This document shows positions 1 through 64,000 of a DNA stretch of 64,000 bases, piece by piece. The notes under the pieces are model-generated. The model was not told the origin of the DNA. It made no database searches and saw only the letters and a program-made list of their open reading frames with translations. The translations under genes and the position numbers were made by a program. This stretch comes from Deltaproteobacteria bacterium (GTDB taxonomy: Bacteria > Myxococcota_A > UBA796 > GCA-2862545), in the NCBI GenBank assembly GCA_006226595.1, contig SBGP01000013.1, positions 1-64,000 of the forward strand, written 5' to 3'. How positions within the stretch are numbered: position 1 is the stretch's first letter; each line of letters starts with the position of its first letter.

Positions 1-1281
1 CGGCTCGGGCTCGGGTTCCGGCTCGGGCTCGGGCTCGGGCTCGGCCACCGGCGGCGGCGGCGCGGGGGCCGGCTGGACCTCGACGGGTGTGGGCTCGGGT
101 GCGGCGTCGCGCCTGGTGCCCGCGTACATCGAGGCGGCGGCGAGCACGACCACCGACACGAGGAGGATTGCGATGCCCGCGGCCATCCACAGCGCGCGGT
201 CGTTGGCCTGACCGGGAACCGGCGTCGCCGAGCTGGCCGGGTCCGGGGGCACGATGGCGCCCTCTGGCGCGTCGATGCCCGGGGGGAGCGTGATGTCGCC
301 GTCCGAGAAGAACGCGAAGTCGTCGGTGAGCTCGGTGTGCTCGCCGTCCTGGAACGTATCCGGCAGGTCGCTGAGGCCCTTGACCACGGGCTCTCCGAAG
401 AAATCCACGCTCGGGTCGTCCTCGGGGAGCTCCTCGGCGAGCGGGTCGTCGACCTGCAAGCCCCCGTCTCCGGCCGCGGCAGCCACGTCGGAGGAGTCGT
501 CGGCCGCATCCTCGACGTCCTCGCCGAGCTCGGAGGACTCTTCGAGCACGCCCTCGGCGGAGAGCGCCTCGGCGAACTCGGTCGAGAAGCGCACGGTCTC
601 GCCGCCGTCGTCGTCGTCCCCGTGGTCGAGCTGGCCCGCGCTGGGCGCGGGAGCGGGCGTGTCCGTGGACGGGCCCACGCCGAATACCGGCGCATCGTCG
701 TCGAGCGCGGCTTCTTCGGTGGCGCGGCGAACCAGATCCTCGACGTCCTTGACGGTCTCGTCGTTGTCGGCGAAGCGCCCGAGCGCGGCGCGCACGTCGC
801 GCACGGTCTCCGCGTTGTCCTCGCCCTCCATGTCGGGGAGCAGCGTCGATGGGAACTCGGCGAGCGCGGCCTCGGTGGCCTCCGGGGCGTCTTCGTCACC
901 GGTGCTGAGCAGCGCGGCGAACATCGCGTCGGCATCGGCCGCGGCGCGGGCGGCATGCTCGATCGGCGCCTCGTCCGTCGGCTCCTTCAGCTTGAAGTCA
1001 CCGAACAGGTCGAAGCTCTCCTCGTTGTACGGATCGTCGTCCACCGCGGCGGGCGGCTGCGATGCCTCTTCGGCGGCGGCGGCCTCTTCGGCGGCGAGCG
1101 CCTCGCCCCAGCTCGACATCGCGTCGAGGTCGGGCGGCTCGGGGGCATCCGTCGGATCCGGCATCGCCGGAAGGTCGGCTGGGTCCTCCTCCTCGGGCAC
1201 CGGCACGTGGCGCTGCGGCGCGGGAGCGGGAGTCCGGTGAAGCTTGGGCTGGTCGATCAGGCTGCGGCGCCTCTTCGCCAA
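1..1281 (-). CDS. Acidic single-pass membrane protein, TonB-like Pro-Glu spacer (3' end off window)
   Basis: Partial gene; at least 427 codons, running off the left edge. Start is read as TTG at 1281, four bases after a GGAGG (reverse strand). The first 360 or so residues are low-complexity, rich in Asp, Glu and Ala, with a short basic N-terminus (AKRRRSLIDQPKLH) and motifs such as EESFDLFGDFKLKEP. One hydrophobic helix sits at about residues 363-388, followed by a Pro-rich stretch and then repeated Glu-Pro pairs up to the window edge. Long disordered cytoplasmic region, one membrane pass and a Pro-Glu periplasmic spacer resemble TonB-like energy transducers or SPOR-type proteins, but the decisive C-terminal domain is not in the window. 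Divergent from the phosphatase at 1408. Function unknown. Confidence 0.6.
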   Translation of the reverse strand, partial: MAKRRRSLIDQPKLHRTPAPAPQRHVPVPEEEDPADLPAMPDPTDAPEPPDLDAMSSWGEALAAEEAAAAEEASQPPAAVDDDPYNEESFDLFGDFKLKEPTDEAPIEHAARAAADADAMFAALLSTGDEDAPEATEAALAEFPSTLLPDMEGEDNAETVRDVRAALGRFADNDETVKDVEDLVRRATEEAALDDDAPVFGVGPSTDTPAPAPSAGQLDHGDDDDGGETVRFSTEFAEALSAEGVLEESSELGEDVEDAADDSSDVAAAAGDGGLQVDDPLAEELPEDDPSVDFFGEPVVKGLSDLPDTFQDGEHTELTDDFAFFSDGDITLPPGIDAPEGAIVPPDPASSATPVPGQANDRALWMAAGIAILLVSVVVLAAASMYAGTRRDAAPEPTPVEVQPAPAPPPPVAEPEPEPEPEPEPEP

Positions 1282-1407
1282 GTGTCCTCCGAGTACACCG
1301 GGGATTGTTGCACACGGGATGCGGCCGATCGAAACCACAAGTGGCGGGCGCGGGCCGTGCTCGCCTGCGGTACCCTGCGGATTCCGCCCTGCGGGCCGAG
1401 GAAAAGC

Positions 1408-2787
1408 ATGCTCACGCGTCGACACCTGCTCAAGCTTACTGCCGCCACCCTGCCCGGACTCGCGATCGGCTGCGCCGGGGGATTCGAGCCCGAGGAGGTT
1501 CCCGAGTCCGTCGAGCGCTTTCCGCGGACGCCGATTGCGGGCGATATGCAGCCGACGCGCATCGTGATCACCTTCTTCGTCGCCGACGACACGCCGGTCA
1601 CGCTGCGCGTGTGGAACGAGGAAGAGGGCGTGGTCGTCGACCAGGAGATCGACGCCAGCGGTGACGGCTTCCACAAGGTGATGATCGACGAGCTCACGCC
1701 GGGCACGACCTACCACTACGCGGTGTTCGGCGGTCAGGGGCGCCAGTTCGAGGACCGCAGCCTCATCGGCCAGGTGCGCACGCCGCCGACCGAGGATGTG
1801 TTGGTGCCGGTCACGCTGGCCATGCTGTCGTGCGTCGGGCAGGGCACCGTCATCCCCGACTACTACATGCCGCCGGGGACCACGAACGAGACCGAAGAGC
1901 CGTTCCAGTGGGAGCTGTTCACGCACGCCCACCAGCACGACATCGACGCCTTCGTGCACCTCGGCGACCAGGCCTACCTCGACTTCGTGTGGAGCCAGCA
2001 GGACGGCACCCTCGAGGCGTACCTGAACGCCTGGCACTACTACCACGGCGGCGGATACCGCGATCTGTACCCGCTGGCCGGCCTGTACGCGTCGTGGGAC
2101 GACCACGAGGCGACGGACAACGGGCGCTTCGACCCGTGGGACATGACCGCCGAAGAGGTCACCAAGCTCGAGAACGCGCACGCCGCCTGGTACAAGGTCG
2201 TGCCCATCGACGCGATGACCCCCGCCGACGGCCCGGTGTGGCGCGCGTATCGCTGGGGCGGCACCGTCGAGCTCATCCTCCTCGACTGTCGCTACGAGCT
2301 CGAGCCCGACCGCCAAATGAGCCCCGAGCAACTCGCGTGGCTGCTCGAGCGCATCGAGACCAGCCCGTGCCGCTTCATCTGCGTGGCGACGCCCAAGCCC
2401 TTCGCGCAGATCACCAGCTCGTCCGAGTTCGGCGCCGACAACGCGGACCGCTGGGAGAACTACCCGGCCGATCGCGTGCAGGTCACCGACCTCATCGACG
2501 AGCTCGATGCCAAGCACGTGATCTTCGTGTGCGGCGACATCCACATGAACTACCTCGGTCGAGCGAACATCGCGGCGAGCACGACCTCGGAGAGCGTGTG
2601 GGAGGTGTGCACGACCTCGGGCAACATCAGCCCGATGGCCAACTTCCTCGACGAGGGGCAGTTCACGTTCGTCGACCAGAACCCGCACCTGCCGGTGCTG
2701 CACTTCGATCCCGACGCCGGCACCGTGCACGTCGCGTTCTACGACAGCACCGGGGCGCTCGCGTACGAGCAGACCCTCGAGATGTAG
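1408..2787 (+). CDS. PhoD-like metallophosphatase, Tat-exported
   Basis: 459 aa. Predicted alkaline phosphatase D/phosphodiesterase-type metallophosphoesterase acting outside the inner membrane. The N-terminus TRRHLLKL is a twin-arginine signal and is followed by LAIGC, so the protein may also be a lipoprotein. Family motifs visible: HLGDQAYLDF, SWDDHEATDN (metal-binding WDDHE), and CGDIHMNYL (GDxH) near the C-terminus; the N-terminal 100 residues look like the Fn3-like PhoD_N domain (TPGTTYHYAVFGG). ATG at 1408 is preceded by GAGGAA; the reading frame is open far upstream, but the Tat signal fixes this start. Stands alone, divergent from the membrane protein on the left. Substrate not determinable. 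Confidence 0.85.
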   Translation: MLTRRHLLKLTAATLPGLAIGCAGGFEPEEVPESVERFPRTPIAGDMQPTRIVITFFVADDTPVTLRVWNEEEGVVVDQEIDASGDGFHKVMIDELTPGTTYHYAVFGGQGRQFEDRSLIGQVRTPPTEDVLVPVTLAMLSCVGQGTVIPDYYMPPGTTNETEEPFQWELFTHAHQHDIDAFVHLGDQAYLDFVWSQQDGTLEAYLNAWHYYHGGGYRDLYPLAGLYASWDDHEATDNGRFDPWDMTAEEVTKLENAHAAWYKVVPIDAMTPADGPVWRAYRWGGTVELILLDCRYELEPDRQMSPEQLAWLLERIETSPCRFICVATPKPFAQITSSSEFGADNADRWENYPADRVQVTDLIDELDAKHVIFVCGDIHMNYLGRANIAASTTSESVWEVCTTSGNISPMANFLDEGQFTFVDQNPHLPVLHFDPDAGTVHVAFYDSTGALAYEQTLEM

Positions 2788-2852
2788 GCGGCTCGCCCAC
2801 TGAAACGCTGTGACACGGTGTGCGTCGCGCGCCGGCGGGCTAGCAGGGAGGC

Positions 2853-3842
2853 TTGCGTCACGGAGCGCGCTTGCTTCTCTTCCTGCTCATCGCCTGCCAG
2901 GAGCCGTTCGCGGTCGACCGCCACGACCTCGTGGGTGACCGCGTCGCGGCGATCGAGCTGCACGAGGAGGGGACGGGCCTGCGTCCGCGCCTGGCGCTCT
3001 TCGACGGCGGGAAGCCGTGGAGTGACGCACCGCCGTCGCTGAGTTGGGCCTTCGTGTCCGCCGGCGACGATACCGCGGCGCGTGGCGACCTCGACGTCGT
3101 GGCCACCGGCGCCTCCCCGCTGCTCGAGCCCACGGATGGCCGGCTCGTGCTCGCCGTGGACTGGGCGAGCGGGGAGCAGCGGCACGTGATCGACCTCGAC
3201 GAGGCCATGGCGCCGCCCACCGTCTCCGACATCGTGCTCTCCGTGGTCGAGCTCGACGCGGCCGAGGCGGTGGACCTCTCGCTGGAGACCCGCGAGGCGT
3301 GGCCCACCACGGGTGCGGACTTCGTGCCCGCCGAGGGCCTGGCGCTGCTCGAGGCGCCGAGCGAGAGCACCGTCCGCTGGATGGCGACGTCGGGCGACTT
3401 CCTCGAGCTCGCCAACGACCAGACCCACTGGTGGCCCGGGTCCATGGTCCGCGACGAAGACGAGCTCGAGTCGGTGGAGCCCGGCGAGGCGGGCACAGTC
3501 ACGGTCGTCGCCGCTGCGGTGGCCGAGGGCGTGCGCTTCACCGCCGCCGACGTCCATGTCGACCTGCCCGGGGACGGGTTGTTCACGCCGTCGGGGCGCT
3601 GGATCCCCACGGACACTGCGGTTGTCGGTGGACTCGTGCAGGGGACGCTCGAGGCCGACGACGGCGCGCCGAGTGGCGTGCGCCTCGTCGTGATCGGCGC
3701 GGTCGACGCGAACACCGACCCCGGCACCGCCACGCTGTGCGCCGAGCCGCATGCCGGTCCCTTCGACCCGAACTGGCTGCTCGACGGGACCTGCCTCCGC
3801 AACGAGGTGGTCGGCGCCACCGTTGTGGTGGAGGCGCGATGA
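2853..3842 (+). CDS. Hypothetical lipoprotein, TonB-receptor partner
   Basis: 329 aa, TTG start at 2853 with GGGAGG just upstream. N-terminus LRHGARLLLFLLIACQ is a lipoprotein signal (lipobox LIAC). The mature part is beta-rich and acidic with no recognised catalytic motif; a C-terminal stretch with paired Cys (TLCAEPHAGP...GTCLRNEV) may form a disulfide. It overlaps the following TonB-dependent receptor gene by ATGA (3839-3842), so the two are translationally coupled. By analogy with SusD-like or other surface lipoproteins paired with receptors it may assist ligand capture, but there is no sequence similarity that I recognise; this is inference from context. Confidence 0.6.
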   Translation: MRHGARLLLFLLIACQEPFAVDRHDLVGDRVAAIELHEEGTGLRPRLALFDGGKPWSDAPPSLSWAFVSAGDDTAARGDLDVVATGASPLLEPTDGRLVLAVDWASGEQRHVIDLDEAMAPPTVSDIVLSVVELDAAEAVDLSLETREAWPTTGADFVPAEGLALLEAPSESTVRWMATSGDFLELANDQTHWWPGSMVRDEDELESVEPGEAGTVTVVAAAVAEGVRFTAADVHVDLPGDGLFTPSGRWIPTDTAVVGGLVQGTLEADDGAPSGVRLVVIGAVDANTDPGTATLCAEPHAGPFDPNWLLDGTCLRNEVVGATVVVEAR

Positions 3843-5989
3843 TCGGCTTGTGGCTGTCGCTCGCGCTCGCGGCCGAGGTCGAGATCCGCGTGGTCTCCAA
3901 GGGCAGCTTCGACCCGGTCGACGATGCCGAGCTGCTCGTCGAAGGGGTGGTGGTCAGCACCGATGCGCGAGGTCTCGCCACGGTCGAGCTCCCGGACAGC
4001 GGCGGGTCGCTGACGGCTCGCCACCCGGATCACCACCCCGCCACCGTGGTGGTCGAGGGCGCGCCGCCCGAGCGACTGCGCGTCGTGCTCGAGCCGCTGC
4101 CGCCGGGACACGAGGTCGTGGTGGAGGCCTTCAAGCGCTCGGGGCACTTCTCGCAGCACGTGGTTGACGCCGAGGTCGCGCTCGAGACGCCGGGCACGCT
4201 CGATGACGTGGTGCGGCTCGCTCAGTCCCTGCCGGGCGTCACCGTCCAGCGCGAGTACGCGCCGGGCTCGGGAAGCCTGTCGGTGCGCGGCTCGTCGCCG
4301 GGCGAGAACCGCACGCTGCTCGACGGCATCGACATCCCTTACCTGTACCACTTCAACCAGTACGCGAGCGTGGTGCCGACCTCGCAGCTGCGCGACCTCG
4401 AGCTGCTTCCCTCCGGCTTCGGCGCGGCCTGGGGTGATGCGGTCGGCGGCATCGTCAGCGCGCGCACCAAGCTCGAGCGACCCGCCGCGATGCACGGCAG
4501 CGTCGGGCTGAACTTCGTGATGGGCAGTGCCTCGCTCGAGGTGCCGCTGCCCAAGGGTGCGTGGCTCTCGGTGAGTGGCCGGCGCTCGTACCAGGACCTC
4601 GTGGGCGAGCAGACGGCTCAGTACACGCTGTGGCCGATCTTCGGCGACTACACGGTTCGCGCCGGGCGAAAGGACGGGCCCTACACCTACGAAGTGTTCG
4701 TGCAGGGGGCGAGTGACCGCTACGACCGCGCGGCCGGCGAGCTCGACCTGCTCGACCCGTGGGAGGCGACCCAGGTCCCGAGCTTCGCGTACCGCCGCGG
4801 GTTCACGCTGATCGGCGCGCGCGGTGCGTGGGAGCCCGGCCAGACCGAGGCCCGGTGGACCGTGGCCTACGTCGGCGACCGCCTCGACGGCGAGCTCACC
4901 GGCCAGGGGCGTGAAGAGAAGCGCGAGCACGGCGTGCGCGCCCGCGTCGAGGTCGAGAACCGGGCCGCACCCATCCAGATCGACACCGGGGCCGAGCTCC
5001 GCGTCGACCGCATGCACCTCTCGGTCGTCGACCCCGGGCCGGCGGCGCTGCTCGTCGCCACCGAGGCACCGGCGCTCGCCCGCGGTGTGGCGGTCGATGC
5101 CGATCGTTGGCGCATGCGCGGCGCCACCTGGGTCCAGGGACACCTCGTCGCCGGCGACCTCCGGGTGGTCCCGGGCGTGCGACTCGGCGCTGACAGCGTC
5201 ACGGGTGCGGTGGTCGAGCCCCGGATGGCCGCCACGCTGCAGCTCGCGGACCAGACCGCGCTCAAGCTCGCGGGCGGGCTCTACCACCAGGCCCCGGCGA
5301 CCGAGCACCTCGTCGAGGGGACCGGCTCGCCGAACCTGCCGCTGTCGCGCTCGCTGCAGGCGGGGGCCGGCGTCGAGCAGACGGTCGCCGGTCGCCTCGA
5401 GCTCGCGGTGGAGGGGTACGCCAAGGCCATCGAGGACCCGCTCGTGTACCCGATCGACGGCCCCGCCCAGGTGTGGGACGCCGGTCGCGCCTACGGGGTG
5501 GAGCTCGTCAGTCGCTACCGCATCCGCGAGACCTTCTTCGTGCGCACGTGGATCGGCGTGGCACGCGCCACGGTCGTCAATCCGTCGGGGCAGCGGGTGA
5601 GCGCGGACGGCGATCAGCCGCTCAACGCCGGTCTCGTCGGCAGCCTCGACCTCGCGAAGGGCATCAACCTCGGCGTCCGTTATCGCCTGGGCAGCGGCCT
5701 GCCGTATACGCCGCTCGAGGGCAGCCTCCACGACGCGGGCACCGACACGTGGCTGCCCATCGCCGGCGAGAAGAACGCCGCCCGCCTGCCCGTGTACCAG
5801 AAGCTCGATCTGCACTTCGAGAAGACGTGGACGATGCAGCGCTGGCAGCTGTCCCTGCTCGCCGAGCTCTGGTACGTGCCGAAGAAGAGCGCTCAGCTCT
5901 ACCCGACGTGGAACTACGACTACACCGAGCAGGGCTGGGTCATCGGCCCGACCGTGCTGCCGCTGCTCGGGATGCGCGCCCGCTTCTGA
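3839..5989 (+). CDS. TonB-dependent outer-membrane receptor with carboxypeptidase-regulatory-like domain
   Basis: 716 aa, ATG at 3839 inside the stop of the preceding gene. Short signal peptide (MIGLWLSLALA), then a carboxypeptidase-regulatory-like beta domain (about 15-90), then a plug domain (about 110-215) with the typical LAQSLPGVTVQRE, SVRGSSPGENRTLLDGIDIP and GFGAAWGDAVGGIV blocks, then a long 22-strand-type barrel ending in Phe (LLGMRARF), as outer-membrane proteins do. Imports a ligand across the outer membrane using TonB/ExbBD energy; the ligand is not evident. An ExbD-like protein is encoded at 41228, far away. No adjacent siderophore, sugar or B12 genes hint at the substrate. Confidence 0.85.
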   Translation: MIGLWLSLALAAEVEIRVVSKGSFDPVDDAELLVEGVVVSTDARGLATVELPDSGGSLTARHPDHHPATVVVEGAPPERLRVVLEPLPPGHEVVVEAFKRSGHFSQHVVDAEVALETPGTLDDVVRLAQSLPGVTVQREYAPGSGSLSVRGSSPGENRTLLDGIDIPYLYHFNQYASVVPTSQLRDLELLPSGFGAAWGDAVGGIVSARTKLERPAAMHGSVGLNFVMGSASLEVPLPKGAWLSVSGRRSYQDLVGEQTAQYTLWPIFGDYTVRAGRKDGPYTYEVFVQGASDRYDRAAGELDLLDPWEATQVPSFAYRRGFTLIGARGAWEPGQTEARWTVAYVGDRLDGELTGQGREEKREHGVRARVEVENRAAPIQIDTGAELRVDRMHLSVVDPGPAALLVATEAPALARGVAVDADRWRMRGATWVQGHLVAGDLRVVPGVRLGADSVTGAVVEPRMAATLQLADQTALKLAGGLYHQAPATEHLVEGTGSPNLPLSRSLQAGAGVEQTVAGRLELAVEGYAKAIEDPLVYPIDGPAQVWDAGRAYGVELVSRYRIRETFFVRTWIGVARATVVNPSGQRVSADGDQPLNAGLVGSLDLAKGINLGVRYRLGSGLPYTPLEGSLHDAGTDTWLPIAGEKNAARLPVYQKLDLHFEKTWTMQRWQLSLLAELWYVPKKSAQLYPTWNYDYTEQGWVIGPTVLPLLGMRARF

Positions 5990-6000
5990 CCGGAGGCCCC

Positions 6001-6351
6001 ATGCCCACCCTCATCGAACAGCCCTTTCGCGTGCCCGGCGTCGAGCCGAAGATCATCGAAGAGCACGTGGGCAAGGTGAACACCGGGGAGCCGCGGCTCT
6101 CGATCGCGCACATGCGCGCCCCCGCGGGCTGGTCCGAGCCTGGCCAGCGTCCGCGCTTCGACGAGTGGACCCTCGTGCTCTCCGGCTGCATGCGCGTGGC
6201 CTTCGAGGGCGGCGCTCTCGACGTGCGCGCCGGTCAGACCGTGCACTGCGCGCCCGGCGAGTGGGTGCAGTACTCCACGCCCGAGCCCACCGAGTACGTG
6301 GCCGTGTGCCTGCCCGCCTTCGACCCGGACGAAGCTCGGCGGGACGCCTGA
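6001..6351 (+). CDS. Cupin-domain protein
   Basis: 116 aa small single-domain cupin. The barrel signature is visible (FDEWTLVLSGCMRVAFEGG then RAGQTVHCAPGEWVQYSTPEPTEYVAV). The His-x-His metal ligands of cupin motif 1 and the His of motif 2 are not in their usual places (Pro/Phe and Gln instead), so metal binding is doubtful and a binding or regulatory role is possible. ATG at 6001 follows GGAGGCCCC. Stop overlaps the next gene by one base. Substrate unknown. Confidence 0.75.
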   Translation: MPTLIEQPFRVPGVEPKIIEEHVGKVNTGEPRLSIAHMRAPAGWSEPGQRPRFDEWTLVLSGCMRVAFEGGALDVRAGQTVHCAPGEWVQYSTPEPTEYVAVCLPAFDPDEARRDA

Positions 6352-6743
6352 TGTCGCGCTGCCGCTGCCACTCCGGAAAGACCGAGAAGCGCTGCTGTGG
6401 GCCGCTGCACGCCGGCAAGGCCGCGCCCACCGCGGAGGCGCTGATGCGCTCGCGCTACGCGGCCTACGCCAAGGGCATGGTCGACTACGTGCTCGACACC
6501 ACCGCACCGGGACCGATGCAGCAGGACGACCGGGCCGCCTGGGCCGATCAGGTGCGGCAGTTCTCCGCGGGGACCCGCTTTCTCGGGCTACGCATCGCCG
6601 AGCACGTCGATGGCGAGGAGGAGGCCTTCGTGACCTTCTTCTGCACCCTCGAACAGGGCGGCCGGGACGCGTCCTTCGGCGAGCGCTCGCGCTTCGTGAA
6701 GGTGGGTGGGCGCTGGGCCTACCACTCGGGTCAGCCGGCCTGA
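6351..6743 (+). CDS. YchJ-family SEC-C motif protein
   Basis: 130 aa. N-terminal zinc-binding SEC-C-type motif CRCHSGKTEKRCCG followed by the YchJ family segment ALMRSRYAAYAKG and a SnoaL/NTF2-like fold with a C-terminal GRWAYHSG. Members are small cytosolic proteins of unknown biochemical role. The start overlaps the cupin stop by one base (TGATG), so both are probably one transcript. Confidence 0.85.
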   Translation: MSRCRCHSGKTEKRCCGPLHAGKAAPTAEALMRSRYAAYAKGMVDYVLDTTAPGPMQQDDRAAWADQVRQFSAGTRFLGLRIAEHVDGEEEAFVTFFCTLEQGGRDASFGERSRFVKVGGRWAYHSGQPA

Positions 6744-6806
6744 CGCGACCCCGGGGGACCGCGCCAGGCGAGGGCGGGGCGGTGGTGAGGACCGCCCCGT
6801 CCGTCG

Positions 6807-6983
6807 CTAGCCGACCCAGAGGTGCGCGAAGCCGTTGGCGATGCTGGCGGCCATGGCGCTGTGGGCCATCATGGGCGCGAGAACGCTCTGCGCGAGTCCA
6901 TGTCCCACCATCACTGCCGCGGACGCGAACAGGCTGCCGAAGAAAACCATCTCGAAGTTCGACTCGGGACGACGACGAAGCAT
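6807..6983 (-). CDS. Small membrane protein
   Basis: 58 aa. ATG at 6983 is preceded by AGGAGG with ideal spacing. Sequence starts MLRRRPESNFEM and contains one or two hydrophobic helices (VFFGSLFASAAVMVGHGLA, then SVLAPMMAHSAMAASIANG). Tail AHLWVG. No homologue recognised. Its leader shares 15 identical bases with that of the membrane-protein gene at 9742 (see finding). An alternative GTG start five codons upstream (7001) would add MNPGGC. Confidence 0.5.
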   Translation of the reverse strand: MLRRRPESNFEMVFFGSLFASAAVMVGHGLAQSVLAPMMAHSAMAASIANGFAHLWVG

Positions 6984-6986
6984 GCA

Positions 6987-7001
6987 ACCTCCTGGGTTCA
7001 C
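6987..7001 (-). promoter_or_regulatory. Leader motif with ribosome-binding site, shared with 9724-9738
   Basis: On the reverse strand the leader reads GTGAACCCAGGAGGT immediately before the ATG at 6983. The same 15 bases precede the ATG at 9742. It includes the Shine-Dalgarno AGGAGG, but the conserved bases extend further upstream than a ribosome site needs. Confidence 0.45.
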
Positions 7002-7227
7002 TGATGGCTACGGGCCGTCCGGGGAAACATTTCCAGATGGGTTGACGATTTCTGGATGTGACGGCCCAGTGACGCCGAAAGTGCGCTTCCCTGGCGGATC
7101 TTCTCGCTGAGATCTTTTTCGCCGATCGCGTTCACACGAGGTTCATCTCGGGTTCGCGGTCGTTTCGCACGCGTGCAGCGCCGCATCCACGGGGCTCGTC
7201 GAAGCTGTGAGGGCTCAAGGAGGAGCC

Positions 7228-8244
7228 ATGCGTCCTGTCTTCGCCGCCGTCCTGTTGACGGCCTGCAGTGCCGACCCCGGTGTCGGCTTCACCCTCGTGT
7301 CCACGCTTCCGGCCCGCACCGATGGCATCGCCGTCGCCGACGGCTCCGTCGCCAGCGCCGCGATGGACGACCAGCTGTGCCTGCTCGACGTGGGCGACGC
7401 GTCGGTCATCGGCGACACCGACCTCGGCGCCGGCACCGACCGGCTGCTCGATGCCGCCGGCGACAGCGTGCTCGCGTCGCAGAAGGGCTTGTACCGCGTG
7501 TCGCGAGCGCTTGGAGAGCCCGAGGCCCTCGGCATGCCCGATCCGCTCGACGCACGCCTGTACGCCGACGGCGCGGTGGCGGTGTACGCCCGGGACGGCG
7601 CGTGCGGCCTGGTGTGGTCGACGGCACCGGACGCGATGTGGCTGATCCCCGAGTCGCACTGCGACGGCGAGGTCGCCCTGGCGGTCGATCGCGCGACAGG
7701 TACCGCGTGGCTGGCCGATGGGACGCGCATGGCGCGGGTCGGCGCCGACGGAAGCTACCTGGTGTGGCCGGCCAGTGCGGATCGACTCAGCTTCGATCCC
7801 GCCACGGGCTTCGTGCTTGCAGGGCGCCGCGGAGAGGCGTGGATCGGGGCGATGGACGGCGCGGGCGTGCTCGTCTGGGACCGCTCGCTTCCCGGTGTGC
7901 TGGTCGACGTGGACGCGACCGGGTGGAGCGGCCTGTACTCGCTGATGCTCGGCGACGCCGGCGGCGGTCTGCTCGAGATCGGCGACACGACCTCTGGCCA
8001 GCCCGTCGGGGAGTTCGCCCTGCCCGACACCGCCGACGTGACCCTCTCCGAGGACGGCACGACCATGGCGCTGGCTCGACCCGACGAGGTGCTGTTCTAC
8101 CGGGTGGACGAGGACGATGGCTGGCTCGAGGCGCCCTCGGACGACCACGCCGCGGCACCGGAGGTCTCGATGGCCGTGGTGGGCGCCTCCACGGCGGCTG
8201 GTGTGCTCGGCACGGCCCTGCTCGTCGCGACGATCACGGACTGA
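7228..8244 (+). CDS. Lipoprotein, probable beta-propeller-like repeats
   Basis: 338 aa; ATG at 7228 after AAGGAGGAGCC. Signal MRPVFAAVLLTAC gives an early lipobox (LTAC). The mature protein is made of repeating short beta blocks (for example LLDVGDASVIGDTDLGAGT, LFYRVDEDDGW, TVALSEDGTTMAL-like WD/PQQ-style turns), suggesting a propeller, but no canonical repeat can be assigned. The C-terminus has a hydrophobic Ala/Gly-rich segment (STAAGVLGTALLVATI). Three bases separate it from the next gene, forming a two-gene unit. Function unknown. Confidence 0.6.
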   Translation: MRPVFAAVLLTACSADPGVGFTLVSTLPARTDGIAVADGSVASAAMDDQLCLLDVGDASVIGDTDLGAGTDRLLDAAGDSVLASQKGLYRVSRALGEPEALGMPDPLDARLYADGAVAVYARDGACGLVWSTAPDAMWLIPESHCDGEVALAVDRATGTAWLADGTRMARVGADGSYLVWPASADRLSFDPATGFVLAGRRGEAWIGAMDGAGVLVWDRSLPGVLVDVDATGWSGLYSLMLGDAGGGLLEIGDTTSGQPVGEFALPDTADVTLSEDGTTMALARPDEVLFYRVDEDDGWLEAPSDDHAAAPEVSMAVVGASTAAGVLGTALLVATITD

Positions 8245-8246
8245 GC

Positions 8247-9104
8247 GTGGCACTGCTCCTCCTGTGGCTGGTGATCTGGGTGTGTCCCGCGCGGGCGCAG
8301 GACTGCCGCGATCTGATCGGCGGCGGGGGAGCGGTGACGGTGGGGCACCGGGACTGGGATCTGTCGACGCCCTCGGGCTTCGCCACCACGGGCAGCCCGG
8401 CCCTGGGCATGCTGTGCACCACAGCCAGCACGTGGATCGGGGTCGAGGCGGCTCCGGGCCTGCGTCACAGCTATGGTCCGCTCGTGAGTCGCGGCAGCCT
8501 CGGGTTCACGGCGCACCTCGGCCTCCGGCTGGGCTGGGCGCCGGAGTTCGGCCCTCACGTCGTCACCAACGGGGTCGCGTGGGGCATGGGCATGCGCATC
8601 GCCCCTCGCTTCCTGCCCTTCGAGCTGCGCTTCGATGCCTACCCCAGCCGCGACCCGACCTTCGCGCTAACCGTGTTCGTGCACGCCCGGGAGACCGACG
8701 CCACCGAGGATGGCTTCGACGTCGGGTGGGGGCAGAATCCGCTGCGCCTGCGCCACGGCTTCGAGATGGGCACGTTCGTCGGCTACCGCGTCGAGCTCGG
8801 TGAGCGGCGAGGAGGGCCCAAGCTGGGTCTGCGGGTGGGCACCCTGGGGCGGCCGCGGCGCGGGGTCGTCGTGCAGCCGCTCGCGGTGAGCTTCGTGGAC
8901 GTGCCGGTCGGCAACGACGGGCTCACCGTCGTCGAGCTGTCGATGGGCGCGAGCATGCGTCACGGCGTCGTCGACCCGGCGGGCGGCGTGAGGTTGCTGT
9001 TCGCGAGCGAGGGGCGCCCGGTGAACCTGTACGCGGGATGGACCGTCGGCCTCGGCGCGGACCCCTGGCGAGTGGGAGACCTGGGAATCGGAATGGTGTG
9101 GTAG
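8247..9104 (+). CDS. Secreted/outer-membrane barrel-like hypothetical protein
   Basis: 285 aa with GTG start at 8247. Signal peptide (ALLLLWLVIWVCPARAQD, cleavage after ARA). The mature part alternates hydrophobic and polar residues with many Gly/Tyr/Arg turns (GLRLGWAPEFGP, VGYRVELGERRGG, NLYAGWTVGLGADP), as in small outer-membrane beta-barrels of the acyloxyacyl/OmpW size class. The C-terminus (GDLGIGMVW) ends in an aromatic residue. Translated with the lipoprotein upstream. No specific family recognised. Confidence 0.55.
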   Translation: MALLLLWLVIWVCPARAQDCRDLIGGGGAVTVGHRDWDLSTPSGFATTGSPALGMLCTTASTWIGVEAAPGLRHSYGPLVSRGSLGFTAHLGLRLGWAPEFGPHVVTNGVAWGMGMRIAPRFLPFELRFDAYPSRDPTFALTVFVHARETDATEDGFDVGWGQNPLRLRHGFEMGTFVGYRVELGERRGGPKLGLRVGTLGRPRRGVVVQPLAVSFVDVPVGNDGLTVVELSMGASMRHGVVDPAGGVRLLFASEGRPVNLYAGWTVGLGADPWRVGDLGIGMVW

Positions 9105-9147
9105 CCCGGATGGTCGCCTCACCGGTTAGTCACGGCCCGGAGGCGAG

Positions 9148-9627
9148 ATGCGCATTGTCGGAGCGGTGCTCGGAGTAGTCGGCGTGGCCCTGGCGGGCTT
9201 TGGCGCGGCGGGCCTGTTGCGGTCCGGCGAGGCGGACGAGTGGACGCCCACCGAAGCCAAGGTCGTGTCGATCAAGGCCAAGGTGTTCGACAAGCACTCG
9301 ATGGACCCGAGCTGGACGCCGGGCACGCGGCGGACGGCGGTGGCCGTGCGCTACACCTACGAGGTCGACGGTCAGCGCTACGAGAGCGAGCGCTTCAGCC
9401 CCGAGCAGGAACTCCAGGAGTTCTCCGGGAGCGAGGAGGACGCGCTCATCGCCCGCATGGCCGAGCTCGACTCGCGCGTGGTCACCGCGTACGTGAACCC
9501 CGCGAACCCCGAGCAGTCGGTGATCGACCTCGGCGGCGATCCGCGGGCGCCCTGGTTCTTCGGCGGAGGCCTGGTGCTGCTGCTCGCCGGCGGCGGCGTG
9601 GCTGTCGCGGGCGGAAAGCGCGGCTAG
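9148..9627 (+). CDS. DUF3592-domain membrane protein
   Basis: 159 aa. N-terminal membrane helix (1-24), an extracytoplasmic beta domain with the DUF3592 features VAVRYTYEVDGQRYESERFSP and VTAYVNPANPEQSVID, and a C-terminal Gly/Leu helix (about 136-156). The ATG is preceded by CGGAGGCGAG. Function of the family is not established. Stands alone in a run of small plus-strand envelope genes. Confidence 0.7.
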   Translation: MRIVGAVLGVVGVALAGFGAAGLLRSGEADEWTPTEAKVVSIKAKVFDKHSMDPSWTPGTRRTAVAVRYTYEVDGQRYESERFSPEQELQEFSGSEEDALIARMAELDSRVVTAYVNPANPEQSVIDLGGDPRAPWFFGGGLVLLLAGGGVAVAGGKRG

Positions 9628-9723
9628 GGCATCGATGAACGCGGCCTGATCGCAAGCCGGGCCGCTTCCGGTGCGAAATCGACGAATCCTGGGAATGCCC
9701 TCCGACCCTGGCCGTAGGGAGGG

Positions 9724-9738
9724 GTGAACCCAGGAGGT
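9724..9738 (+). promoter_or_regulatory. Leader motif with ribosome-binding site, shared with 6987-7001
   Basis: GTGAACCCAGGAGGT, three bases before ATG 9742 and identical to the leader of the minus-strand small membrane gene starting at 6983. Contains the ribosome-binding site AGGAGG. Confidence 0.45.
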
Positions 9739-9741
9739 CTC

Positions 9742-10092
9742 ATGCGTCGCAGTGTTCACGCCCTCGCCCTCGGATTTGCCGGCTACGGGGCGCTCGTCCT
9801 CGGCATCCTCGCGCTCGCCGCGGTGGGGGTGGGCGTGCTCGGCGCCACCGGCGCGGTGCCGCTGTCCGAGGTACTGCTCGCCAACGGCATCATGCTCCTC
9901 GTCGGTCTCGGCTTCGGGGGGCCGTTCCTCGGCACCGCCTGGGCCTTGCATCGCCGTCGCGCGTGGGCCCGCGTGCCCGCCCTGGTGCTCGCGGTGCTCG
10001 TCGTCGGCAACGCGCCGCTCGGCACCCTGCTCGGCGGCTACACCCTGTACACGCTGCTCGACGACGAGGGCACCGCCCAGCTCGACAGCTGA
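9742..10092 (+). CDS. Small multi-pass membrane protein
   Basis: 116 aa, three to four hydrophobic helices (LALGFAGYGALVLGILALAA, LLANGIMLLVGLGFGGPFLG, VPALVLAVLVVGNAPLG). Begins MRRSVHALA at ATG 9742 after AGGAGG; a GTG six codons earlier would add MNPGGL. Gly/Leu/Ala-rich, with an acidic tail (DDEGTAQLDS). No family recognised. Followed by a 42-bp gap before the Sir2 gene. Confidence 0.55.
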   Translation: MRRSVHALALGFAGYGALVLGILALAAVGVGVLGATGAVPLSEVLLANGIMLLVGLGFGGPFLGTAWALHRRRAWARVPALVLAVLVVGNAPLGTLLGGYTLYTLLDDEGTAQLDS

Positions 10093-10134
10093 CCCTTCGG
10101 CCTCCGCCTGTGACCCGGGTGGAGGCCGTCGCGC

Positions 10135-10905
10135 GTGGCGGGGTTATCCGTGGGCATGGACCCGCTGCATGCCACCGCCGACTTCGTGCGCCGCGCCGAC
10201 CGCATCCTCGTGGTCACCGGCGCCGGCATGTCCGCCGACTCGGGCCTGCCGACCTACCGCGGGGTGGGCGGGCTGTACGAGGACGCCGACACGCCCGAGG
10301 GCCTCGCCATCGAGGACGTGCTCTCCGGCACGATGCTCCACGCGAACCCGGCCCTGTGTTGGCGCTACATCCGCGAGATCGAGGAAGCGTGCCGCGGAGC
10401 TGGCCACAACGCGGGCCACACGGCGCTCGTGGCGCTCGAGAAGTACGCCCAGGTCGTGGTCGTCACCCAGAATGTGGACGGCTTCCACCGCGACGCGGGC
10501 TCGTCCACGGTGCTCGAGCTGCACGGGAACCTGCGCCGGCTGTATTGCGTGTCCTGCCGGCGCGGTGAGTCCCGGCGCGACTTCGACGGTCTGCCCATAC
10601 CCCCGCACTGCCCCTACTGCGGGGGCCTGCTGCGCCCGGACGTGGTGCTCTTCGGCGAGATGCTGCCCAGTGACACCGTGAACCGCTTCTACATGGAGCT
10701 CGGCCTCGGCTTTGACCTGGTGCTCTCCGTCGGCACGTCCAGCCTGTTCCCGTACATCGCCGAGCCGGTGATTCGCGCCCGTCAGGAGGGCGTGCCCACC
10801 GTCGAGATCAACCCCGGCGACACCACGGTGAGCCGCTTCGTGCGCGTGCACTGGCGCGAGCGTGCGGCCGTCGCCCTGCCGGCACTGATCGAGGCGCTCG
10901 CATGA
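10135..10905 (+). CDS. NAD-dependent protein deacylase, Sir2 family
   Basis: 256 aa from GTG 10135 (GGAGG nine bases upstream); ATG 10156 is an alternative start only seven codons in. Removes acyl groups from lysines using NAD. All sirtuin blocks are present: GAGMSADSGLPTYRG (NAD binding), TQNVDGFHRDAGS, catalytic His in ELHGNL, structural zinc CVSC...CPYC, SVGTSS and VEINPG. Length and domain order match bacterial class U/III sirtuins. Overlaps the dehydrogenase gene by ATGA, so both are cotranslated. Confidence 0.9.
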   Translation: MAGLSVGMDPLHATADFVRRADRILVVTGAGMSADSGLPTYRGVGGLYEDADTPEGLAIEDVLSGTMLHANPALCWRYIREIEEACRGAGHNAGHTALVALEKYAQVVVVTQNVDGFHRDAGSSTVLELHGNLRRLYCVSCRRGESRRDFDGLPIPPHCPYCGGLLRPDVVLFGEMLPSDTVNRFYMELGLGFDLVLSVGTSSLFPYIAEPVIRARQEGVPTVEINPGDTTVSRFVRVHWRERAAVALPALIEALA

Positions 10906-11810
10906 AGGCCCACTGGCCCCGTCCCCCGCCGGGTTGCCGCGTCGACTGGCTCGACGTGACCACCGGCGACGTGCCCGGTCCCATCGACGTCCTCGTGTGC
11001 GGTCACCCGCGAGACGGCGAGGTCGAGGCCGTCGTCGAGGGGGGCGCGGTGATCGTGCCCTTTGCCGGCATGTCGCCGAACCTCCGAGAGCGCCTGCTCG
11101 CGCGCCCCGATCTGCGCGTGTACAACCTCCACGAGAACGCCGTGGACGTCGCCGAGCTCGGTCTCGGCCTGCTGCTCGCCCTGTCACGTCGCATCGTCGC
11201 CATGGACCGGGAGCTGCGGCAGGGACGCTGGGAGCGCGAACAGCTCGGCACCCGGCTCGCTGGCAAGCGGGCGCTGATCCTCGGCTACGGCGCGATCGGC
11301 CACGAGCTGGCTCCGCGGCTGGCGTCGATGCGCCTGTACCTCACCGCGGTGCGCGTGCGTGGGCCGTTCGGCCACGACCAGCTCGCCGAGGTCCACCCAG
11401 TGAGTGCGCTGGATCTGCTGCTCCCGCAGGCGGACGTCGTGTTCAACTGCCTTCCGCACACGCCGGACACCGACGGCCTGCTCGATGCGCGGCGTCTGGC
11501 CCTGCTGCCTCCGGGAGCGATGCTCGTGCACCTGGGTCGGGGGCCCACCGTCGACGAAGATGCGCTCTACGAGGCGCTGACCGCCGGAACGCTGGGCGGA
11601 GCGGCGCTCGACGTGTGGTGGCGGTACGACGGAGGACGCCCCTGCACCCGCGACTTCGAGTCCCTCGACCAGGTCGTGTTCTCGCCGCACCGAGGCGGGC
11701 AGGTCGACGTCACCGAGGACGAGCGTGCCGCAGCGGTCGATGCCATGCTCCGCCAGCTGGCCTGCGGTGAATCGCCCGAGGGTCGGGCCGACGCTTCACG
11801 CGGGTACTGA
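10902..11810 (+). CDS. D-isomer-specific 2-hydroxyacid dehydrogenase
   Basis: 302 aa. NAD(P)-dependent oxidoreductase of the D-2-hydroxyacid dehydrogenase superfamily. Rossmann motif ALILGYGAIGHELAPRLA, family motifs VFNCLPHTPDTDGLLDARRLALLPPGAMLVHLGRGPTVDE in shortened context, and the terminal His region VVFSPHRGG supplying the catalytic His. The N-terminal catalytic domain is degenerate (NLHENAVDVAELGLGLLLALSR retained). ATGA overlap with Sir2. Substrate cannot be told; the family includes phosphoglycerate, glyoxylate and lactate dehydrogenases. Confidence 0.82.
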   Translation: MKAHWPRPPPGCRVDWLDVTTGDVPGPIDVLVCGHPRDGEVEAVVEGGAVIVPFAGMSPNLRERLLARPDLRVYNLHENAVDVAELGLGLLLALSRRIVAMDRELRQGRWEREQLGTRLAGKRALILGYGAIGHELAPRLASMRLYLTAVRVRGPFGHDQLAEVHPVSALDLLLPQADVVFNCLPHTPDTDGLLDARRLALLPPGAMLVHLGRGPTVDEDALYEALTAGTLGGAALDVWWRYDGGRPCTRDFESLDQVVFSPHRGGQVDVTEDERAAAVDAMLRQLACGESPEGRADASRGY

Positions 11811-11951
11811 GCGCACCCGGATCTCGGCATAGTTCCGTTCGTTCGGGCGATGCTCGCGGAACCGCTGTCCTCGCGTCCTGTCGCATCTCGTCGTGGACCA
11901 TCGCGGGCTCGCCGAGACCGATTATGTGCCGGAGGCGTAACGGAGGTGACT

Positions 11952-12931
<980 letters not shown>

Positions 12932-12932
<1 letters not shown>

Positions 12933-13801
12933 TGCTGACCGCGGAGGAGCTCCGCGAGCTGCGGAAGCTGCAGATCACGGCCGGACGCAAGGTGGACTCC
13001 CTGTTCGGGGGGGACTACCGGAGTGCGGTGCGCGGTCGCGGCATGGAGTTCGAGGAAGTCCGCGAGTACTACCCGGGCGACGACGTCCGCCACATCGACT
13101 GGAACGTCACCGCCCGCACCCACCAGCCACACGTGAAGGTGTTCCGCGAGGAGCGCCAGGTCGCGGTGATGCTGTGCATGGACGTCTCGGGCTCGACCCG
13201 GGTCGGCACTGGCGGTCGCGACGGGCGCACGAGCCGCCGCCTGCAGATGGCCCGCGTGGCTGGTGGCCTCGCGTATGCCTCGATCCGCAACCGCGACACG
13301 GTCGGCCTGATCACGTTCACCGACCGCATCGAGAAGATCCTCGTGCCGCGCAAGTCGCGCGGTCACGCGTGGGCCGTGATCCAGGCCGCCTACGAGGGCG
13401 AGGCCGAGGGCAAGGGCACGGACATCGCGACCGCACTCGGCCACGTGGGTCGCGTGCAGCGTCGACGCGCGGTGCTCGTCGTCGTCAGCGACTTCCTCGA
13501 TCCGGGGCCTTGGGAGCGCATCCTCGGGGCGCTGTCCCGCAAGCACACCGTGCACGCCGTGCTCGTCCACGACGGCCTCGACGACAGGCTGCCGGATCTC
13601 GGGCTGATCGACGTGCTCGATCCCGAGACCGGGCGCATCCGCACCGTGGATGCCCGAACGCTCGCGGCGGGTCCCTCGGTCGAGGAGCGCGTGGGTCGTC
13701 TGCGGCGCAGCGGGGCCCAGACCCTGGCCCTGTCGACCGACGACGACCCGTTCCTCGCCCTGCACCAGCACTTCCAGCGTGCCAGCCGGAGGCGCGGATG
13801 A
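12932..13801 (+). CDS. DUF58 domain protein (vWA-like), Bat operon
   Basis: 289 aa, ATG shares one base with the MoxR stop. The DUF58 hallmark GRGMEFEEVREYYPGDDVRHIDWNVTAR is present (quoted here only in part: RGMEFEEVREY, DVRHIDWN). A vWA-like fold follows with the MIDAS start MDVSGSTRVG. DUF58 proteins are nearly always found beside MoxR and are likely its partner. No transmembrane segment, so it should be cytosolic or peripheral. Confidence 0.9.
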
Positions 13802-15099
13802 CGCGGATGCTGCGCCTGCTGGTGTTTGCGCTCCTCGTCGCCTGCGGCGGGTCGCCGAACCTCGATGCCGGACCGCTCGAGCATGGGCCGGTCGAGGTGC
13901 GCACCGCGCTCGAGGGCAACGTCACCGCGCGCGGTGGCCGCTTCTCGGTGATGGTCGAGCAGGACGCCGATCTCGAGGTCGCGTGGCCGGAGGTGGTGCC
14001 GACCCGGCTCGAGGTCGAGCCCGACGGCGACATCCGCGAGGAGCGCGTGGGTGGGCGGCTGATCCGCACGCGGCAGTACGTGTTCACGGGCAGCAAGGGC
14101 TCGCACGTCATCCCCGCGGTGACCGCCACCTGGCAGGACGATGCGGGCGAGCACAGCGCCTCGTCTCAGCCGCTCTACGTCGACCTCGGCGTGCAGGCGC
14201 CGCGGCCCGGTGAGCTCGCCGACATCCCCGACCCCGAGGCCGAGACGGGCTGGCCGTGGCTGGTCATCGGCACGGTGCTCGGCCTGATCGCCCTGTTCGC
14301 GGGGGGCCTGTTCATCGCGTTCCGCGGGGACGACGAGCCCGAGCTCGCCGCGGTACCCCCCGAGCCGCCCGACGTCGTTGCCCTGCGTGCGTGGGAGGCG
14401 GTGCGCGAGTCCGAGCTCGGCGACTTCGACAAGGCCCTCGCGATCAGCCGCATCTTCCGCGACTACGCCGAAGACGTGCTCGCCTTCAAGGCGACCGCCC
14501 TCACCACCACCGAGATCCTCGAGAAGCTGCGCTACATGCACCACCTCGAGGAGGGCAACGTGCCGCGGGCCAAGCGCCTGCTCCGGGCCACCGACCGGAT
14601 CAAGTTCGCCGAGGTGAGTGCGAAGGACGACCTGTTCGAGGAGCTCGACAGCGACCTGCGCGCCTTCGTCGCCTCGACGCGCCCGCACCAATGGACCCCC
14701 GAGGTCGACGAGGCGCCGGTGCGCCGCGCGACGCGCAGCAGCGGGGGTCCCGCATGGGCGTGGTGGATGCTCGCTGCGAACCGCGCGATGGCCTTCGGCT
14801 TCTTCGGCGGCGCCGCCGCGTCGCTGATCGCGATGTTCCGCTTCTACAACGAGGCGGGCGGCCTGCCCTTCGCGTGGTTCATGGGCACCTTCTTCTTCGC
14901 TTCGGGCCTGCTGCTGCTCGGCGGTCTGCACTACGTGCTCGCGACGGAAGCCACCGCCCGGCGCCTGCGCTGGGTGCAGATCCTCGTCACCGTGCCGCAC
15001 CTTCTGTTCGTGCCGATCGGCACCGTGTACGCGCTGTTCGTGTGGGCCGTGCTCTTCGGCAGCCGCGCCGGTCGCGACTTCTACCGGGAGGCCGCGTGA
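13798..15099 (+). CDS. Bat-operon membrane protein, lipoprotein signal plus DUF4381-like region
   Basis: 433 aa, ATGA overlap with the DUF58 gene. N-terminus MTRMLRLLVFALLVAC is a lipoprotein-type signal. A periplasmic beta domain (20-145) resembles the BatD-type domain (VEVRTALEGNVTARGGRFSV...). A helix at about 151-173 leads to a cytosolic helical region (PPEPPDVVALRAWEAVR, DYAEDVLAFKATALTTTEIL) like DUF4381, then three more helices near the C-terminus. Position between DUF58 and the BatA-like gene matches the DUF4381 slot of other Bat operons. The last 120 residues, a multi-helix tail, are unusual for that family. Confidence 0.7.
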   Translation: MTRMLRLLVFALLVACGGSPNLDAGPLEHGPVEVRTALEGNVTARGGRFSVMVEQDADLEVAWPEVVPTRLEVEPDGDIREERVGGRLIRTRQYVFTGSKGSHVIPAVTATWQDDAGEHSASSQPLYVDLGVQAPRPGELADIPDPEAETGWPWLVIGTVLGLIALFAGGLFIAFRGDDEPELAAVPPEPPDVVALRAWEAVRESELGDFDKALAISRIFRDYAEDVLAFKATALTTTEILEKLRYMHHLEEGNVPRAKRLLRATDRIKFAEVSAKDDLFEELDSDLRAFVASTRPHQWTPEVDEAPVRRATRSSGGPAWAWWMLAANRAMAFGFFGGAAASLIAMFRFYNEAGGLPFAWFMGTFFFASGLLLLGGLHYVLATEATARRLRWVQILVTVPHLLFVPIGTVYALFVWAVLFGSRAGRDFYREAA

Positions 15100-16037
15100 T
15101 CGAGTGGGCCGCCCCGTGGGCATTCGCGCTGCTGATCCCCGTGCTCGCGCTGCCGTTCCGCAGCCGCTGGCTGGGTCGCGGTGCGCTCGCGGTGCCCGGT
15201 GCCGAGGAGCGGGTCGGGGGACGCACGCTGCGCCAGCTCGTGGCGTGGCTGCCCGAGGCGCTGTTCGTGCTCGGTCTGCTGTGCCTCGTGCTCGCGCTGG
15301 CCCGGCCGCGCATGACCGTGCGCGAGACCGTGGTCGAGAGTGACGGCCTCGACATCCTGCTCACCCTCGACACCTCCGGGTCGATGCGCGAGACCGACCT
15401 CTCCACGTCGCTGGCACTGGTCGACCGGCTCACCGTCGCGAAGAAGGTGATCGAGGAGTTCGTCGCGGGCCGACCCTACGATCGCATCGGTCTCGTCGTG
15501 TTCGGCGAGGAGGCGTTCACCCAGGTGCCGCTCACCCTCGACCACGAGGCGCTCGTCGACGTGCTCGAGTACGTGCGCATCGGCACCGCGGGTCCGGGCG
15601 CCACCGCCATCGGCCAGGCACTGGCGGTCAGCGGCCGGCGCATGAACCAGATCGACGCGCCGAGCCGCATCGTGATCCTGCTCACCGATGGCCGGAACAA
15701 CGCCGGGCGCATCTCGCCCATCGACGCCGCCGAGGCCTCCGCGGCTCTGGGCATTCGCGTGTACACGATCGGCGTGGGCGCGCGCGGTGCGGACGGCCTC
15801 GACGAGCCGACCCTGCGCGCCGTCGCCGAGGCCACGGGCGGTCGCTACTTCCGCGCCGACTCCGCGAACGCGCTGCAGGAGATCTTCGACCTCATCGACG
15901 AGCTCGAGACCTCGCCCGCCGAGGTCACCGAGTACGCCAACCACATCGAGCTGTACCGACGCTGGGCGATTCCCGGCCTGGTGCTGCTGCTGCTCCAGTT
16001 CCTGCTCGGACAGACCTGGCTGCGGAGGGGCCCATGA
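15096..16037 (+). CDS. batA: BatA-like von Willebrand A membrane protein
   Basis: 313 aa, GTG start overlapping the preceding stop (GTGA). Two N-terminal helices (about 6-20 and 48-68), a periplasmic-side or cytosolic vWA domain, and a C-terminal helix (about 290-308). MIDAS motif DTSGSM (metal-binding DxSxS), followed by conserved RIGLVVFGEEAFTQVPLTLD and GATAIGQAL and LLTDGRNNAG. Classic BatA layout. Believed to form a membrane complex with the BatB protein encoded next. Confidence 0.88.
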   Translation: MIEWAAPWAFALLIPVLALPFRSRWLGRGALAVPGAEERVGGRTLRQLVAWLPEALFVLGLLCLVLALARPRMTVRETVVESDGLDILLTLDTSGSMRETDLSTSLALVDRLTVAKKVIEEFVAGRPYDRIGLVVFGEEAFTQVPLTLDHEALVDVLEYVRIGTAGPGATAIGQALAVSGRRMNQIDAPSRIVILLTDGRNNAGRISPIDAAEASAALGIRVYTIGVGARGADGLDEPTLRAVAEATGGRYFRADSANALQEIFDLIDELETSPAEVTEYANHIELYRRWAIPGLVLLLLQFLLGQTWLRRGP

Positions 16038-17941
16038 ACCTCGCTCAGCCCTACTGGCTCGCGGTCATCGGCTTGTTGCCGCTGTTCGCGCTGCTCGCCA
16101 CCCTCGCCATTCGCAAGCGCCACCGCCTGTACGCGAGCGTGTTTCACGGCGAGGTGCTCGCGCGCATCCTGCCGCGGTCGCTGGTGCGCCGTCGGTGGAC
16201 GGGCATGGTGCTCACCTGCGTGGGCCTGGGTCTGGTCGCGCTCGCGCTCGCCGAGCCGCGCTACGGCAAGCAGGTGCGCGAGGTCGAGCGCATGGGCGTC
16301 GACGTCGTCGTCGCTGTCGACCTCTCCCGGTCGATGAATGCCGAGGACGTGCAGCCGTCGCGTCTCGGTCGGGCGCAGCGCGAGCTGTTCGATCTCGTCG
16401 AGATGCTCGACGGCGACCGCATCGGGCTCGTGATCTACGCGGGCGGCGCCTACGGGCGCATGCCGCTCACGCTGGACTACGACGCGTTCGAGCTGCTCGT
16501 GCGCGAGCTCGACACGCGGACCTTCTCGCAGCAGGGCTCGGACCTCGCGGCGGCGATCCGCGAGAGCGTGCGCTTGCTCGGCGAGGACGAGGGCACGGGT
16601 CGCGCCATCCTCGTGCTCTCCGACGGCGAGGTGCACGACGCGAGCGAGGCCCTGGCCGCCGCCCAGGAAGCGAAGGACGCGGCGGTGCGCATCTACGCGC
16701 TCGGCATCGGCGACGAGCCCGCTCCCATCCCGCTCGGCGATGGCCGCAACCTCACGTGGAAGGGCGAGACCGTGATCTCGGCGCCGTCGGCCGACGTGCT
16801 CCGCGATGTGGCCAAGCTCACGGGAGGTGCCTACGTTCAGAGTGCGGCGTCGACGGAAGACATGCAGCGACTCTACGCAAGCGGCATCCGGCGTACCCTC
16901 GAGGCCCGGGCCACCGGTACGACCCAGAAGGAGAGCTGGCGCTCGGCCTTCCAGCTGCCCCTGTTCGCGGGCTTCCTCGCGATCGGTCTCGGTGTGCTGC
17001 TCGGCGAGTCGCGCAAGGTCGCGCTCATCGGCGCGGTCCTGCTCGTCACGACCTCCGCGCACGCGGCGACGGTCGTCGACGGCGACGAGGCCTACCGCGC
17101 CGGTCGCTACGCCGAGGCGGTCGAGGTGTTCACCGAGCTCGCCCTCGAGCAGCCGGGGGACGGCGAGCTGTGGCGGCGCCTCGGTGCAGCGCGCTACCGC
17201 GCCAAGGACTTCGAGGGGGCCGCGCGGGCCTACGACCGCGCCTCCGAGATCACCGGCTCCACCGACGACCTGTTCGCGTCGGGCAACGCGCACTACAACG
17301 CCGGGCGCCTCGACGAGGCGCTCGAGCGTTACGACGGCGTGCTCGACCGTGACAGCGGACATGCCGGCGCCAGCCGCAACAAGGCCATCCTCGTGCGCGA
17401 GCTCGAGCAGCGCATGCTCGAAGAGCCACCGCCGCCGCCGAAGCCGGAGCCCCAGCCCAAGGGCGAGGAAGAGGGCGAGTCGGGCGAGCAGGGTGAACAA
17501 GGCGAGCAGGGTGAACAAGGCGAGCAGGGCGAGGGGGAGCCGGGCTCGCAATCCGGCGCCCAGGGCACGGACGGTGCGCAGGCCGAGGGCGGCTCCGAGG
17601 GCGAGACCCAGGAGGGCGAGGGCTCGGCGGACCCGAGCGAGAACCCCGAGGGTGGTGGTGGCTCGCAGCAGTCGAGCGGCACGGACCGCACGGGCGAGCA
17701 GGGCCTCGATCCCGAGCAGCAGGGCGAAGGCGAGGGCGAGCTCGAGAGCCTCGAGGCCATCCAGGGCGAGGGCGAGCCTGGCGAAGGCGAGGCGGTCGGC
17801 GCCGCACAGGGCGATGCCCAGGGGGCTGGCGAGGGCGAGGGCCCGATGACCGAGGCTCAGGCCGAGCGCCTGCTCGAGAGTGTCGAGGAGGGCCGCCCGC
17901 GCATCACCATCCCCGGTGGACGGTCGGAGCAGCCTTGGTAG
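16034..17941 (+). CDS. BatB-BatC fusion: vWA domain plus TPR and charged tail
   Basis: 635 aa, ATGA overlap with batA. Residues 1-320 are BatB: two N-terminal helices, vWA with MIDAS DLSRSM and VIYAGGAYGRMPLTLDYDAF, then a helix near 310-330. Residues 345-465 are TPR-like (EAYRAGRYAEAVEVFTELAL, GNAHYNAGRLDEALERYDGV) as in BatC. The tail is Glu/Gly/Gln-rich with repeated GEQ units and ends with GRSEQPW. In Bacteroidetes BatB and BatC are separate genes; here they are one reading frame. The repeat tail is probably disordered and periplasmic. Confidence 0.85.
   Translation: MNLAQPYWLAVIGLLPLFALLATLAIRKRHRLYASVFHGEVLARILPRSLVRRRWTGMVLTCVGLGLVALALAEPRYGKQVREVERMGVDVVVAVDLSRSMNAEDVQPSRLGRAQRELFDLVEMLDGDRIGLVIYAGGAYGRMPLTLDYDAFELLVRELDTRTFSQQGSDLAAAIRESVRLLGEDEGTGRAILVLSDGEVHDASEALAAAQEAKDAAVRIYALGIGDEPAPIPLGDGRNLTWKGETVISAPSADVLRDVAKLTGGAYVQSAASTEDMQRLYASGIRRTLEARATGTTQKESWRSAFQLPLFAGFLAIGLGVLLGESRKVALIGAVLLVTTSAHAATVVDGDEAYRAGRYAEAVEVFTELALEQPGDGELWRRLGAARYRAKDFEGAARAYDRASEITGSTDDLFASGNAHYNAGRLDEALERYDGVLDRDSGHAGASRNKAILVRELEQRMLEEPPPPPKPEPQPKGEEEGESGEQGEQGEQGEQGEQGEGEPGSQSGAQGTDGAQAEGGSEGETQEGEGSADPSENPEGGGGSQQSSGTDRTGEQGLDPEQQGEGEGELESLEAIQGEGEPGEGEAVGAAQGDAQGAGEGEGPMTEAQAERLLESVEEGRPRITIPGGRSEQPW
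17486..17530 (+). repeat. 18-bp tandem repeat encoding GEQGEQ
   Basis: Two exact 18-bp copies (17486-17503 and 17504-17521, each GAGCAGGGTGAACAAGGC) plus half a third copy. It lies in frame inside the BatB-BatC gene and lengthens the Glu-Gln-Gly tail without shifting the frame; a site of likely length variation between strains. Confidence 0.85.
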
Positions 17942-19593
17942 CGCGCCTCCTGCTCACATGGCTGCTGATGCTCGCCGTACCGGCCTTCGCCGCGCCGGGC
18001 TTCGTGATGACCACGAACCAGCTCGTCGTGGGCGAGTCGAGCACCTTCGAGCTCCAGGTGACCGGTGGCAAGCCACTGTCCGTGCCGCGGGTCGAGCACT
18101 CCGACGGCGTCGAGATCGAGTACCTGGGCAGCTCGCCGGTGACGATTCGCCAGGGCGGCCGCCTGCTGCAGATGTACCGCTTCCAGTTCAAGATGACCGC
18201 GCTCGAGCCGGGAGAACACGCGATCGGCCCGGCCACCGTCGAGTACGCGGACGGCCACGACGAGCAGTCGATCGTGCACACACTCACGGTCGGCACCGAC
18301 AAGGACGCGCTGCTCTCGAACTTCGAGGCGGACGTGGCCTACATGCCGGAGGAGGCCTGGGAAGGGCAGGTCGTGCTGTACCGCTATCGTCTGCGCAGCC
18401 GCGCACGGCCGTCGCGGACCCGGTGGATCGAGCCCGAGCACCAGGGGCTCGTCGCCCCGCGCGACGGCGACCGCCCGCGGCGTGAGTACGCCGTCGAAGA
18501 CGCCGAGGGCATGATCTGGATCGACGAGACGTACATCCCGTACATCATCACCGGCACCGGCGATCTCTCGCTGCAGAGCGCCATCCTCCAGGTGTGGTGG
18601 ACCGTGGAGCGCGTCGACCCCATCGGGCTGTTCGACCGCACGCGCAACGAGACCTACCACCTCGGCCCGGCGCCGCTCACCGCCAAGGCCCTGCCGCCGG
18701 CTCCCGACGCGTTCTCGGGGCTGGTCGGCGACTTCGTGCTTCGCGGCAGCTTCGACAAGCGCGCGATCAAGGTCGGCGAGAGCGCGACCTGGGAGCTGTC
18801 GCTGATGGGCAACGGCGCCCTCGACGGCTTTGCCTTCCCCAAGCCCGAGGGGAAGGGCTTCCGCGTGTACGACGGCACCCTCGCGAGCGATGCGGCGGTG
18901 CGCGACGGCAAGTACATCGCGAAGAACGTGGCCCAGCTGTCCGTGGTCGCGACCAAGGCGGGCAAGGTGCGCATTCCGCCCATGGAGATCGTCGTGTTCT
19001 CGCCGAGCAAGGGCGACTACGTGACCTTGCGCGCCGAGGGCACGACCCTCGAGGTGGCGCCGGGTGCCGGCGGTGAGACCGAGGTCGAGAGCTTTGCGCC
19101 GGACGTGGACGAGACCATCGCCGAGGCCGCCGAGGCCCCCGACATCCGTGGTCCGTGGGCGCGCGGGCTCGCCACCACCGTGTGGCTCGGGCCGGGACTT
19201 CCCTGGATGCTGATGCTTGCTGGGGCCCCGGGCGTCGGCGCGCTCGGGCTCATCGCCGGTCGCCGGGTCAAGCGCTGGTCCGAGGCTCGGGCCAAGCCGC
19301 GCGAGGTGGTCATCGACCCGGAAGCGCGCCTGCGGCACCTCCCCGAGGACCGCCACCATCGGCTGGCGGAGATCGACGCGGCACTGCGCGAGGCCCTGGC
19401 CCTGCACCGCGGCGTCGAGGTCGCGGCTCTGGACCGCGGCACGGCGTTGTCCGAGCTCGACGGCGAGCTTGCCGAACAGGCGCGTGCGGCGGCGGCGGCC
19501 CTCGACCGGGCCCGGTTCGCGGATGGACCCTCCGAGGGCCTCGCCGAGCGGGTGTCGGTGGTGGTCTCGCGCCTGCTGAAGGAGGCCGCGTGA
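17935..19593 (+). CDS. batD: BatD-like oxygen-tolerance protein
   Basis: 552 aa. TTG start at 17935, overlapping the previous stop by seven bases, with GGAG upstream. Signal peptide (ARLLLTWLLMLAVPAFAA). Repeated Ig-like beta domains (SSTFELQVTGGKPL, IGPATVEYADGHD, SATWELSLMGNGALDGFAFP) typical of BatD, a membrane helix at about residues 415-440 (LATTVWLGPGLPWMLMLAGA), and a cytosolic helical tail. Places most of the protein in the periplasm. Part of the Bat complex with the vWA proteins. Confidence 0.82.
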   Translation: MVARLLLTWLLMLAVPAFAAPGFVMTTNQLVVGESSTFELQVTGGKPLSVPRVEHSDGVEIEYLGSSPVTIRQGGRLLQMYRFQFKMTALEPGEHAIGPATVEYADGHDEQSIVHTLTVGTDKDALLSNFEADVAYMPEEAWEGQVVLYRYRLRSRARPSRTRWIEPEHQGLVAPRDGDRPRREYAVEDAEGMIWIDETYIPYIITGTGDLSLQSAILQVWWTVERVDPIGLFDRTRNETYHLGPAPLTAKALPPAPDAFSGLVGDFVLRGSFDKRAIKVGESATWELSLMGNGALDGFAFPKPEGKGFRVYDGTLASDAAVRDGKYIAKNVAQLSVVATKAGKVRIPPMEIVVFSPSKGDYVTLRAEGTTLEVAPGAGGETEVESFAPDVDETIAEAAEAPDIRGPWARGLATTVWLGPGLPWMLMLAGAPGVGALGLIAGRRVKRWSEARAKPREVVIDPEARLRHLPEDRHHRLAEIDAALREALALHRGVEVAALDRGTALSELDGELAEQARAAAAALDRARFADGPSEGLAERVSVVVSRLLKEAA

Positions 19594-20363
19594 TGCGCCT
19601 GCTTCCACTGTGGCTGCTGCTCTCGGCCTGTGCCCCGGTAGCGGACGGCACCGAGGCCTGGGAGGCCGGCGACCCGGCCGGCGCCGTGGAGCAGTGGTCC
19701 TCCGTCGAGGGCCGACCCTCGGCCGCCGTGCACTACAACCTCGGCATCGCCGCGTACCGCGCCGGTGACCGACCCCTGGCGCTCGCGCACTGGCGGGCGG
19801 CGCGGCGCATCGCGCCCAGGGCAGGGGACGTGGTCCACAACCTCGCCCACGCCCGTGGCGAGCTCAAGGGCGTGAGCGCGCCCGTCCCGGAGCCGACGAG
19901 CTGGATGGAGTTCGCGACCCCGGTGGAGCTCGGCGGCCTCGGCGCCTTGTTGCTCGCGCTGGCTTCGCTTGGACTGCTGCGCAGCGCGCGCCGCGAGGAA
20001 GGCGGCCTGGTGCCCCTGCTCGGGCTCGCCGCGGTCGGCCTGGTGCTCGGCGTGTCCGGCGTGCAGGGAGCGAATGCCCCGGGCGTGCTCGTGCTCACCC
20101 GCGATGCGGTGCTCCGCGATGCGCCGGACGCGACCGGCCGCGAGCGCGGGTCGCTGGGTGCGGGCAGCGAGCTGTACGTCGAAGCGGCCGCGGGCCCCTG
20201 GGTGCGCGTGTGGGACGGGGCCGAGCGGCGCGGCTGGGTGCCGGCCGACAGCGGGCTCGTTGCCGGTCCGGTCGATGTCGGTCAGGCGCGTCGCGTCGGG
20301 GTGGCAGACGCCGCGGTGCCCGAGCGTACCGGCCCTCCCGAGCCGACCGACGAGCCGGGCTGA
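19593..20363 (+). CDS. batE: BatE-like TPR/SH3 lipoprotein
   Basis: 256 aa, ATG shares one base with the batD stop. Lipoprotein signal MRLLPLWLLLSAC. TPR-like segment (VHYNLGIAAYRAGDRPLALAHWRAARRIAP), two membrane helices (about 110-160), then a bacterial SH3-like domain (LTRDAVLRDAP...GSLGAGSELYVEAAAGPWVRVWDG, GWVPADSG). This TPR-helix-SH3 order is that of BatE. Last gene of the operon; its end is two bases from the convergent gene at 20366. Confidence 0.82.
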   Translation: MRLLPLWLLLSACAPVADGTEAWEAGDPAGAVEQWSSVEGRPSAAVHYNLGIAAYRAGDRPLALAHWRAARRIAPRAGDVVHNLAHARGELKGVSAPVPEPTSWMEFATPVELGGLGALLLALASLGLLRSARREEGGLVPLLGLAAVGLVLGVSGVQGANAPGVLVLTRDAVLRDAPDATGRERGSLGAGSELYVEAAAGPWVRVWDGAERRGWVPADSGLVAGPVDVGQARRVGVADAAVPERTGPPEPTDEPG

Positions 20364-20365
20364 AC

Positions 20366-20944
20366 TCAGGGGGCGAACACGGCGTCCATCTGGTCGTCGG
20401 TGAGCTCGGCGAGTTCCTGGAACGCCGCGAGGTAGGCCTGCTGGGCGTCCTCGGCGAGGGTCATCGCCTCGTCCTCCGAGAGCCTGTCCAGCCGCAGCTC
20501 GCCGACCGCGAGTGACGCCTCCTCGTAGTGGGCGCGAAACGCTTCCTGGATCTCGGCCCACACATCGTCGTCGAGCGGCGCATCGCGGAGCGTCTCCACG
20601 CGGACGCGACGGTCTTCGCTCGCCTGGAGCTGGTCGAAGCCGCCGACCGTGCGGACCAGCGCTGGAGGGAGATCGGTGGACCCCGCGCGATCTCCCTTCG
20701 ACACGGGCCTCAGGTGGGCGGGCGCCTGGATCCGCTGGACCGAGCGTGCGGGTGCCTCGTCGACGAGCGCCTCGGTCTTCTCGCCGATCGCCGCGGGCTC
20801 GTGGACCCGGTTCACCCGCTTCACCGAGGCGATGGGCTTGTCCTCGACCACCGGCGGCGGAGGCGCGGCGGTCGCCTTCCACAGCCCCCACGCGAAGAGC
20901 AGCCCGAGCACGATGGCGCCGGCCACCAGCGTCTGGCGGTTCAC
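20366..20944 (-). CDS. Membrane-anchored hypothetical protein
   Basis: 192 aa, GTG start at 20944 within the stop of the upstream protease gene (GTGA overlap). One N-terminal helix (TLVAGAIVLGLLFAWGLW), then a Pro-rich linker and an acidic helical domain (VWAEIQEAFRAHYEEASLAVGELRLDRLSEDEAM). The helical part recalls small periplasmic regulators, but no family is recognised. Coupling with the protease suggests a role in its control or anchoring; that is inference. Confidence 0.6.
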   Translation of the reverse strand: MNRQTLVAGAIVLGLLFAWGLWKATAAPPPPVVEDKPIASVKRVNRVHEPAAIGEKTEALVDEAPARSVQRIQAPAHLRPVSKGDRAGSTDLPPALVRTVGGFDQLQASEDRRVRVETLRDAPLDDDVWAEIQEAFRAHYEEASLAVGELRLDRLSEDEAMTLAEDAQQAYLAAFQELAELTDDQMDAVFAP

Positions 20945-21708
20945 TCGGCCCCCAGGAAGTCCACGGCGCTTCCGATGTCGATGGCCACGCCCTCGACCTC
21001 GCAGGTCGCGTCTCCGCGCGAGGTTACCCCGATGAGCACCTCGTCGTTGCCGATCTGAGCGAAGACCGGTCCGCCGGAGTCTCCCGCGCAGGTCATTGCC
21101 GGGCCGGGCGTGTAGGTGAGCTCGTTGCCGTCGACCTCGGAGATCTGCACCGTTCCTTCGCGCTTGTGGAAGGGCGTCGCCTCGTCGCTGTGGGCGCCGA
21201 ACCCGACCACGCGGGCGGACTGGCCGACGAACGAGGCATCGAGTGGCAGGTCGTGCACGAGCACGGGCTCGACTCCCATGGGTTCCGCGGTCACGAGCAC
21301 CGCCAGGTCCCACGCATAGGTGGTCGGGTCGTAGTCCGGATGGACGATCAGCTCGGTGACTTCGACCAGATCGACGCCCTCACCCAGGGGGCCCGTGCCG
21401 GCATCGGCGTCGTCGCCGAGCAGGATGCCGAAGCTGGCGGCGGTGCGACGCTCGGCGCAGTGTGCGGCGGTGAGCACCCGGTCTTCCGCGATCACGGTGC
21501 CGGTGCAGGTGGGCACGCCGCCGCGCGTGCACTGGACCTGGCGGATGTCGTTGACCGCCACGACGGCGGGGTCCCCCGAGGTGGCGGTGCCGGCGACCAG
21601 AGCGGCCATCGTCTCGGAGCCGCTCAAGTCACAGGGATCCAGCGACTCGGGGTCCCCGGCACAACCGAGAACCCCGACGAGAAGCGAAACCGGGCCGAAT
21701 CGAGGCAC
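20941..21708 (-). CDS. Trypsin-like (S1) serine protease, lipoprotein
   Basis: 255 aa, GTG start. Lipoprotein-type signal (SLLVGVLGC). The chymotrypsin fold triad is complete: His in VLTAAHCAE, Asp in YAWDLAVL, Ser in CAGDSGGPVF. Four further Cys can form the usual disulfides (CTGT with AAHC). Likely a surface or periplasmic endopeptidase; specificity not deduced. Stop overlaps the start of the membrane protein gene at 20944. Confidence 0.9.
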   Translation of the reverse strand: MPRFGPVSLLVGVLGCAGDPESLDPCDLSGSETMAALVAGTATSGDPAVVAVNDIRQVQCTRGGVPTCTGTVIAEDRVLTAAHCAERRTAASFGILLGDDADAGTGPLGEGVDLVEVTELIVHPDYDPTTYAWDLAVLVTAEPMGVEPVLVHDLPLDASFVGQSARVVGFGAHSDEATPFHKREGTVQISEVDGNELTYTPGPAMTCAGDSGGPVFAQIGNDEVLIGVTSRGDATCEVEGVAIDIGSAVDFLGAE

Positions 21709-21717
21709 CGAGTCAGG

Positions 21718-22686
21718 CTACCAGGTGGTCTCCGCGCAGTCGACGTCGTCGAACTGGCAGAAGCAGTCGCACTGGCCGTCGCCGTTCCACTCGGTCGGGC
21801 AGTTGCCGTCGTACTGGCCGCCGTCGTAGGTGCGCATGTCGAACTCGCAGCTGGGGGCGAGCAGCTCGTCGTCGGTGCAGGACAGGAACTGGTCGTCGCA
21901 GTACAGCGAGAGCAGCACGTGGCCGCCGTGCTTCGAGGTGCGCACGCACTGGTCGTGGTTCGTGCAGTCCCAGGTGTACTGGGTGCCGTAGTCGCTGGTG
22001 CCGCAGTTGCCGTGGTTCGCACCGTCGAAGTAGCGGCCGAGCTCCTTGTACTCGCCGCAGTCCTCGTCGCCGAAGTCACAGGAGTTGCAGTCGTGCTCGC
22101 CGTACACGACGTACTTGGGCGTCGCGTAGCGGCGGCTGCTCTGGCCGGAGCGCGGCGTGGTCGCGAGGTCGATCTCGTAGGCGAGCGGCTGCGAGGAGGG
22201 CCACTGGGTCCAGATGCCTTCGACCGCGCTGAACAGCAGCTGCTCGGCGTCGGAGAGCTCCGGGCGGATGGCGCGGTACTCCTCCTTGCTCGTGGCGTGG
22301 GCGACGCTCGGGTAGAACTCCGCCTCGAGCGCGGTGGTGAGGCGCATCAGCGCGGCGCGGTCGAGGTCGGTCATCAGCGCGGGCGAGTTGTCGGCGATGG
22401 AGCGGCCGTCGTAGCGCACACCAGCGCGGTCCTTCTCGGCGGTGAGGCGCATGCCGTTGAGCTCGACGATGATCAGGCTCAGGCCGTTGTCGTGGTTGGC
22501 GGTGAACATCACCGAGCTGCCGTCGTCCATGACCAGCTCGCCGGCGGCGGCCCCGTCGTCGCGGAGCATGTTCAGGGCCGGGTCGGCGACCGGGCCGTCG
22601 AAGGTGGCGGTATCGCCCTGGAGTTCTGCCGATCCGCACGCGGTCAGGGTGGCGAGGATGGCGGCGGTGAGGACGGTGATGCGCAT
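21718..22686 (-). CDS. Cysteine-rich lipoprotein of unknown function
   Basis: 322 aa. ATG at 22686 is preceded by CGGAG and begins a clean lipoprotein signal (MRITVLTAAILATLTAC); an upstream GTG/ATG extension is not needed. The C-terminal 130 residues hold about 15 Cys in short-spaced pairs (HDCNSCDFGDEDC, NHGNCGTSDYGTQYTWDC, GQCDCFCQFDDVDC), the last block resembling the Notch/LNR-like DxDC repeats. The N-terminal half is mixed alpha/beta. Nine bases upstream of the protease gene, so probably one transcript with it. Confidence 0.65.
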   Translation of the reverse strand: MRITVLTAAILATLTACGSAELQGDTATFDGPVADPALNMLRDDGAAAGELVMDDGSSVMFTANHDNGLSLIIVELNGMRLTAEKDRAGVRYDGRSIADNSPALMTDLDRAALMRLTTALEAEFYPSVAHATSKEEYRAIRPELSDAEQLLFSAVEGIWTQWPSSQPLAYEIDLATTPRSGQSSRRYATPKYVVYGEHDCNSCDFGDEDCGEYKELGRYFDGANHGNCGTSDYGTQYTWDCTNHDQCVRTSKHGGHVLLSLYCDDQFLSCTDDELLAPSCEFDMRTYDGGQYDGNCPTEWNGDGQCDCFCQFDDVDCAETTW

Positions 22687-22796
22687 GGGAACTCCGGGTG
22701 TCAGAGAGTTGTCATGCACGCAACGTGCCAGGCCTGATCAAGATCATGGAAAGCAGAGGTTGGTCGGCGATCGGGTCTTCCATGTCGTTCGTGTCT

Positions 22797-22863
22797 GTTC
22801 GGGATCCGAACAGGTCTGCTGTGCGTGATCTGTTCGGATTCCGAACGTGTTCGAGATCCGAAC
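22797..22863. promoter_or_regulatory. Cluster of three 15-bp palindromes (putative operators)
   Basis: GTTCGGGATCCGAAC at 22797-22811, GTTCGGATTCCGAAC at 22832-22846 and GTTCGAGATCCGAAC at 22849-22863. The first two have perfect 6-bp arms around 3 bp; the third has one mismatch. They lie between the divergent Cys-rich lipoprotein (start 22686) and the parvulin lipoprotein (start 22948), in 35- and 17-bp steps. Likely binding sites of a dimeric repressor or activator. Confidence 0.55.
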
Positions 22864-22947
22864 ACTCGCGCCCGCGCTCTGGCGGGGGCGACGCGACCTG
22901 GACAAGGCATGGCCGTGTCGCGCTACGATGCGCGCTCGGAGCGATTC

Positions 22948-24117
22948 ATGCCGCGACCTGCCGCGTTTCTGTACCTGCTGCTCGCCCTTGGAGGCTGCGG
23001 TGCGACCCCGTCTTCCGAGACACCCACCCAGCAGGTCGCCGAGGGAGAGCGCTACGCGTTCTCCGCCATCGTGTTCCTGCACGTCGGCGTCGAGACGGCG
23101 TCGGACACGGTGACGCGCTCGCTCGACGAGGCGAAGGCCGAGGCAGCAGCCCTTGCCCAGACGCTGCAGGCGGACCCTGGCGGCTTCGCGGATGCGGCGC
23201 GCCGTGTCTCCGAGGGTGCCGAGGCCGAGAGTGGCGGCTACCTGGGCAGCTTCGACCTGGCGACGGTTCGCGAGCATCACCCGGCGGTGCTCGACCTGGA
23301 GGTCGGCGAGGTCTCGGACCCGGTGGCCCGCGAAGTCGGTGTGGTGCTGTACAAGCGCGAGCCGCTGGTCGAGGCGACGGATCTCTCGGCGCGCCGGCTC
23401 GTGGTGGCCTGGAAGGGTGCGAACCGCGCGCCGGCGGGCGTGACCCGCTCCAAGGAAGAAGCGCTGGCGCGTGCACGCGAGCTGGTCGCCCAGGCTCGGT
23501 CCGCGCCCGAGGGCTTCGAGGCGCTCGTTCGCGCCGAGTCCGACGGCTACGACAAGGGTCGGGGGGGCTACCTGGGCACGTGGACCCCCGAAACCGAGCG
23601 CGTGCCACTCGGCTACGACCTCACCGTCGGGCGGCTCGACATCGGCGGCATCTCGGAGCCGTATGCGTCGACCTTCGGATACGAGATCTTCCAGCGCCTC
23701 GAGCCCAAGCCGCTGCCCCCACTGTTCGCCGGGCGTCACATCGTGATTGGCTATGCCGGCGCCGAAGGGTCCACGGCCACGCGCACCCGCGCCCAGGCCC
23801 AGGCTCGGGCCGAGGAGCTTCTCGCGCTCGCGAAGAAGGAGCCGGAGACCTTCGCGCGCCTCGCCGTCGAGTACTCGGAGCATGCCTCGGGCAAGGACGG
23901 TGGCGACCTCGGCACCTGGCGCAAGGGCAGCACCATGCCCGATGCTCTCGACCAGGCGATCGAGTCCCTCGCCTTCGAGGGGGTCGGCGGCCCGGTGGAG
24001 ACCAAGCTCGGCTTTCACGTGCTCCAGCGCATCGAGTCACCCGAGGAGCGCTCCGAGCGCTACCGCAATCCCGTGCGAGACCAGGCGCCCGACGAGGCCG
24101 ACGGCCACGACCACTGA
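22948..24117 (+). CDS. Peptidyl-prolyl isomerase lipoprotein with three parvulin-like modules
   Basis: 389 aa. ATG 22948 begins a lipoprotein signal (AAFLYLLLALGGC). Three PpiC-like modules follow: about 30-145 (EGAEAESGGYLGSFDLATVR), 150-250 (SDGYDKGRGGYLGTWTPE) and 260-385 (EHASGKDGGDLGTWRKGSTM, then FHVLQRIE). Each has the GGxLG turn and a C-terminal VGVVLYKRE/YEIFQRLE/FHVLQRIE strand. Predicted periplasmic foldase or chaperone. Three tandem modules in one lipoprotein, with no separate SurA-N chaperone domain, is unusual. Alternative: only one module is catalytically active. Confidence 0.8.
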   Translation: MPRPAAFLYLLLALGGCGATPSSETPTQQVAEGERYAFSAIVFLHVGVETASDTVTRSLDEAKAEAAALAQTLQADPGGFADAARRVSEGAEAESGGYLGSFDLATVREHHPAVLDLEVGEVSDPVAREVGVVLYKREPLVEATDLSARRLVVAWKGANRAPAGVTRSKEEALARARELVAQARSAPEGFEALVRAESDGYDKGRGGYLGTWTPETERVPLGYDLTVGRLDIGGISEPYASTFGYEIFQRLEPKPLPPLFAGRHIVIGYAGAEGSTATRTRAQAQARAEELLALAKKEPETFARLAVEYSEHASGKDGGDLGTWRKGSTMPDALDQAIESLAFEGVGGPVETKLGFHVLQRIESPEERSERYRNPVRDQAPDEADGHDH

Positions 24118-24213
24118 TCGACGCGTGAGGGGTCGCGGGTTCACCCCTTGCGCATCCTCGACGCCCGCTTGACGCGGCTCGCGTTACCATGCCGCCCCGG
24201 AGGAACGGACCCC

Positions 24214-24726
24214 ATGCGAACTCTCGCTCTCGCGCTGCTCACCGGCGCCCTGCTCGCTGGCTGTGGCCTGAACGGCAAGATCAAGAAGCTCTCCGACGCG
24301 GAGCGCGACCACTACTACGCGCTGCGCGTGTTCATGGGCGAGGACACGAACAAGGCCTACCTCAAGCTCAAGACCGAGGGCGAGCGCAACGCGCTGCTCC
24401 AGGATCTGGACTTGTGGGACCGCTTCTACCGCTACGACGAGTACATCCGCGAGAAGATCGTCGCCGGTGAGGTCCAGGAGGGCTGGACCGAGGCGCAGAT
24501 GTTCATGTCGTGGGGCGAGCCCTACGATCGTCGTCGCCTCACGGGTCGCCCCGCGGCTCGGTCCGAGCTGTTCGTGTACCGCTTCGAGGTCGCGCCCGAC
24601 GGCGTCGTCCGCGTGTGGAGCCCGTCGTCGAAGACCGCGTACAAGGCCGTCGATTTCTACCAGATCGAGGCCTATGTCGACGACGAGCGCATCACCGAGA
24701 TGATCCGCAAGGAAGACTGGGAGTAG
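24214..24726 (+). CDS. Lipoprotein with SmpA/OmlA-like motif
   Basis: 170 aa, ATG 24214 with CGGAGGAAC upstream. Lipoprotein signal MRTLALALLTGALLAGC. A short helical stretch (KIKKLSDAERDHYYALRVF) is followed by GWTEAQMFMSWGEPYDRRR, reminiscent of the SmpA/OmlA turn found in BamE-type outer-membrane lipoproteins, then beta strands (LFVYRFEVAPDGVVRVW). Assignment to BamE is not claimed; the motif is only suggestive. Two bases before the GNAT gene. Confidence 0.6.
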   Translation: MRTLALALLTGALLAGCGLNGKIKKLSDAERDHYYALRVFMGEDTNKAYLKLKTEGERNALLQDLDLWDRFYRYDEYIREKIVAGEVQEGWTEAQMFMSWGEPYDRRRLTGRPAARSELFVYRFEVAPDGVVRVWSPSSKTAYKAVDFYQIEAYVDDERITEMIRKEDWE

Positions 24727-24728
24727 CC

Positions 24729-25250
24729 GTGTCCTCCTGGGCACTGGCGCGTGCGGGCGTCTCGGATGCTGCGGGCATCCTCGCCCTGCGACGGGCCGTG
24801 CTCGCCGAGGAGCGCTGGTTCATCACCCGTCCCGACGAGCTTCGCGGGGGCATCGACGGGGAGATCCGTCGGCTTCGCGAGCTGTCGCGAGCGGAGCACT
24901 CGCTGTGCATGGTCGCCCGCGAAGAGGGCCGGGTCGTCGGCCTGCTCGTGTGCACCGGCGGTCCGCTGTACCGCATGCGCCACACCTCCAAGCTCGAGGT
25001 GATGGTCGCCGAGGACCGCCGCGGGCGGGGGCTGGGCAAGGCCCTCGTCCAGGCGGCGCTCGACTGGCTCGACGCGCACCCGCTCGTCGAGAAGCTCGGT
25101 CTGTCCGTGTTCGACGACAATCCGCGCGCCATCGCGCTGTACGAGTCGCTGGGCTTCGAGGTCGAGGGACGCCGGCCTCGCGAGTACAAGCTCGAGGACG
25201 GCAGCTACCGCGGGGATGTCCTCATGTATCGGTTCCGGAAGGGTCTGTGA
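24729..25250 (+). CDS. GNAT-family N-acetyltransferase
   Basis: 173 aa, GTG start two bases after the upstream stop. Acetyl-CoA binding loop VAEDRRGRGLGKALVQAAL, and motif B SVFDDNPRAIALYESLGFEVEGRRPREYK. Length and motifs are those of single-domain GNAT enzymes. Acceptor unknown. GTGA overlap with the following rhodanese gene. Confidence 0.85.
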   Translation: MSSWALARAGVSDAAGILALRRAVLAEERWFITRPDELRGGIDGEIRRLRELSRAEHSLCMVAREEGRVVGLLVCTGGPLYRMRHTSKLEVMVAEDRRGRGLGKALVQAALDWLDAHPLVEKLGLSVFDDNPRAIALYESLGFEVEGRRPREYKLEDGSYRGDVLMYRFRKGL

Positions 25251-25627
25251 GGCTGCTGCTCCCGCTGCTACTGCTCGGGTGCGCCAAGGACCGGATCCCC
25301 GCACAGGCCCTCGCTGACGGGATCAGCGCCGATCCCGGCGCGTACTACGTCGTCGATGTGCGCAGCGAGCGTGAGTTCACCGGTCCACGCGGGCACATCG
25401 AGGGCGCGACGCACCTGCCGTGGCCGGCCGGCGTGCGTGACCACGCGGACGAGCTGGCGCCGGAGCCCGGGCAGACCGTGGTGCTCGTCTGCTACACCGG
25501 GCATCGCTCGCGCTGGGCGATGGAGCGGGTGCGCGATGCGGTCGACAACGAGGTCATCGACCTCAAGGGCGGCATGATGAAGTGGTGGGGACGGGATCTG
25601 CCCGTGGTCACCGAGCCTTCGGAATGA
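25247..25627 (+). CDS. Rhodanese-domain lipoprotein
   Basis: 126 aa, GTG start inside the previous stop. Lipoprotein signal RLLLPLLLLGC. Rhodanese fold with VVDVRSEREFTG (D-V-R), GHIEGATHLP, and the active-site loop CYTGHRSR carrying the nucleophilic Cys, ending with DLKGGMMKWW. Predicted periplasmic sulfurtransferase or thiol-disulfide protein. Its 3' end overlaps that of the convergent gene at 25608 by 20 bp. Confidence 0.85.
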   Translation: MRLLLPLLLLGCAKDRIPAQALADGISADPGAYYVVDVRSEREFTGPRGHIEGATHLPWPAGVRDHADELAPEPGQTVVLVCYTGHRSRWAMERVRDAVDNEVIDLKGGMMKWWGRDLPVVTEPSE

Positions 25628-26330
25628 GCTGCTTGCCGACGGGCAGGCGGTACACGAGCGCGGTGCCGATGCGCGGGTAGATCGCGCCGTCGTCGAGCAG
25701 GAAGCCCGCGCGCGCCTCGACCTCGAGGCCCTCCCACAGCGCCACCTCGCCGCCGCCCGTGATGCCGGGTCGCAGCAAGCTGTCGACGTGGACCTCGGCC
25801 CACGGTCCGAAGGACATCGGCCCCTTGAGGCGACCCGCGAGCTCCGCGTACCAGGCGCGCTGGCGGCCGATGCGGAGGATGCCTGCCGCCGGCCCGCGCG
25901 AGATGCCGACGCCGAACGCGCCGTAGCCGCGACCGTCCCAGCCGAGATCGAGCTCCGTCCGCGCGCCCCACGCGGCTTCGTCGGTGACCAGCGAGCTGCC
26001 GTCGGGATGGAGCTGCGCGACCGACGCGCCAAGCAGCGCCCGCTCGACCTCGGCGTCCTCGGCGGCGGCCTGCCGGGCGATGCGTCCCATCGCCGCCTGT
26101 CGGTCCGGCGGAATCCACTCGCCCTCGGTGCCCTCGAGCTCGGCGAGGGCGCGCCACGCCACGGTGGCCAGCGGCGAGTCCGGGAACGCGAGCAGGAACG
26201 CGCGCCAGGCCTCCACCGCCTCGGCGTTGGACAGGCTTCCCGTCTCGATCGCGCGGATGGCGGTCAGGTCCGCGCCCGTGGCGAGGTCCATGGGCCCGGC
26301 GAGGGCCGCTACGAGGAACAGGGAGAGCAT
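25608..26330 (-). CDS. Secreted protein, probable outer-membrane barrel domain
   Basis: 240 aa with a signal peptide (MLSLFLVAALAGP). An N-terminal helical part resembling a TPR-type block (AVEAWRAFLLAFPDSPLATVAWRALAEL), then about 120 residues of alternating beta strands (GAFGVGISRGPAA, GPWAEVHVDS, VEARAGFLLDDGAIYPRIGTALVYRLP). Family unknown. First of a minus-strand run lying downstream of the response regulator; a 39-bp gap separates them. Confidence 0.55.
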   Translation of the reverse strand: MLSLFLVAALAGPMDLATGADLTAIRAIETGSLSNAEAVEAWRAFLLAFPDSPLATVAWRALAELEGTEGEWIPPDRQAAMGRIARQAAAEDAEVERALLGASVAQLHPDGSSLVTDEAAWGARTELDLGWDGRGYGAFGVGISRGPAAGILRIGRQRAWYAELAGRLKGPMSFGPWAEVHVDSLLRPGITGGGEVALWEGLEVEARAGFLLDDGAIYPRIGTALVYRLPVGKQLIPKAR

Positions 26331-26369
26331 CGGCGGCGGGTATCACGGCCGGGCACCGCGGGCGCGGGG

Positions 26370-27728
26370 CTACTCGCCGTCCTCCGCCTTCCACTCGGCC
26401 TCGCGCCGGTAGAGGGTGCGCGCCGTGGTCCCGAGCAGGCTGGCGGCGAGGCCCTTGTCGCCTTGCGTGTAGCGCAGGGTCTCCTCGATCATGCGCCGCT
26501 CGACGTCCTTGAGGGGCGTCGGTACGGCGAAGGACACGCTCTGGTCGCGCTCTCCTCGTCCGGCGCGCACGGCCCGAGGCAGGTCGTCGAGCCCGATGCG
26601 GTCGTCGCGACAGAGCACGACCGCCCGCTCGACCGCGTTCTCGAGCTCCCGCACGTTGCCGGGCCAGGACCAGGCGGACAGTGCCTCGAGCGCCTCGGGC
26701 TCGAAGCCCGCGAGGTCCTTGTTGTTCTTGGCGGTGAACCGCGCGAGGAAGTGGTGCGCGAGCAGAGGCACGTCGTCGTTGCGCTCGCGGAGCGGCGGCA
26801 CGGCGAGGTGGATGACGTTGAGGCGGTAGTACAGGTCCTCGCGGAGGCGCCCTTCGGCCACGGCCTGCTCGATGTCCCGGTTGCTCGCGGCGACCACGCG
26901 CACGTCCGCGTGGAGGGTCCGCGTGCCACCGACACGCTCGTACTCGCCATCCTGGAGGACCCGCAGCAGCTTGACCTGCACCACCGGGCTCACCTCGGTG
27001 ATCTCATCGAGGAACAGCGTGCCCCCGGCGGCGAGGTCGAAGCGACCTTCCTTCTTGCCGGCCGCACCGGTGAACGCGCCCTTCTCGTAGCCGAAGAGCT
27101 CACTCTCGAGCAGCGCCTCGGGCAGGGCCGCGCAGTTCACGGTGACCAGCGGACCGTCCTTGCGGCGGCTCATGCGGTGGATGGCGCGCGCGAGGCGGCC
27201 CTTTCCGGTTCCGGACTCGCCGGTGATGAGCACGGTCGCGTCGGAGGGGGCGACCTGCTCGCACTCGTCGAGCAGCTCGCGCATGGCCGAGGACCGCCCG
27301 ATGATCTGGCCCTCGCCGACCTCGCCGAGCTGCTCGCGCAGGTGGCGGTTCTCGATGGTCAGCGCCCGCTTCTCGAGCGCCTTCTTCACGGTGGTCACCA
27401 GCTCCAGGCGCTTGAGCGGCTTGGCCACGAAGTCGTACGCGCCTTCCTTCATCGCTTCGACGGCGGTCTCGACCGTGCCGTACGCGGTCATCACCAGGAC
27501 CTCGACGTCCGGGTCGAGGGTGCGCACGGCGCGCAGCACGTCGATACCGCTCATGCCGGGCATCTTGAAGTCGGTGAGCACCAGGTCGACGGGCTGCTGG
27601 CGGAACAGCTCGAGGCCCTCCCGGCCGCTACCCGCCTTGCGGACCTCGTAGCCCTCGCGGCTGAGCAGGCGCTCGAGGGTCACCTGATTGGAGCTGTCGT
27701 CGTCGATGACGAGAATTCGGCGAAGCAT
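26370..27728 (-). CDS. Sigma-54-dependent response regulator (NtrC family)
   Basis: 452 aa. Receiver domain (4-115) with phospho-acceptor D53 (LVLTDFKMPG). Central AAA+ enhancer-binding domain with Walker A GESGTGKGRLA, the sigma-54 contact loop GAFTGA, Walker B TLFLDEI and R-finger region. C-terminal Fis-type helix-turn-helix (MIEETLRYTQGDKGLAASLLGTTARTLYRR; key part ASLLGTTARTLY). Activates sigma-54 promoters when phosphorylated. Eight bases downstream of the histidine kinase, forming a two-component pair of the kind abundant in Myxococcota. Confidence 0.95.
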   Translation of the reverse strand: MLRRILVIDDDSSNQVTLERLLSREGYEVRKAGSGREGLELFRQQPVDLVLTDFKMPGMSGIDVLRAVRTLDPDVEVLVMTAYGTVETAVEAMKEGAYDFVAKPLKRLELVTTVKKALEKRALTIENRHLREQLGEVGEGQIIGRSSAMRELLDECEQVAPSDATVLITGESGTGKGRLARAIHRMSRRKDGPLVTVNCAALPEALLESELFGYEKGAFTGAAGKKEGRFDLAAGGTLFLDEITEVSPVVQVKLLRVLQDGEYERVGGTRTLHADVRVVAASNRDIEQAVAEGRLREDLYYRLNVIHLAVPPLRERNDDVPLLAHHFLARFTAKNNKDLAGFEPEALEALSAWSWPGNVRELENAVERAVVLCRDDRIGLDDLPRAVRAGRGERDQSVSFAVPTPLKDVERRMIEETLRYTQGDKGLAASLLGTTARTLYRREAEWKAEDGE

Positions 27729-27736
27729 GGCGCACC

Positions 27737-29566
27737 CTATCCCAACAGATCGTCAGCCGGTGTCTCCGGCTGTCCGGGCCGGTCAGGTAGCACCAGCGTG
27801 ATCGTCGTGCCTTCCTCCGACGACTCGACACGCACGGTCCCATCGTGATCTTCGAGGATCTGACGGGTGATCGCGAGGCCGAGGCCCGTCCCGGAGGCCT
27901 TGGTCGAGAAGAAGGGGTCGAAGGCTCGGGCGCGCTCCTCCTCGCTCATGCCGGGGCCGTTGTCGGCAATGGCGATCTCGACCTCGCGCCCCTCGCGCTC
28001 GCAGCGCAGGTAGAGGGTCGTCGCGCCGGCCTCGGTGGCGTTGCGCACGATGTTGAGCAGGGCCTGGCGCAGCTGGTTGCCGTCGACCCGCTGCAGGCCG
28101 ACGTCGCCGGTGGCGAGCACGAGCTTCACGCCGCGCTGTTCGAGCTCGGCGTCGAGCAGGCGAACCACGTCCTCGAGCAGGGTGCCGAGGTCCTCGGACT
28201 GCAGTCGCGCCGCCGGGCGCCGCGCGAGCTGAAGGTAGTGGCCCGTGACCGCGGTGAGGCGCTCGATTTCGCCAGCGATGGTCTCGTGGATCTCCCACGC
28301 CTCGGTCTTGCGCTCGGGGTCGAGGTCGGCGAGCTCGTCGGCGAGCAGCTCGGTGTTGAGCGACAGCGCATTGAGCGGGTTGCGCACCTCGTGGGTGATC
28401 TGCGCGAGCATCTGACCGACGAGAGCCAGTCGCTCGCTGCGCGCGAGGCGCTCCTTGGCGAAGCTGGCCTCGGTGATGTCAGCGGAGACCAGCACCACGC
28501 CGTCCTCTCCGAACGGCGCGACGCGGACCTCGTGCAGGGTGTGGTTCGGTCCCGCGACCTCGTGGCGACCGGGGCTTGCGATGATCTCGTCGAGCGGCGC
28601 GGGAGCCGGCCGTGCGCTGTGCGCCCCCCAACGGGACATGGCCGCGGGGTTCGACAGGGTGATGCGACCGGACTCGACCACCATCAGGCCGTCGTCGAGC
28701 GAGTCGAGCACGCTCTCGAGGTAGCCGTACAGACGCCTGAGCTCCTCGGCGCGCTCGACCAGGGCGCGGTCGCGGGCCTCGAGGGTCTGGACCATCGCGT
28801 TGAACTCGGTGGCGAGCACCGCCATCTCGTTGGACCCGGCGACGTCGACGCGCTCGCCAGGCTCGCCGGCGGCGACGCGCTGGACCTGGGCGGTGAGCTT
28901 GCCGATGGGCCGCAGCTGGACGGTGACGGCGAACACCAGGACCACTGCGAGGACCGCGACCGCGAGGGAGGCCGCGACCGTCATCGTCGCGATGCGCGAC
29001 TGCGCCTCCTCGGCGGAGCGGGTGATGCGCGCGATGCTGCGCTCGGCCGAGTCGAGCACGCGCTGGGTCTCTTCCTGGATGCCGCGGTTGCGGCGCTCGA
29101 GGTAGTCCACCTCGCGCTCGCCGATCTCCTCGCCGGCGCGGTGCTGGGCGATGAGGTCCTCGGCCTTCGACTCGTAGTCGTCGAGCAGCGCGTCGACATT
29201 GCGCAGGTAGGTGCGCATCTGCGCGAGCACCGGCCGCTCCTCGGCGGGCACGCGGTCTTCGGCGTTCTCGACGAGCTGCCAGCTGATGTCGAGGGCCTTA
29301 CGCACCTTCTGCGACGAGAACGACGTGGGTGCGGCCCGGCGCAGCGTGCGCCCGTCGGACAGCAGGTACATGACCTCGCTGTGCATGCGGTCGCGGTCGC
29401 GCTGGAGTTCGCTCGCACCGCGCGACACGGGCAGGTAGGCGTCGGTGACGATGTGAAGCGTCGCCTGGACGGTCGACTGGCTCCACACGACGAAGATCAT
29501 CGCGAGCACCGCCGGCACGAGCGCCATGACGAAGGCCGCCACGATGCGCGAGCGGAGGCTCTGCAC
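27737..29566 (-). CDS. Membrane sensor histidine kinase
   Basis: 609 aa. N-terminal helix (about 8-30), a periplasmic helical sensor (31-190), second helix (about 193-216), HAMP (to about 270), a coiled-coil/PAS-like region (270-370), dimerisation/phosphoacceptor H392 in ITHEVRNPLNAL, and an ATPase domain with N box LRQALLNIVRNATEAG, G1 DNGPGMSEEE and G2 GTGLGLAI. Partner of the NtrC-type regulator directly downstream. The 160-residue sensor is helical, like four-helix-bundle chemoreceptor ligand domains; ligand unknown. Confidence 0.92.
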   Translation of the reverse strand: MQSLRSRIVAAFVMALVPAVLAMIFVVWSQSTVQATLHIVTDAYLPVSRGASELQRDRDRMHSEVMYLLSDGRTLRRAAPTSFSSQKVRKALDISWQLVENAEDRVPAEERPVLAQMRTYLRNVDALLDDYESKAEDLIAQHRAGEEIGEREVDYLERRNRGIQEETQRVLDSAERSIARITRSAEEAQSRIATMTVAASLAVAVLAVVLVFAVTVQLRPIGKLTAQVQRVAAGEPGERVDVAGSNEMAVLATEFNAMVQTLEARDRALVERAEELRRLYGYLESVLDSLDDGLMVVESGRITLSNPAAMSRWGAHSARPAPAPLDEIIASPGRHEVAGPNHTLHEVRVAPFGEDGVVLVSADITEASFAKERLARSERLALVGQMLAQITHEVRNPLNALSLNTELLADELADLDPERKTEAWEIHETIAGEIERLTAVTGHYLQLARRPAARLQSEDLGTLLEDVVRLLDAELEQRGVKLVLATGDVGLQRVDGNQLRQALLNIVRNATEAGATTLYLRCEREGREVEIAIADNGPGMSEEERARAFDPFFSTKASGTGLGLAITRQILEDHDGTVRVESSEEGTTITLVLPDRPGQPETPADDLLG

Positions 29567-29572
29567 TGGATC

Positions 29573-30127
29573 TCAGTCCAGGGTGGGCGAAAAGGACCCG
29601 CCGAGAGAGGGGACCTCGGGCATGCGCCCGGGGCGGATCTGCACCACGACCGGACCGCTGGTCAGGTTGAGGTCGCCGGTCGCCCACACCACGGTGCCCT
29701 TGGTGTTGCGCACGGACATCGGCGTGGAGCCAGCCTTCACGTCGGTCGTGAACACCGTGCCCGGGGCGATGCGGTGGCGCTCGTCGCCGAGCACGAGCAG
29801 GGCGCCTTCGACGTCGTCGACGCGGAACTCGACGGACACGACGCCATCGACCGGCGCGAGCGGCTCGAGGGCCTCGCCGGTGGTGATGCCGGTGCGGCCC
29901 ACAGTGATGGTCGTGTCGAGGCCCTTCTTCACGCTGATGCGCATGTCCTGCGGGTCGCCGTTGCGGAACACGCGCAGGGCGTGGTCGCCGATGGCCACGG
30001 GCAGGCGCAGCTCACCCTCGGTGAACAGCTCGGCGACGATCTGGCCGTCGAGGTGGATCTCTGCGGGCACCGTGGCCTGGATGACGAGGTCGCTGGCGAG
30101 TGCGAACGACGCGAGTAGAAGCAGCAT
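29573..30127 (-). CDS. PEGA-like periplasmic protein
   Basis: 184 aa with signal peptide MLLLLASFALASD. Two beta repeats with the PEGA-type pattern (VIQATVPAEIHLDGQIVAE, LPVAIGDHALRVFRNG), and a second divergent block (VDGVVSVEFRVDDVEGALLVLGDERHRIAPG). Six bases before the histidine-kinase gene start, in the same direction, so it heads the kinase/regulator transcript and might be a sensor accessory. No clear Shine-Dalgarno before the ATG at 30127. Confidence 0.6.
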   Translation of the reverse strand: MLLLLASFALASDLVIQATVPAEIHLDGQIVAELFTEGELRLPVAIGDHALRVFRNGDPQDMRISVKKGLDTTITVGRTGITTGEALEPLAPVDGVVSVEFRVDDVEGALLVLGDERHRIAPGTVFTTDVKAGSTPMSVRNTKGTVVWATGDLNLTSGPVVVQIRPGRMPEVPSLGGSFSPTLD

Positions 30128-30290
30128 GGCGCAGAGGTAACACCACAACGCGCCGCTCGTGAAGGGAGTCGTACCTCGGGACACCAAGGCCCCGATGCAC
30201 CCTCGCTCCCATCCCGTCTCGCAGGCCCCGAACGCCGATTGCTTCGGTGTCTGGCGCGCGTTAGCCCGCCAGGTCCAGCCCGAGGCCCGC

Positions 30291-31292
30291 ATGCGACTCA
30301 CGAGCGCGATGTTCCTGGTTCTTCTCTCCGCCTGTGGAGAGCCGAACGCCGAGACCCCCAAGGTTGCCGCCCCCGCGAACGCGGCACCCGGGCTGGTCGA
30401 GGTCCCCGAGGACCAGGTGCTCGCCATGGTCGGCGACGTGCCGGTGACCATCGCCGAGTTCAGCACCGCGGCCGCGCGGCGCGTGCCGCTCGACGGCAAG
30501 GAGCTCTCGGCCGAGGAGCGCGCCGAGGTCCTCGACGAGCTCATCTCCGAGAAGATGATGTTCCTCGAGGCCAAGCGCCTCGGCCTCGACCGCGACCCCA
30601 AGGTCCAGAAGGCCATGGTGTCCACGCTCCTGCGCCGCACCGTGTACAGCCAGGTGCGCAACAGCGACTTCAGCGAGGACGAGCTGCGCGCCTACTTCGA
30701 GGCGCACCCGGACGAGTTCATGGTCCCCGAGAAGCGCCAGATCAAGCGCATCTTCGTGCGCGGCGACGGCGAGCGCTCCATGGACGAGGCCAAGGCGCGC
30801 GCCAGCGAGGCCCGCAAGAAGATCCTCGCCGATCCCGCCCAGTTCAAGGACCTCGCCGCCGAGTACAGCGAGGACCCGTACCGCCGCCGTGGCGGTGACA
30901 TCGGCTTCGTGGCCCGCGAGGGCAAGCCCGGTGTGCCGAGTGCCATCGTCGAGAAGGCCTACACGCTGCAGCAGGGCTCCGTCTCCGAGGTCTTCGAGGC
31001 CGATGGCGGCGCCAACGTGATCTACGTCGCCAGCGTCCGCGAGCCGATCATGCGCACCTTCGAGCAGATGAAGGGCAGCGTGCTTCGCAAGGTCCGCAAC
31101 GACAAGCTCCGCGAGCTGCTCGACGGCTACGTCGACCAGGTCGAGGACAACTACACCGTCCAGCGTCACGAGGATCGCCTCGCCGACGTCACGCTCGAGC
31201 CCCTCACGGGTGCCGGGCCGGACCTTCGCCTTCCCGGTGCACCGGCGGGCCCCGAGGTCGATCTCGGGCTCGGCGGGCACGGAGGACACTGA
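30291..31292 (+). CDS. PpiC/parvulin-type peptidyl-prolyl isomerase, lipoprotein
   Basis: 333 aa. ATG 30291 begins lipoprotein signal MRLTSAMFLVLLSAC. SurA-N-like chaperone helices (60-130: VLDELISEKMMFLEAKRLGLD), then a PpiC rotamase domain (about 150-255) with KRQIKRIFVRGD, AEYSEDPYRRRGGDIGFV and SVSEVFEADGGANVIYVAS. C-terminal helical tail. Assists outer-membrane protein folding in the periplasm. Three bases before the next PPIase gene; the two form a chaperone pair. Confidence 0.88.
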   Translation: MRLTSAMFLVLLSACGEPNAETPKVAAPANAAPGLVEVPEDQVLAMVGDVPVTIAEFSTAAARRVPLDGKELSAEERAEVLDELISEKMMFLEAKRLGLDRDPKVQKAMVSTLLRRTVYSQVRNSDFSEDELRAYFEAHPDEFMVPEKRQIKRIFVRGDGERSMDEAKARASEARKKILADPAQFKDLAAEYSEDPYRRRGGDIGFVAREGKPGVPSAIVEKAYTLQQGSVSEVFEADGGANVIYVASVREPIMRTFEQMKGSVLRKVRNDKLRELLDGYVDQVEDNYTVQRHEDRLADVTLEPLTGAGPDLRLPGAPAGPEVDLGLGGHGGH

Positions 31293-31295
31293 CCC

Positions 31296-32804
31296 ATGTT
31301 CCTGCTCTGGCTCGCGCTCACCGCACCGGCCGCCACCATCGATCGCATCGCGGCGGTGGTGAACGACGACGTGATCGCGCTCTCCGAGGTCTACGAGCTC
31401 GGTGACGGCTACATCCGTCAGGCCTGTCCCCGCTTCAAGCCCGAGTGCGTGGACCAGGCCGAGGTCGAGGTGCTCGACTCGCTGATCCAGCGGAGCCTGA
31501 TCCGTCAGGAGCTGTACAAGCTCGGACTGCAGGTCACGCCCGAGGAGATCGACCGCACCATCGATCAGGTCGGTCGCGACAACGGCATCACCGATCGCGA
31601 GCAGCTGCGCCGCGAAGTCGAGCGCGCGGGCCTGACCTGGGACGTGTACCGCGAGCAGCTCACCGAGCAGCTTCGCCAGCTCAAGTTCACCGAGAGCGTG
31701 CTCCGCCCGCGGGTGGGCGTGCGCGAGGACGAGGTCCAGGAGCGCTACCGCCGCGCGACCAAGGACTACTCCGGTCCGCCGACCGCCAAGGTCGAGGCCT
31801 TGGCGCTGGCCCTGCCCGAGGAGGGCGGCCAGGAAGGCATGATCGCCACGGTGACCCAGGCCCGGGAGCTCGCCGCGAAGATCAACGCGGGCGAGGTCGA
31901 CTGGAAGCAGGCGATCGCCGAGTACGACAGCGGGCTGTACGCGCCCCGCGAGGGCGAGATGGGCAGCTTCCGCAAGGGCGAGCTCATGGAGTCGCTCGAC
32001 GCGGTGGTGTTCAGCGCCGAGGTCGGCAAGGTCAACGACCCCGTGGTCGTCGGCAGCGCCGTGTTCCTGGTCAAGGTCGTCGAGAAGAAGGCCTCGGACG
32101 TGCTCTCCTACGAGGAGGCCGCGCCGAAGATTCGCGAGCAGCTGTTCCAGGAGAAGATCGAGCGCGAGATGGAGGAGTGGACGGTGTCCGCCCGCCGCCG
32201 CGCCGCGGTGAAGGTCCTGCTCGGCGACGGCACGGGCAGCAACCAGGTCAAGCGCGTCAAGGTCGTCGACGAGCCGGCCGCCGAGGACAAGGGTCCTGGC
32301 GCGACGCCCCCGACCGACAAGCCCGCGGGAACCGCTGGCGATGGCCGCACCGGCGGCAGCGGCGCGAAGAAGCCGGAAGCCCCGGCCAAGCCCGAAGAGC
32401 CGGCGACGCCGGCCGAGCCCGCGAAGGTCGAGGCCCCCGCGCCGGCCGAGCCTGCGAAGAGCGAGGCCCCCGCCGAGTCTGCGCCGACGGACGCGCCCAC
32501 CAAGGCCGAGGAGGCCGCGGGCGACGATGGGCGCACGGGCGGCAGCGGCGAGAAGGCCGAAGGCGACGCGGGCGGCCCGCCGGCCGAGCCCGCGAAGAGC
32601 GAGGAGCCCGCCGAGCCCGCGAAGAGCGAGGAGCCCGCCGAGCCCGCGAAGAGCGAGGAGCCCGCCGAGCCCGCGAAGGGCGAGACGCCTGCCGATGGCC
32701 CCTGGGCCGCCGAGCCGGCTGCGCCGGCGCCGACCGAGCCGGCGCCCGAGACCGACGCCGAGGGCGACAAGGACGGTCCCTGGGGCGCGGAGACGCCGAA
32801 GTGA
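31296..32804 (+). CDS. SurA-like periplasmic foldase with repetitive acidic tail
   Basis: 502 aa with signal peptide (MFLLWLALTAPAA). SurA_N segment IDRIAAVVNDDVIALSEV, chaperone helices, then a parvulin-like domain (about 155-270: KVEALALALPEE, YAPREGEMGSFRKGEL, VGSAVFLVKVVEKK). The C-terminal 170 residues are Ala/Glu/Pro/Lys-rich repeats including AEPAKSEEP units and two DGRTGGSG blocks. Classical SurA lacks this tail, so it is an unusual extension. Overlaps pdxA by GTGA. Confidence 0.85.
   Translation: MFLLWLALTAPAATIDRIAAVVNDDVIALSEVYELGDGYIRQACPRFKPECVDQAEVEVLDSLIQRSLIRQELYKLGLQVTPEEIDRTIDQVGRDNGITDREQLRREVERAGLTWDVYREQLTEQLRQLKFTESVLRPRVGVREDEVQERYRRATKDYSGPPTAKVEALALALPEEGGQEGMIATVTQARELAAKINAGEVDWKQAIAEYDSGLYAPREGEMGSFRKGELMESLDAVVFSAEVGKVNDPVVVGSAVFLVKVVEKKASDVLSYEEAAPKIREQLFQEKIEREMEEWTVSARRRAAVKVLLGDGTGSNQVKRVKVVDEPAAEDKGPGATPPTDKPAGTAGDGRTGGSGAKKPEAPAKPEEPATPAEPAKVEAPAPAEPAKSEAPAESAPTDAPTKAEEAAGDDGRTGGSGEKAEGDAGGPPAEPAKSEEPAEPAKSEEPAEPAKSEEPAEPAKGETPADGPWAAEPAAPAPTEPAPETDAEGDKDGPWGAETPK
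32583..32684 (+). repeat. 27-bp tandem repeat encoding AEPAKSEEP
   Basis: Three exact 27-bp copies (32583-32609, 32610-32636, 32637-32663) and a fourth partial one (AEPAKGE), in frame within the SurA-like gene. Part of a disordered acidic tail; strain-to-strain length change is likely. Confidence 0.9.
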
Positions 32805-33733
32805 AGCCGCTGATCCTCACCCCCGGCGACCCGCTGGGAGTGGGGCCGGAGCTCGCCGCGCGCGTACTCGCCGAGCGCGTGCGCACGGGGCAGGCGGTGA
32901 ACGCCGTGTTGGCCGGAGATGGCGAGGCCATCCGCCGTGCGTGTGCGCAGGTAGCGCTGCAGATCGCCACGGACGGGCCGCTGGCCGGAGGTTCGGGCGT
33001 GGCGGTGGTCGATACCGCCGGAGGCCACGAGCCCGCCGAGGTGGCGGCGCTGCGCTGGGCCGTCGACCGCATTCGCGAGGGCATGGCCGCGGGGCTGGTC
33101 ACCGGGCCGATCCACAAAGCACGTCTGCGGGCGAGGGGCTTCACCTACAGCGGGCACACGGACTTCCTCGCCGATCTGTGCGGGGTCGAGCGGCCGGTGA
33201 TGGCCTTCGTCGGCGGCCAGCTGCGCGTGGCGCTCGTCACCGTGCACATCCCGCTGCGGGCGGTCGCGGACGCGCTGACCATCGAGCTCGTCGCTCACAC
33301 CGGGCGGGTGGCGGACGCGGCACTACGGCGCGACCTGCGCCTCGAGGCTCCGCGCATCGCGGTGCTCGGCCTCAACCCGCACGCTGGCGAGTCCGGCGTG
33401 CTCGGCCGCGAGGAGATCGACGTCATCGGCCCCGCGGTCGAGGTCTTGCGTGCGGAAGGTATCGATGCGACCGGCCCCGTCTCGGCCGAGACCGCGTTCA
33501 TGAAGGCCATGGACGGCCACTACGACCTCGTGGTCGCGATGTACCATGACCAGGGGCTTGCCCCCCTCAAGCTCGTGGACTTCGGACGGAGCGTGAACTG
33601 GACCCTCGGCCTCCCCATCGTGCGCACCTCGGTGGACCATGGCACCGCCGACGACCTCGCGTGGACGGGGCAGGCGGATCCGTCGAGCTTCGCCTCGGCG
33701 CTGCAGCTCGCCGAGCGGCTCACCTCGCGCTGA
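32801..33733 (+). CDS. pdxA: 4-hydroxythreonine-4-phosphate dehydrogenase
   Basis: 310 aa, GTG start within the preceding stop. NAD-dependent oxidation of 4-phosphohydroxy-L-threonine in vitamin B6 synthesis. Start LILTPGDPLGVGPE is the family N-terminus. Metal-binding histidines lie in SGHTDFLADL, AMYHDQGLAP and TSVDHGTADD; GPIHKA supplies the conserved Lys. About 20 residues shorter than E. coli PdxA, but complete. Located after the SurA-like gene, as in many Proteobacteria where surA and pdxA are neighbours. Confidence 0.93.
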   Translation: MKPLILTPGDPLGVGPELAARVLAERVRTGQAVNAVLAGDGEAIRRACAQVALQIATDGPLAGGSGVAVVDTAGGHEPAEVAALRWAVDRIREGMAAGLVTGPIHKARLRARGFTYSGHTDFLADLCGVERPVMAFVGGQLRVALVTVHIPLRAVADALTIELVAHTGRVADAALRRDLRLEAPRIAVLGLNPHAGESGVLGREEIDVIGPAVEVLRAEGIDATGPVSAETAFMKAMDGHYDLVVAMYHDQGLAPLKLVDFGRSVNWTLGLPIVRTSVDHGTADDLAWTGQADPSSFASALQLAERLTSR

Positions 33734-34155
33734 TCGCGTGCGGGGCCTGCGGCGGTCCCGGGGAGTTCGTGCCCGAGACCTTCGCCGATCCGCCGGTGAT
33801 CGACGAGGTCGCCTGGTCCTGCGCCGAGGGCGAGCGCGTGCTCGAGGTCTGGTCGACCTCGGTGACCGCGGGCGGCATGTTGTGGATGGACGATGGCGAG
33901 CGCCGCGAGCGACACCCGGTCCCGTCCGTCGCCGCCGAAGCGGATGACAGTGCCGACTACCTGCGGCTTCGCCTCGAGCTCATCGAGGACCCCGCGATGG
34001 TCGAGCTCGGCACGAGCAGCGCCTTTCTGTGCGGAGAGGCGATCACCCGGCAGTTGTACCTGACCTCGCAGGCGCAGCAACCCGCCGACTGCGTCGTCGA
34101 CCCCGACTTCCCGGGCATCGACGGGCTCGGGCCCTGCGAGAACTCATGGCTCTGA
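33661..34155 (+). CDS. Divergent member of the W-C lipoprotein family
   Basis: 164 aa if read from GTG 33661, which overlaps the 3' end of pdxA by 73 bp; no better ATG/GTG/TTG is in frame, so the start is uncertain. A hydrophobic run (AHLALIACGACGG) gives a lipobox-like site. The mature part (IDEVAWSCAEGERVLEVWSTS, AFLCGEAITR, then ADCVVDPDFPG) matches the pattern of four neighbours in outline: a Trp-x-Cys start, a middle Cys-Gly, and a late DC. The divergent first member of a local paralogue array. Confidence 0.5.
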   Translation: MDGAGGSVELRLGAAARRAAHLALIACGACGGPGEFVPETFADPPVIDEVAWSCAEGERVLEVWSTSVTAGGMLWMDDGERRERHPVPSVAAEADDSADYLRLRLELIEDPAMVELGTSSAFLCGEAITRQLYLTSQAQQPADCVVDPDFPGIDGLGPCENSWL

Positions 34156-34664
34156 GGCTGCCGTTGCTGCTGTGGCTCGTGGGCTGTGCCGACCTGCCGG
34201 TCGACGCCGAGGACACCGCGTGCGCCGACTGCCCGCCACCGCTCCGCCTGCAGCACATCGAGTGGGAGTGCGACGAGGAGTGGTGGTACTCCGTAGGCAC
34301 CAATGGGTGGACGGCGAGCATCGAGCTCGCGATCGCCGCGCTAGGCGAGTGGGACGGAAGCACCGCTCCGTACCGCGAGGATCACGTGCTGGTCGAGGTC
34401 GAGTGGGCCGAGGACCAGAGCTGGACGCGGTGGGAGCTCACGCTTGCTTCCTCGACCCGCGCCGACGCCGAATCCAGCGTGTCGACTGCGCTCGTGTGCG
34501 AAGTGGACGGCCCGGAGAACCACGGCTTCAGGCTCTGGGCGTACGGCGCGGAGGGTCTTGCGGACTGCGGCATCTGGGGGCAGCGCAGCGCGCAATTCTT
34601 CGACAATTCGCCTTCGCCCGCCTGCTATTGCTTCGATCAGGCGCGGGGATGCGGCATTTGGTGA
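34146..34664 (+). CDS. W-C family lipoprotein (paralogue)
   Basis: 172 aa, ATG 34146 overlapping the previous gene by 10 bp. Lipoprotein signal MALRLPLLLWLVGC. Family signature: IEWECDEEWWYSVGTNGWTAS, IAALGEWDG, the acidic-His EDHVLVEVEWAEDQSWTRWEL, ALVCEVDG, and ADCGIWGQRSA near the end followed by CYCFDQ. Function unknown; a surface or periplasmic lipoprotein with two likely disulfides. Second of the local array. Confidence 0.65.
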   Translation: MALRLPLLLWLVGCADLPVDAEDTACADCPPPLRLQHIEWECDEEWWYSVGTNGWTASIELAIAALGEWDGSTAPYREDHVLVEVEWAEDQSWTRWELTLASSTRADAESSVSTALVCEVDGPENHGFRLWAYGAEGLADCGIWGQRSAQFFDNSPSPACYCFDQARGCGIW

Positions 34665-34706
34665 ATCCGCTGACCATGCGCGTGAGCGGAGACCGTCCGC
34701 TTGGAC

Positions 34707-34736
34707 GTGACTACTGGCATTCCGGTCGGCTACAAT
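34707..34736 (+). promoter_or_regulatory. Candidate sigma-70-type promoter
   Basis: A TACAAT -10 box (34731-34736) with a weak -35 GTGACT (34707-34712) and an 18-bp spacer, 19 bp before the ATG at 34756. The surrounding 90-bp gap has no gene. Assigned by eye; the -35 is poor. Confidence 0.35.
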
Positions 34737-34755
34737 GCAGCCCGTGAGGACACGC

Positions 34756-35370
34756 ATGAAGTACGCATCGTTCGCTCTGCTTCTCCTGGCCGTTGGCTGC
34801 AACGGCAGTGGCCCCAGTGAGGGTCGTGAGGAGATCCCGTTCCCGGTGGGGCTCGGCTCCGACGCGCCGGAAGGGGAGGTGTCGCTGATCCAGGTCATCG
34901 ACTGGTACTGCGACCAGGAGACCTGGCGCTTCGAGGCCCAGACCGATGGGCTGGCCAACATCCTGCGCCTGCAGGTCATCGACACCGGCGCGTGGGACGG
35001 CGTCACCCCGGATCCGCCGCGCTCGTCGACCATCGAGGGCGGCGTGTGGCGCGAGTCCACGACCTTCTTCCTGTTCCAGGAAGACCCGTGGCTCTGGGAG
35101 AAGACCCTCGTCTACAACGACAACGAGAGCCAGGTCGCGAACTCGTCCGACTCCACGCTGTTCCAGTGTGGGCGCCGCAACGACGACAACCTCGCGTTCT
35201 CGTTCCAGGTGCTCGATGCGACCGAGCGCGTCTACGACTGTGCCCTGTGGGGCCACATGTCCGAGGCGTGGTTCGTCGACAACTGGGGCCTCAACGAGTG
35301 CCTGTGCTTCGAGCCCGAAGAGAACGGCGGCTGTGGCGACCACTCCGCGGGTGGCGACAGCGGCATGTAG
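34756..35370 (+). CDS. W-C family lipoprotein (paralogue)
   Basis: 204 aa, ATG 34756 (GTGAGGA upstream). Lipoprotein signal MKYASFALLLLAVGC. Family signature IDWYCDQETWRFEAQTDGLAN, VIDTGAWDG, WLWEKTLVYNDNE, TLFQCGRRNDDNLAFSFQ, then YDCALWGHMSEAWF and ECLCFEPEENGGCG. Same order of Trp-Cys, DG, TGAW, CG and DCAxWG as its neighbours. Role unknown. Confidence 0.65.
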   Translation: MKYASFALLLLAVGCNGSGPSEGREEIPFPVGLGSDAPEGEVSLIQVIDWYCDQETWRFEAQTDGLANILRLQVIDTGAWDGVTPDPPRSSTIEGGVWRESTTFFLFQEDPWLWEKTLVYNDNESQVANSSDSTLFQCGRRNDDNLAFSFQVLDATERVYDCALWGHMSEAWFVDNWGLNECLCFEPEENGGCGDHSAGGDSGM

Positions 35371-35404
35371 CCGCGGGTGAGCCTGCGTTCCCGACGAACG
35401 GGAA

Positions 35405-36664
35405 TCAGGCTTCTCCGGCTCCGCCGAGCAGCATCGCCAGGCGCGCCGGGTCCTCGACGAGGGACTCGGCGAGCGCGATGCGATCGGGGCCCATCTGCCC
35501 GAAGGGCGAGACCAGGGCCCAGTCCGAGAGCATGTCCAGGGGATAGTGGTCGCGGCTGCCCTCGTGCAGCCCGCTCACGTCATGCGGCCGGTTGAGGCAG
35601 GTCGCGTCGACCTCCTCGTCGTGAAAGCCGTGCACGTTGAACCAGATGTGCTCGCGGCCCTCGCTGTGGTCGGTCGGGAACGCGAGCTTGATCACGCACT
35701 GGAACACGCCGCCGCCGAGGTCGAGGATGCGTCGCAGCCGCGGCAGGCGCTCGACGGCGAGCGCGGTGGCACGCTCCGTCTCGGTGTCGCTGACGTAGAG
35801 CACCGGGTGGTCGTGGAGCACGGGCAGCAGGGCGTCGAGGCGCCCGTAGGCGTCGCTCACGAACAGGGTGGCGCGGTGCTCTCGGTGGATGGCGTCGCGA
35901 TCGGCGGCACCGCCCAGGGACATGGGGCCGCCGATGTCGAGGGCGCGGTCCACGGGCACCCACAGCAGCTCCATGTGCATGCCGGCGAGGAAGGGCGTGT
36001 CCTCGGAGGGCATGCCGTGGTCGAGCCACAGCTTGGCGGCGCTGTTCATGAGCTGGCCGATCAGGCCGACGTCCTGGCGAGGCACGGGCAGGGCGTCGAG
36101 TTCCCACAGGCCGCAGCGATGCAGCCCATGGGTGTGCAGCCACACAAGGTCGCTCTTCTCGTCGTGCACGGCGTGGATGGTCCACAGATCCTGCGGATGC
36201 GGTGGAACGGCGGTGGAGGCCGCCTCACGCAGCCACAGGCCGGGCCGCGCCTGGTACGCCGACCAGTCGAGGACCGCAACGGCGTCTGGGGCGAGGCGAT
36301 CGAGCAAGCGGATCTGCAGGTGGAAGTAGAACAGTACGTCGTCGGCGAGCTGGCACACGAGGCCGAGGGCGGCAACGCTGCTTCGCACCGCCTCCTGGTC
36401 GACATCGGAGAGCCAGCCCATGGACAGGTGGGTGTCCAGCGTCTCGCGGTCCGCGGCACGCAGGTACAGCGACAGCGGCCACTCAGCGCCGTCGAGGCCC
36501 TCGAGCATCGCATCGACCTGCCACAGCGCGTGCTCTTCACGCACGGACACCTGCTCGGCGCGACGCACGAAGGGCAGCTCGCGCAGGGAGGCGAGCACCG
36601 AGTCGGCGGACGGCGGTGTCTGCTCGACCGGGAGGCTGGCCTCGAGGCGGCTCTCGGTGTTCAT
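35405..36664 (-). CDS. DUF4026-like protein
   Basis: 419 aa cytosolic protein, ATG 36664 overlapping the preceding methyltransferase stop by four bases (ATGA). Segment DDVLFYFHLQIRLLDRLAPDAVAVLDW, WTIHAVHDEKSDLVWLHTHGLHRCGLWELDAL (each shown in part) and EGREHIWFNVHGFHDEEVDA resemble DUF4026, sometimes joined with DUF2314. No signal peptide or membrane helix. Function of these domains is unknown. The coupling to a methyltransferase gene is the only context. Confidence 0.65.
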   Translation of the reverse strand: MNTESRLEASLPVEQTPPSADSVLASLRELPFVRRAEQVSVREEHALWQVDAMLEGLDGAEWPLSLYLRAADRETLDTHLSMGWLSDVDQEAVRSSVAALGLVCQLADDVLFYFHLQIRLLDRLAPDAVAVLDWSAYQARPGLWLREAASTAVPPHPQDLWTIHAVHDEKSDLVWLHTHGLHRCGLWELDALPVPRQDVGLIGQLMNSAAKLWLDHGMPSEDTPFLAGMHMELLWVPVDRALDIGGPMSLGGAADRDAIHREHRATLFVSDAYGRLDALLPVLHDHPVLYVSDTETERATALAVERLPRLRRILDLGGGVFQCVIKLAFPTDHSEGREHIWFNVHGFHDEEVDATCLNRPHDVSGLHEGSRDHYPLDMLSDWALVSPFGQMGPDRIALAESLVEDPARLAMLLGGAGEA

Positions 36665-37548
36665 CGGGCGGGCTCGGCGGCGATGCTCACCGAGTCGTCC
36701 TCGATCGAGGCGACGATGGCGAGCTCGCCCCCTGCGCCGACGCCGATCTCGCTGGGCCAGGCACTCACGAACTGTCCCCAGTGGCTCGCCGTTCCCGGCG
36801 GGTTCGTCATGACGATGCCGTCGTCGAGCTCCGCCTCGAACCAGAGCAGGGCGCCCGCGATGGGCCCCGGGTCGGTGCAGGTAACCACGCGCCGCACCTG
36901 TTCCTCGGGCTCGACGCCGGTCCCGAGAGCGAGGTCCCAGAGCAGGACGGGCTCCGAGGCGAGGCGTTCGCCCCCGGTGACGTAGCGGTACGGACCGGGC
37001 GACCGAAGGCCCTCGAGCAGGGGGCCGACCTCGAGGTCCAGGCTCTTCCCCACCTGACGTACCGCCGCGAGGGCGTCGCGGTACTCACGAGCCGAGTCGG
37101 GACTGCGAACGAGCTGTGCCCAGACCCTCAGGCGGCGCGGGGCGAGGGTGCCGCCGGGTACGACCCAGGCGGCGGCCGCTTCGGTGGCCTCGACCACGCC
37201 CTCGTAGAACGGGTCGGAGTTGAGCAGCTCGGAGAAGGCGAGGTCCACGGGCCGTGGATCGAGCTCTTCGACCGTGCCCTCGAGCAGGTGTACGCGGTCA
37301 GCCAGCCCGTTGGCGGCGATGAGCTCGCGGGCGACCTCGGCAATCGCGGTCGGCTCGACGGCCCACACCTCTCGCGCGCCCATCTTCGCGGCCGCACAGC
37401 TCCACAGCCCGGTGCCGCAGCCGACCTCGAGTACACGAGCGCCCGGAGCCCGGCGATGGAGCAGGCTCAGCAGCGCCTCGTTGCGCGGCTCGTCGGAGAG
37501 CAGCCGCAGGTGCTCCCAGGGATCCGCAAACCGCTCGACTCCTTCCAC
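36661..37548 (-). CDS. SAM-dependent methyltransferase, class I (PRMT-like)
   Basis: 295 aa, GTG start at 37548 five bases after GGAGG. Motif I VLEVGCGTGLWSCAAAKMGA binds S-adenosylmethionine; the acidic loop VWAVEPTAIAEVAREL and VDLAFSELLNSDPFYEGV (with a Glu reminiscent of the protein-arginine methyltransferase double-E loop) follow; C-terminal beta domain (GIVMTNPPGTASHWGQ) matches the PRMT-type barrel (substrate side HWGQ). Probably methylates a protein or small molecule; target unknown. Translationally coupled to the DUF4026-like gene. Confidence 0.8.
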   Translation of the reverse strand: MEGVERFADPWEHLRLLSDEPRNEALLSLLHRRAPGARVLEVGCGTGLWSCAAAKMGAREVWAVEPTAIAEVARELIAANGLADRVHLLEGTVEELDPRPVDLAFSELLNSDPFYEGVVEATEAAAAWVVPGGTLAPRRLRVWAQLVRSPDSAREYRDALAAVRQVGKSLDLEVGPLLEGLRSPGPYRYVTGGERLASEPVLLWDLALGTGVEPEEQVRRVVTCTDPGPIAGALLWFEAELDDGIVMTNPPGTASHWGQFVSAWPSEIGVGAGGELAIVASIEDDSVSIAAEPAR

Positions 37549-37768
37549 ATGACCTCCGGACGAGGGACGATAGCAGGTGCCCACCGAGCGGCGGCATGAC
37601 GTCGGTCTGTGCGGCGGAGAGGGGTGGCCGCTGCGCCCGCTGTGAAATGAGATGACATCTCGCGGAAGTGCCGATGGCGAGCGGCTGATCGCGGTGCGAC
37701 ACCGCTCGCGGAGCCCGGGGAGATGAAGAGCGACGGCAGCTCCGCGTCTGTGTCGGCGAGGAGGACGC

Positions 37769-38302
37769 ATGATTCGCATCACCACCCTTGCTCTGACGCT
37801 CGCCGGTCTGGTCGCTTGTACCGGGCTTCCCGACGCCGACTCCGGCGATACCTGGGGCGACACGGCGGTCGCCGACTTCCAGGGCCCGTGGCAGATTGCC
37901 GAGGTCCAGTGGCAGTGCGAGCCGGGCTCCAACACCTGGACCTACTACGCGCGCACCGACGGCTGGGCGACATCGATGTCGCTGGACATCGTCGAGACCG
38001 GCGACGGCAACTGGTCCGAGAACCCGTCGATGGTCTGGGACGAGTACCACGACTTCGACGACAACCTCGCCTACGCCGAAGACGGCAGCTGGGACGAGTG
38101 GCAGATCGTGCTGCGCGGTGTGTCGTCGATGGGCTCGCAGGTCAGCGGCGAGACGACCTTGTTCACGTGCGGCTACCACTCCAACGACTCGCTGTCGTGG
38201 AAGGCGACGATGTACGGCGACAACAGCGCGCTCGACTGCGCCGTGTGGGGCCATCGTCCCATCGAAGCCTACGGCAGCGGCTGCTACGTCTTCGACTTCT
38301 AG
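37769..38302 (+). CDS. W-C family lipoprotein (paralogue)
   Basis: 177 aa, ATG 37769 after GAGGAGGACGC. Signal MIRITTLALTLAGLVAC. DTWGDT linker then VQWQCEPGSNTWTYYARTDGWATS, DIVETGDGNW, EYHDFDDNLAY, SWDEWQIVLRG, TLFTCGYHSNDSLSWKA and DCAVWGHRPIEA ending CYVFDF. Near-perfect match in layout to the gene at 38679. A 375-bp gap follows with repeats and a terminator. Confidence 0.7.
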   Translation: MIRITTLALTLAGLVACTGLPDADSGDTWGDTAVADFQGPWQIAEVQWQCEPGSNTWTYYARTDGWATSMSLDIVETGDGNWSENPSMVWDEYHDFDDNLAYAEDGSWDEWQIVLRGVSSMGSQVSGETTLFTCGYHSNDSLSWKATMYGDNSALDCAVWGHRPIEAYGSGCYVFDF

Positions 38303-38491
38303 CAGGCTGCTGGACCGGTCGGGCCGAGCCGTCTGAACGCGGCGGGCGAGTGTTCAGCATCCTGTCGGACTGGGCAAGAAGCGGGCCAAGCACATGCCTC
38401 GCGGGCCCGCTCACGCGGCCGGCGAGGTGATTCGGCGCGGGTTGCGTCGGCGGCCCGAGGCTCGTGAGTGCCTGGGAACAGGCCACTGAGA

Positions 38492-38540
38492 GGGGTCTGA
38501 CCCCGCCCGGGGGTCTGACCCTCGTGCGGGGTCAGACCCC
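38492..38540. repeat. Three copies of GGGGTCTGACCCC palindrome-like repeat
   Basis: The gene-free stretch 38303-38678 holds GGGGTCTGACCCC (38492-38504), GGGGTCTGACCCT (38510-38522) and the inverted GGGGTCAGACCCC (38528-38540). Copies one and three are exact reverse complements and can form a long hairpin. Such GGGGTCAGACCCC elements resemble dispersed intergenic repeats of many GC-rich bacteria. Apart from this and the terminator at 38633, I see no gene or other structure in the stretch. Confidence 0.75.
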
Positions 38541-38632
38541 CCCTCGAGGAGGGCCTCGATCTCGCTACGCGAACCCCTGCGATTCGACGATTTTCGTCGC
38601 TCCCGGCGGCTCGCGGGCCCCAGACGCAAGAA

Positions 38633-38660
38633 ACCCCGACTCGGCGAACCGAGCCGGGGT
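38633..38660 (-). terminator. Rho-independent terminator
   Basis: On the reverse strand a 12-bp stem (ACCCCGGCTCGG / CCGAGTCGGGGT, one G-T pair) with a TTCG loop is followed by TTTCTT. It begins about 19 bp beyond the stop of the lipoprotein gene at 38679, which it should terminate. Confidence 0.85.
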
Positions 38661-38678
38661 CTCTATTACCCGAGGGGC

Positions 38679-39221
38679 TTACTGCAGGACGGTGCAGCTG
38701 TTGCCACTGTGGGTGTTGTAGTAGTCGGCGGCCTCGTTGCCGTAGACAGCGCAGTCCGCGCCGTTCTCGCCGAAGTCCGAGGTGGCCATCCACGCGAGCT
38801 CGGCCTCACCGTGCGTACCGCAGGTGAAGAAGGTGCTCTCGCCGGAAACCACGCCACCGGTGGTGGAGGACTTGGTGAGGGTCGCGCCCCAGGTGTCCCA
38901 GGAGCCGTCGTCAGCGTACTGACCCTGGCTGAGGGTGTGGAACTCGTCCCAGCCGTTGTAGGTGTTCGGGTCGTTCAGACCGCCCCAGGCACCGGTCTCG
39001 ACGATGTCGAGGTCGATGGCGTCGGCCCAGCCGTCGCTGTTGACGGTGTAGGTGTACGAGCCGTCGGTCGTGTCACAGGACCAGCTGAAGCCGGTGGTCT
39101 GCCACGGACCCTCGTAGACCGTCTCGGTCTCGGTGTCGCTCTCGACGGGATCGGGATCGCCTTCGGTGCAGGCGGTCAGGGCGAGCATGCCCACGGCCAT
39201 GGCCAGGGTAAACTTGTTCAT
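38679..39221 (-). CDS. W-C family lipoprotein (paralogue)
   Basis: 180 aa, ATG 39221 after AAGGAGACGC. Signal MNKFTLAMAVGMLALTAC and a DTETETV linker. FSWSCDTTDGSYTYTVNSDGWADA, DIVETGAWGG, GWDEFHTLSQGQYADDGSWDTW, TFFTCGTHGEAELAWMATS and DCAVYGNEAADYY, ending in CTVLQ. Ends at a strong terminator. Paralogue of 37769 on the opposite strand, facing it across 376 bp. Confidence 0.7.
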   Translation of the reverse strand: MNKFTLAMAVGMLALTACTEGDPDPVESDTETETVYEGPWQTTGFSWSCDTTDGSYTYTVNSDGWADAIDLDIVETGAWGGLNDPNTYNGWDEFHTLSQGQYADDGSWDTWGATLTKSSTTGGVVSGESTFFTCGTHGEAELAWMATSDFGENGADCAVYGNEAADYYNTHSGNSCTVLQ

Positions 39222-39431
39222 GATTGCGTCTCCTTCCGGTGGCGCAGGCTGCCACCAAGTTTGCTGTCGCAGCCGACAGCATTGGCATCCTTACCTGGGA
39301 ACTCGCCATCCGCAACCCCCTGGAAGGGCGTGTAAGAGGCGGGACAGCGGGGATGCCGGCTGCTGGCCATCGGTGTAGACCCGTGGAAACAACCACTTCT
39401 TCCGTACACGAAAGAACCGTGGCGCCGGGGG

Positions 39432-41102
39432 CTATTCGTTGCGCGCGGGTACCGCTGATGACGCCGACGTACCGCTGCGGCTCCGGTTCTGGAACAGTGC
39501 GCGCTCCACCTTGTCGAGCAGACGCGCCAGCCCCTCACCGGTGAGCGCGCTCACGGGTACGCCGTCGTAGCGGTCGACCAGGTTCGCGAGAACCTCGGGC
39601 TCGGCGGCGTCGGCCTTGTTCCACACGCGCAGGCTCGGCCGGTCGTCGAGACCGAGCTCGCCGAGGATGTGCTCTACGTCCGCGAGCTGCTCCTCGACGT
39701 CGGGGTCGCTGGCATCGAGCACGTGCAGCAACAGGTGCGCGCCATCGAGCTCCTCGAGGGTCGCCTTGAACGCTTCGACCAGGGTCTTGGGCAGGTCCTG
39801 GATGAAGCCCACGGTGTCGGTGACGATGATCTCGCGCTCTTCAGGGAAGCGCAGCCGTCGGCTGGTGGGGTCGAGGGTCGCGAACAGCTGGTCCTCGGCG
39901 ATGACCTCGGAGCTCGTCATCCGGTTGAGCAGCGTGGACTTGCCGGCATTCGTGTACCCGACGATGGACGCCACCGGGATCTGCGACTTCTCGCGACGCG
40001 CGCGACGGGTGGCGCGGTTCTTCGCGAGCTTGGTGAGCTGGCGCTCGAGGCGCGTCAACCGCTCTCCCGCTCGGCGACGGTTGATCTCGAGCTTGGTCTC
40101 GCCGGGGCCGCGTCCGCCGATGCCGCCGGTGAGCCGTGACATGGCCGTGGGCATCAATGCGAGGCGCGGGGCGCGGTAGCGGAGCTGCGCGAGCTCGACC
40201 TGGAGCTTGCCTTCTCGGCTGGTGGCGTGCTGCGCGAAGATGTCGAGGATGAGCTGGGTCCGATCGAGCACCTTGAGGTCGGTGGTCGTCGCGATGTTGC
40301 GCAGCTGGCTCGGCGACAGCTCGCGGTCGAAGATCAGCGCGTCGGCGCCGAGGTGCATGCTGCGCACCACCAGTTCCTGCAGCTTGCCGCTGCCGATACA
40401 GGTCTTGCCGTCGAGCTTGCGCCGGCTCTGGAGCACGCTGTCGAGCACCTGCAGCCCCGCGGTGTCCGCGAGACGCTCGAGCTCGGCCAGGCCGCGCTTG
40501 GCGCGCTCGGCATCGTCGAGGGTGATGCCGACGAGGATCACGCCCTCCTTGCCGTCCACGCGCGTGAGCTGCGTGTTCTTCGCGAACTGAGCCTCGAGGT
40601 CCTCGATCTCGGCGGCGAAGTCGCGGTCCCAGTCGTGGATGCTCGCGATCTCTTCGACCCGATGTGGCTCCCCGGCATCGGGCGGCAGCAGGGTCGCGAG
40701 GTGCACGCGGCCCGGCAGGCCATCGGGAAGCACCTCGATCGTCGCCACGGCATCGAGCTGGAGCAGTGCGAGGTCGGTGAGGTCGTCCTCCTCGAGACCC
40801 TCGGGACGCAGGGAGGTGTGGATCAGCCGCACGCCGCGGAAGCGCGACGCGCCCGCGCGCCGAGGCCCGAGGTCGGGCAGGAACACGCGGTGGGCCTCGC
40901 CGACGACGACGTACTCGATCTGACCCAGGCGATCGATGAGGACGGCGATGCGGCGTCCCGTGTCTCGCGTCAGCTCGGTGAGTCGGCGCGCGAGCGGCGC
41001 CGAGATCAGCTCGTCGCGACCGACGCGTCGGCGGTAGAGCGCGCGCAGATCGCGGGCCTGGCTGGCCTTGAGGCCGGTGGTGTTTCCGTGCAGCGGTTGG
41101 AT
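39432..41102 (-). CDS. hflX: GTPase HflX (start codon non-canonical)
   Basis: 556 aa when the conserved N-terminus is included. GTPase that binds and splits stalled 70S ribosomes. GTP-binding motifs: G1 GYTNAGKSTLLN, G3 DTVGFI, G4 NKAD, plus the HflX-specific GGIGGRGPGETKLE segment. The first in-frame ATG/GTG/TTG is GTG 40886, but coding similarity continues 72 codons upstream (IQPLHGNTTGLKASQARDL, LYRRRVGRDELIS, GQIEYVVVGEAHRVFLPDLG), up to a stop at 41126-41128. The N-terminus aligns to the usual Met at an ATC codon (41102), so ATC or CTG (41093) may start translation. Minus-strand, monocistronic. Confidence 0.88.
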   Translation of the reverse strand: MQPLHGNTTGLKASQARDLRALYRRRVGRDELISAPLARRLTELTRDTGRRIAVLIDRLGQIEYVVVGEAHRVFLPDLGPRRAGASRFRGVRLIHTSLRPEGLEEDDLTDLALLQLDAVATIEVLPDGLPGRVHLATLLPPDAGEPHRVEEIASIHDWDRDFAAEIEDLEAQFAKNTQLTRVDGKEGVILVGITLDDAERAKRGLAELERLADTAGLQVLDSVLQSRRKLDGKTCIGSGKLQELVVRSMHLGADALIFDRELSPSQLRNIATTTDLKVLDRTQLILDIFAQHATSREGKLQVELAQLRYRAPRLALMPTAMSRLTGGIGGRGPGETKLEINRRRAGERLTRLERQLTKLAKNRATRRARREKSQIPVASIVGYTNAGKSTLLNRMTSSEVIAEDQLFATLDPTSRRLRFPEEREIIVTDTVGFIQDLPKTLVEAFKATLEELDGAHLLLHVLDASDPDVEEQLADVEHILGELGLDDRPSLRVWNKADAAEPEVLANLVDRYDGVPVSALTGEGLARLLDKVERALFQNRSRSGTSASSAVPARNE

Positions 41103-41227
41103 GGGCGCTCCCGTCGAAGCTTCCCGCTACAACCGCGACTGCGAGGGGTCAAGCGCGCTTGGCGCGCGAATCTCGAAAAAGCGGAAACCGATGCGGCCAT
41201 GCGTGGTCGGCATGGGAGGGAGGGCCC

Positions 41228-41707
41228 ATGGACCGCCGCCAGTCAGACCGCTCCGACCTGAACCTGCTGCCGATGATGAACCTGGTGAGCCTGCTCATCC
41301 CGCTGCTGCTCATGGGCACCCAGCTGGTGGCGTTGTCGTCGATCGACATCGCTCAGCCGGCAGCCGCGCCGACTCCCGGGCCGGTGAGCGACGACTTCCA
41401 CCTCGTCGTGCGCATCGAGCCCGAGGGCTTCTTCGTCGATGGCGCGGAAGACGTACTCGGCGAAGCGTCACTGCATCTCGCATGCGAGGAGCGCTGCACG
41501 GACAAGGACGACTGGCCGCACGACGAGCTCGTGCAGCGGCTGGTCGAGGTCAAGGAGGCCCACCCCGCCGAGACGCGGGTGATGGTGATCCCGGACTCGC
41601 GCGTGACCTACCAGGTCATCGTGCGCACGCTGGACGCGACTCGCGCCCGCAAGGCCCACGGGGAGTGGCAGGAGCTGTTTCCCGAGGCGAGCATCGGCAG
41701 CCGCTGA
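41228..41707 (+). CDS. ExbD/TolR-like biopolymer transport protein
   Basis: 159 aa. ATG 41228 with GGGAGGG upstream. One N-terminal helix (PMMNLVSLLIPLLLMGTQLVA) preceded by DLNLLP, the classic ExbD/TolR D-x-x-L-P pattern (DLNLLPMMNLV), and a periplasmic domain ending RVMVIPDSRVTYQVIVRTLDATR. Works with an ExbB/TolQ partner to energise TonB-like systems. No partner gene beside it; it is isolated between hflX and a minus-strand operon. Confidence 0.85.
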   Translation: MDRRQSDRSDLNLLPMMNLVSLLIPLLLMGTQLVALSSIDIAQPAAAPTPGPVSDDFHLVVRIEPEGFFVDGAEDVLGEASLHLACEERCTDKDDWPHDELVQRLVEVKEAHPAETRVMVIPDSRVTYQVIVRTLDATRARKAHGEWQELFPEASIGSR

Positions 41708-41710
41708 GGC

Positions 41711-42781
41711 CTAGTCGGGGACAGTGAGCCGCTTGGCGGCCTCGCAGTTCTGGGCGCTGAACGAGACCACGGTCACCGCCCCTTCCTCGACGTCGGCCGA
41801 GATGGCGCACACGCTGCGGCGCTCGACCCGTGGCGCGCCCTTGTCGCTCTCGGTCTCGATCTTCTCGATGACCTCGACGGTGTAGCCGCCGGCGGGGAGG
41901 TTGAGGTTGGCGTGGCGCGAGACGTAGCCGGCCCCGGACACGGACACCGCGAGCTTCTCGTCGCGGGTGCTGCCGTCGCGGAGCGCGAGGATGCCGCCGA
42001 CGCGGACCGTGCCGAAGCTGCCGTAGCCGGGCTCGACGGTCTGGCACAGATCCCGACTGCCGAGCTCCCGCGGGGCGCGCACATCGACGGCGCCGAAGCA
42101 GAACAGGTCACTGGCGTCCGCGGTGCCGATGGCGAGCTCGTGCCTTCCGGGGGTGAGCTGCACGGTGACGGCGGCCTTCTTGAGCTTGCCCTGACTCACG
42201 CCATCCACCCACAGGGTGCCGCCGGCGAACACGCCCTGGCGACTCACGGTGAGGGCCACACCGTCCGGGTCGAAGCCGCGCCCGACGGCGCTGCGCGGAG
42301 GGGCGCCTCCGCCGAGCAGAGTGCGATGGGCGGCGTCGACCTCGATGTTCAGCGCGTCGAGCAGGGACAAGGCAAGCTGGCGCTCGAGGGCGAACAGGGT
42401 GTGCCGCGGCCCCTGGGCCGACACGCTCGCGAGCACCTCGCCGGTGGCGACGTCGAGGGCACGTGCGTCGAGCCGCGCCTGGTCGCCGTCGGTGGACAGG
42501 CTCCCGGTGACGAGCCAGCCGGCACCGAGGACCTTGCCGAGCTCCTGGGCGCTCGCCGGGTCGACGAAGTCGGTCTGCTGCAGCTTCAGCTCCGCGAGCA
42601 CCGCGTCGAGTCGGCCACGCTCCACCAGCACCACGCCGTCCACGTGCAGGTCGGTGAGCATCATGTCGGTCAGCGCCGAGCCGAAGGGGGCGAGCTCCGC
42701 GTCGGTGGTGTTCACCGCGAAGGGTGCCACTGCGAGCACCGGTTCGGCCGCGAGCGCGCTGAGGACCGAGAGCAGGAGCAT
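41711..42781 (-). CDS. CsgG/FlgO-like periplasmic protein with PEGA-like C-terminus
   Basis: 356 aa with signal peptide (MLLLSVLSALAAE). N-terminal 120 residues have the CsgG/FlgO/LpoB-like Rossmann-type layout (LAVAPFAVNTTDAELAPFGSALTDMMLTDL, VVLVERGRLDAVLAEL, LGAGWLVTGSL, each in part). The C-terminal part has PEGA-like beta segments (GGTLWVDGVSQGKLKKAAVTVQLTPGRHEL). Outer-membrane-associated or periplasmic. Adjacent, zero-base gap, to the endo/exonuclease/phosphatase gene. Confidence 0.65.
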   Translation of the reverse strand: MLLLSVLSALAAEPVLAVAPFAVNTTDAELAPFGSALTDMMLTDLHVDGVVLVERGRLDAVLAELKLQQTDFVDPASAQELGKVLGAGWLVTGSLSTDGDQARLDARALDVATGEVLASVSAQGPRHTLFALERQLALSLLDALNIEVDAAHRTLLGGGAPPRSAVGRGFDPDGVALTVSRQGVFAGGTLWVDGVSQGKLKKAAVTVQLTPGRHELAIGTADASDLFCFGAVDVRAPRELGSRDLCQTVEPGYGSFGTVRVGGILALRDGSTRDEKLAVSVSGAGYVSRHANLNLPAGGYTVEVIEKIETESDKGAPRVERRSVCAISADVEEGAVTVVSFSAQNCEAAKRLTVPD

Positions 42782-43834
42782 CTACGGCACGCGGATCGTG
42801 AGCACGATGGGCAGGTGGTCCGAGACGTCGAGCACCTGGAGCACCTCGTAGTCGAGCTGCTCGACGCCGCCGTGGAACGCGTAGTCGAGCACGCGGTCGG
42901 CCTGGTCCTCGCCGAAGGAGACGTAGGTCCGCCACTTCTCGGGCTCGGCGTGGTAGGTCTCGGCGCTCATCGCGGGGGTGAACGCGTCGTACAGCGCCTG
43001 GACGGGCGTGGTCGCGTCCGCGTACAGCCCGGCATGCTCGCCGAGCCGGGACGGGTCGTCCCCCGGCGGCAGCGAGTTCAGGTCACCGCCGAGCACCCAC
43101 GGCACCTTGGCCTCGGTCGCCTGGCGCATGTGCTTGGCGAGCATGGCCACCTGCTTGCCCAGCGTGCCGTCGCCTCGCGAGAACGCGGAGAGGTGCGTGT
43201 TGAACAGGCGAAGCTCGCCGCTGCCCAGGGGTACGGCGACCTCGAGCAGCGCTCGGCGCAGGTTGAACAGCCGGCGGTGGAAGGGCTCGTCGAGCAGCGG
43301 CAGCTGGTAGCGGGTGGCGCGGGTCAGCTTGTGCTTCGAGAGCACAGCCAGGTTCATGTCGACCCGGCCCAGGTTCTGTTCGGGTGGGTGCGGCACGTAG
43401 GGGGCGCGGTGGTAGGGCGCGGCCGTGCTGCACGGGTAGGGCACGCGCTCGAGGATCTCGGCGAGCTGATCGCTGCGCTGCGTGCGGTCGCTGCCACGGT
43501 CGACCTCCTGGAGCAGCACGATGTCCGCGTCCACGTCCTTGATCACGCGAGCGATGCCCTCGAGGGCGGCCTCGCGCTCGGCCGGCGGTACGTGCACGTC
43601 GGGACCGCCGTCGTAGAAGAAGTGGCGCTTGCGACCGCCCGAGTACTGCACGTTCCAGATGAGGATGCGCAGGGTGTCGCCGCTCGCGAGGGCGCGCGTG
43701 TCGCCGGTGCACTGGATGGGCGCATCCATCTCGTCGGCGGGGAAGAAGAAGGCCAGGCGTCCCGCGGTGAGCAGCCCCACGAGTCCCAGTCCCGCGACCA
43801 CCGCAGCCTTGGCCAGTGCGCGCTTGCGCGACAT
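42782..43834 (-). CDS. Endonuclease/exonuclease/phosphatase-family protein
   Basis: 350 aa, membrane-anchored by a helix near the N-terminus (about 8-28). The EEP fold motifs are complete: ILIWNVQYSG, DIVLLQEVDRG, LFNTHLSAF, VLGGDLNSLP, RVLDYAFHG and SDHLPIV. Could hydrolyse nucleic acid, phosphoinositide or sphingomyelin-type substrates; a signal anchor implies a periplasmic location. Same operon as the CsgG-like and HTTM genes. Confidence 0.88.
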   Translation of the reverse strand: MSRKRALAKAAVVAGLGLVGLLTAGRLAFFFPADEMDAPIQCTGDTRALASGDTLRILIWNVQYSGGRKRHFFYDGGPDVHVPPAEREAALEGIARVIKDVDADIVLLQEVDRGSDRTQRSDQLAEILERVPYPCSTAAPYHRAPYVPHPPEQNLGRVDMNLAVLSKHKLTRATRYQLPLLDEPFHRRLFNLRRALLEVAVPLGSGELRLFNTHLSAFSRGDGTLGKQVAMLAKHMRQATEAKVPWVLGGDLNSLPPGDDPSRLGEHAGLYADATTPVQALYDAFTPAMSAETYHAEPEKWRTYVSFGEDQADRVLDYAFHGGVEQLDYEVLQVLDVSDHLPIVLTIRVP

Positions 43835-43855
43835 GTGCGCCTCCAGGCGGGCAGC

Positions 43856-44668
43856 CTACCCCGGCGGAACCTGCGCATCGAGCGGCCGTCCCCCGACCCG
43901 GTCGAGGATCCGGTGCACCGCATCGGCATCGAGGAAGGCCAGGTAGCAGGCGAACACGGTCGCGGTGAACGTGCCGACCGGCAGCAGGGTGAAGAAGGCC
44001 GCATGCATCAGCAGCCCGAGGGGCATCGCCCACCACTGCCAGCGGCGCACCCACAGGGCCACGACGAGCAGGTACTCGACGAGCACCGTGAGCACCGCGC
44101 CCACCAGCATCAGCGTCCCGAAGCCCGCGGGCGCGGGGTCACTGCCGAGGTACAGCTGGTGAAACGCCATCTCGAGGCGCTCGCCGGACAGGAACGCGGC
44201 AAAGCACTTGTCCCACGCCGTCCAGAAGTACACGACGCTCACGTGGAGAGCGACCATGCGCAGGCCCCACAGCGGGGCGCGCTCGGGCAGTGCGTCGCCG
44301 GCCCGCCACTTGTCCCAAGAGTAGCTGTGACCGACGGGCGCGAGGGCGGCGAGCAGCGTGGCCAGCGCCAGGTAGGCGGTGTGGTGATGGGTCCAAGGCT
44401 CGACGCCGGCGGGACCGAAGCCGTGCACCATGACCATCGCGATCAGCCCCGAGGCGGCGGTGCTCGCGCGGCTGTACACGCCGAGCAGCATCGCGGTCGT
44501 TGCCAGGTAGAAGCACGCGCCGAGGGCGAGGCGGGCAGGGGACTGGTCGAAGAAGAACGCGACCTCGGTGCCCCAGCGCGTCCACAGGACGAGCGCGAGC
44601 AGGATGCGCAGCAGGCCCGACGAGCGGGTCGAGCCCTCCTCGGTGAGCATCGCGTGCAGCCAGCTCAT
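43856..44668 (-). CDS. HTTM-domain membrane protein (vitamin K carboxylase-like)
   Basis: 270 aa with about six to seven helices. HTTM-type features: LLRILLALVLWTRWGTEVAFF, the HHHTAYLALATLLAALAP segment, and YFWTAWDKCFAAFLSGERLE (W-x-K-x-F loop) followed by FLDADAVHRIL. HTTM proteins are related to gamma-carboxylases, but bacterial members have no defined reaction. ATGA overlap with the 151-residue gene upstream, so the two are likely partners. Confidence 0.75.
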   Translation of the reverse strand: MSWLHAMLTEEGSTRSSGLLRILLALVLWTRWGTEVAFFFDQSPARLALGACFYLATTAMLLGVYSRASTAASGLIAMVMVHGFGPAGVEPWTHHHTAYLALATLLAALAPVGHSYSWDKWRAGDALPERAPLWGLRMVALHVSVVYFWTAWDKCFAAFLSGERLEMAFHQLYLGSDPAPAGFGTLMLVGAVLTVLVEYLLVVALWVRRWQWWAMPLGLLMHAAFFTLLPVGTFTATVFACYLAFLDADAVHRILDRVGGRPLDAQVPPG

Positions 44669-45120
44669 GGCGTGCCGCCCTTGTCGATGCGCCCGAGGTC
44701 CGCTTCGGTGAGGCCACACAGGTCCACGTCCGCGAGGCGGGTCATCGGCTGCCAGTGGTACCGGCTGCCGCACTCGCCGTCGACGAAGACGTGGGGCTTG
44801 CCGGGCATGCGCCGACACATCGTCTTTCCGGTGCGCGCAACCTGGGCTTCCGAGGGGATGAACGTGATGTAGCGAGGCGCGTCCGCACGTGTGGTCTTCA
44901 GCACCTCGAAGCGGTCGAGCGGTGCGGAGGTTCCGTCGGGGCGCCGGTCCTCGAAGCGCGCGATGCAGATGTCGGCGCCGAAGCCTCGGTACATGCGCCA
45001 GGTCTTGAGGCCCGGCACGGGCGGGTATCCGAGGCCCTGCGAGATCAGGGGCCCGGCGTTGAGGGCGGCGAAGATGGCGGCGACCGCGGCGAGGCGCGGC
45101 CATGGCAGGTCGGCGGACAC
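44665..45120 (-). CDS. Membrane-anchored HTTM partner protein
   Basis: 151 aa, GTG start 45120, stop overlapping the HTTM gene by ATGA. One N-terminal hydrophobic helix (LAAVAAIFAALNAGPLI), then a soluble domain (FGADICIARFEDRR, FIPSEAQVARTGKTMC, ECGSRYHWQPMTRL, DLCGLTEADL) with several Cys. Such small proteins commonly accompany HTTM genes. Function unknown. Confidence 0.55.
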   Translation of the reverse strand: MSADLPWPRLAAVAAIFAALNAGPLISQGLGYPPVPGLKTWRMYRGFGADICIARFEDRRPDGTSAPLDRFEVLKTTRADAPRYITFIPSEAQVARTGKTMCRRMPGKPHVFVDGECGSRYHWQPMTRLADVDLCGLTEADLGRIDKGGTP

Positions 45121-45225
45121 GGCCGTGTTCTACCCCAGTTCGCGCGAGGCGCGGCCCGCCGTCCGCGACCATTCGTGACGGACGTCGCGTCGGGGGGTGC
45201 GCAGCCTCTCTCACAGGAGGTGCGC

Positions 45226-45936
45226 TTGCGCATCGGACGAGCCTTCGACATTCCCATTCGCCTGCACTGGTCCTTCGTGGCTCTGCTGGCCTACTTCGCG
45301 CTTCAGGCCCTGTTTGCCGGCGGCTGGCTCGGCATGATCGAGACGGTCGGCCTCGCCGTGGGTCTGTTCGGCTCGGTCATCCTCCATGAGCTCGGCCACG
45401 CGCAGGCCGCGCGCCACTACGGCATCCGCACCCGCGACATCACGCTGTACCCCTTCGGTGGCGTGGCAGCGCTCGAGGGCATGCCCGACGACACCCGCAA
45501 GGAGATCGTGATCGCGCTCGCGGGACCCGCGGTGAACGCGTTCCTGTTCGCGGGCGCGCTCTCGGCGTGGTTCTTCACCGGCTTCGGCGTGTTCGGCGCG
45601 CTCGCCGCGATGAACCTGGTCATGGGCCTGTTCAACCTCGTTCCGGCCTTCCCCATGGACGGTGGCCGGGTGCTGCGTGCGGCGCTCTCCGAGAAGATGA
45701 GCTTCGTGAAGGCGTCGGGGATCGCGAGCCGTGTCGGCTGGTGGTTCGGCCTGGCATTCATCGTCATCGGGCTGCTCACCGGCAGCTACAGCCTGGCCAT
45801 CGTCGGCGGCTTCGTGCTCTTCGCCGGTCAGGTCGAGCAGCGGCGCCTGGTGGCGCTGATCCGTCGGGGCTGGCGTCCACCGCGGCCCGGTGGCTACCCG
45901 CACTTCACCTACGCGAGGCGCTGGTCGGTGACCTGA
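45226..45936 (+). CDS. Site-2-type intramembrane zinc metalloprotease
   Basis: 236 aa, TTG 45226 placed seven to eight bases after AGGAGG. M50 family. Zinc-binding HELGH in the second helix (FGSVILHELGHAQAARHYG), and the second metal-ligand motif NLVPAFPMDGGRVL. About five to six membrane helices. Cleaves membrane-bound substrates, typically anti-sigma factors or signal remnants. Monocistronic; short gap to convergent gene 45938. No CBS or PDZ domain. Confidence 0.9.
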   Translation: MRIGRAFDIPIRLHWSFVALLAYFALQALFAGGWLGMIETVGLAVGLFGSVILHELGHAQAARHYGIRTRDITLYPFGGVAALEGMPDDTRKEIVIALAGPAVNAFLFAGALSAWFFTGFGVFGALAAMNLVMGLFNLVPAFPMDGGRVLRAALSEKMSFVKASGIASRVGWWFGLAFIVIGLLTGSYSLAIVGGFVLFAGQVEQRRLVALIRRGWRPPRPGGYPHFTYARRWSVT

Positions 45937-45937
45937 C

Positions 45938-46561
45938 TCACCCGCGCCCGAGGCCCGCGAGGCCCCGGGCCACGAGCAGGTGCGAGGTCGCGAGCACGAC
46001 GTGGAACACGTTGATCGCCTGAAAGGGCCCGAGATCGCCCTTCGTGCCGATCGCCAGCCCGGCGACGGCGATGCCGAGGGCGCCTGCCGCGAGGGTCGCG
46101 CCGGCGAGGCTTCGGTCGCGGAGGGCAGCGCCGCACATGACCAGGACGGCCACTGCGCCGATGGCGGTGCGGTAGGCTTCCGCGCGCAGCAGGACCTGGA
46201 ACACGGCCCAGCCGAGGAGCAGCGCGCCGATGCCGACCTCGGCGATCCACCGCTTGCCTCGGGTGACGAGCAGCATGGCGACGAGCGCGAAGCAGCCCGG
46301 GGACACGGCGCCCGCGAGGTGACTGGCGCCGCGATGCAGTCGCTCGAGGTTGTCGAGCCCTGCGTAGCGGGCGCTACCGAGCCCCGCGGCGAGGGCCATC
46401 AGTCCCATGCCGAGCGCGCCGTAGCGCACGATCGCGTGGGGCTGGCGCACGAGCCACACCCCGGCGCTGGCGCAGGTCACGGCGAGCAGGAGGTCGAAGA
46501 GCGCGACGAACATCGCGAACAGGGTAGCGCTCGGCGAGGCCTGCGGGGGCCAGTCGTCCAT
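45938..46561 (-). CDS. Multi-pass membrane protein of unknown function
   Basis: 207 aa from ATG 46561 (AGGAAG upstream); a start at 46597 is possible. About six hydrophobic helices (LFAMFVALFDLLLAVTCASAGVW, YGALGMGLMALAAGLG, IGALLLGWAVFQVLL, AVAVLVMCGAALRD, AGALGIAVAGLAIG, AINVFHVVLATSHLLVARG). His-rich ends could bind metal or haem, but no family is recognised. Its start codon overlaps that of the divergent fragment at 46560. Confidence 0.55.
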   Translation of the reverse strand: MDDWPPQASPSATLFAMFVALFDLLLAVTCASAGVWLVRQPHAIVRYGALGMGLMALAAGLGSARYAGLDNLERLHRGASHLAGAVSPGCFALVAMLLVTRGKRWIAEVGIGALLLGWAVFQVLLRAEAYRTAIGAVAVLVMCGAALRDRSLAGATLAAGALGIAVAGLAIGTKGDLGPFQAINVFHVVLATSHLLVARGLAGLGRG

Positions 46562-46751
46562 GCTCTTCCTGATGGCTGCTCCTGCGTTCGCCTTCAAGGC
46601 TTGTCCCGAGGGCCTCTCGACCGCCGAGTACGAGACGGTGAGGGTGCCGCTCGACCGCGCGCGACCCGACGGGGAGGTGGTGCACCTCGAGGTGAGGCGC
46701 CTGCCCGTCCAGCCTGCACGGGGGCCGCTGGGGTTCGTGGCGGGCGCCTGA
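46560..46751 (+). pseudogene. Truncated alpha/beta-hydrolase (tripeptidyl aminopeptidase-like) remnant
   Basis: 63 codons. Signal peptide MLFLMAAPAFAFKAC followed by YETVRVPLDRARPDGEVVHLEV and ARGPLGFVAG, which look like the N-terminus of secreted TAP-type alpha/beta hydrolases just before the expected GGPG(Q/S) oxyanion loop. The frame then reads VAGA-stop where GGPG would be, and no downstream hydrolase sequence remains in any frame of the following 240 bp. I read it as a deletion remnant rather than a working small protein. Confidence 0.5.
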
Positions 46752-46993
46752 TTGCGCTTGCCGCGTTCAGGCGGCGGCGCTATGCCCAGAGGGACGCCAC
46801 GATTCGCGTTCCAACCCCTTTCCCTACGGAGGTGCCTGATGACTGTGCTTGCAACGACCTCCGGGACCCGCTGAACCGACGTCGCTCCCGCGGCCTCGGC
46901 CGCCGGCTCCCGATGACCTGACCCTCCGCGCGCTCGCCCGTGCGGTTGCTGGCCTGCGTGTGCAGGCCGACCTCATTGTGTCTGGAGTCGGCG

Positions 46994-48010
46994 TTGACCG
47001 ATCACATCTCCCTGTCTCGGCTCGGCTGGGACGAGGCCTGGGCTGCAGAGCTGCACCCGGGCGAAACCGCCGCACGCGTGCTCACCACGCACCGCGGTGC
47101 TGCCGTCGTCTGCGCGCCTTCGGGCGTGCGTACCCTCGATCTGCCCGATCCCATCGCCGTCGCCGGTGACTGGGTCACGGTGGAGGAAGAGGAGCACCGC
47201 TCGCTCGTCGGGCGCGTGCTGAACCGTCGAACCCTCATCCGTCGTCGCGCCGCAGACGACGTAGGAGACCAGTTTCTCGCGGCCAACGTAGACACGTGCT
47301 TCCTGGCCACCTCGCTCAACCAGGACTTCAACCTCAGGCGCTTGCTCCGCTTCTCAGCGGTGGTCGGCGACTCCGGAGCCGAGGTCGTGGTGGTGCTCAC
47401 CAAGGCGGATCTGTGCCCGAATCCCTGGGCCCGGGTCGCGGAGGTCGAGCGCTTGATGCCCGGCGTGCCGGTGCTCGCCACGAGCGCGGTGTGGGGCCTG
47501 GAGGGGGCCCTCGACCCCTGGCTCGGTCCGGGGCGCACGGTGTGCTTTCTCGGGACCTCGGGCGTCGGCAAGTCCTCGCTCGTCAACGCGCTGATGGGCG
47601 ATGCCGTGCAGACGGTCAAGGCCCAGCGCGAGGACGACGACCGTGGGCGGCACACGACCGTGCGTCGCGAGCTGCTCGTGCTGCCCGAGGACCGCGGGTG
47701 CGTACTCGACACGCCCGGCATTCGCGCCGTGGGTGTGGACTCGACCGACGCGGTGCGCTCGGCCTTCGCGGACATCGAGGCCATGGCCGAGGCTTGCCGC
47801 TATCGGGACTGCGAGCACGACTCGGAGCCCGGGTGCGCGGTGGTGGAGGCCCTTGCGAGCGGGGAGCTCTCCGAGGAGCGGCTGACCAACTGGCAGAAGC
47901 TGCTTCGTGAGGCCACACGCCACGAGGCCAAGGGCTATCGCAAGCGCGCCGGTCAGAAGCGCAAGTACAGCCGCAAGTCGTACGCCGGCGAGCGTCTGGA
48001 CGAGTGGTGA
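46994..48010 (+). CDS. rsgA: Ribosome small-subunit-dependent GTPase RsgA
   Basis: 338 aa, TTG 46994 eight bases after GGAG; other starts upstream are without support. Circularly permuted GTPase in late 30S assembly: G4 TKAD precedes G1 GTSGVGKSS and G3 DTPGI. N-terminal OB fold (EAWAAELHPGETAARVL) and C-terminal zinc-knuckle CRYRDCEHDSEPGC. The C-terminus is basic (GYRKRAGQKRKYSRKSY) for RNA contact. Length normal. Confidence 0.93.
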   Translation: MTDHISLSRLGWDEAWAAELHPGETAARVLTTHRGAAVVCAPSGVRTLDLPDPIAVAGDWVTVEEEEHRSLVGRVLNRRTLIRRRAADDVGDQFLAANVDTCFLATSLNQDFNLRRLLRFSAVVGDSGAEVVVVLTKADLCPNPWARVAEVERLMPGVPVLATSAVWGLEGALDPWLGPGRTVCFLGTSGVGKSSLVNALMGDAVQTVKAQREDDDRGRHTTVRRELLVLPEDRGCVLDTPGIRAVGVDSTDAVRSAFADIEAMAEACRYRDCEHDSEPGCAVVEALASGELSEERLTNWQKLLREATRHEAKGYRKRAGQKRKYSRKSYAGERLDEW

Positions 48011-48097
48011 GGCGGGCCGGTGGCCCGATTCGCTCGCGCAGCGGGTCGGGTCATCGGTGGCGCGGGCCGGTGTGGTAGCACCGTGGCAGGAGGCTTC

Positions 48098-48952
48098 ATG
48101 AGCCAGTTTCTTGCCGATATCAAAGCGACCTTCGGGCCCGAGGCGCTCGTGCGCCTGGTCTTCGACTGGGCTCCCGGGCTGATTGCCGCGACCCTGACCC
48201 TGGTTGTGTTCTGGTTCCTGAATCGCGTGGTCGCGCGCATCCTCGACCGGGTGTTCGCACGGGCCGAGCTCGACCTCACCGCGGCGGCCTTCGTGCACAC
48301 GATGGTGCGCTTCGGGCTCGGCGTCGTCGGCGTGCTCACCGCCCTCAACCAGCTCGGTGTCGACACGACCTCGGTGCTCGCGAGCCTGGGCGTGGTCGGC
48401 CTCACCCTCGGCTTTGCGGCCCAGAACACGCTGTCCAACGTGATCAGCGGACTGTTCATCTTCTGGGACCGCCCCTTCGTGCTCGGGGACCTGGTCGAGG
48501 TCGATGGCGAGTACGGGCGTGTCGACTCCATCACCCTGCGCTCGACCCGACTCGTGACGGTGGATGGGCGTATGCTCGCCATCCCGAACGCAATCATTGC
48601 CGAGAGCAAGGTGGCTTCCTACACCAACTTCCCGCACCTTCGCCTCGATCTCGAGGTCACCGTGGGCGTCAACGAGCCCATCGGCAAGGTGCGCGAGGTG
48701 CTGCTCGGCCTGTGCAACGAGCCGCAGTTCCTGACCGAGCCCGCCCCCGAGGTCGTGGTGGTCGCGCTCAACGACTACAACGTCCTCGTCGAGCTTCGCG
48801 TGTGGCTGCGGGACGAGACCACCCACATGCGCGAGCGCTTCGCCCTGCGCGAGCGCATGAAGGACGCGCTGGATGCGGCCCAGGTCGAGATGCCGTTCGA
48901 GACGCTCCAGCTGCTCCCGATGGACGTGCGAACGACGCAGGCTCCCGCGTGA
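48098..48952 (+). CDS. MscS-family mechanosensitive channel
   Basis: 284 aa, ATG 48098 with CAGGAGG upstream. Three helices (about 23-45, 70-92, 95-115), the pore helix with VLASLGVVGLTLGFAAQNTLSNVISG, the beta domain PFVLGDLVEVDGEYGRVDSITLRST(R) and IPNAIIAESKV, and a C-terminal alpha/beta domain. Opens under membrane tension to relieve osmotic downshock. Standard small MscS size. Stands alone between rsgA and the barrel/ABC operon. Confidence 0.93.
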   Translation: MSQFLADIKATFGPEALVRLVFDWAPGLIAATLTLVVFWFLNRVVARILDRVFARAELDLTAAAFVHTMVRFGLGVVGVLTALNQLGVDTTSVLASLGVVGLTLGFAAQNTLSNVISGLFIFWDRPFVLGDLVEVDGEYGRVDSITLRSTRLVTVDGRMLAIPNAIIAESKVASYTNFPHLRLDLEVTVGVNEPIGKVREVLLGLCNEPQFLTEPAPEVVVVALNDYNVLVELRVWLRDETTHMRERFALRERMKDALDAAQVEMPFETLQLLPMDVRTTQAPA

Positions 48953-49040
48953 AGCGTGGCTTCGACCGGATCGACGGGGAAGTTCCCGCCGGAGCGTCCC
49001 CGGCGCTTGACGGGCACCCCGCCGGCGTTAGGTTCAGTCA

Positions 49041-49058
49041 TATCGGAAACATCCGATA
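49041..49058. promoter_or_regulatory. 18-bp perfect palindrome, putative operator of the barrel/ABC operon
   Basis: TATCGGAAACATCCGATA: 7-bp arms around AACA. It overlaps a GATAAT -10-like hexamer (49055-49060) and sits 19 bp before the preferred TTG start (49077). A dimeric repressor (TetR/MarR type) here would block transcription of the operon. Confidence 0.6.
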
Positions 49059-49076
49059 ATTCAGATGGAGCTTTGC

Positions 49077-50357
49077 TTGCCTCGCCTCCTGCTCGCCGCC
49101 CTGCTCCTCGCCACGCCCCTGGCGAGCGCTGAGGAGCCCACGGGCACGGCCTCCGGCTTCGCCGAGCTCCGCATCACCGGCAGCGTCGGGGTCGAGGGCA
49201 AGGCGTTCCAGGCGGTCGAGCGCTTCCGGCCGACCTTCGAGGCCGACCTCGCGGAGCGCTGGGTCCTGGCGACGACCATCGAGGCGCACCTCGCGCAGGG
49301 ACGTGACACCGAAGAAGAGCTGGTCCGGGTGATCCAGAACAGCGAGCTCGGCGATCTCGTGCCCGACGGCACCTTCCCCGAGAACAACAACGAGCGCCTC
49401 GACATCGACGACGCGGGGGACGTGTTCCGCGTCGATCGGCTGTACCTGGACCACTACGGCGAGAAGGTCGACGTGCGCATCGGCCGCCAGGCGCTGCAGT
49501 GGGGCTCGGCCTACGCGGTGAACCCGACCGATCCGTTCCCGCAGGTGCTCGTCACCGAGCCCTGGGCACCGCGCGCGGGCATCAACGCTGGACGCATCAC
49601 CGTGCCCTTCGGCGGCGTCCACAAGGTCCAGGCGGTGCTCGCCACCGACGACCTGTTCACCGAGCTTCGCGGCGCGGGCCGACTCACGTTCAACGCGCTG
49701 CAGACCGACTGGAGCGTGGTCGGTTGGGGGCGTCACACCAACCTCCTCTCCGAGGATGGCGTGTACGACGGGCTCGTCGGCGTGGACCTCCGCGGAACCC
49801 TCGGCGTCGGCTGGTGGCTCGAGGGCGGGCTGCGCCTCGCCGAGGAGAAGTACGGCCTGCTCGCGGTGGGCGTGGACTACTCGTTCCCGGTATTCCAGTC
49901 GTTCATCGTCGTCGGTCAGTACATCTACAACGGCGCTGGCGAGCCGGACCCCGACAACTACGATCCACTGGCCCGCTTCCAGATGGTCATGGACCCTGAC
50001 GCGGCCTCGGCTCTCGATCCAGCAGCGCCGTTCTTCCTCGGGCAGCACTACGCCATGCTCGTGGTCAATGCCGGGCTCACCCAGGACCTGAGCTTCACGC
50101 TCGCCTCCTTCCAGAACCTCGAGGACGGGTCCGGTTTCGCCGTGCCCACGGTCGGCGTGCGCCCGAACGGCTGGTGGGAGGTGTCGCTGTCGGCACAGCT
50201 GCCGTACCGTCTCGCGGGTCCCGGCGAGTTCTCTCCCGCGGACGAGGACCTCGTGCTCTCGGTCGAGCCGCTCCCGGGTGTCGGCCCGTACACCGCGGAC
50301 TTCTCGGGCATCTACCCCGATGCCACCTTCATCCTCTGGACCCGTGCCAGCTTCTAG
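49077..50357 (+). CDS. Outer-membrane beta-barrel protein of an ABC/lipoprotein-sorting operon
   Basis: 426 aa from TTG 49077, which has GGAG six bases upstream; ATG 49065 would add four residues without a ribosome site. Signal peptide LPRLLLAALLLATPLASAEE. Barrel with repeating aromatic/Gly strands (FRPTFEADLAERWVLATTIEAHL, VDVRIGRQALQWGSAYAVNP, WWEVSLSAQLPYRLAG) and C-terminal Phe (RASF). Resembles DUF1302-type barrels (the VRIGRQALQWG motif is typical). Followed nine bases later by the ATPase gene. Confidence 0.78.
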   Translation: MPRLLLAALLLATPLASAEEPTGTASGFAELRITGSVGVEGKAFQAVERFRPTFEADLAERWVLATTIEAHLAQGRDTEEELVRVIQNSELGDLVPDGTFPENNNERLDIDDAGDVFRVDRLYLDHYGEKVDVRIGRQALQWGSAYAVNPTDPFPQVLVTEPWAPRAGINAGRITVPFGGVHKVQAVLATDDLFTELRGAGRLTFNALQTDWSVVGWGRHTNLLSEDGVYDGLVGVDLRGTLGVGWWLEGGLRLAEEKYGLLAVGVDYSFPVFQSFIVVGQYIYNGAGEPDPDNYDPLARFQMVMDPDAASALDPAAPFFLGQHYAMLVVNAGLTQDLSFTLASFQNLEDGSGFAVPTVGVRPNGWWEVSLSAQLPYRLAGPGEFSPADEDLVLSVEPLPGVGPYTADFSGIYPDATFILWTRASF

Positions 50358-50365
50358 GACGACCC

Positions 50366-51043
50366 ATGGCCCTGTGTGAACTCGACAACGTCGACAAGAT
50401 CTACGGAAGCGGAGAGCTCGCCGTGTACGCGCTCAAGGCGGTGACCACCACGGTCACCGAGGGCGAGTTCACCGTGTTCTCCGGACCGTCGGGCTCGGGC
50501 AAGACCACGCTGCTCAACATGGTCGGCTGCCTCGACGTCCCTTCCAGCGGCACCGTGAAGATTGCCGGCACCGACGTCGGGCGGCTGTCGCAGGTGGAGC
50601 TCGCGCACCTGCGCGCGGACAAGATCGGCTTCATCTTCCAGAGCTTCAACCTCATCCCCGTGCTCTCGGCGGTCGAGAACGTGGAGCTCGCGCTGCAGCT
50701 CGCCGGCCAGGTCGAAGGTCGCCGGGACAAGGCGTCCGGCATCCTCGACAAGGTCGGCCTCGGAAGCCTGCTGCACCGGCGTCCCAACGAGCTCTCCGGC
50801 GGTCAGCAGCAGCGCGTCGCGATTGCCCGCGCCCTGGTGAAGCACCCGTCGCTGATCATCGCCGACGAGCCGACCGCGAACCTCGACAGCAAGAGCGGCG
50901 GCGCCGTCCTCGACCTCATGCGCGAGATGAACGAGGAGAGCGGCGTGACCTTCTTGTTCTCGACCCACGACCCGGCGGTGATGGAGCGCGCGAAGCGCGT
51001 CGTCACGCTGGTCGACGGCGTGATCGCCGACCAGGGGAGGTAG
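50366..51043 (+). CDS. ABC transporter ATP-binding protein (LolD/MacB type)
   Basis: 225 aa. Walker A GPSGSGKTT, signature LSGGQQQR, Walker B LIIADEPT, H-loop STHD, and the MacB/LolD-specific ALKAVTTTVTEGE and GFIFQSFNLIPVLSAVENV. Partner of the two FtsX-type permeases that follow (three and zero-base gaps). Energises extraction of a lipid or lipoprotein from the inner membrane, or MacB-like export. Confidence 0.93.
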   Translation: MALCELDNVDKIYGSGELAVYALKAVTTTVTEGEFTVFSGPSGSGKTTLLNMVGCLDVPSSGTVKIAGTDVGRLSQVELAHLRADKIGFIFQSFNLIPVLSAVENVELALQLAGQVEGRRDKASGILDKVGLGSLLHRRPNELSGGQQQRVAIARALVKHPSLIIADEPTANLDSKSGGAVLDLMREMNEESGVTFLFSTHDPAVMERAKRVVTLVDGVIADQGR

Positions 51044-51046
51044 CGG

Positions 51047-52264
51047 GTGTACCTCTTCCGACTCGCGTTCAAGAACCTGTGGCGAAGCCCGGGTCGCAAC
51101 GCCCTCACCACCATCGCGGTCGTGGCGGGGGTGTGGATGCTCATCCTCGGCCAGGGCTTCATCGGCGGGTTCAAGGAGAACATCATCCGCGCGCAGGTCG
51201 ACACGGTCTCCGGCCACCTGTTCGCCGTGCCCTCGGACTACCCGACCACGGGCCTGTCGCACCCGATCGACGAGCTCGTCGAGGTCGACGCCGACGACGT
51301 CGCCTGGCTCGATGCGAACACCAGGGCATGGACCAAGCGCACCCTGTTCACGCCGCGCGTGATCTCCGGTGCCGACGGCATTCGCGCCCGCGGCATCGTC
51401 ATCGACTGGGACAAGGACCCCACGGTCTTCGACCGCCGCACGTGGAACGTGAGCCCCGAGGACGCGCTCGACGAGCCTGGCGTGCTGCTCTCGAAGGGGG
51501 TCGCCCGCCTGCTCGAGGTCGGTCCCGGCGACGCGGTGACGCTGGAAGCGCGCACGCACTCCGGCCAGATCAACGCGCTGCGCGTGCAGGTCCGCGGGGT
51601 CGTGTCCGTGGCGAACCCGATGATCGACAACCTCGGCATCTTCGTCGACCGCGAGCTCGGCGAGGACCTGCTGCGGCTCGGCGGCAAGGCCTCCCACGTG
51701 GTGATGATGATCGACGACCGCGATGCGACGGCGGCGACCAAGGCGGCCATCGGCGACCGCTTCGGCGATGGCGTCGACATCGTCACCTGGCAGGAAGAGA
51801 CCAAGGAACTCCTCGACCTGCAGGAGATCCGCCAGCGCGCCCTGAACTTCCTCGTGCTCGCGCTGCTCGCGATGAGCGGCGCCGGCATCGCGAACACGGT
51901 GCTCATGGCGGCCTACGAGCGCGTCGGCGAGATCGGCACGCTGCGCGCGATGGGCATGACCCAGCGCGACGTGCTCGGCTTGTTCCTCATCGAGGGAGGC
52001 CTGGTCGGCGTGCTCGGCTCGGTGCTCGGCGTCGTCCTCGGTGCGTCGATGGTCGGCTACTGGTCGGTCAATCCCATCGATCTCTCCGGCCAGATGGACC
52101 AGATCGGCAACAACATCCCCGTGTCCACCTTCCTGTGGACCGTGTTCGAGCCGTCGGTGCTCGTCCGGGGCTTCTTCTTCGGCGTGATCATGGCCACGCT
52201 CGCCAGCGTCTACCCGGCGCGGGTGGCGTCCAACATGAGCCCCGCAGACGCGGTGAGGGCCTGA
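51047..52264 (+). CDS. FtsX-like ABC permease, first of two
   Basis: 405 aa, GTG start after AGGGGAGG. One N-terminal helix (about 15-38), a large periplasmic domain (about 40-270), and three C-terminal helices with ALLAMSGAGIANTVLMAAYERVGEIGTLRAMGMTQRD typical of FtsX permeases (key RVGEIGTLRAMGM). LolC/LolE or MacB topology. Overlaps the next permease by one base. Confidence 0.9.
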   Translation: MYLFRLAFKNLWRSPGRNALTTIAVVAGVWMLILGQGFIGGFKENIIRAQVDTVSGHLFAVPSDYPTTGLSHPIDELVEVDADDVAWLDANTRAWTKRTLFTPRVISGADGIRARGIVIDWDKDPTVFDRRTWNVSPEDALDEPGVLLSKGVARLLEVGPGDAVTLEARTHSGQINALRVQVRGVVSVANPMIDNLGIFVDRELGEDLLRLGGKASHVVMMIDDRDATAATKAAIGDRFGDGVDIVTWQEETKELLDLQEIRQRALNFLVLALLAMSGAGIANTVLMAAYERVGEIGTLRAMGMTQRDVLGLFLIEGGLVGVLGSVLGVVLGASMVGYWSVNPIDLSGQMDQIGNNIPVSTFLWTVFEPSVLVRGFFFGVIMATLASVYPARVASNMSPADAVRA

Positions 52265-53490
52265 TGCTCCTGCTTCGACTCGCAGTCCGCAACGCGCGGC
52301 GCAACGTGACCCGCTCCGCGCTCACCGCGTTCACGGTGATGCTCGGCACCGCACTCGTGTGCGTGTTCCTGTCTTGGATCGAGGGCGTGTTCGGCACGAC
52401 CCTGCTCGGCTCGACGAACGCCATCGGCCACGTGAGGGTCGTCGACCCGGACTTCGCCCAGCGCGAGCAGCTCCAGCCGATGTACGAGAACGTGCCTGAC
52501 GCGCTCGCCTTCGCCGAGAAGCTGTCGAGCAAGCCCGGGGTCGTCGCCGCCTTCCCGAAGATCATGACCGGCGCCACGGTCGAGGTCGACGGCACCATCG
52601 GCGACGTGTTCGCGCCCGTCGCGGGTGCCCCGGCCGCGTACTTCAGCGACCGCCTCGATGCGGGCAAGTCGCTGGTCGACGGCACGCTGTTCACCGGCAA
52701 GGGCAAGGAGTTCGTGATCGGCGTCAAGGTCGCCGAGAAGGCCAAGGCCAAGGTCGGCGACGAGCTCGTGCTCACCGGGGTCACCCAGGACGGGGCGACA
52801 TCCGCGATCATCGGCACCATCGTCGGCATCACCTCGGGCGATGCGCTCACCAGTCAGCAGATCTGGGCGCCCCTCGACGAGATCCAGTACCTGACCGACC
52901 TCGGCGACGCGTCCACCGAGGTGCTCGTGTTCGCGGACGACTACGAGAATGGCAGCGACCTCGCGGCCTCACTGCGCGCGGACCCCGACCTCGCCGAGTA
53001 CACCGTGCAGGCGTGGGACGAGCGCGAGCCGTTCAACGGGCTGATGCAGACCGTGCAGGTGATGAAGGTCATCATGAACGGCATCATGGTGTTCATCGCC
53101 TCGCTCGCGATCTGGAACACGATGACGATGAGCGTGCTCGAGCGGACCAGCGAGATCGGCGTTCTCCGCGCCATGGGACTGACGCGCGGCCGCACCGTGT
53201 TGCTGTTCCTCTACGAGGCCGTGCTCATCGGCGCCATGGGCGGCGTGGCGGGCCTGTTCCTCGGCGGCGGCCTCGCCTATTACCTCGAGGTCCACGGCGT
53301 CGAGCTCGGCGAGGAGGTCACCCAGAACATGGATGCGAACATGGCCATGTCCTCCCACGTGTACGGCGACGTCAACGCCGAGGTCCTGATCACCGCGTTC
53401 TTCGTCGGCCTGCTCATGGCAGCGGTCGGCAGCCTCGTCCCCGCGATTCGCGCGAGCCGGGTCGAACCCGTCGTCGCGATGCGCGCCTAG
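52264..53490 (+). CDS. FtsX-like ABC permease, second of two
   Basis: 408 aa, ATG within the preceding stop. Same topology as the first permease; conserved MSVLERTSEIGVLRAMGLTRGRTVLLFL and AIRASRVEPVVAMRA (ending). Together the two would form a heterodimer. Eight bases before the lipoprotein-sorting gene. Confidence 0.9.
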   Translation: MLLLRLAVRNARRNVTRSALTAFTVMLGTALVCVFLSWIEGVFGTTLLGSTNAIGHVRVVDPDFAQREQLQPMYENVPDALAFAEKLSSKPGVVAAFPKIMTGATVEVDGTIGDVFAPVAGAPAAYFSDRLDAGKSLVDGTLFTGKGKEFVIGVKVAEKAKAKVGDELVLTGVTQDGATSAIIGTIVGITSGDALTSQQIWAPLDEIQYLTDLGDASTEVLVFADDYENGSDLAASLRADPDLAEYTVQAWDEREPFNGLMQTVQVMKVIMNGIMVFIASLAIWNTMTMSVLERTSEIGVLRAMGLTRGRTVLLFLYEAVLIGAMGGVAGLFLGGGLAYYLEVHGVELGEEVTQNMDANMAMSSHVYGDVNAEVLITAFFVGLLMAAVGSLVPAIRASRVEPVVAMRA

Positions 53491-53498
53491 GAGCCCCC

Positions 53499-54272
53499 AT
53501 GCGAAGCCTGATCACCGCGCTGTGCCTGATGCTCGCGGCCCCCGCCCTCGCCGAGGAGCCCGCCGCGGCCCCCCGGTTCGCCGAGCAGCCGACGGCCGAG
53601 CAACTGCTGTCGGCCCTCGACGACAACCTCACCTTCGAGTCGCGGACGACGACGATCAAGATGACGGTCGTGAACCCGCGCCGTACCCGTGAGTTCACGA
53701 TGCGGACCTTCGCCCGCGGAGAGGACGAGGCCTCCATCGAGTACCTGTCGCCGACCCGCGACGCCGGGACCAAGATGCTCCGTCGTGGCGACGAGCTGTG
53801 GATGTACATCCCCAACGTCGAGCGCACCCAGAAGATCTCCGGACACATGCTTCGCCAGGGGATGATGGGCTCGGACATGTCCTACGAGGACATGATGGCG
53901 AGCACCGAGTGGGAGGAGCTGTACACCGCCTCGGTCACGGGGGCCGACGAGGTGAACGGTCGCAAGTGCTGGAAGGTCGAGCTGCTCGCGAAGGACGACA
54001 CGGTGACCTACCCGAAGCGGGTGAGCTGTGTGGATGCCGAGACGGGCATTCCGACCAAGCAGGAGCTGTACGCACTCTCCGGCATGCTGCTCAAGACGTG
54101 GACCATGGAGGACGTGAAGATCTTCGAGGGCGGACGTCGCTTCCCGACCAAGATGACCATCTCGGACAAGCTGAAGGAGGGCACGTACACGACCATCGAG
54201 ATGTCCGACATCACGTTCGGCGTCGAGCTCGAGGACGAGATCTTCTCGCAGCGCTGGCTGGAGCGCCGCTAG
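53499..54272 (+). CDS. Outer-membrane lipoprotein-sorting protein-like (LolA-fold)
   Basis: 257 aa with signal peptide MRSLITALCLMLAAPALA. LolA/LolB-like single beta-sheet fold with the typical family blocks TTIKMTVVNPRRTREFTMRTFARGED (in part), DELWMYIPNVERTQKI, LRQGMMGSDMSYEDMM and YPKRVSCVDAETGIPTKQELY. Same family as proteins annotated as outer-membrane lipoprotein-sorting proteins next to two-permease ABC operons. Likely a periplasmic carrier for a lipid or lipoprotein moved by the adjacent transporter. Confidence 0.85.
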   Translation: MRSLITALCLMLAAPALAEEPAAAPRFAEQPTAEQLLSALDDNLTFESRTTTIKMTVVNPRRTREFTMRTFARGEDEASIEYLSPTRDAGTKMLRRGDELWMYIPNVERTQKISGHMLRQGMMGSDMSYEDMMASTEWEELYTASVTGADEVNGRKCWKVELLAKDDTVTYPKRVSCVDAETGIPTKQELYALSGMLLKTWTMEDVKIFEGGRRFPTKMTISDKLKEGTYTTIEMSDITFGVELEDEIFSQRWLERR

Positions 54273-54380
54273 CGAGACGCGGCGCCGGACCCTCGCTGGC
54301 AAGGGGATTCTCGACCCCTCCGTGGGGACGCTCATGCGGCTTGACCCTTCCGGGGGCCTCTGGGATCCTGCCTTCGGAGG

Positions 54381-57300
54381 TTGACGCTGTCGCAGGGCGA
54401 CCAGACGGGGGCCTGGCATCGCCCGGGCTGGGGCCTGGGCGTGACGCTGGTCTCGCTCCTCATCGCGCTCATCGCGGCGGTGGCGGTCCTGCGCGTACAG
54501 GAGGCGTCGCGCGTCGAGCTCGTGCGTCGTCAGGTCGAGCTCCTCGAGCGTGTGGATGCGCCCCTCGACGACTGGGAGCGCCGTCGCCGTGTGGCGATCC
54601 GCGAGCTGGTGGTCATGCCGGAGGTCCGGGCCGCGGTGCTCGGCATCCTCCACCGGGACGTGTCCGAGCTGCTCGAGTGCCCCGAGCAGCAGGCCCTCCG
54701 CCGCGTGGTTGGGCGCGAGCTCGCCCGTCGCGGTGACCTCGGTCTGTTCGTGATCCGTCCCGACGGCACGAGCCTGGCGTCCATGCACGACGACAACGTC
54801 GGCACGCCCAACTTCCTCATGGAACGACATCCGGAGCGCATGGCGCGGGCCTTTGCGGGTGAGACCGTGTTCGTGCCCGCGGTGAGGTCCGACGTCGAGC
54901 TGCGCCCCCGAAGCGGTGGGGTGCGCCCGGCCGGCTACCCGACGGCGTTCTTCGCCACGCCGATCGTCGAGGAGGGCGAGGTCGTCGCGGTGTTCACGGT
55001 GCGCGTCGATGCCGCCCACGAGTTCGCGCAGCTCGCACTCGGGTACTTCGGAGAGACGGGCGAGGTCGTGGCCTTCTCCGAAGACGGTCGCCTCGTGTCG
55101 CGCTCCCGCTTCGAGGACGCGCTGCGAGCCGAGGGCCTGCTCGGACCCGATGAGTCGTCCCTGGTCGCGCTCTCCGTGAAGCTGCCCGAGGGCGTGCTCG
55201 AGGCGCTCCCGGGGACGGGTGGCGGCCAGAGCGCGCGCCCCTACGTGAACTACCGCGGTGCGCGCGTGATCGGCGCGTGGCGGTGGGACGAGACCCTCGG
55301 CATCGGCCTGCTCGCCGAGCGAGAGGTGGGCGAGGTCGTCGCGGTCGGCGGGAGGACCTGGCTGGGGCTCGTCGTCCTTCTTCTCGTCGGCTTGCCGCTG
55401 GTGTTCCTTACCTTGCGGCGCTTCGGGGGTCGCCCCTACGCGGCCCCCGTGCTCGTCGCCGTCGTGTTCATCGTGCTCGCGCTGGTGGTGTTCGGTGCCA
55501 CGCTCCGGCAGATTCGATCGGATGCACGGCACGACGGGGAAGGGCGCGCGCACCTGCTCGCCTCGAAGACCCAGGCGGCGGTGGATGGCTGGCTTCAGGT
55601 TCGCCTCGAGGAGCTGGCGCTGCTCGGCCAGGAGTCCGATGTTCGCCGGGCGGTGCTCGCGCTGCGCGAAGCCAGCGCAGACGGTGCTGCCGATTCCCAG
55701 GCGCTCGTCGCGTTGAGCGAGCGAGTGCGAGCGGTGAGCCACGCCCACGACGACCCTGGGTTCTTCGTGATGACCGAGGACTTCACGTGTCTGGTCAGCG
55801 TCGGCGGAGGCTGCGACATCCAGCTCGAGGAAGCACGCCCGGCGCTCGACGGCCGCACCTGGTTCGTCGGAGACCAGGAGGAGGGTCGCCGGTCCAACGC
55901 ACTCCTGCTCGGGCCGGTAGAGGAGGATGGTGAGGTCATCGCCATGCTCGCGCTCCGCCTCGACACCGCCGGCGAACTGTCGCGGTACGCGAGGCTCGGC
56001 CGCCAGGCGCTCACCGGCGAGACCTACCTCGTCGACGCCCACGGGCGTCGCATCACGCCGAGTCGGTTCTCGGGGGACGAGTCCGGCGTTGGCCTGCCCA
56101 TCCATGCGCCGACGGGCAGCCCGCCCCGGTCTGTCCGCGAGGTCATGCTGGGCCGCAGCGGCTCGACGGCTCTGGCCTACGTCGGGGAGCGGGGCGTCCC
56201 GCTCCTCGGAGCCTGGGTGTGGTCCGACGAGTACCGTTACGGCGTGGTCTCGGAGATTCACGTCGCCGAGGTCGAGGAGTCGGTCGCGGCCGAGATCGAG
56301 CTGTCGATGTGGCTCAACGTCGCGGGTGCGGTGATCGCGAGCCTCGCCGGTCTGCTGCTGCTCGCTGCGGTACGCGAGCGTCAGCGCGAAGAGGTCGCGG
56401 AGCTCGTCGAGGCGCGGCAGCTCGCCGAGCAGGCGAACCTCGCCAAGGACGCGTTGCTCGCCAACGTGACCCACGAGCTGCGAACGCCGATGAACGGCGT
56501 CATCGGCATGATCGACCTCCTCATGCTCGGTGGACCGTCTCCGTTCCAGCGCGACAAGCTCCTCGTGATGCGCGACTCGGCCGAGAGCCTGCTCGCCGTG
56601 CTCAACGACCTGCTCGACTTCTCCAAGCTGCGCGGCGGCTACGTCACCCTCGAGGAGCGCGCATTTCCGCTTCGCGCGATGCTCGAGAACATCGTCGAGC
56701 TGCAGCGACCCGTCGCCCAGGACCGCGGCCTGGTGCTCATCGACGATCTGGATCCGGACCTGCCTGAGTTCGTGAGGGGCGACAGCCTGCGGCTGCGGCA
56801 GGTGATCACCAACCTGCTCTCCAACGCGCTCAAGTTCACCGAGAGAGGGAGGGTTCGCCTGTCGGTGCGCCTCGGGCCCACGGGAATGCGCTTCGAGGTC
56901 TCCGACACCGGCATCGGCATCGCCCCGGACCACATCGAGCTGGTGTTCAAGGAGTTCGTCCAGGCCGAGGCGTCGACCACCCGGCGCTTCGGGGGCACGG
57001 GGCTCGGCCTTCCGATCTGCGTGCGCATCCTCGAGGCCATGGATTCCGAGCTCCACGTCGAGAGCGTTCCCGACAAGGGCAGCACGTTCTGGTTCACCTT
57101 GGAGCTACCCGAGGCCGACGCGCCGCTCGACGAGCCTTCGGAGCTGGACAGCAGCGGCGAGGGGCTTCGCACGGGCGTGCGCATTCTCGTCGCCGAGGAC
57201 AACGCCGTGAACCGGCGCCTGGCGCGGCTGGTGCTCGAAGGTGCGGGCCACGACGTCGTGCTCGCGCGAGACGGCGTGGACGCGGTGGACGCGGTGATGG

Positions 57301-57941
57301 CGGACCCGAGCTTCGACCTGGTGTTCATGGACGTGCAGATGCCGCGCTTGGATGGCATCGAGGCGGCACGTCGCATCCGCGCGACCTTCGATGCCGAGCG
57401 GCTGCCCATGGTGGCGCTGACCGCGCTCGATCGGGCCGAGGACATCCAGCGCGTGGAGGCGGTCGGTATGCAGGCGACCGTGGGCAAGCCCTTCGCGGCG
57501 GACGCGCTGCTGGCGGCGGTGCAGCGATGGGCCCGCGCGCAGCTCGACCTGCCCGACGAGCTGGAGCCGCTGCTCACTCCCGACCCTCCGAGCGCCGAAG
57601 AGCCGCTGGTCGACTTCCACAAGCTCGAGTCCGAGTGGGGTGGCCTCGGCGCGATCGAGGAGGTCCCCGCGCTGCTCACCGAGTTCCTCGAGGAGCTGCA
57701 CGGTCGTGAGCCCGTGCTGATCGACGACGACCTGGAGGGCGTGCGCCGCGCCTCTCACGCGCTCAAGTCCACGGCGGCCACCGTGTACGCGATGCCGCTC
57801 TCGCGCATGATGCGGAAGATCGAGCACGCGGCGGGTGACGGCAAGCTCGCGCTGGTGGCGGAGCTCCGCGGTGAGGCCATGCCGCTGATCGTCAACACCC
57901 GCGCCGAGGTCCGTCGCTACCTCGAGAACTCGGCGTCGTAG
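54381..57941 (+). CDS. Hybrid sensor histidine kinase with two Cache-like sensors, REC and Hpt
   Basis: 1186 aa. Start ambiguous: TTG 54381 directly abuts GGAGG, and a CTG at 54387 has better spacing; no ATG nearby. Helices near 18-40, 320-345, 353-375 and 630-655 frame two extracytoplasmic Cache-like domains (about 45-310 and 385-625). Coiled coil, HisKA H698 (NVTHELRTPMNG), ATPase (N box VITNLLSNALKF, G2 GTGLGLPI), receiver with D984 (LVFMDVQMP) and Hpt with H1126 (RRASHALKS). Full internal phosphorelay. Final 25 bp overlap the convergent REC-Hpt gene. Confidence 0.92.
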   Translation: MTLSQGDQTGAWHRPGWGLGVTLVSLLIALIAAVAVLRVQEASRVELVRRQVELLERVDAPLDDWERRRRVAIRELVVMPEVRAAVLGILHRDVSELLECPEQQALRRVVGRELARRGDLGLFVIRPDGTSLASMHDDNVGTPNFLMERHPERMARAFAGETVFVPAVRSDVELRPRSGGVRPAGYPTAFFATPIVEEGEVVAVFTVRVDAAHEFAQLALGYFGETGEVVAFSEDGRLVSRSRFEDALRAEGLLGPDESSLVALSVKLPEGVLEALPGTGGGQSARPYVNYRGARVIGAWRWDETLGIGLLAEREVGEVVAVGGRTWLGLVVLLLVGLPLVFLTLRRFGGRPYAAPVLVAVVFIVLALVVFGATLRQIRSDARHDGEGRAHLLASKTQAAVDGWLQVRLEELALLGQESDVRRAVLALREASADGAADSQALVALSERVRAVSHAHDDPGFFVMTEDFTCLVSVGGGCDIQLEEARPALDGRTWFVGDQEEGRRSNALLLGPVEEDGEVIAMLALRLDTAGELSRYARLGRQALTGETYLVDAHGRRITPSRFSGDESGVGLPIHAPTGSPPRSVREVMLGRSGSTALAYVGERGVPLLGAWVWSDEYRYGVVSEIHVAEVEESVAAEIELSMWLNVAGAVIASLAGLLLLAAVRERQREEVAELVEARQLAEQANLAKDALLANVTHELRTPMNGVIGMIDLLMLGGPSPFQRDKLLVMRDSAESLLAVLNDLLDFSKLRGGYVTLEERAFPLRAMLENIVELQRPVAQDRGLVLIDDLDPDLPEFVRGDSLRLRQVITNLLSNALKFTERGRVRLSVRLGPTGMRFEVSDTGIGIAPDHIELVFKEFVQAEASTTRRFGGTGLGLPICVRILEAMDSELHVESVPDKGSTFWFTLELPEADAPLDEPSELDSSGEGLRTGVRILVAEDNAVNRRLARLVLEGAGHDVVLARDGVDAVDAVMADPSFDLVFMDVQMPRLDGIEAARRIRATFDAERLPMVALTALDRAEDIQRVEAVGMQATVGKPFAADALLAAVQRWARAQLDLPDELEPLLTPDPPSAEEPLVDFHKLESEWGGLGAIEEVPALLTEFLEELHGREPVLIDDDLEGVRRASHALKSTAATVYAMPLSRMMRKIEHAAGDGKLALVAELRGEAMPLIVNTRAEVRRYLENSAS

Positions 57942-58627
57942 GCCTGCTGGATGCCCTGCAGCGCAGCGCGTCCCTCGAGCTGAAGGTCCGCGAGGTCCTG
58001 TTCGCGGGGGATGTCTTCGGCGTGGGCGATCAGCCGGGCGACCCGCGCGAGCTCGAACAGGCCCAGCGGACTCGCGATGCCCGCGAGCTGGTGGGCGATC
58101 GACTTGGCGGTGGTCACCTCGCCGGAAGCCGCCGCACTCGCAATCACGCGCAGGCGTCCCGGGGTCTTCATGAGGAAGCTCTGCAGCGTGTCCTTCAGCA
58201 GCCCGCGGTCGCCCGAGAGCTCTTCGATGCGGCGGATCGACGCGAGCGCATCCCGGCCGGGTGGCGTGAACGCGCGACCGCTGACCAGCCCTTGTTCAAG
58301 GCGCTCACGCGAGACGGGCTTGGGCACGCATCCGTTCATGCCGGCGGCCAGGCACTCGTCCTCGGCGTTCTCGCGTCCGGTGACGCCCAGGATGCGCGGC
58401 TGAGCGATCGGGAGCTTGCGGATCTGGTTTGCGGTCGCGAACCCGCTGATCCCGGGAAGCTCGATGTCGAGGAGGACCAGGTCTGGAGGCGACGCCGTGC
58501 ACGCGTTCACGGCCTCTTCGCCGCTCTGCACCGTGTCGACGTCGAAGCCGTAGCTGCGGAGCTGTGCCGCGAGCAGACGCGCCGCCACGGGCGAGTCCTC
58601 GACGACGAGAGCGCGAGCACGGTTCAC
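57917..58627 (-). CDS. Response regulator with receiver and Hpt domains
   Basis: 236 aa, GTG 58627 after GGAGGGAAC. REC domain with phospho-acceptor D54 (LVLLDIELPG) and KP motif GCVPKPVS, then an Hpt domain with H179 (KSIAHQLAG). Likely a phosphorelay intermediate working with the hybrid kinase whose 3' end it overlaps by 25 bp. Its start overlaps the stop of the receiver fragment upstream (GTGA). Confidence 0.85.
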   Translation of the reverse strand: MNRARALVVEDSPVAARLLAAQLRSYGFDVDTVQSGEEAVNACTASPPDLVLLDIELPGISGFATANQIRKLPIAQPRILGVTGRENAEDECLAAGMNGCVPKPVSRERLEQGLVSGRAFTPPGRDALASIRRIEELSGDRGLLKDTLQSFLMKTPGRLRVIASAAASGEVTTAKSIAHQLAGIASPLGLFELARVARLIAHAEDIPREQDLADLQLEGRAALQGIQQAYDAEFSR

Positions 58628-58800
58628 GTTCCCTCCAGCGACAGCTCCAGGAGGCGGCGCAGCATGTCGAAGTCTACCGGCTTTGGGACATATCCGTCGA
58701 ACGGCGCGCGCTCGCTTTCCCTCCGCTCGCCGTCGACCACTCTCGCGGTGAGGACGCTTCGCGAAGACGTTGCCGCCGGTTGGCCGTCGAGGCCTGCTGG
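58624..58800 (-). pseudogene. Truncated receiver-domain remnant
   Basis: The reading frame ending at 58624 encodes VLTARVVDGERRESERAPFDGYVPKPVDFDMLRRLLELSLEG: the last third of a REC domain with the conserved A-x-x-GYVPKPVDF (Lys of the KP motif). Nothing upstream in this or other frames matches the first two thirds; the DUF2079 gene begins on the other strand at 58851. Probably the surviving 3' end of a receiver gene cut by a rearrangement; upper boundary approximate. Confidence 0.5.
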
Positions 58801-58850
58801 GCTGGACCGCGAATCTCCGCGCCCGTGGCTCGGTGGCGTACCATGCGCGC

Positions 58851-60305
58851 ATGACGCGACCCACGCCACGAGAGTCCGTGCAGCTGTATGCCATGATGGC
58901 ATGCGCGGCGTTCGCGTACCTCGCGCATTCGTGGTTGCGATGGAGAAATCACCTCTCTGGTGGATTCGACCTGGGCATCTTCGACCAGGCGATCCGCAGG
59001 TACGCGATGTTCGCGGAGCCCGAGGTTCCCATCCTCGGCCTGGACTTCCACCTGCTCGGAGACCACTTTCATCCGGTATTACTGCTGTTCGTGCCAGTGT
59101 ACTGGGTGTGGCCGCATCCGATGGCGCTCAACGTCGCGCTGGTCGCGCTGCTCGTGTCCACGGCGGTGCCGGTGTACCTGTTCTGTCGCGAGCAGCAGGT
59201 CGACCACCCGCGAAGCCTGATGTACGCGACCGTGTTGCTCGCCTGGTGGCCGTTTCAGGCCCTGGTGAACTGGGACTTCCACGAGGTGGCCTTCGCCGTG
59301 CCGCTGCTCGCCTGGGTCGTGCTCTTCCTCGAGCGCGAGTGGCTCGGGTGGGTGGTTGCGCTGTGCCTGCCGCTGTTGCTCGTCCGCGAGGATCTCGGGG
59401 TGACGATGGCCGCGGTCGGTCTGTTGCTGTGCGCGCGCCGCTGGTGGGGGCCGGGCCTGTTGCTGGTCGTCGTCGGTCTCGCCGGCTTCCTGTCGCTGAC
59501 GAAGTGGGTCATCCCGGCGTTCGCGGTCAGTGGCACCTTCCGTCACTGGCAGTACTCGCAGCTCGGCGAGGGGCCCGGCGAGGCGCTGCTCTTCGCGGTC
59601 ACGCACCCGATGGCGGTGCTCGCCATGCTCTTCGACCACCCGTACAAGCAGACGTTGTGGGCGGTGAGCTTCGTCCCGCTCCTCGGTCTGCCGCTGTTCT
59701 CCCCGTACGGATGGCTCGCGATGCCCATCCTCGTCTCCCGCCTGCTCAACGATCGGGAGAACGTGTGGGTGCCGGTCTATCAGTACGACGCGGTGCTCGT
59801 GCCGCTGTTGCTGATGGGCACGGTGCACACGCTGACCCGACTCGGACGTGCCCGCGGGTGGGAGCGGCCCCACGACCTGTTCGCGGTGTGGCTGCTGGCG
59901 CTGTCCGCGGTCGGTACGTTCATCGCGCCTGCCCTGTTTCCGCTGGGGCTCACGGCGACGGGTGAGTCGTGGGCGCTTCCTGCGAAGGTTCCGGCGCTGA
60001 ACCGGGCCCTGGCGCAGATCCCCGACGGCGTGTGCGCCGAGGTTCCGGACAAGTCCGCGCCGCATCTCACCGACCGCGCCATGGTCGGGCTGCACAACAG
60101 CATCGGGGACGAGCTGACGACGTGGATGGTCATCGACACCACGGTGCCGGAGCTGGGCGGGGTCACGCCGCTCACGCCCGACCAAGCCATGGCCCGCGCC
60201 GAACGCCTCGGGTTCGAGGTCGTCACCGCCGACGACGAGGGCATCTGGACGCTGAAGCGCGACCTGCCGAACCCGCCGCGCTGCCGCGACTACGTGGGGC
60301 TGTGA
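58851..60305 (+). CDS. DUF2079 membrane protein
   Basis: 484 aa, ATG 58851. About nine to ten helices. Family hallmarks FDLGIFDQAIRRYA, GLDFHLLGDHFHPVLLLFVP and LLVREDLGVTMAA (with the RED motif) are present. DUF2079 proteins are GT-C-like candidate glycosyltransferases of the membrane, function unproved. C-terminal soluble domain (DKSAPHLTDRAMV, RAERLGFEVVTADDEGIW). Final 16 bp overlap the convergent GNAT gene. Confidence 0.87.
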   Translation: MTRPTPRESVQLYAMMACAAFAYLAHSWLRWRNHLSGGFDLGIFDQAIRRYAMFAEPEVPILGLDFHLLGDHFHPVLLLFVPVYWVWPHPMALNVALVALLVSTAVPVYLFCREQQVDHPRSLMYATVLLAWWPFQALVNWDFHEVAFAVPLLAWVVLFLEREWLGWVVALCLPLLLVREDLGVTMAAVGLLLCARRWWGPGLLLVVVGLAGFLSLTKWVIPAFAVSGTFRHWQYSQLGEGPGEALLFAVTHPMAVLAMLFDHPYKQTLWAVSFVPLLGLPLFSPYGWLAMPILVSRLLNDRENVWVPVYQYDAVLVPLLLMGTVHTLTRLGRARGWERPHDLFAVWLLALSAVGTFIAPALFPLGLTATGESWALPAKVPALNRALAQIPDGVCAEVPDKSAPHLTDRAMVGLHNSIGDELTTWMVIDTTVPELGGVTPLTPDQAMARAERLGFEVVTADDEGIWTLKRDLPNPPRCRDYVGL

Positions 60306-60802
60306 CCGGTTGGCAGGCGCATGCCCACGTGGTCGACGAAGATCCCGAGGACCGCGTCTCGCCTGGTCCCGAAGCGGACGCCTCCCATCCGCGTGTAGAA
60401 CGCCTCGGCGGGGTTGCCGTCGAGCACCCACAGACCAACCGCGGCGTGGCCCCCCTCGGAGAGGCGCGCGTGGACGGCCTCGAGCAGGTGGCGCCCGTGG
60501 CCGTGACCCTGGACCCGTCGCCGCAGGTACAGCGCATACAGCTGGACGCCGAGGTCGTCGGGCAGCCCCTCGCGGCGGGGACCCGCGGACGCGAAGCCCA
60601 CGAGGCTGCCGTCGTCGTCGAGCACCAGGTGATGGGTGCCCGGCTGGCCGATCATCTCGGTCCACAGCCGCTCGCGAGCCTCGACGGTGAGCTTCGCGAG
60701 CAGGTCGTCGGGAAGCCGCCCCGCGTAGGTCTCGTGCCAGGTGTCGACGTGAAGTCGGGCCAGCGCGCCGATGTCCGCGGGCTCCGCCTCACGGATGCGC
60801 AT
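60290..60802 (-). CDS. GNAT-family N-acetyltransferase
   Basis: 170 aa, ATG 60802 shares one base with the upstream DUF2752 stop. Opening MRIREAEPADIGALARLHVDTWHETYAG is typical of GNAT proteins. Acetyl-CoA loop RRRVQGHGHGRHLLEAV and motif B VLDGNPAEAFYTRMGG. Acceptor unknown. Second gene of the DUF2752 transcript. Confidence 0.85.
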   Translation of the reverse strand: MRIREAEPADIGALARLHVDTWHETYAGRLPDDLLAKLTVEARERLWTEMIGQPGTHHLVLDDDGSLVGFASAGPRREGLPDDLGVQLYALYLRRRVQGHGHGRHLLEAVHARLSEGGHAAVGLWVLDGNPAEAFYTRMGGVRFGTRRDAVLGIFVDHVGMRLPTGHSPT

Positions 60803-61272
60803 CACAGCGCGTTGTAGCCGAAGCAGCGGGCCACCCAGAGCCCGAGGTACGGCACCGCCAGCCAGAACATCGTCCACCAGAAAAGCACCGGGAAGGGCAC
60901 GACCCACAGCTTGTAGTTGCGGGTCGCGAGGCGCAGACCGCCGAGCACGCCGCCCACCGCGAGCCACACCAGGAGCAGGGCGCCGGCGGCGTTGTAGGTG
61001 AACGCCTTGAGGACCTCGCCGCGCACGAGCCACACCCACGAGCGCGTCATGCCGCACGACGGACAGGGCAGGCCGAAGGCCATCTGGAAGCCGCACTCGC
61101 CGCCGAACTGCCGCCCGAGGATCATCGTCCAGTTCGGGTCCTCGGATGGGTAGAACACGAAGGAGACGAGCAGCGCGAGCAGGCCGACCACGAACAGCAT
61201 GGTCGACCAGGCCCAGTCGGGCATCTTCGCTTCTTCGAGCGCCTGGAGCGTGGCTTCGAGCTTGTCCTTCAC
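60802..61272 (-). CDS. DUF2752-domain membrane protein
   Basis: 156 aa with two to three helices (WSTMLFVVGLLALLVSFVF, NAAGALLLVWLAVGGVLGG, LFWWTMFWLAVPYLGLWV). The DUF2752 core GLPCPSCGMTRSWVWLVRG, with CPSCG at the membrane face, is present. No reaction known. Followed by the GNAT gene with a one-base overlap; 69 bp separate it from the selenoprotein gene upstream. Confidence 0.85.
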   Translation of the reverse strand: MKDKLEATLQALEEAKMPDWAWSTMLFVVGLLALLVSFVFYPSEDPNWTMILGRQFGGECGFQMAFGLPCPSCGMTRSWVWLVRGEVLKAFTYNAAGALLLVWLAVGGVLGGLRLATRNYKLWVVPFPVLFWWTMFWLAVPYLGLWVARCFGYNAL

Positions 61273-61341
61273 GCGATCTCCGCGTCAGTGCCCTAACCAC
61301 GGGGTTGTGGACGGGCTACCGCCGCGGAGTGCGGCACCGCG

Positions 61342-62118
61342 TCAGGGCAGGTTTGCCTGCACCTGGGACTCGTTCACCCAGCTCCCACGAACGACGATCT
61401 CGCCGCCCGCCTTGATCAGCGTCATGCTCGGCAGCGCGATGCTCGTGCCGTCGATGAATCGGGCGCTCGTCTGGAAGTTGGGGTCGGCCACCACCGGGTG
61501 GTTCAGGCCGTAGGTATTCGCCCAGGTCTGCAGGTCGGCCACCGAGGGCGGCTGCCGCGAGCTGTTGTGACCAATCATGGTGATCACGATGAAACCCTGG
61601 TCCTTGTAGCGCTGGTACAGGCCTTCCAGGCCTGCGGCTTCCGCCTGACAGCGGGTTCACCAGAAGGCTGCTCCGACGAGCAGCACCTCTCGGTCGCAGA
61701 AGTCGTGGAGGCTCAGGGTGTCGCCGTACTGGTCGGTGAGCGCGAAGTCCTGCGAGATCTGACCGAGGCCGTTGCCCGTGGACTGGATGTCGTCGCGACA
61801 GGCGCCGATGGGCCAGCCGCCGGCGTACGGGTGGTCGGAGGCCGAGTTGGGATCCGTGTTCCCGTCGACTTCGACGCCGTCGTCGTAGCCGTCGTTGTCG
61901 GTGTCCGGCAGGTTCGGGTCGGTGCCGAGCTCGGCCTCGGTGGCGTCGCTCAGGCCGTCCCCGTCGGAGTCCGCGTCGGTGTTGGTACCGGTGTCCGCAC
62001 TCGAGCCGGTGTCGGCGGTGGTGCCCGTGTCGGTGATCGGGTCACCATCGAGCGGGTTGGGACCCTGGTCGCACGCGGCGAGCAAAGCCAGGATAGAAAC
62101 TGCGATAAATCGGCGCAA
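61342..62118 (-). CDS. Thioredoxin-fold redox lipoprotein with in-frame TGA (predicted selenoprotein, U154-x-x-C157)
   Basis: 258 aa with TGA 61659-61657 read as selenocysteine. TTG 62118 follows GGAGG by six bases; lipobox LAAC gives C16. A DTG-rich linker and a thrombospondin-3/EF-like stretch (DADSDGDGLSDATE, DTDNDGYDDGVE) lead to a TlpA/AhpC-type domain (QDFALTDQYGDTLSLHDFC, VLLVGAAFW-U-TRCQAEAAGLE, FIVITMIGHNSS, PVVADPNFQTSARF, LPSMTLIKAGGEIVVRG). In relatives this is FWCxPC; here the first Cys codon is TGA and the second is TGT. Frame is open from TTG to 61342. Predicted membrane-attached oxidoreductase or peroxidase. Alternative: a nonsense-mutated Cys protein. Sec machinery is not in the window. 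Confidence 0.8.
61618..61634 (-). promoter_or_regulatory. Candidate bacterial SECIS hairpin after the TGA
   Basis: RNA CAGGCC-UGGAA-GGCCUG: a perfect 6-bp stem, extendable by a G-U pair, with a five-base loop. Its loop begins 28 nt after the TGA, within the span usually described for bacterial SECIS elements, and has a G at the second loop position. An alternative weaker hairpin (GGC-GGAA-GCC) lies 11 nt after the TGA. The element is inside the coding sequence, as in bacteria. Confidence 0.6.
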
Positions 62119-62184
62119 AGCGCACCTCCAGAGCGCTTTCAGTATCGGTACTCCTCGAGGGCTCCGGTGCAAAAATGCCGTGCG

Positions 62185-62922
62185 CTACGCGGGAGGCTCC
62201 TCTTCCGGCGGATCCGGGAAGGGCAGCGCGAGGCGTGGTTCGGCGGCCAGCGCGTCCTCCCACCAGGGCATCGTCTGCCACAGCGCCCGCAGCTCGTCGG
62301 GGATCGGGCAGATCACCTCGATGCGTCGCTCCTCGGTGGGATGCGGCAGGTCCATCGCCAGGCAGTGCAGTCCCAGACGCTGGAACCCGTGGTTCTCGCG
62401 CCACCAGCGGTTGATGCGCGTGTCGCCGTGGGACGAGTCGCCGATCACCGGGTGGTGCATGTCCCGCACGTGCCGTCGAACCTGGTGGAAGCGCCCGGTG
62501 CGTGGGGTGACGCGCAGCAGCGAGCACCGTGGCTCATCCGAGCGCCCGAGGCACTCGACTACGGACAGCGCCTCCTTCATCTCACCGTCGTCGCCCTTCA
62601 TGGGCGTGTCGACGGTGATCGGGTCGTCGTGGGGCCAGCAACCGCGCACGAAGGCGAGGTAGGTCTTGGTGCTCGACTCGTGACGCAGCGACGAGTGCAG
62701 GCGCGCCGTCCAGCGCTTGCCGTACGCGAAGATCAGGCAGCCGCTCGTCGGCTGGTCCAGGCGGTGCACGGGGTTCACGCGGCGCTTCATCTGGTTTCGC
62801 ACGCGCTGCAGGGCCACGTCGCGCACCCGCACGTGGAACGAGCGGTGCACGGGCATGCCCGCGGGCTTGGCGACGATGACGAAGTGCTCTTCTTCGAGGA
62901 GCACGGGGAGGGCGTCGCTCAC
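62185..62922 (-). CDS. RluA-family pseudouridine synthase (TruC-like)
   Basis: 245 aa, GTG 62922 overlapping the aldehyde dehydrogenase stop (GTGA). Isomerises uridine in RNA. Opening VLLEEEHFVIVAKPAGMPVHRS, catalytic Asp in NPVHRLDQPTSGCLIF, and GRFHQVRRHVRDMHHPVIGDSSHGDTRINRWW, the last resembling TruC (tRNA U65) more than RluC/D, and no S4 domain is present. Length agrees with TruC. Conservative call: RluA/TruC subfamily. Confidence 0.85.
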   Translation of the reverse strand: MSDALPVLLEEEHFVIVAKPAGMPVHRSFHVRVRDVALQRVRNQMKRRVNPVHRLDQPTSGCLIFAYGKRWTARLHSSLRHESSTKTYLAFVRGCWPHDDPITVDTPMKGDDGEMKEALSVVECLGRSDEPRCSLLRVTPRTGRFHQVRRHVRDMHHPVIGDSSHGDTRINRWWRENHGFQRLGLHCLAMDLPHPTEERRIEVICPIPDELRALWQTMPWWEDALAAEPRLALPFPDPPEEEPPA

Positions 62923-64000
62923 GACAGGAGCATCCGCGCCTTGCGTCGCAGGGAGCCGTGGAACAGGCCCATCCACTTGCGCGCGAGAGACAGGTGGAGG
63001 TCCGTGTACGGCGGCCAGATCGGCTCGCGATCGAGCAGCAGCGGGGTGCGCACCACGCCCTGCACGTTGCAGAAGTTGAAGTAGCCGAGCTCGGAGCCGG
63101 CGCGTCCGAAGCCGCTCTGCTTGACGCCGCCGAAGGGCGAGGTGGCCATCAGCGTGGTGCTGAGCACGTCGTTGATTGCGACGCTTCCGGTGTGGAAGCC
63201 CGCGGCGAGGCGGTTCGCGCGGTCGATGTCCTTGGTCCACACCGACCCGGACAGGCCGAAGTCGCTGTCGTTCGCGAGCTCGAGCGCGTGGAGGTCGTTG
63301 TCGGCCTTGAGCAGGCAGAGGAGCGGCGCGAAGGTCTCCTCGCGCACGGCGGGCATGTCCGGGGTGCAGTTGCCGAGCACGGTGGGCTGGAACCAGGTCC
63401 CCGGTCCCTCGAGCGGGCTGCCGCCCACGAGGATCTCGGCACCCATGGCCACGCTCTCCTCGATCTGACGCGAGATGCGCTTGGCCTCGTGGGGCAGGAC
63501 GAGCGGGCCGACCGGCTCCATGCCCGTGCGACGGGGCATGAGGCTCGCGACCTCGCGGGCGATGCGCGCGGCCAGGTCGTCGTAGATGGGCGCGGCGATG
63601 ATCGCGCGCTTGTGGGCGATGCAGGTCTGGCCGGCGTTGATGCACGCAGCAAACGCGATGGCGTTCGCGGCGCGCTCGACCGGGGCGTCGTCGCACACGA
63701 TGGCCGCGTCCTTGCCGCCGAGCTCGAGGAGCACCGGGGTGAGGTGCTCGGCGGCGGCCTTGAGGATGGCCTTGCCCGTGCGCGGCGAGCCCGTGACGTG
63801 AATGAGGTCGACCGGGCCGTCGATGAGCGCCTGTCCGACCTCCGGCCCACCGAGGGCGATCTGGAGCACACCGTCGGGGATGCCGGCGTCGTGGGCCATC
63901 TCGCCGATGAGCAGCCCGACGTCCGCCGCGTGCTCGCTCGGCTTGTGGATCACCGCGTTGCCGGCAGTCAGCGCCGGGAAGATCTGGTGCATCGCCAGGT
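62919..64000 (-). CDS. NAD(P)-dependent aldehyde dehydrogenase (5' end off window)
   Basis: 360 codons seen; the start lies beyond 64000. Nucleophile Cys in NAGQTCIAHKRAI, general-base Glu in VLLELGGKDAAIVCDDAP, NAD-binding GNAVIHKPSEHAADVG and VTGSPRTGKAILKAAAEH, and C-terminal TSPFGGVKQSGFGRAGSELG. The C-terminus (LLDREPIWPPYTDLH, HGSLRRKARMLLS) suggests the succinate-semialdehyde/coniferyl-type class, but substrate is not resolved. Overlaps the pseudouridine-synthase gene. Confidence 0.9.
   Translation of the reverse strand, partial: LAMHQIFPALTAGNAVIHKPSEHAADVGLLIGEMAHDAGIPDGVLQIALGGPEVGQALIDGPVDLIHVTGSPRTGKAILKAAAEHLTPVLLELGGKDAAIVCDDAPVERAANAIAFAACINAGQTCIAHKRAIIAAPIYDDLAARIAREVASLMPRRTGMEPVGPLVLPHEAKRISRQIEESVAMGAEILVGGSPLEGPGTWFQPTVLGNCTPDMPAVREETFAPLLCLLKADNDLHALELANDSDFGLSGSVWTKDIDRANRLAAGFHTGSVAINDVLSTTLMATSPFGGVKQSGFGRAGSELGYFNFCNVQGVVRTPLLLDREPIWPPYTDLHLSLARKWMGLFHGSLRRKARMLLS

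Follow-up and report, generated by a model that had tools for sequence, protein, structure and literature searches.

A nearly order-restricted family of small lipoproteins with a predicted Ig/FN3-like domain in the hflX-pdxA neighbourhood

In Escherichia coli, the surA and pdxA genes are adjacent. In enterobacteria, an aspartate after the lipobox cysteine of a lipoprotein can mean retention in the inner membrane, a rule that is not established for the group of the bacterium studied here. We examined a stretch of 64,000 nucleotides (hereafter the window) from a deltaproteobacterial genome (GCA_006226595.1, contig SBGP01000013.1, positions 1 to 64,000). The surA and pdxA genes were found to be adjacent in the window as well; the difference from E. 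coli is that the block here borders a cassette of lipoprotein genes and hflX. A lipobox-like motif was present in nearly all members of this lipoprotein family, including all five proteins of the window. Each member of the family contained a type II signal peptide, then a tether that is short and often acidic, and a single domain. The aspartate directly after the lipobox cysteine was found in some members, mostly of clade B of the family tree, and in none of the five window proteins. The proteins would be exported by Sec, lipidated and anchored in the outer membrane.

Gene content of the cassette

The conserved flank on one side of the cassette contained genes for a PpiC-type parvulin lipoprotein (30159..31292, + strand; PF13145/PF00639 and synteny) and a SurA-type periplasmic chaperone (31296..32804, + strand; PF09312, E 1e-14, and synteny), followed by pdxA (32801..33733, + strand; PF04166, E 1e-95). 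The conserved flank on the opposite side was the gene for the HflX GTPase (39432..40886, − strand; PF13167/PF16360/PF01926). Five lipoprotein genes, termed F1 to F5, were present between the flanks. F1 (33661..34155, + strand), an open frame with an AlphaFold2 model, is the clade A (core) member. Its frame starts within the 3′ end of pdxA, which its signal region overlaps, and its lipobox is LIAC, with the cysteine encoded at about 33739. The other four are clade B members, namely F2 (34146..34664, + strand; lipobox LVGC), whose first 10 bases overlap the end of F1, F3 (34756..35370, + strand; AVGC), F4 (37769..38302, + strand; LVAC) and F5 (38679..39221, − strand; LTAC).

F1, F2 and F3 lie on the pdxA strand, and two unrelated genes were found to be inserted between F3 and F4. 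One encodes a DUF4026/DUF2314 protein (35405..36664, − strand) and was present in this genome only among the cassettes read, being absent from that of the sister species. The other encodes a PRMT-like methyltransferase (36661..37551, − strand; PF13649, with a weak PRMT_C match, E 3e-4), which was also found in the sister-species cassette and in none of the cassettes of other relatives that were read. An earlier note on this DNA had counted five or six lipoproteins from 33661 to 39221; five, not six, were recovered in this range. The same note had one copy flipped in strand. An inversion does exist, but the inverted copy is F4 (+ strand), as judged against its 68–70% identical sister-species counterpart, whereas F5 (− strand) keeps the orientation of hflX. 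A scan of genome contigs gave a single locus, L045, which is the contig of the sister species (genome G001, matching the MAG record JAGSGY010000063.1).

A terminator-like hairpin was present at 38635-38653 (− strand), directly after F5, and F5 ranked 4th among the 56 window genes in codon adaptation. The hairpin and the high codon bias suggest that F5 is separately and strongly expressed. The sister-species counterparts of F4 and F5 were likewise the highest in codon adaptation among the five, and F5 and F4 are probably the most abundant of the five proteins.

The region between F4 and F5 also contained one array of the palindromic repeat GGGGTCWGACCCC, at 38492-38504 and 38528-38540. Copies of GGGGTCWGACCCC, often 18 bases apart, were found at 59 places in this genome, at 1 place in the sister species and at 0–4 in 17 other relatives. 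It is a dispersed repeat that has expanded in this species.

Homology, conserved residues and predicted fold

Pairwise blastp among F2, F3, F4 and F5 gave E-values from 5e-36 to 1e-9 with identities of 27–41%, whereas F1 reached only E 0.02. Profiles built without F1 found it, with E 1.9e-23 when made from the clade A members of other genomes and E 1.1e-10 when made from their clade B members; the best E-value among 100 shuffled window proteins, used as a control, was 1.6. Judged from these searches, the five lipoprotein genes are true homologues. The cysteine and tryptophan columns aligned from the lipobox Cys to the final Cys, in the order lipobox Cys, W-x-C, TDGW, W-x-E-x-H, GSWDxW, S/T-x-F-x-C, DCxxWG and final Cys. 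No Pfam or NCBIfam model matched the five window proteins at E<=5. In 37 members searched against Pfam, no Ig or FN3 family was found at E<=1; the only repeated match was the lipoprotein attachment motif LPAM_1, in three members, and one member matched Cadherin_4 (E 0.009). None of the PADLOC anti-phage defence models matched any of the 37 members at E<=1, the PDB sequence search gave nothing beyond one chance-level match (E 1.6), and no publication on the cassette was found in a literature search. By these comparisons, the family of small lipoproteins, with their predicted Ig-like fold, is previously undescribed and contains no named domain. The shared order of Trp and Cys motifs, the high divergence and the lack of a named domain, all reported in the earlier note, were borne out.

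Residues are numbered as in mature F4. All four cysteines of the domain were found in 54 of the 65 members. C34 and C118 were lost together in 5 members; in 5 others C118 alone was lost, and a new cysteine was present five residues after C34. C141 and C156 were present in 64 of 65; the remaining one is a fragment at the end of a contig. This covariation points to two disulfides, C34–C118 and C141–C156. The E-x-H motif (E76 and H78) was complete in 61 of 65 members, and both residues were 97% conserved, against a mean column identity of 22% for the proteins. F3 was found to lack the histidine of the motif, which its sister-species counterpart retains. Other conserved polar residues were few (D140, 82%; D93, 69%), and the conserved tryptophans were W41, W50, W74 and W92.

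Some copies were found outside the cassette. Two of them (L013, about 1300-1947, and L064:6501-7226) contained an N-terminal DNDxDGxxDCxDPDC-like motif, followed in the L064 copy by an Asp/Ser/Thr repeat stalk. Such copies put the domain on a different stalk, which suggests that it is an autonomous module.

Structures were modelled, as the earlier note had proposed, with AlphaFold2 from ten sequences, those of the window and of the sister-species locus. The models of F4 and F1 were all-beta, with pLDDT of 80 and 82 and pTM of 0.75 and 0.76, respectively, and the domain is predicted to be an Ig/FN3-like beta-sandwich. The F4 model resembled FN3 (3t1w) and GH2 Ig-like domains, with a best VIA Z-score of 8.0 (rmsd 2.4 over 88 residues). 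For the F1 model, Foldseek placed CBM21 domains first (7qm2_D, E 9e-4, probability 1.00), and the best VIA Z-score was 7.5; the VIA matches also included CBM56 and starch-binding N-domains. Z-scores of 8.0 and 7.5 indicate a common arrangement, not family membership. No family was clearly outstanding among the VIA and Foldseek matches, and the viral structure library gave nothing below E 0.001.

Distribution, position and history of the family

Genomes were searched with profiles for further copies, which the earlier note had also proposed. Of 58 relatives, 36 gave a match to a four-sequence profile, and a 37-sequence profile found the family in 58 of the 63 genomes of the order that were searched. 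Outside the order, the 37-sequence profile matched 1 of 8 genomes of the same class. The rest of the phylum sample contained three matches, two of them near the threshold; the third, a distant member from another class (genome G268, L092:4653-5255, E 3.6e-10), kept the E-x-H and cysteine pattern. The family is nearly restricted to one bacterial order, where nearly every sampled genome contained one to five copies in a shared chromosomal spot. This unnamed family could mark the whole order, and its profile can be searched by others.

The position of the family was found to be conserved. In 57 of the 58 genomes of the order with the family, at least one copy was located no more than 6 kb from hflX or pdxA; taken singly, hflX had a member at this distance in 52 of the 56 genomes having both, and pdxA in 41 of the 57 having both, these counts being taken from the contig coordinates of the members, hflX and pdxA and lowered by contig breaks. 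Among the matches listed, 100 of 150 copies were in the slot. The neighbourhood was usually continued on one side by surA, ppiC and often a histidine kinase gene, and in many genomes two SPFH-domain genes were found on the other side, beyond hflX. In eight genomes from four families, the clade A gene overlapped the stop codon of hflX by ATGA or GTGA. In an outgroup family of the same class, hflX and pdxA were close together with no member of the lipoprotein family between them, and in two of its genomes a kinase-like gene was present there. The linkage of hflX and pdxA therefore predates the cassette, which entered an older linkage. The conserved neighbourhood may stem from slow rearrangement instead of shared function.

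A tree of 65 members contained a clade of 22 rows, clade A (support 97/98), which includes F1, and the remainder forms clade B. The copies of clade B clustered largely by lineage, which points to independent tandem expansions in several of the order's families. The local duplication described in the earlier note is real as a tandem expansion, but the cassette is an old inherited fixture, order-wide and fixed in position, rather than the product of a recent duplication burst. Copy number drifts by lineage within a slot that is old and fixed, and it was the comparison of relatives that reversed the reading of fast duplication.

A counterpart of each of the five window genes was found in the sister species, at 46–68% identity, the flanking pdxA and hflX being 74 and 83% identical, respectively, in the same comparison. 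On the tree, each window gene grouped with its counterpart in a supported pair or trio. The counterpart of F5 grouped with a second, extra-cassette copy of the sister species, so strict one-to-one orthology is uncertain for F5. The NG86 dN/dS ratios against the sister species were 0.35–0.49 for F1–F4 and 0.91 for F5, which showed low dS and strong codon bias; the ratios are rough because synonymous changes are numerous. Lying below 1, they suggest purifying selection on the window genes. No excess of divergence was found in the loops, and differences were equally frequent in strands and loops.

Possible roles and comparison with known domains

We propose, with about an even chance of being right, that these nearly order-restricted lipoproteins carry a predicted Ig/FN3-like sandwich, stapled by two putative disulfides, as an envelope module that would bind or scaffold without catalytic activity. 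In this reading the hflX-pdxA-surA-ppiC neighbourhood contains an ancestral clade A copy, next to hflX, and tandem duplication in that slot has produced clade B copies specific to each lineage. Clade A would be the housekeeping form and clade B the sub-functionalised copies, with the lipid-tethered domain at work in the cell envelope. Should the family prove to be a core component of the envelope, it would be a concrete target for studies of how a little-studied group builds its surface. A further reading, in which a near order-specific core envelope family has its ancestral copy translationally coupled to hflX and its clade B paralogues adapted to different envelope sites, is quite unlikely; if true, the synthesis of an outer-membrane lipoprotein would be tied to a ribosome-acting GTPase.

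Other roles were weighed against the same evidence. The CBM21 domains that rank best in Foldseek for the F1 model, the CBM56 and starch-binding N-domains in VIA and the richness of the members in conserved tryptophan would suit CBM-like lipoproteins that bind glycans on the outer membrane and hold polysaccharide at the cell surface. This role is unlikely, as Z-scores no higher than 7.5 reflect a common arrangement, the top matches of the F4 model are FN3 and GH2 Ig-like domains instead, and the cassette contains no glycan-active genes. It is improbable that the proteins face the periplasm as partners in the assembly of the outer membrane, with a functional link to SurA and PpiC, the chaperones encoded beside the cassette. 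The surA-ppiC-pdxA block does flank the cassette in most relatives; however, the outgroup family keeps this block near hflX without the lipoprotein family, and the closest coupling is with hflX, not surA.

The near-invariance of E76 and H78 in otherwise variable proteins could point to a domain that binds metal or acts as an enzyme, with these two residues at its centre, but the scarcity of further conserved polar residues and the loss of the histidine in F3, with its retention in the sister-species counterpart, make this very unlikely. We give as little credence to an arms race in which the proteins diversify as surface receptors or for immunity. The earlier note had favoured rapid divergence of this kind, for binding diverse ligands or for immunity, and had proposed a test for selection on variable loops. 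Tandem paralogues as divergent as F2–F5 and the ratio of F5 would agree with it; the low dS of F5, however, accompanies strong codon bias, and the ratios of F1–F4, the sister-species counterparts of all five genes, the locus fixed across the order, the strands as variable as the loops and the lack of a PADLOC match in the 37 members all argue against it.

As a putative binding or scaffold module, the domain can be compared with two groups of known domains. It is similar to FN3 and Ig-like domains (3t1w, GH2) in the predicted sandwich of F4, with about 3–12% identity in the rows listed, and differs from them as a lipid-anchored single domain with two putative disulfides and no Pfam Ig or FN3 match. 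The similarity to CBM21 and CBM56 domains (7qm2, 7qfa, 5t7a) lies in the sandwich of the F1 model, with Foldseek E-values from 9e-4 to 6e-3 for CBM21 and VIA Z-scores of about 7. There is no sequence match between them, and the cysteines and the E-x-H motif are specific to the lipoprotein family.

Follow-up and report, generated by a model that had tools for sequence, protein, structure and literature searches.

A palindrome before an envelope-export operon is a likely operator of an unlinked GbsR-type regulator

The perfect palindrome TATCGGA-AACA-TCCGATA at 49041..49058 (no strand assigned) of the 64-kb stretch of DNA analysed here, hereafter the window, is most likely the operator through which P0001, a MarR-superfamily protein of the GbsR type whose gene lies outside the window, would repress the barrel/ABC/LolA-like export operon immediately downstream, with the same operator at the start of its own gene. 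The palindrome is located between an MscS-type gene and the five-gene operon, in an AT-rich dip preceding the latter (the window has a G+C content of 70%). A sequence-only reading of the window had described it as perfect and as running from 49041 to 49060; the palindrome is indeed perfect but ends at 49058, two bases earlier. Its right arm overlaps the hexamer GATAAT at 49055-49060, as had been noticed, and it spans positions -24 to -7 relative to the ATG at 49065, in agreement with the 20-odd bases before the first gene given in that reading. The 6-4-6 core, ATCGGA-N4-TCCGAT at 49042..49057 (likewise without strand), has the same geometry as the TTCAGT-N4-ACTGAA sites of relatives. Palindromicity alone is not rare here, as the window holds 10 perfect 7-N4-7 palindromes when 13.5 are expected. 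However, this is the only one with arms of at most 3/7 G+C (0.17 expected), and no part of the window other than 49041-49058 matches TATCGGA-N4-TCCGATA with three or fewer mismatches (0.89 expected).

All five genes of the operon lie on the plus strand. The first (49065..50357) encodes an outer-membrane beta-barrel according to an AlphaFold model and a PDB match, and is followed by genes for a LolD/MacB-like ABC ATPase (50366..51043; Pfam ABC_tran, NCBIfam), two FtsX/MacB_PCD (LolC/E-like) permeases (51047..52264 and 52264..53490; Pfam, NCBIfam) and a LolA_like periplasmic protein (PF17131; 53499..54272; Pfam), so that Pfam bears out the ATPase, the two permeases and the LolA-like protein that had been read from the sequence. 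For the first gene, neither Pfam nor NCBIfam gave a match at E <= 0.001; its AlphaFold model (mean pLDDT 85.9) is strand-rich, and the best PDB match is the barrel AlgE, an alginate exporter, with a TM-score of about 0.5. The NCBIfam cut-offs for LolCDE are missed (LolD 206 vs 307.75; LolCE 90 and 102 vs 362.45), and by sequence the products are like Lol, not Lol. In the window the operon is flanked by an MscS-like gene and a hybrid kinase gene; no TetR gene adjoins it, as the earlier reading had stated. Matches to the barrel gene occur in 38 of 58 genomes, counting its own. The same operon, with a barrel identity of 34-39%, was also seen in four MAG contigs (L122, L128, L129 and L133) whose Klebsiella pneumoniae labels look wrong.

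The sequence-only reading had supposed a remote, autoregulated TetR-type repressor and had suggested searching the genome for the same site at a TetR or MarR gene. The genome assembly comprises 7,231,518 bases in 117 contigs and is 97% complete. Three places in these 7.23 Mb lie within two mismatches of the pattern: the window site, C1:414765-414782 and L003. Calculated analytically for the base composition of the window, the chance expectation over the genome is 0.003 exact matches, 0.19 at one mismatch or fewer and 5.0 at two or fewer. L003, with two mismatches, is inside long open frames and was taken as chance. The site on C1 (= L002:1501-1518), TATCGGA-TACA-TCCGATG, is a near-identical twin and the genome's only other copy within one mismatch, and it runs into the ATG of the P0001 gene (149 aa; G000:C1:414780-415226, on another contig). 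The search thus led to a MarR/GbsR-type gene: the proposal of a remote gene with the same site stands, and its assignment to the TetR type does not. Since the twin lies exactly at the start of a distant GbsR/MarR gene, the palindrome is most likely the binding site of P0001. No good promoter was seen at the start of the P0001 gene, where the candidate operator overlaps the start codon.

By reading, the end of the P0001 gene and the start of a nucleotidyltransferase gene (Pfam NTP_transferase; L002:1962-2810 = L072:10227-11075) share 4 bases; we take the latter gene to be galU-like, and another gene is joined to it in the same manner. Given these 4-base overlaps, the three genes are probably cotranscribed, and the regulator's own candidate operator probably governs the galU-like gene too, which would bring both the regulator gene and the overlapping nucleotidyltransferase gene into the circuit. 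Tetranucleotide usage of the C1 stretch correlates with that of the window at r 0.944, compared with 0.937-0.963 for pieces of the window and 0.63-0.90 for 13 stretches from relatives; this shared signature makes misbinning unlikely.

P0001 is a MarR-type winged helix-turn-helix protein (Pfam MarR_2, 39.7 bits against a cut-off of 27), and its PDB relatives are 4nb5, 1ku9 (Mj223) and 5jbr, with E values of 7e-11 to 3e-10 (3e-10 for 1ku9); the Mj223 fold has served as the template for models of the GbsR family (PMC6207618). It does not reach the CudC equivalog NF047500 of NCBIfam (34.2 bits vs 218). By sequence, both candidate P0001 sites have the 4-bp-spaced inverted repeat of GbsR-type operators. 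For GbsR of Bacillus subtilis, mutation and gel-shift experiments back an operator made of an inverted repeat with 4-bp spacing, and autoregulation of gbsR is described (PMC7396694). GbsR and OpcR resemble the system proposed here in being MarR-type repressors with 4-bp-spaced half-sites, paralogous regulators and, if P0001 acts on its own start as proposed, autoregulation, and differ from it in their control by choline and glycine betaine, their AT-rich operator and regulator genes divergent from their targets (PMC7396694). CydE of Alishewanella sp. WH16-1, also GbsR-type, represses cytochrome bd; its promoter has two binding sites, one footprint protecting TATTTCAGAAATTTCTGAAAGTTCA plus a second site, and the footprint contains TTCAGAAATTTCTGAA (PMC6096048). 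This footprint holds the 6-4-6 repeat TTCAGA-AATT-TCTGAA, the operator type of our relatives' regulators, whereas CydE differs from P0001 in regulating cytochrome bd, in being encoded within the operon it regulates and in having the half-site TTCAGA rather than ATCGGA (PMC6096048). A further GbsR-type protein, CioR, is reported to repress its own operon (PMC11837568). Literature searches combining GbsR, MarR repressor and palindromic operator, or lipoprotein-sorting/FtsX operons with MarR, returned no match. We infer that P0001 would bind as a dimer, contacting both ATCGGA half-sites on either side of the 4-bp spacer, and that the bound protein would repress rather than activate, standing in the way of RNA polymerase either at the promoter or shortly after the transcription start.

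Regulators and operators were also compared across relatives. P0001-like regulators occur in 50 of 58 genomes, own included (E <= 0.001). Among 29 relative loci fetched, 7 have such a regulator no more than 1.5 kb upstream of the barrel, and GbsR-like genes precede the barrel in 9 of 47 named loci; the two sets have genomes in common, and upstream neighbours among the 47 are lower bounds (tblastn at E <= 1e-3; six loci have less than 2 kb before the barrel). Regulators of this family are therefore neighbours of the operon in part of the order. TTCAGT-N4-ACTGAA precedes the regulator in eight of the nine GbsR-linked loci, and the divergent L097 (= G028) has CTTAGT-N4-ACTAAG. More broadly, for 24 of 28 short-type regulators the 100 bp upstream contain TTCAGTN4ACTGAA at two mismatches or fewer, against 0.04 in shuffles, and across the same 28 loci (118 kb) only 2 of 26 such matches lie away from regulator fronts. 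The 24 comprise 20 unique contexts; some sites among the 28 are identical, leaving 18 unique ones when L028 is also left out. Left out of the 28 as long-type were L013, L031, L032, L039, L147, L149, L150, L152, L154, L155 and L157; L153 and L156 were dropped as well, and L148 and L151, whose proteins are identical to those of L121 and L116, were not recounted. Five of 30 regulator loci (L020, L024, L029, L036 and L038) had been dropped for want of a local match. On inspection, L036 has a 2-mismatch site, L024, from the same genus, a 3-mismatch site, and L020, L029 and L038 look long-type. Several long-type loci have TTCAAT or TTCAG palindromes.

The palindromes of the relatives and of the window thus have 6-bp arms and a 4-bp spacer in common. 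The regulators adjacent to the operon (L011, L012, L014, L016, L017, L023, L115, L116, L121 and L145) are alike in operon and family and have an operator of P0001-site geometry before their own start. They differ from P0001 in the operator TTCAGT-N4-ACTGAA, in a recognition helix reading (S/A)(R/K)AS and in forming a clade to which P0001 does not belong. Nine of ten operon-adjacent sites contain a -35-like TTGACT, with a -10-like hexamer of varying quality 16-17 bases on. In L136, TCAGTCTTGACTGA stands before the operon at 5909-5922, no regulator was found within 6 kb upstream, and the site is the only exact TCAGTN4ACTGA of that genome, which makes the locus another candidate for an unlinked regulator by its sequence.

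The letters of the window site are its own. Matches within one mismatch were found in 5 of 93 genomes, namely its own and four others, and neither the regulator nor any of the five operon proteins has a homologue at the loci concerned in these four (L004-L009); the exact letters are absent from every other operon copy or homologous regulator examined. In the sole same-genus genome examined, the barrel lacks a homologue, the LolA-like proteins are all distant (32% identity at best) and no regulator exceeds 32% identity to P0001. The sequence-only reading had made its case depend on another copy, which the twin supplies, and on conservation in relatives, which is lacking for the exact letters but present for the architecture, as the 6-4-6 layout is shared. 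The palindrome does poorly on the operator model built from relatives (score -0.46; rank 249 among 63985 window positions), and its inner half-site ATCGGA does not fit the TTCAGW half-site of relatives and CydE.

Half-site and recognition helix depart from the family side by side. The window has aTCgGa where relatives have tTCaGt, and intermediate operators occur among relatives, with TTCGGT in L030 and TTCAGA in L021. The recognition helix of P0001 reads S52-Q-S-V-V-S-T-N-C-R and departs from its relatives at Q53, S54, V55 and C60: the 29 other short-type regulators have K/R at 53 (25 of them), A/G at 54 (29), S/A/T at 55 (29) and T at 60 (22). This pattern agrees with operator and helix having drifted together. 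In the tree, P0001 forms a long branch that falls between the long-type regulators and those of the short type. The possibility that it is a displaced orthologue of the operon-adjacent regulators was not upheld (AU p 0.013 for a clade with the adjacent group; 0.017 for the adjacent group plus f15; 0.035 for f15 alone). The f15 regulators, its highest-scoring homologues across 377 genomes of this phylum (40-41%), carry TTCAGT operators, and their loci have none of the five operon genes within 1.5-kb flanks. Because P0001 falls outside the operon-adjacent clade, the present pairing of operator and regulator may be a separate recruitment.

Two candidate promoters, both on the plus strand, fit the site and score equally. 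The GATAAT at 49055..49060, under the right palindrome arm, is a candidate -10 box for which TTCAGT at 49033-49038 makes a poor -35, while TTGACG-N16-TAGGTT at 49007..49034 would put the operator at about +1 to +18; the GbsR operator in gbsAB is likewise reported downstream of the start (PMC7396694). A stricter consensus scan of 46000-58000 found no promoter, and a simple scan at the palindrome found no terminator. The start of the barrel gene is ambiguous between the ATG at 49065, without an evident ribosome-binding site, and a TTG at 49077, a few bases after GATGGAG.

Outside the palindrome lie two further half-sites. TTCAGT at 49033..49038 (plus strand), an exact copy of the relatives' half-site, starts 9 bp before ATCGGA, and TCAGAT at 49061..49066 (minus strand) starts 9 bp after TCCGAT, with 5/6 bases equal. 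Among 20 unique relative operators, extra half-sites peak at exactly 9 bp (11/19 downstream, 8/20 upstream). Other offsets give 0-5, save for TTCAGT at +7 (11/20), a position within the operator, and for ACTGAA (7/20) at 18 bases ahead of the right half, which the 9-bp reading leaves unexplained. The half-site rule WTCNGW was drawn up post hoc, and independent data stand behind the exact TTCAGT and the 9-bp phase only. The outer half-sites may admit a second dimer, 9 bp away. A more speculative extension, to which we give well short of even credence, is a hybrid operator of four half-sites in a two-fold symmetric row at 9-bp phase, TTCAGT-N3-ATCGGA-N4-TCCGAT-N3-TCAGAT, in which the outer left half-site would have kept the TTCAGT of the family at large, whereas the two inner ones would be in the new dialect of an unlinked, co-changed repressor, possibly with two paralogous GbsR-type readers.

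A second reader could come from C14, where a paralogous set consists of a GbsR-like regulator, a LolA-like protein, an exported barrel-like protein and an FtsX permease (L071 = G000:C14:12000-20000, 3357-7226); the exported protein reads like a barrel, and no match to one was made. In front of the C14 regulator, TTCAGT-ATGT-TCTGAA is the genome's only site within one mismatch of TTCAGTN4ACTGAA. One may therefore ask whether the functional site of the window is the overlapping TTCAGT-CATA-TCGGAA at 49033-49048, read by the C14 regulator, with the palindrome as a second, competing or cooperating site. This stretch is the best of 63985 window positions on the relatives' operator model, and its TTCAGT half-site is exact and at the 9-bp phase common in relatives. 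We nevertheless consider this explanation improbable, as the stretch has two mismatches, a level at which the genome holds 22 matches vs 18 for the reversed control pattern, while the palindrome is perfect and common to the P0001 start. With the C14 regulator having its own TTCAGT site and P0001 its ATCGGA twin, the two regulators have separate operators, and the dialect found at the window operon is that of P0001.

Slightly less credit still goes to a remote TetR-type repressor as the reader of the palindrome, its dimer being released by an exported lipid or drug. TetR-type regulators had been said to be widely found with this operon, which is true for part of the family: they precede it in 7 of 47 loci (L093, L096, L104, L106, L107, L108 and L110), next to the nine with GbsR-like genes. 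The assignments in L106, L107 and L110 are weak matches (E 3e-6 to 1e-4), and the Pfam TetR_N check covered L093 alone. Each of the seven TetR reading frames stops 4 bases inside the barrel gene, and the presence of TetR-type genes at these loci shows that regulators have been exchanged on this operon. By eye, the TetR-linked loci bear other sites, and the TetR-type regulators of L093, L096, L104 and L108 share the target operon with P0001 but neither its fold nor its operator; moreover, the genome's only twin within one mismatch lies at a MarR/GbsR gene. The sites seen by eye are a palindrome of the type TGAC(C/T)GGATG-N4-CATC directly at the TetR start codon in L096, L104 and L108, and tandem sites of the type TGAC-N6-GTCA before the TetR genes of L107 and L110. 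Sites of the latter type were also seen by eye before the barrel in L091 (G008), where no adjacent regulator was found.

Two last readings we regard as barely credible. If transcription started near 49041, the palindrome could work at the RNA level, as a hairpin with a 7-bp stem and a 4-nt loop in a short 5' leader that affects translation or the stability of the mRNA; the alternative promoter would set it at the 5' end and it appears in the predicted fold of 49041-49100, but this fold does not surpass those of shuffled sequences (z -0.48; 70/200 as good), the relatives' 6-4-6 sites overlap -35-like boxes in 9/10 operon-adjacent cases and should hence be untranscribed there, and the twin lies at the gene of a DNA-binding regulator. 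Palindrome and twin could also be functionless products of chance, given how common 7-N4-7 palindromes are in the window and the 0.19 genome matches expected within one mismatch, yet the sole twin marks the start of the very kind of regulator that adjoins the operon elsewhere, the arms are low in G+C and the outer half-sites are in phase.

Operation of the palindrome as a P0001 operator would turn an unexplained repeat into a named operator/regulator pair that can be tested at the bench. The analysis also suggests a code for a regulator group that has been little described, in which 6-4-6 palindromes, mostly TTCAG(T/A), label the starts of the phylum's short GbsR-like genes. A conserved envelope-export operon appears with differing repressor genes in related bacteria, be they TetR, adjacent GbsR-like or distant GbsR-like, and P0001 with the window operator provides a small, self-contained example of a repressor and its operator changing in concert. 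If the hybrid operator were true, it would tie a sugar-nucleotide gene (galU-like) to an outer-membrane export machine, and would show operator and repressor drifting together after becoming unlinked.
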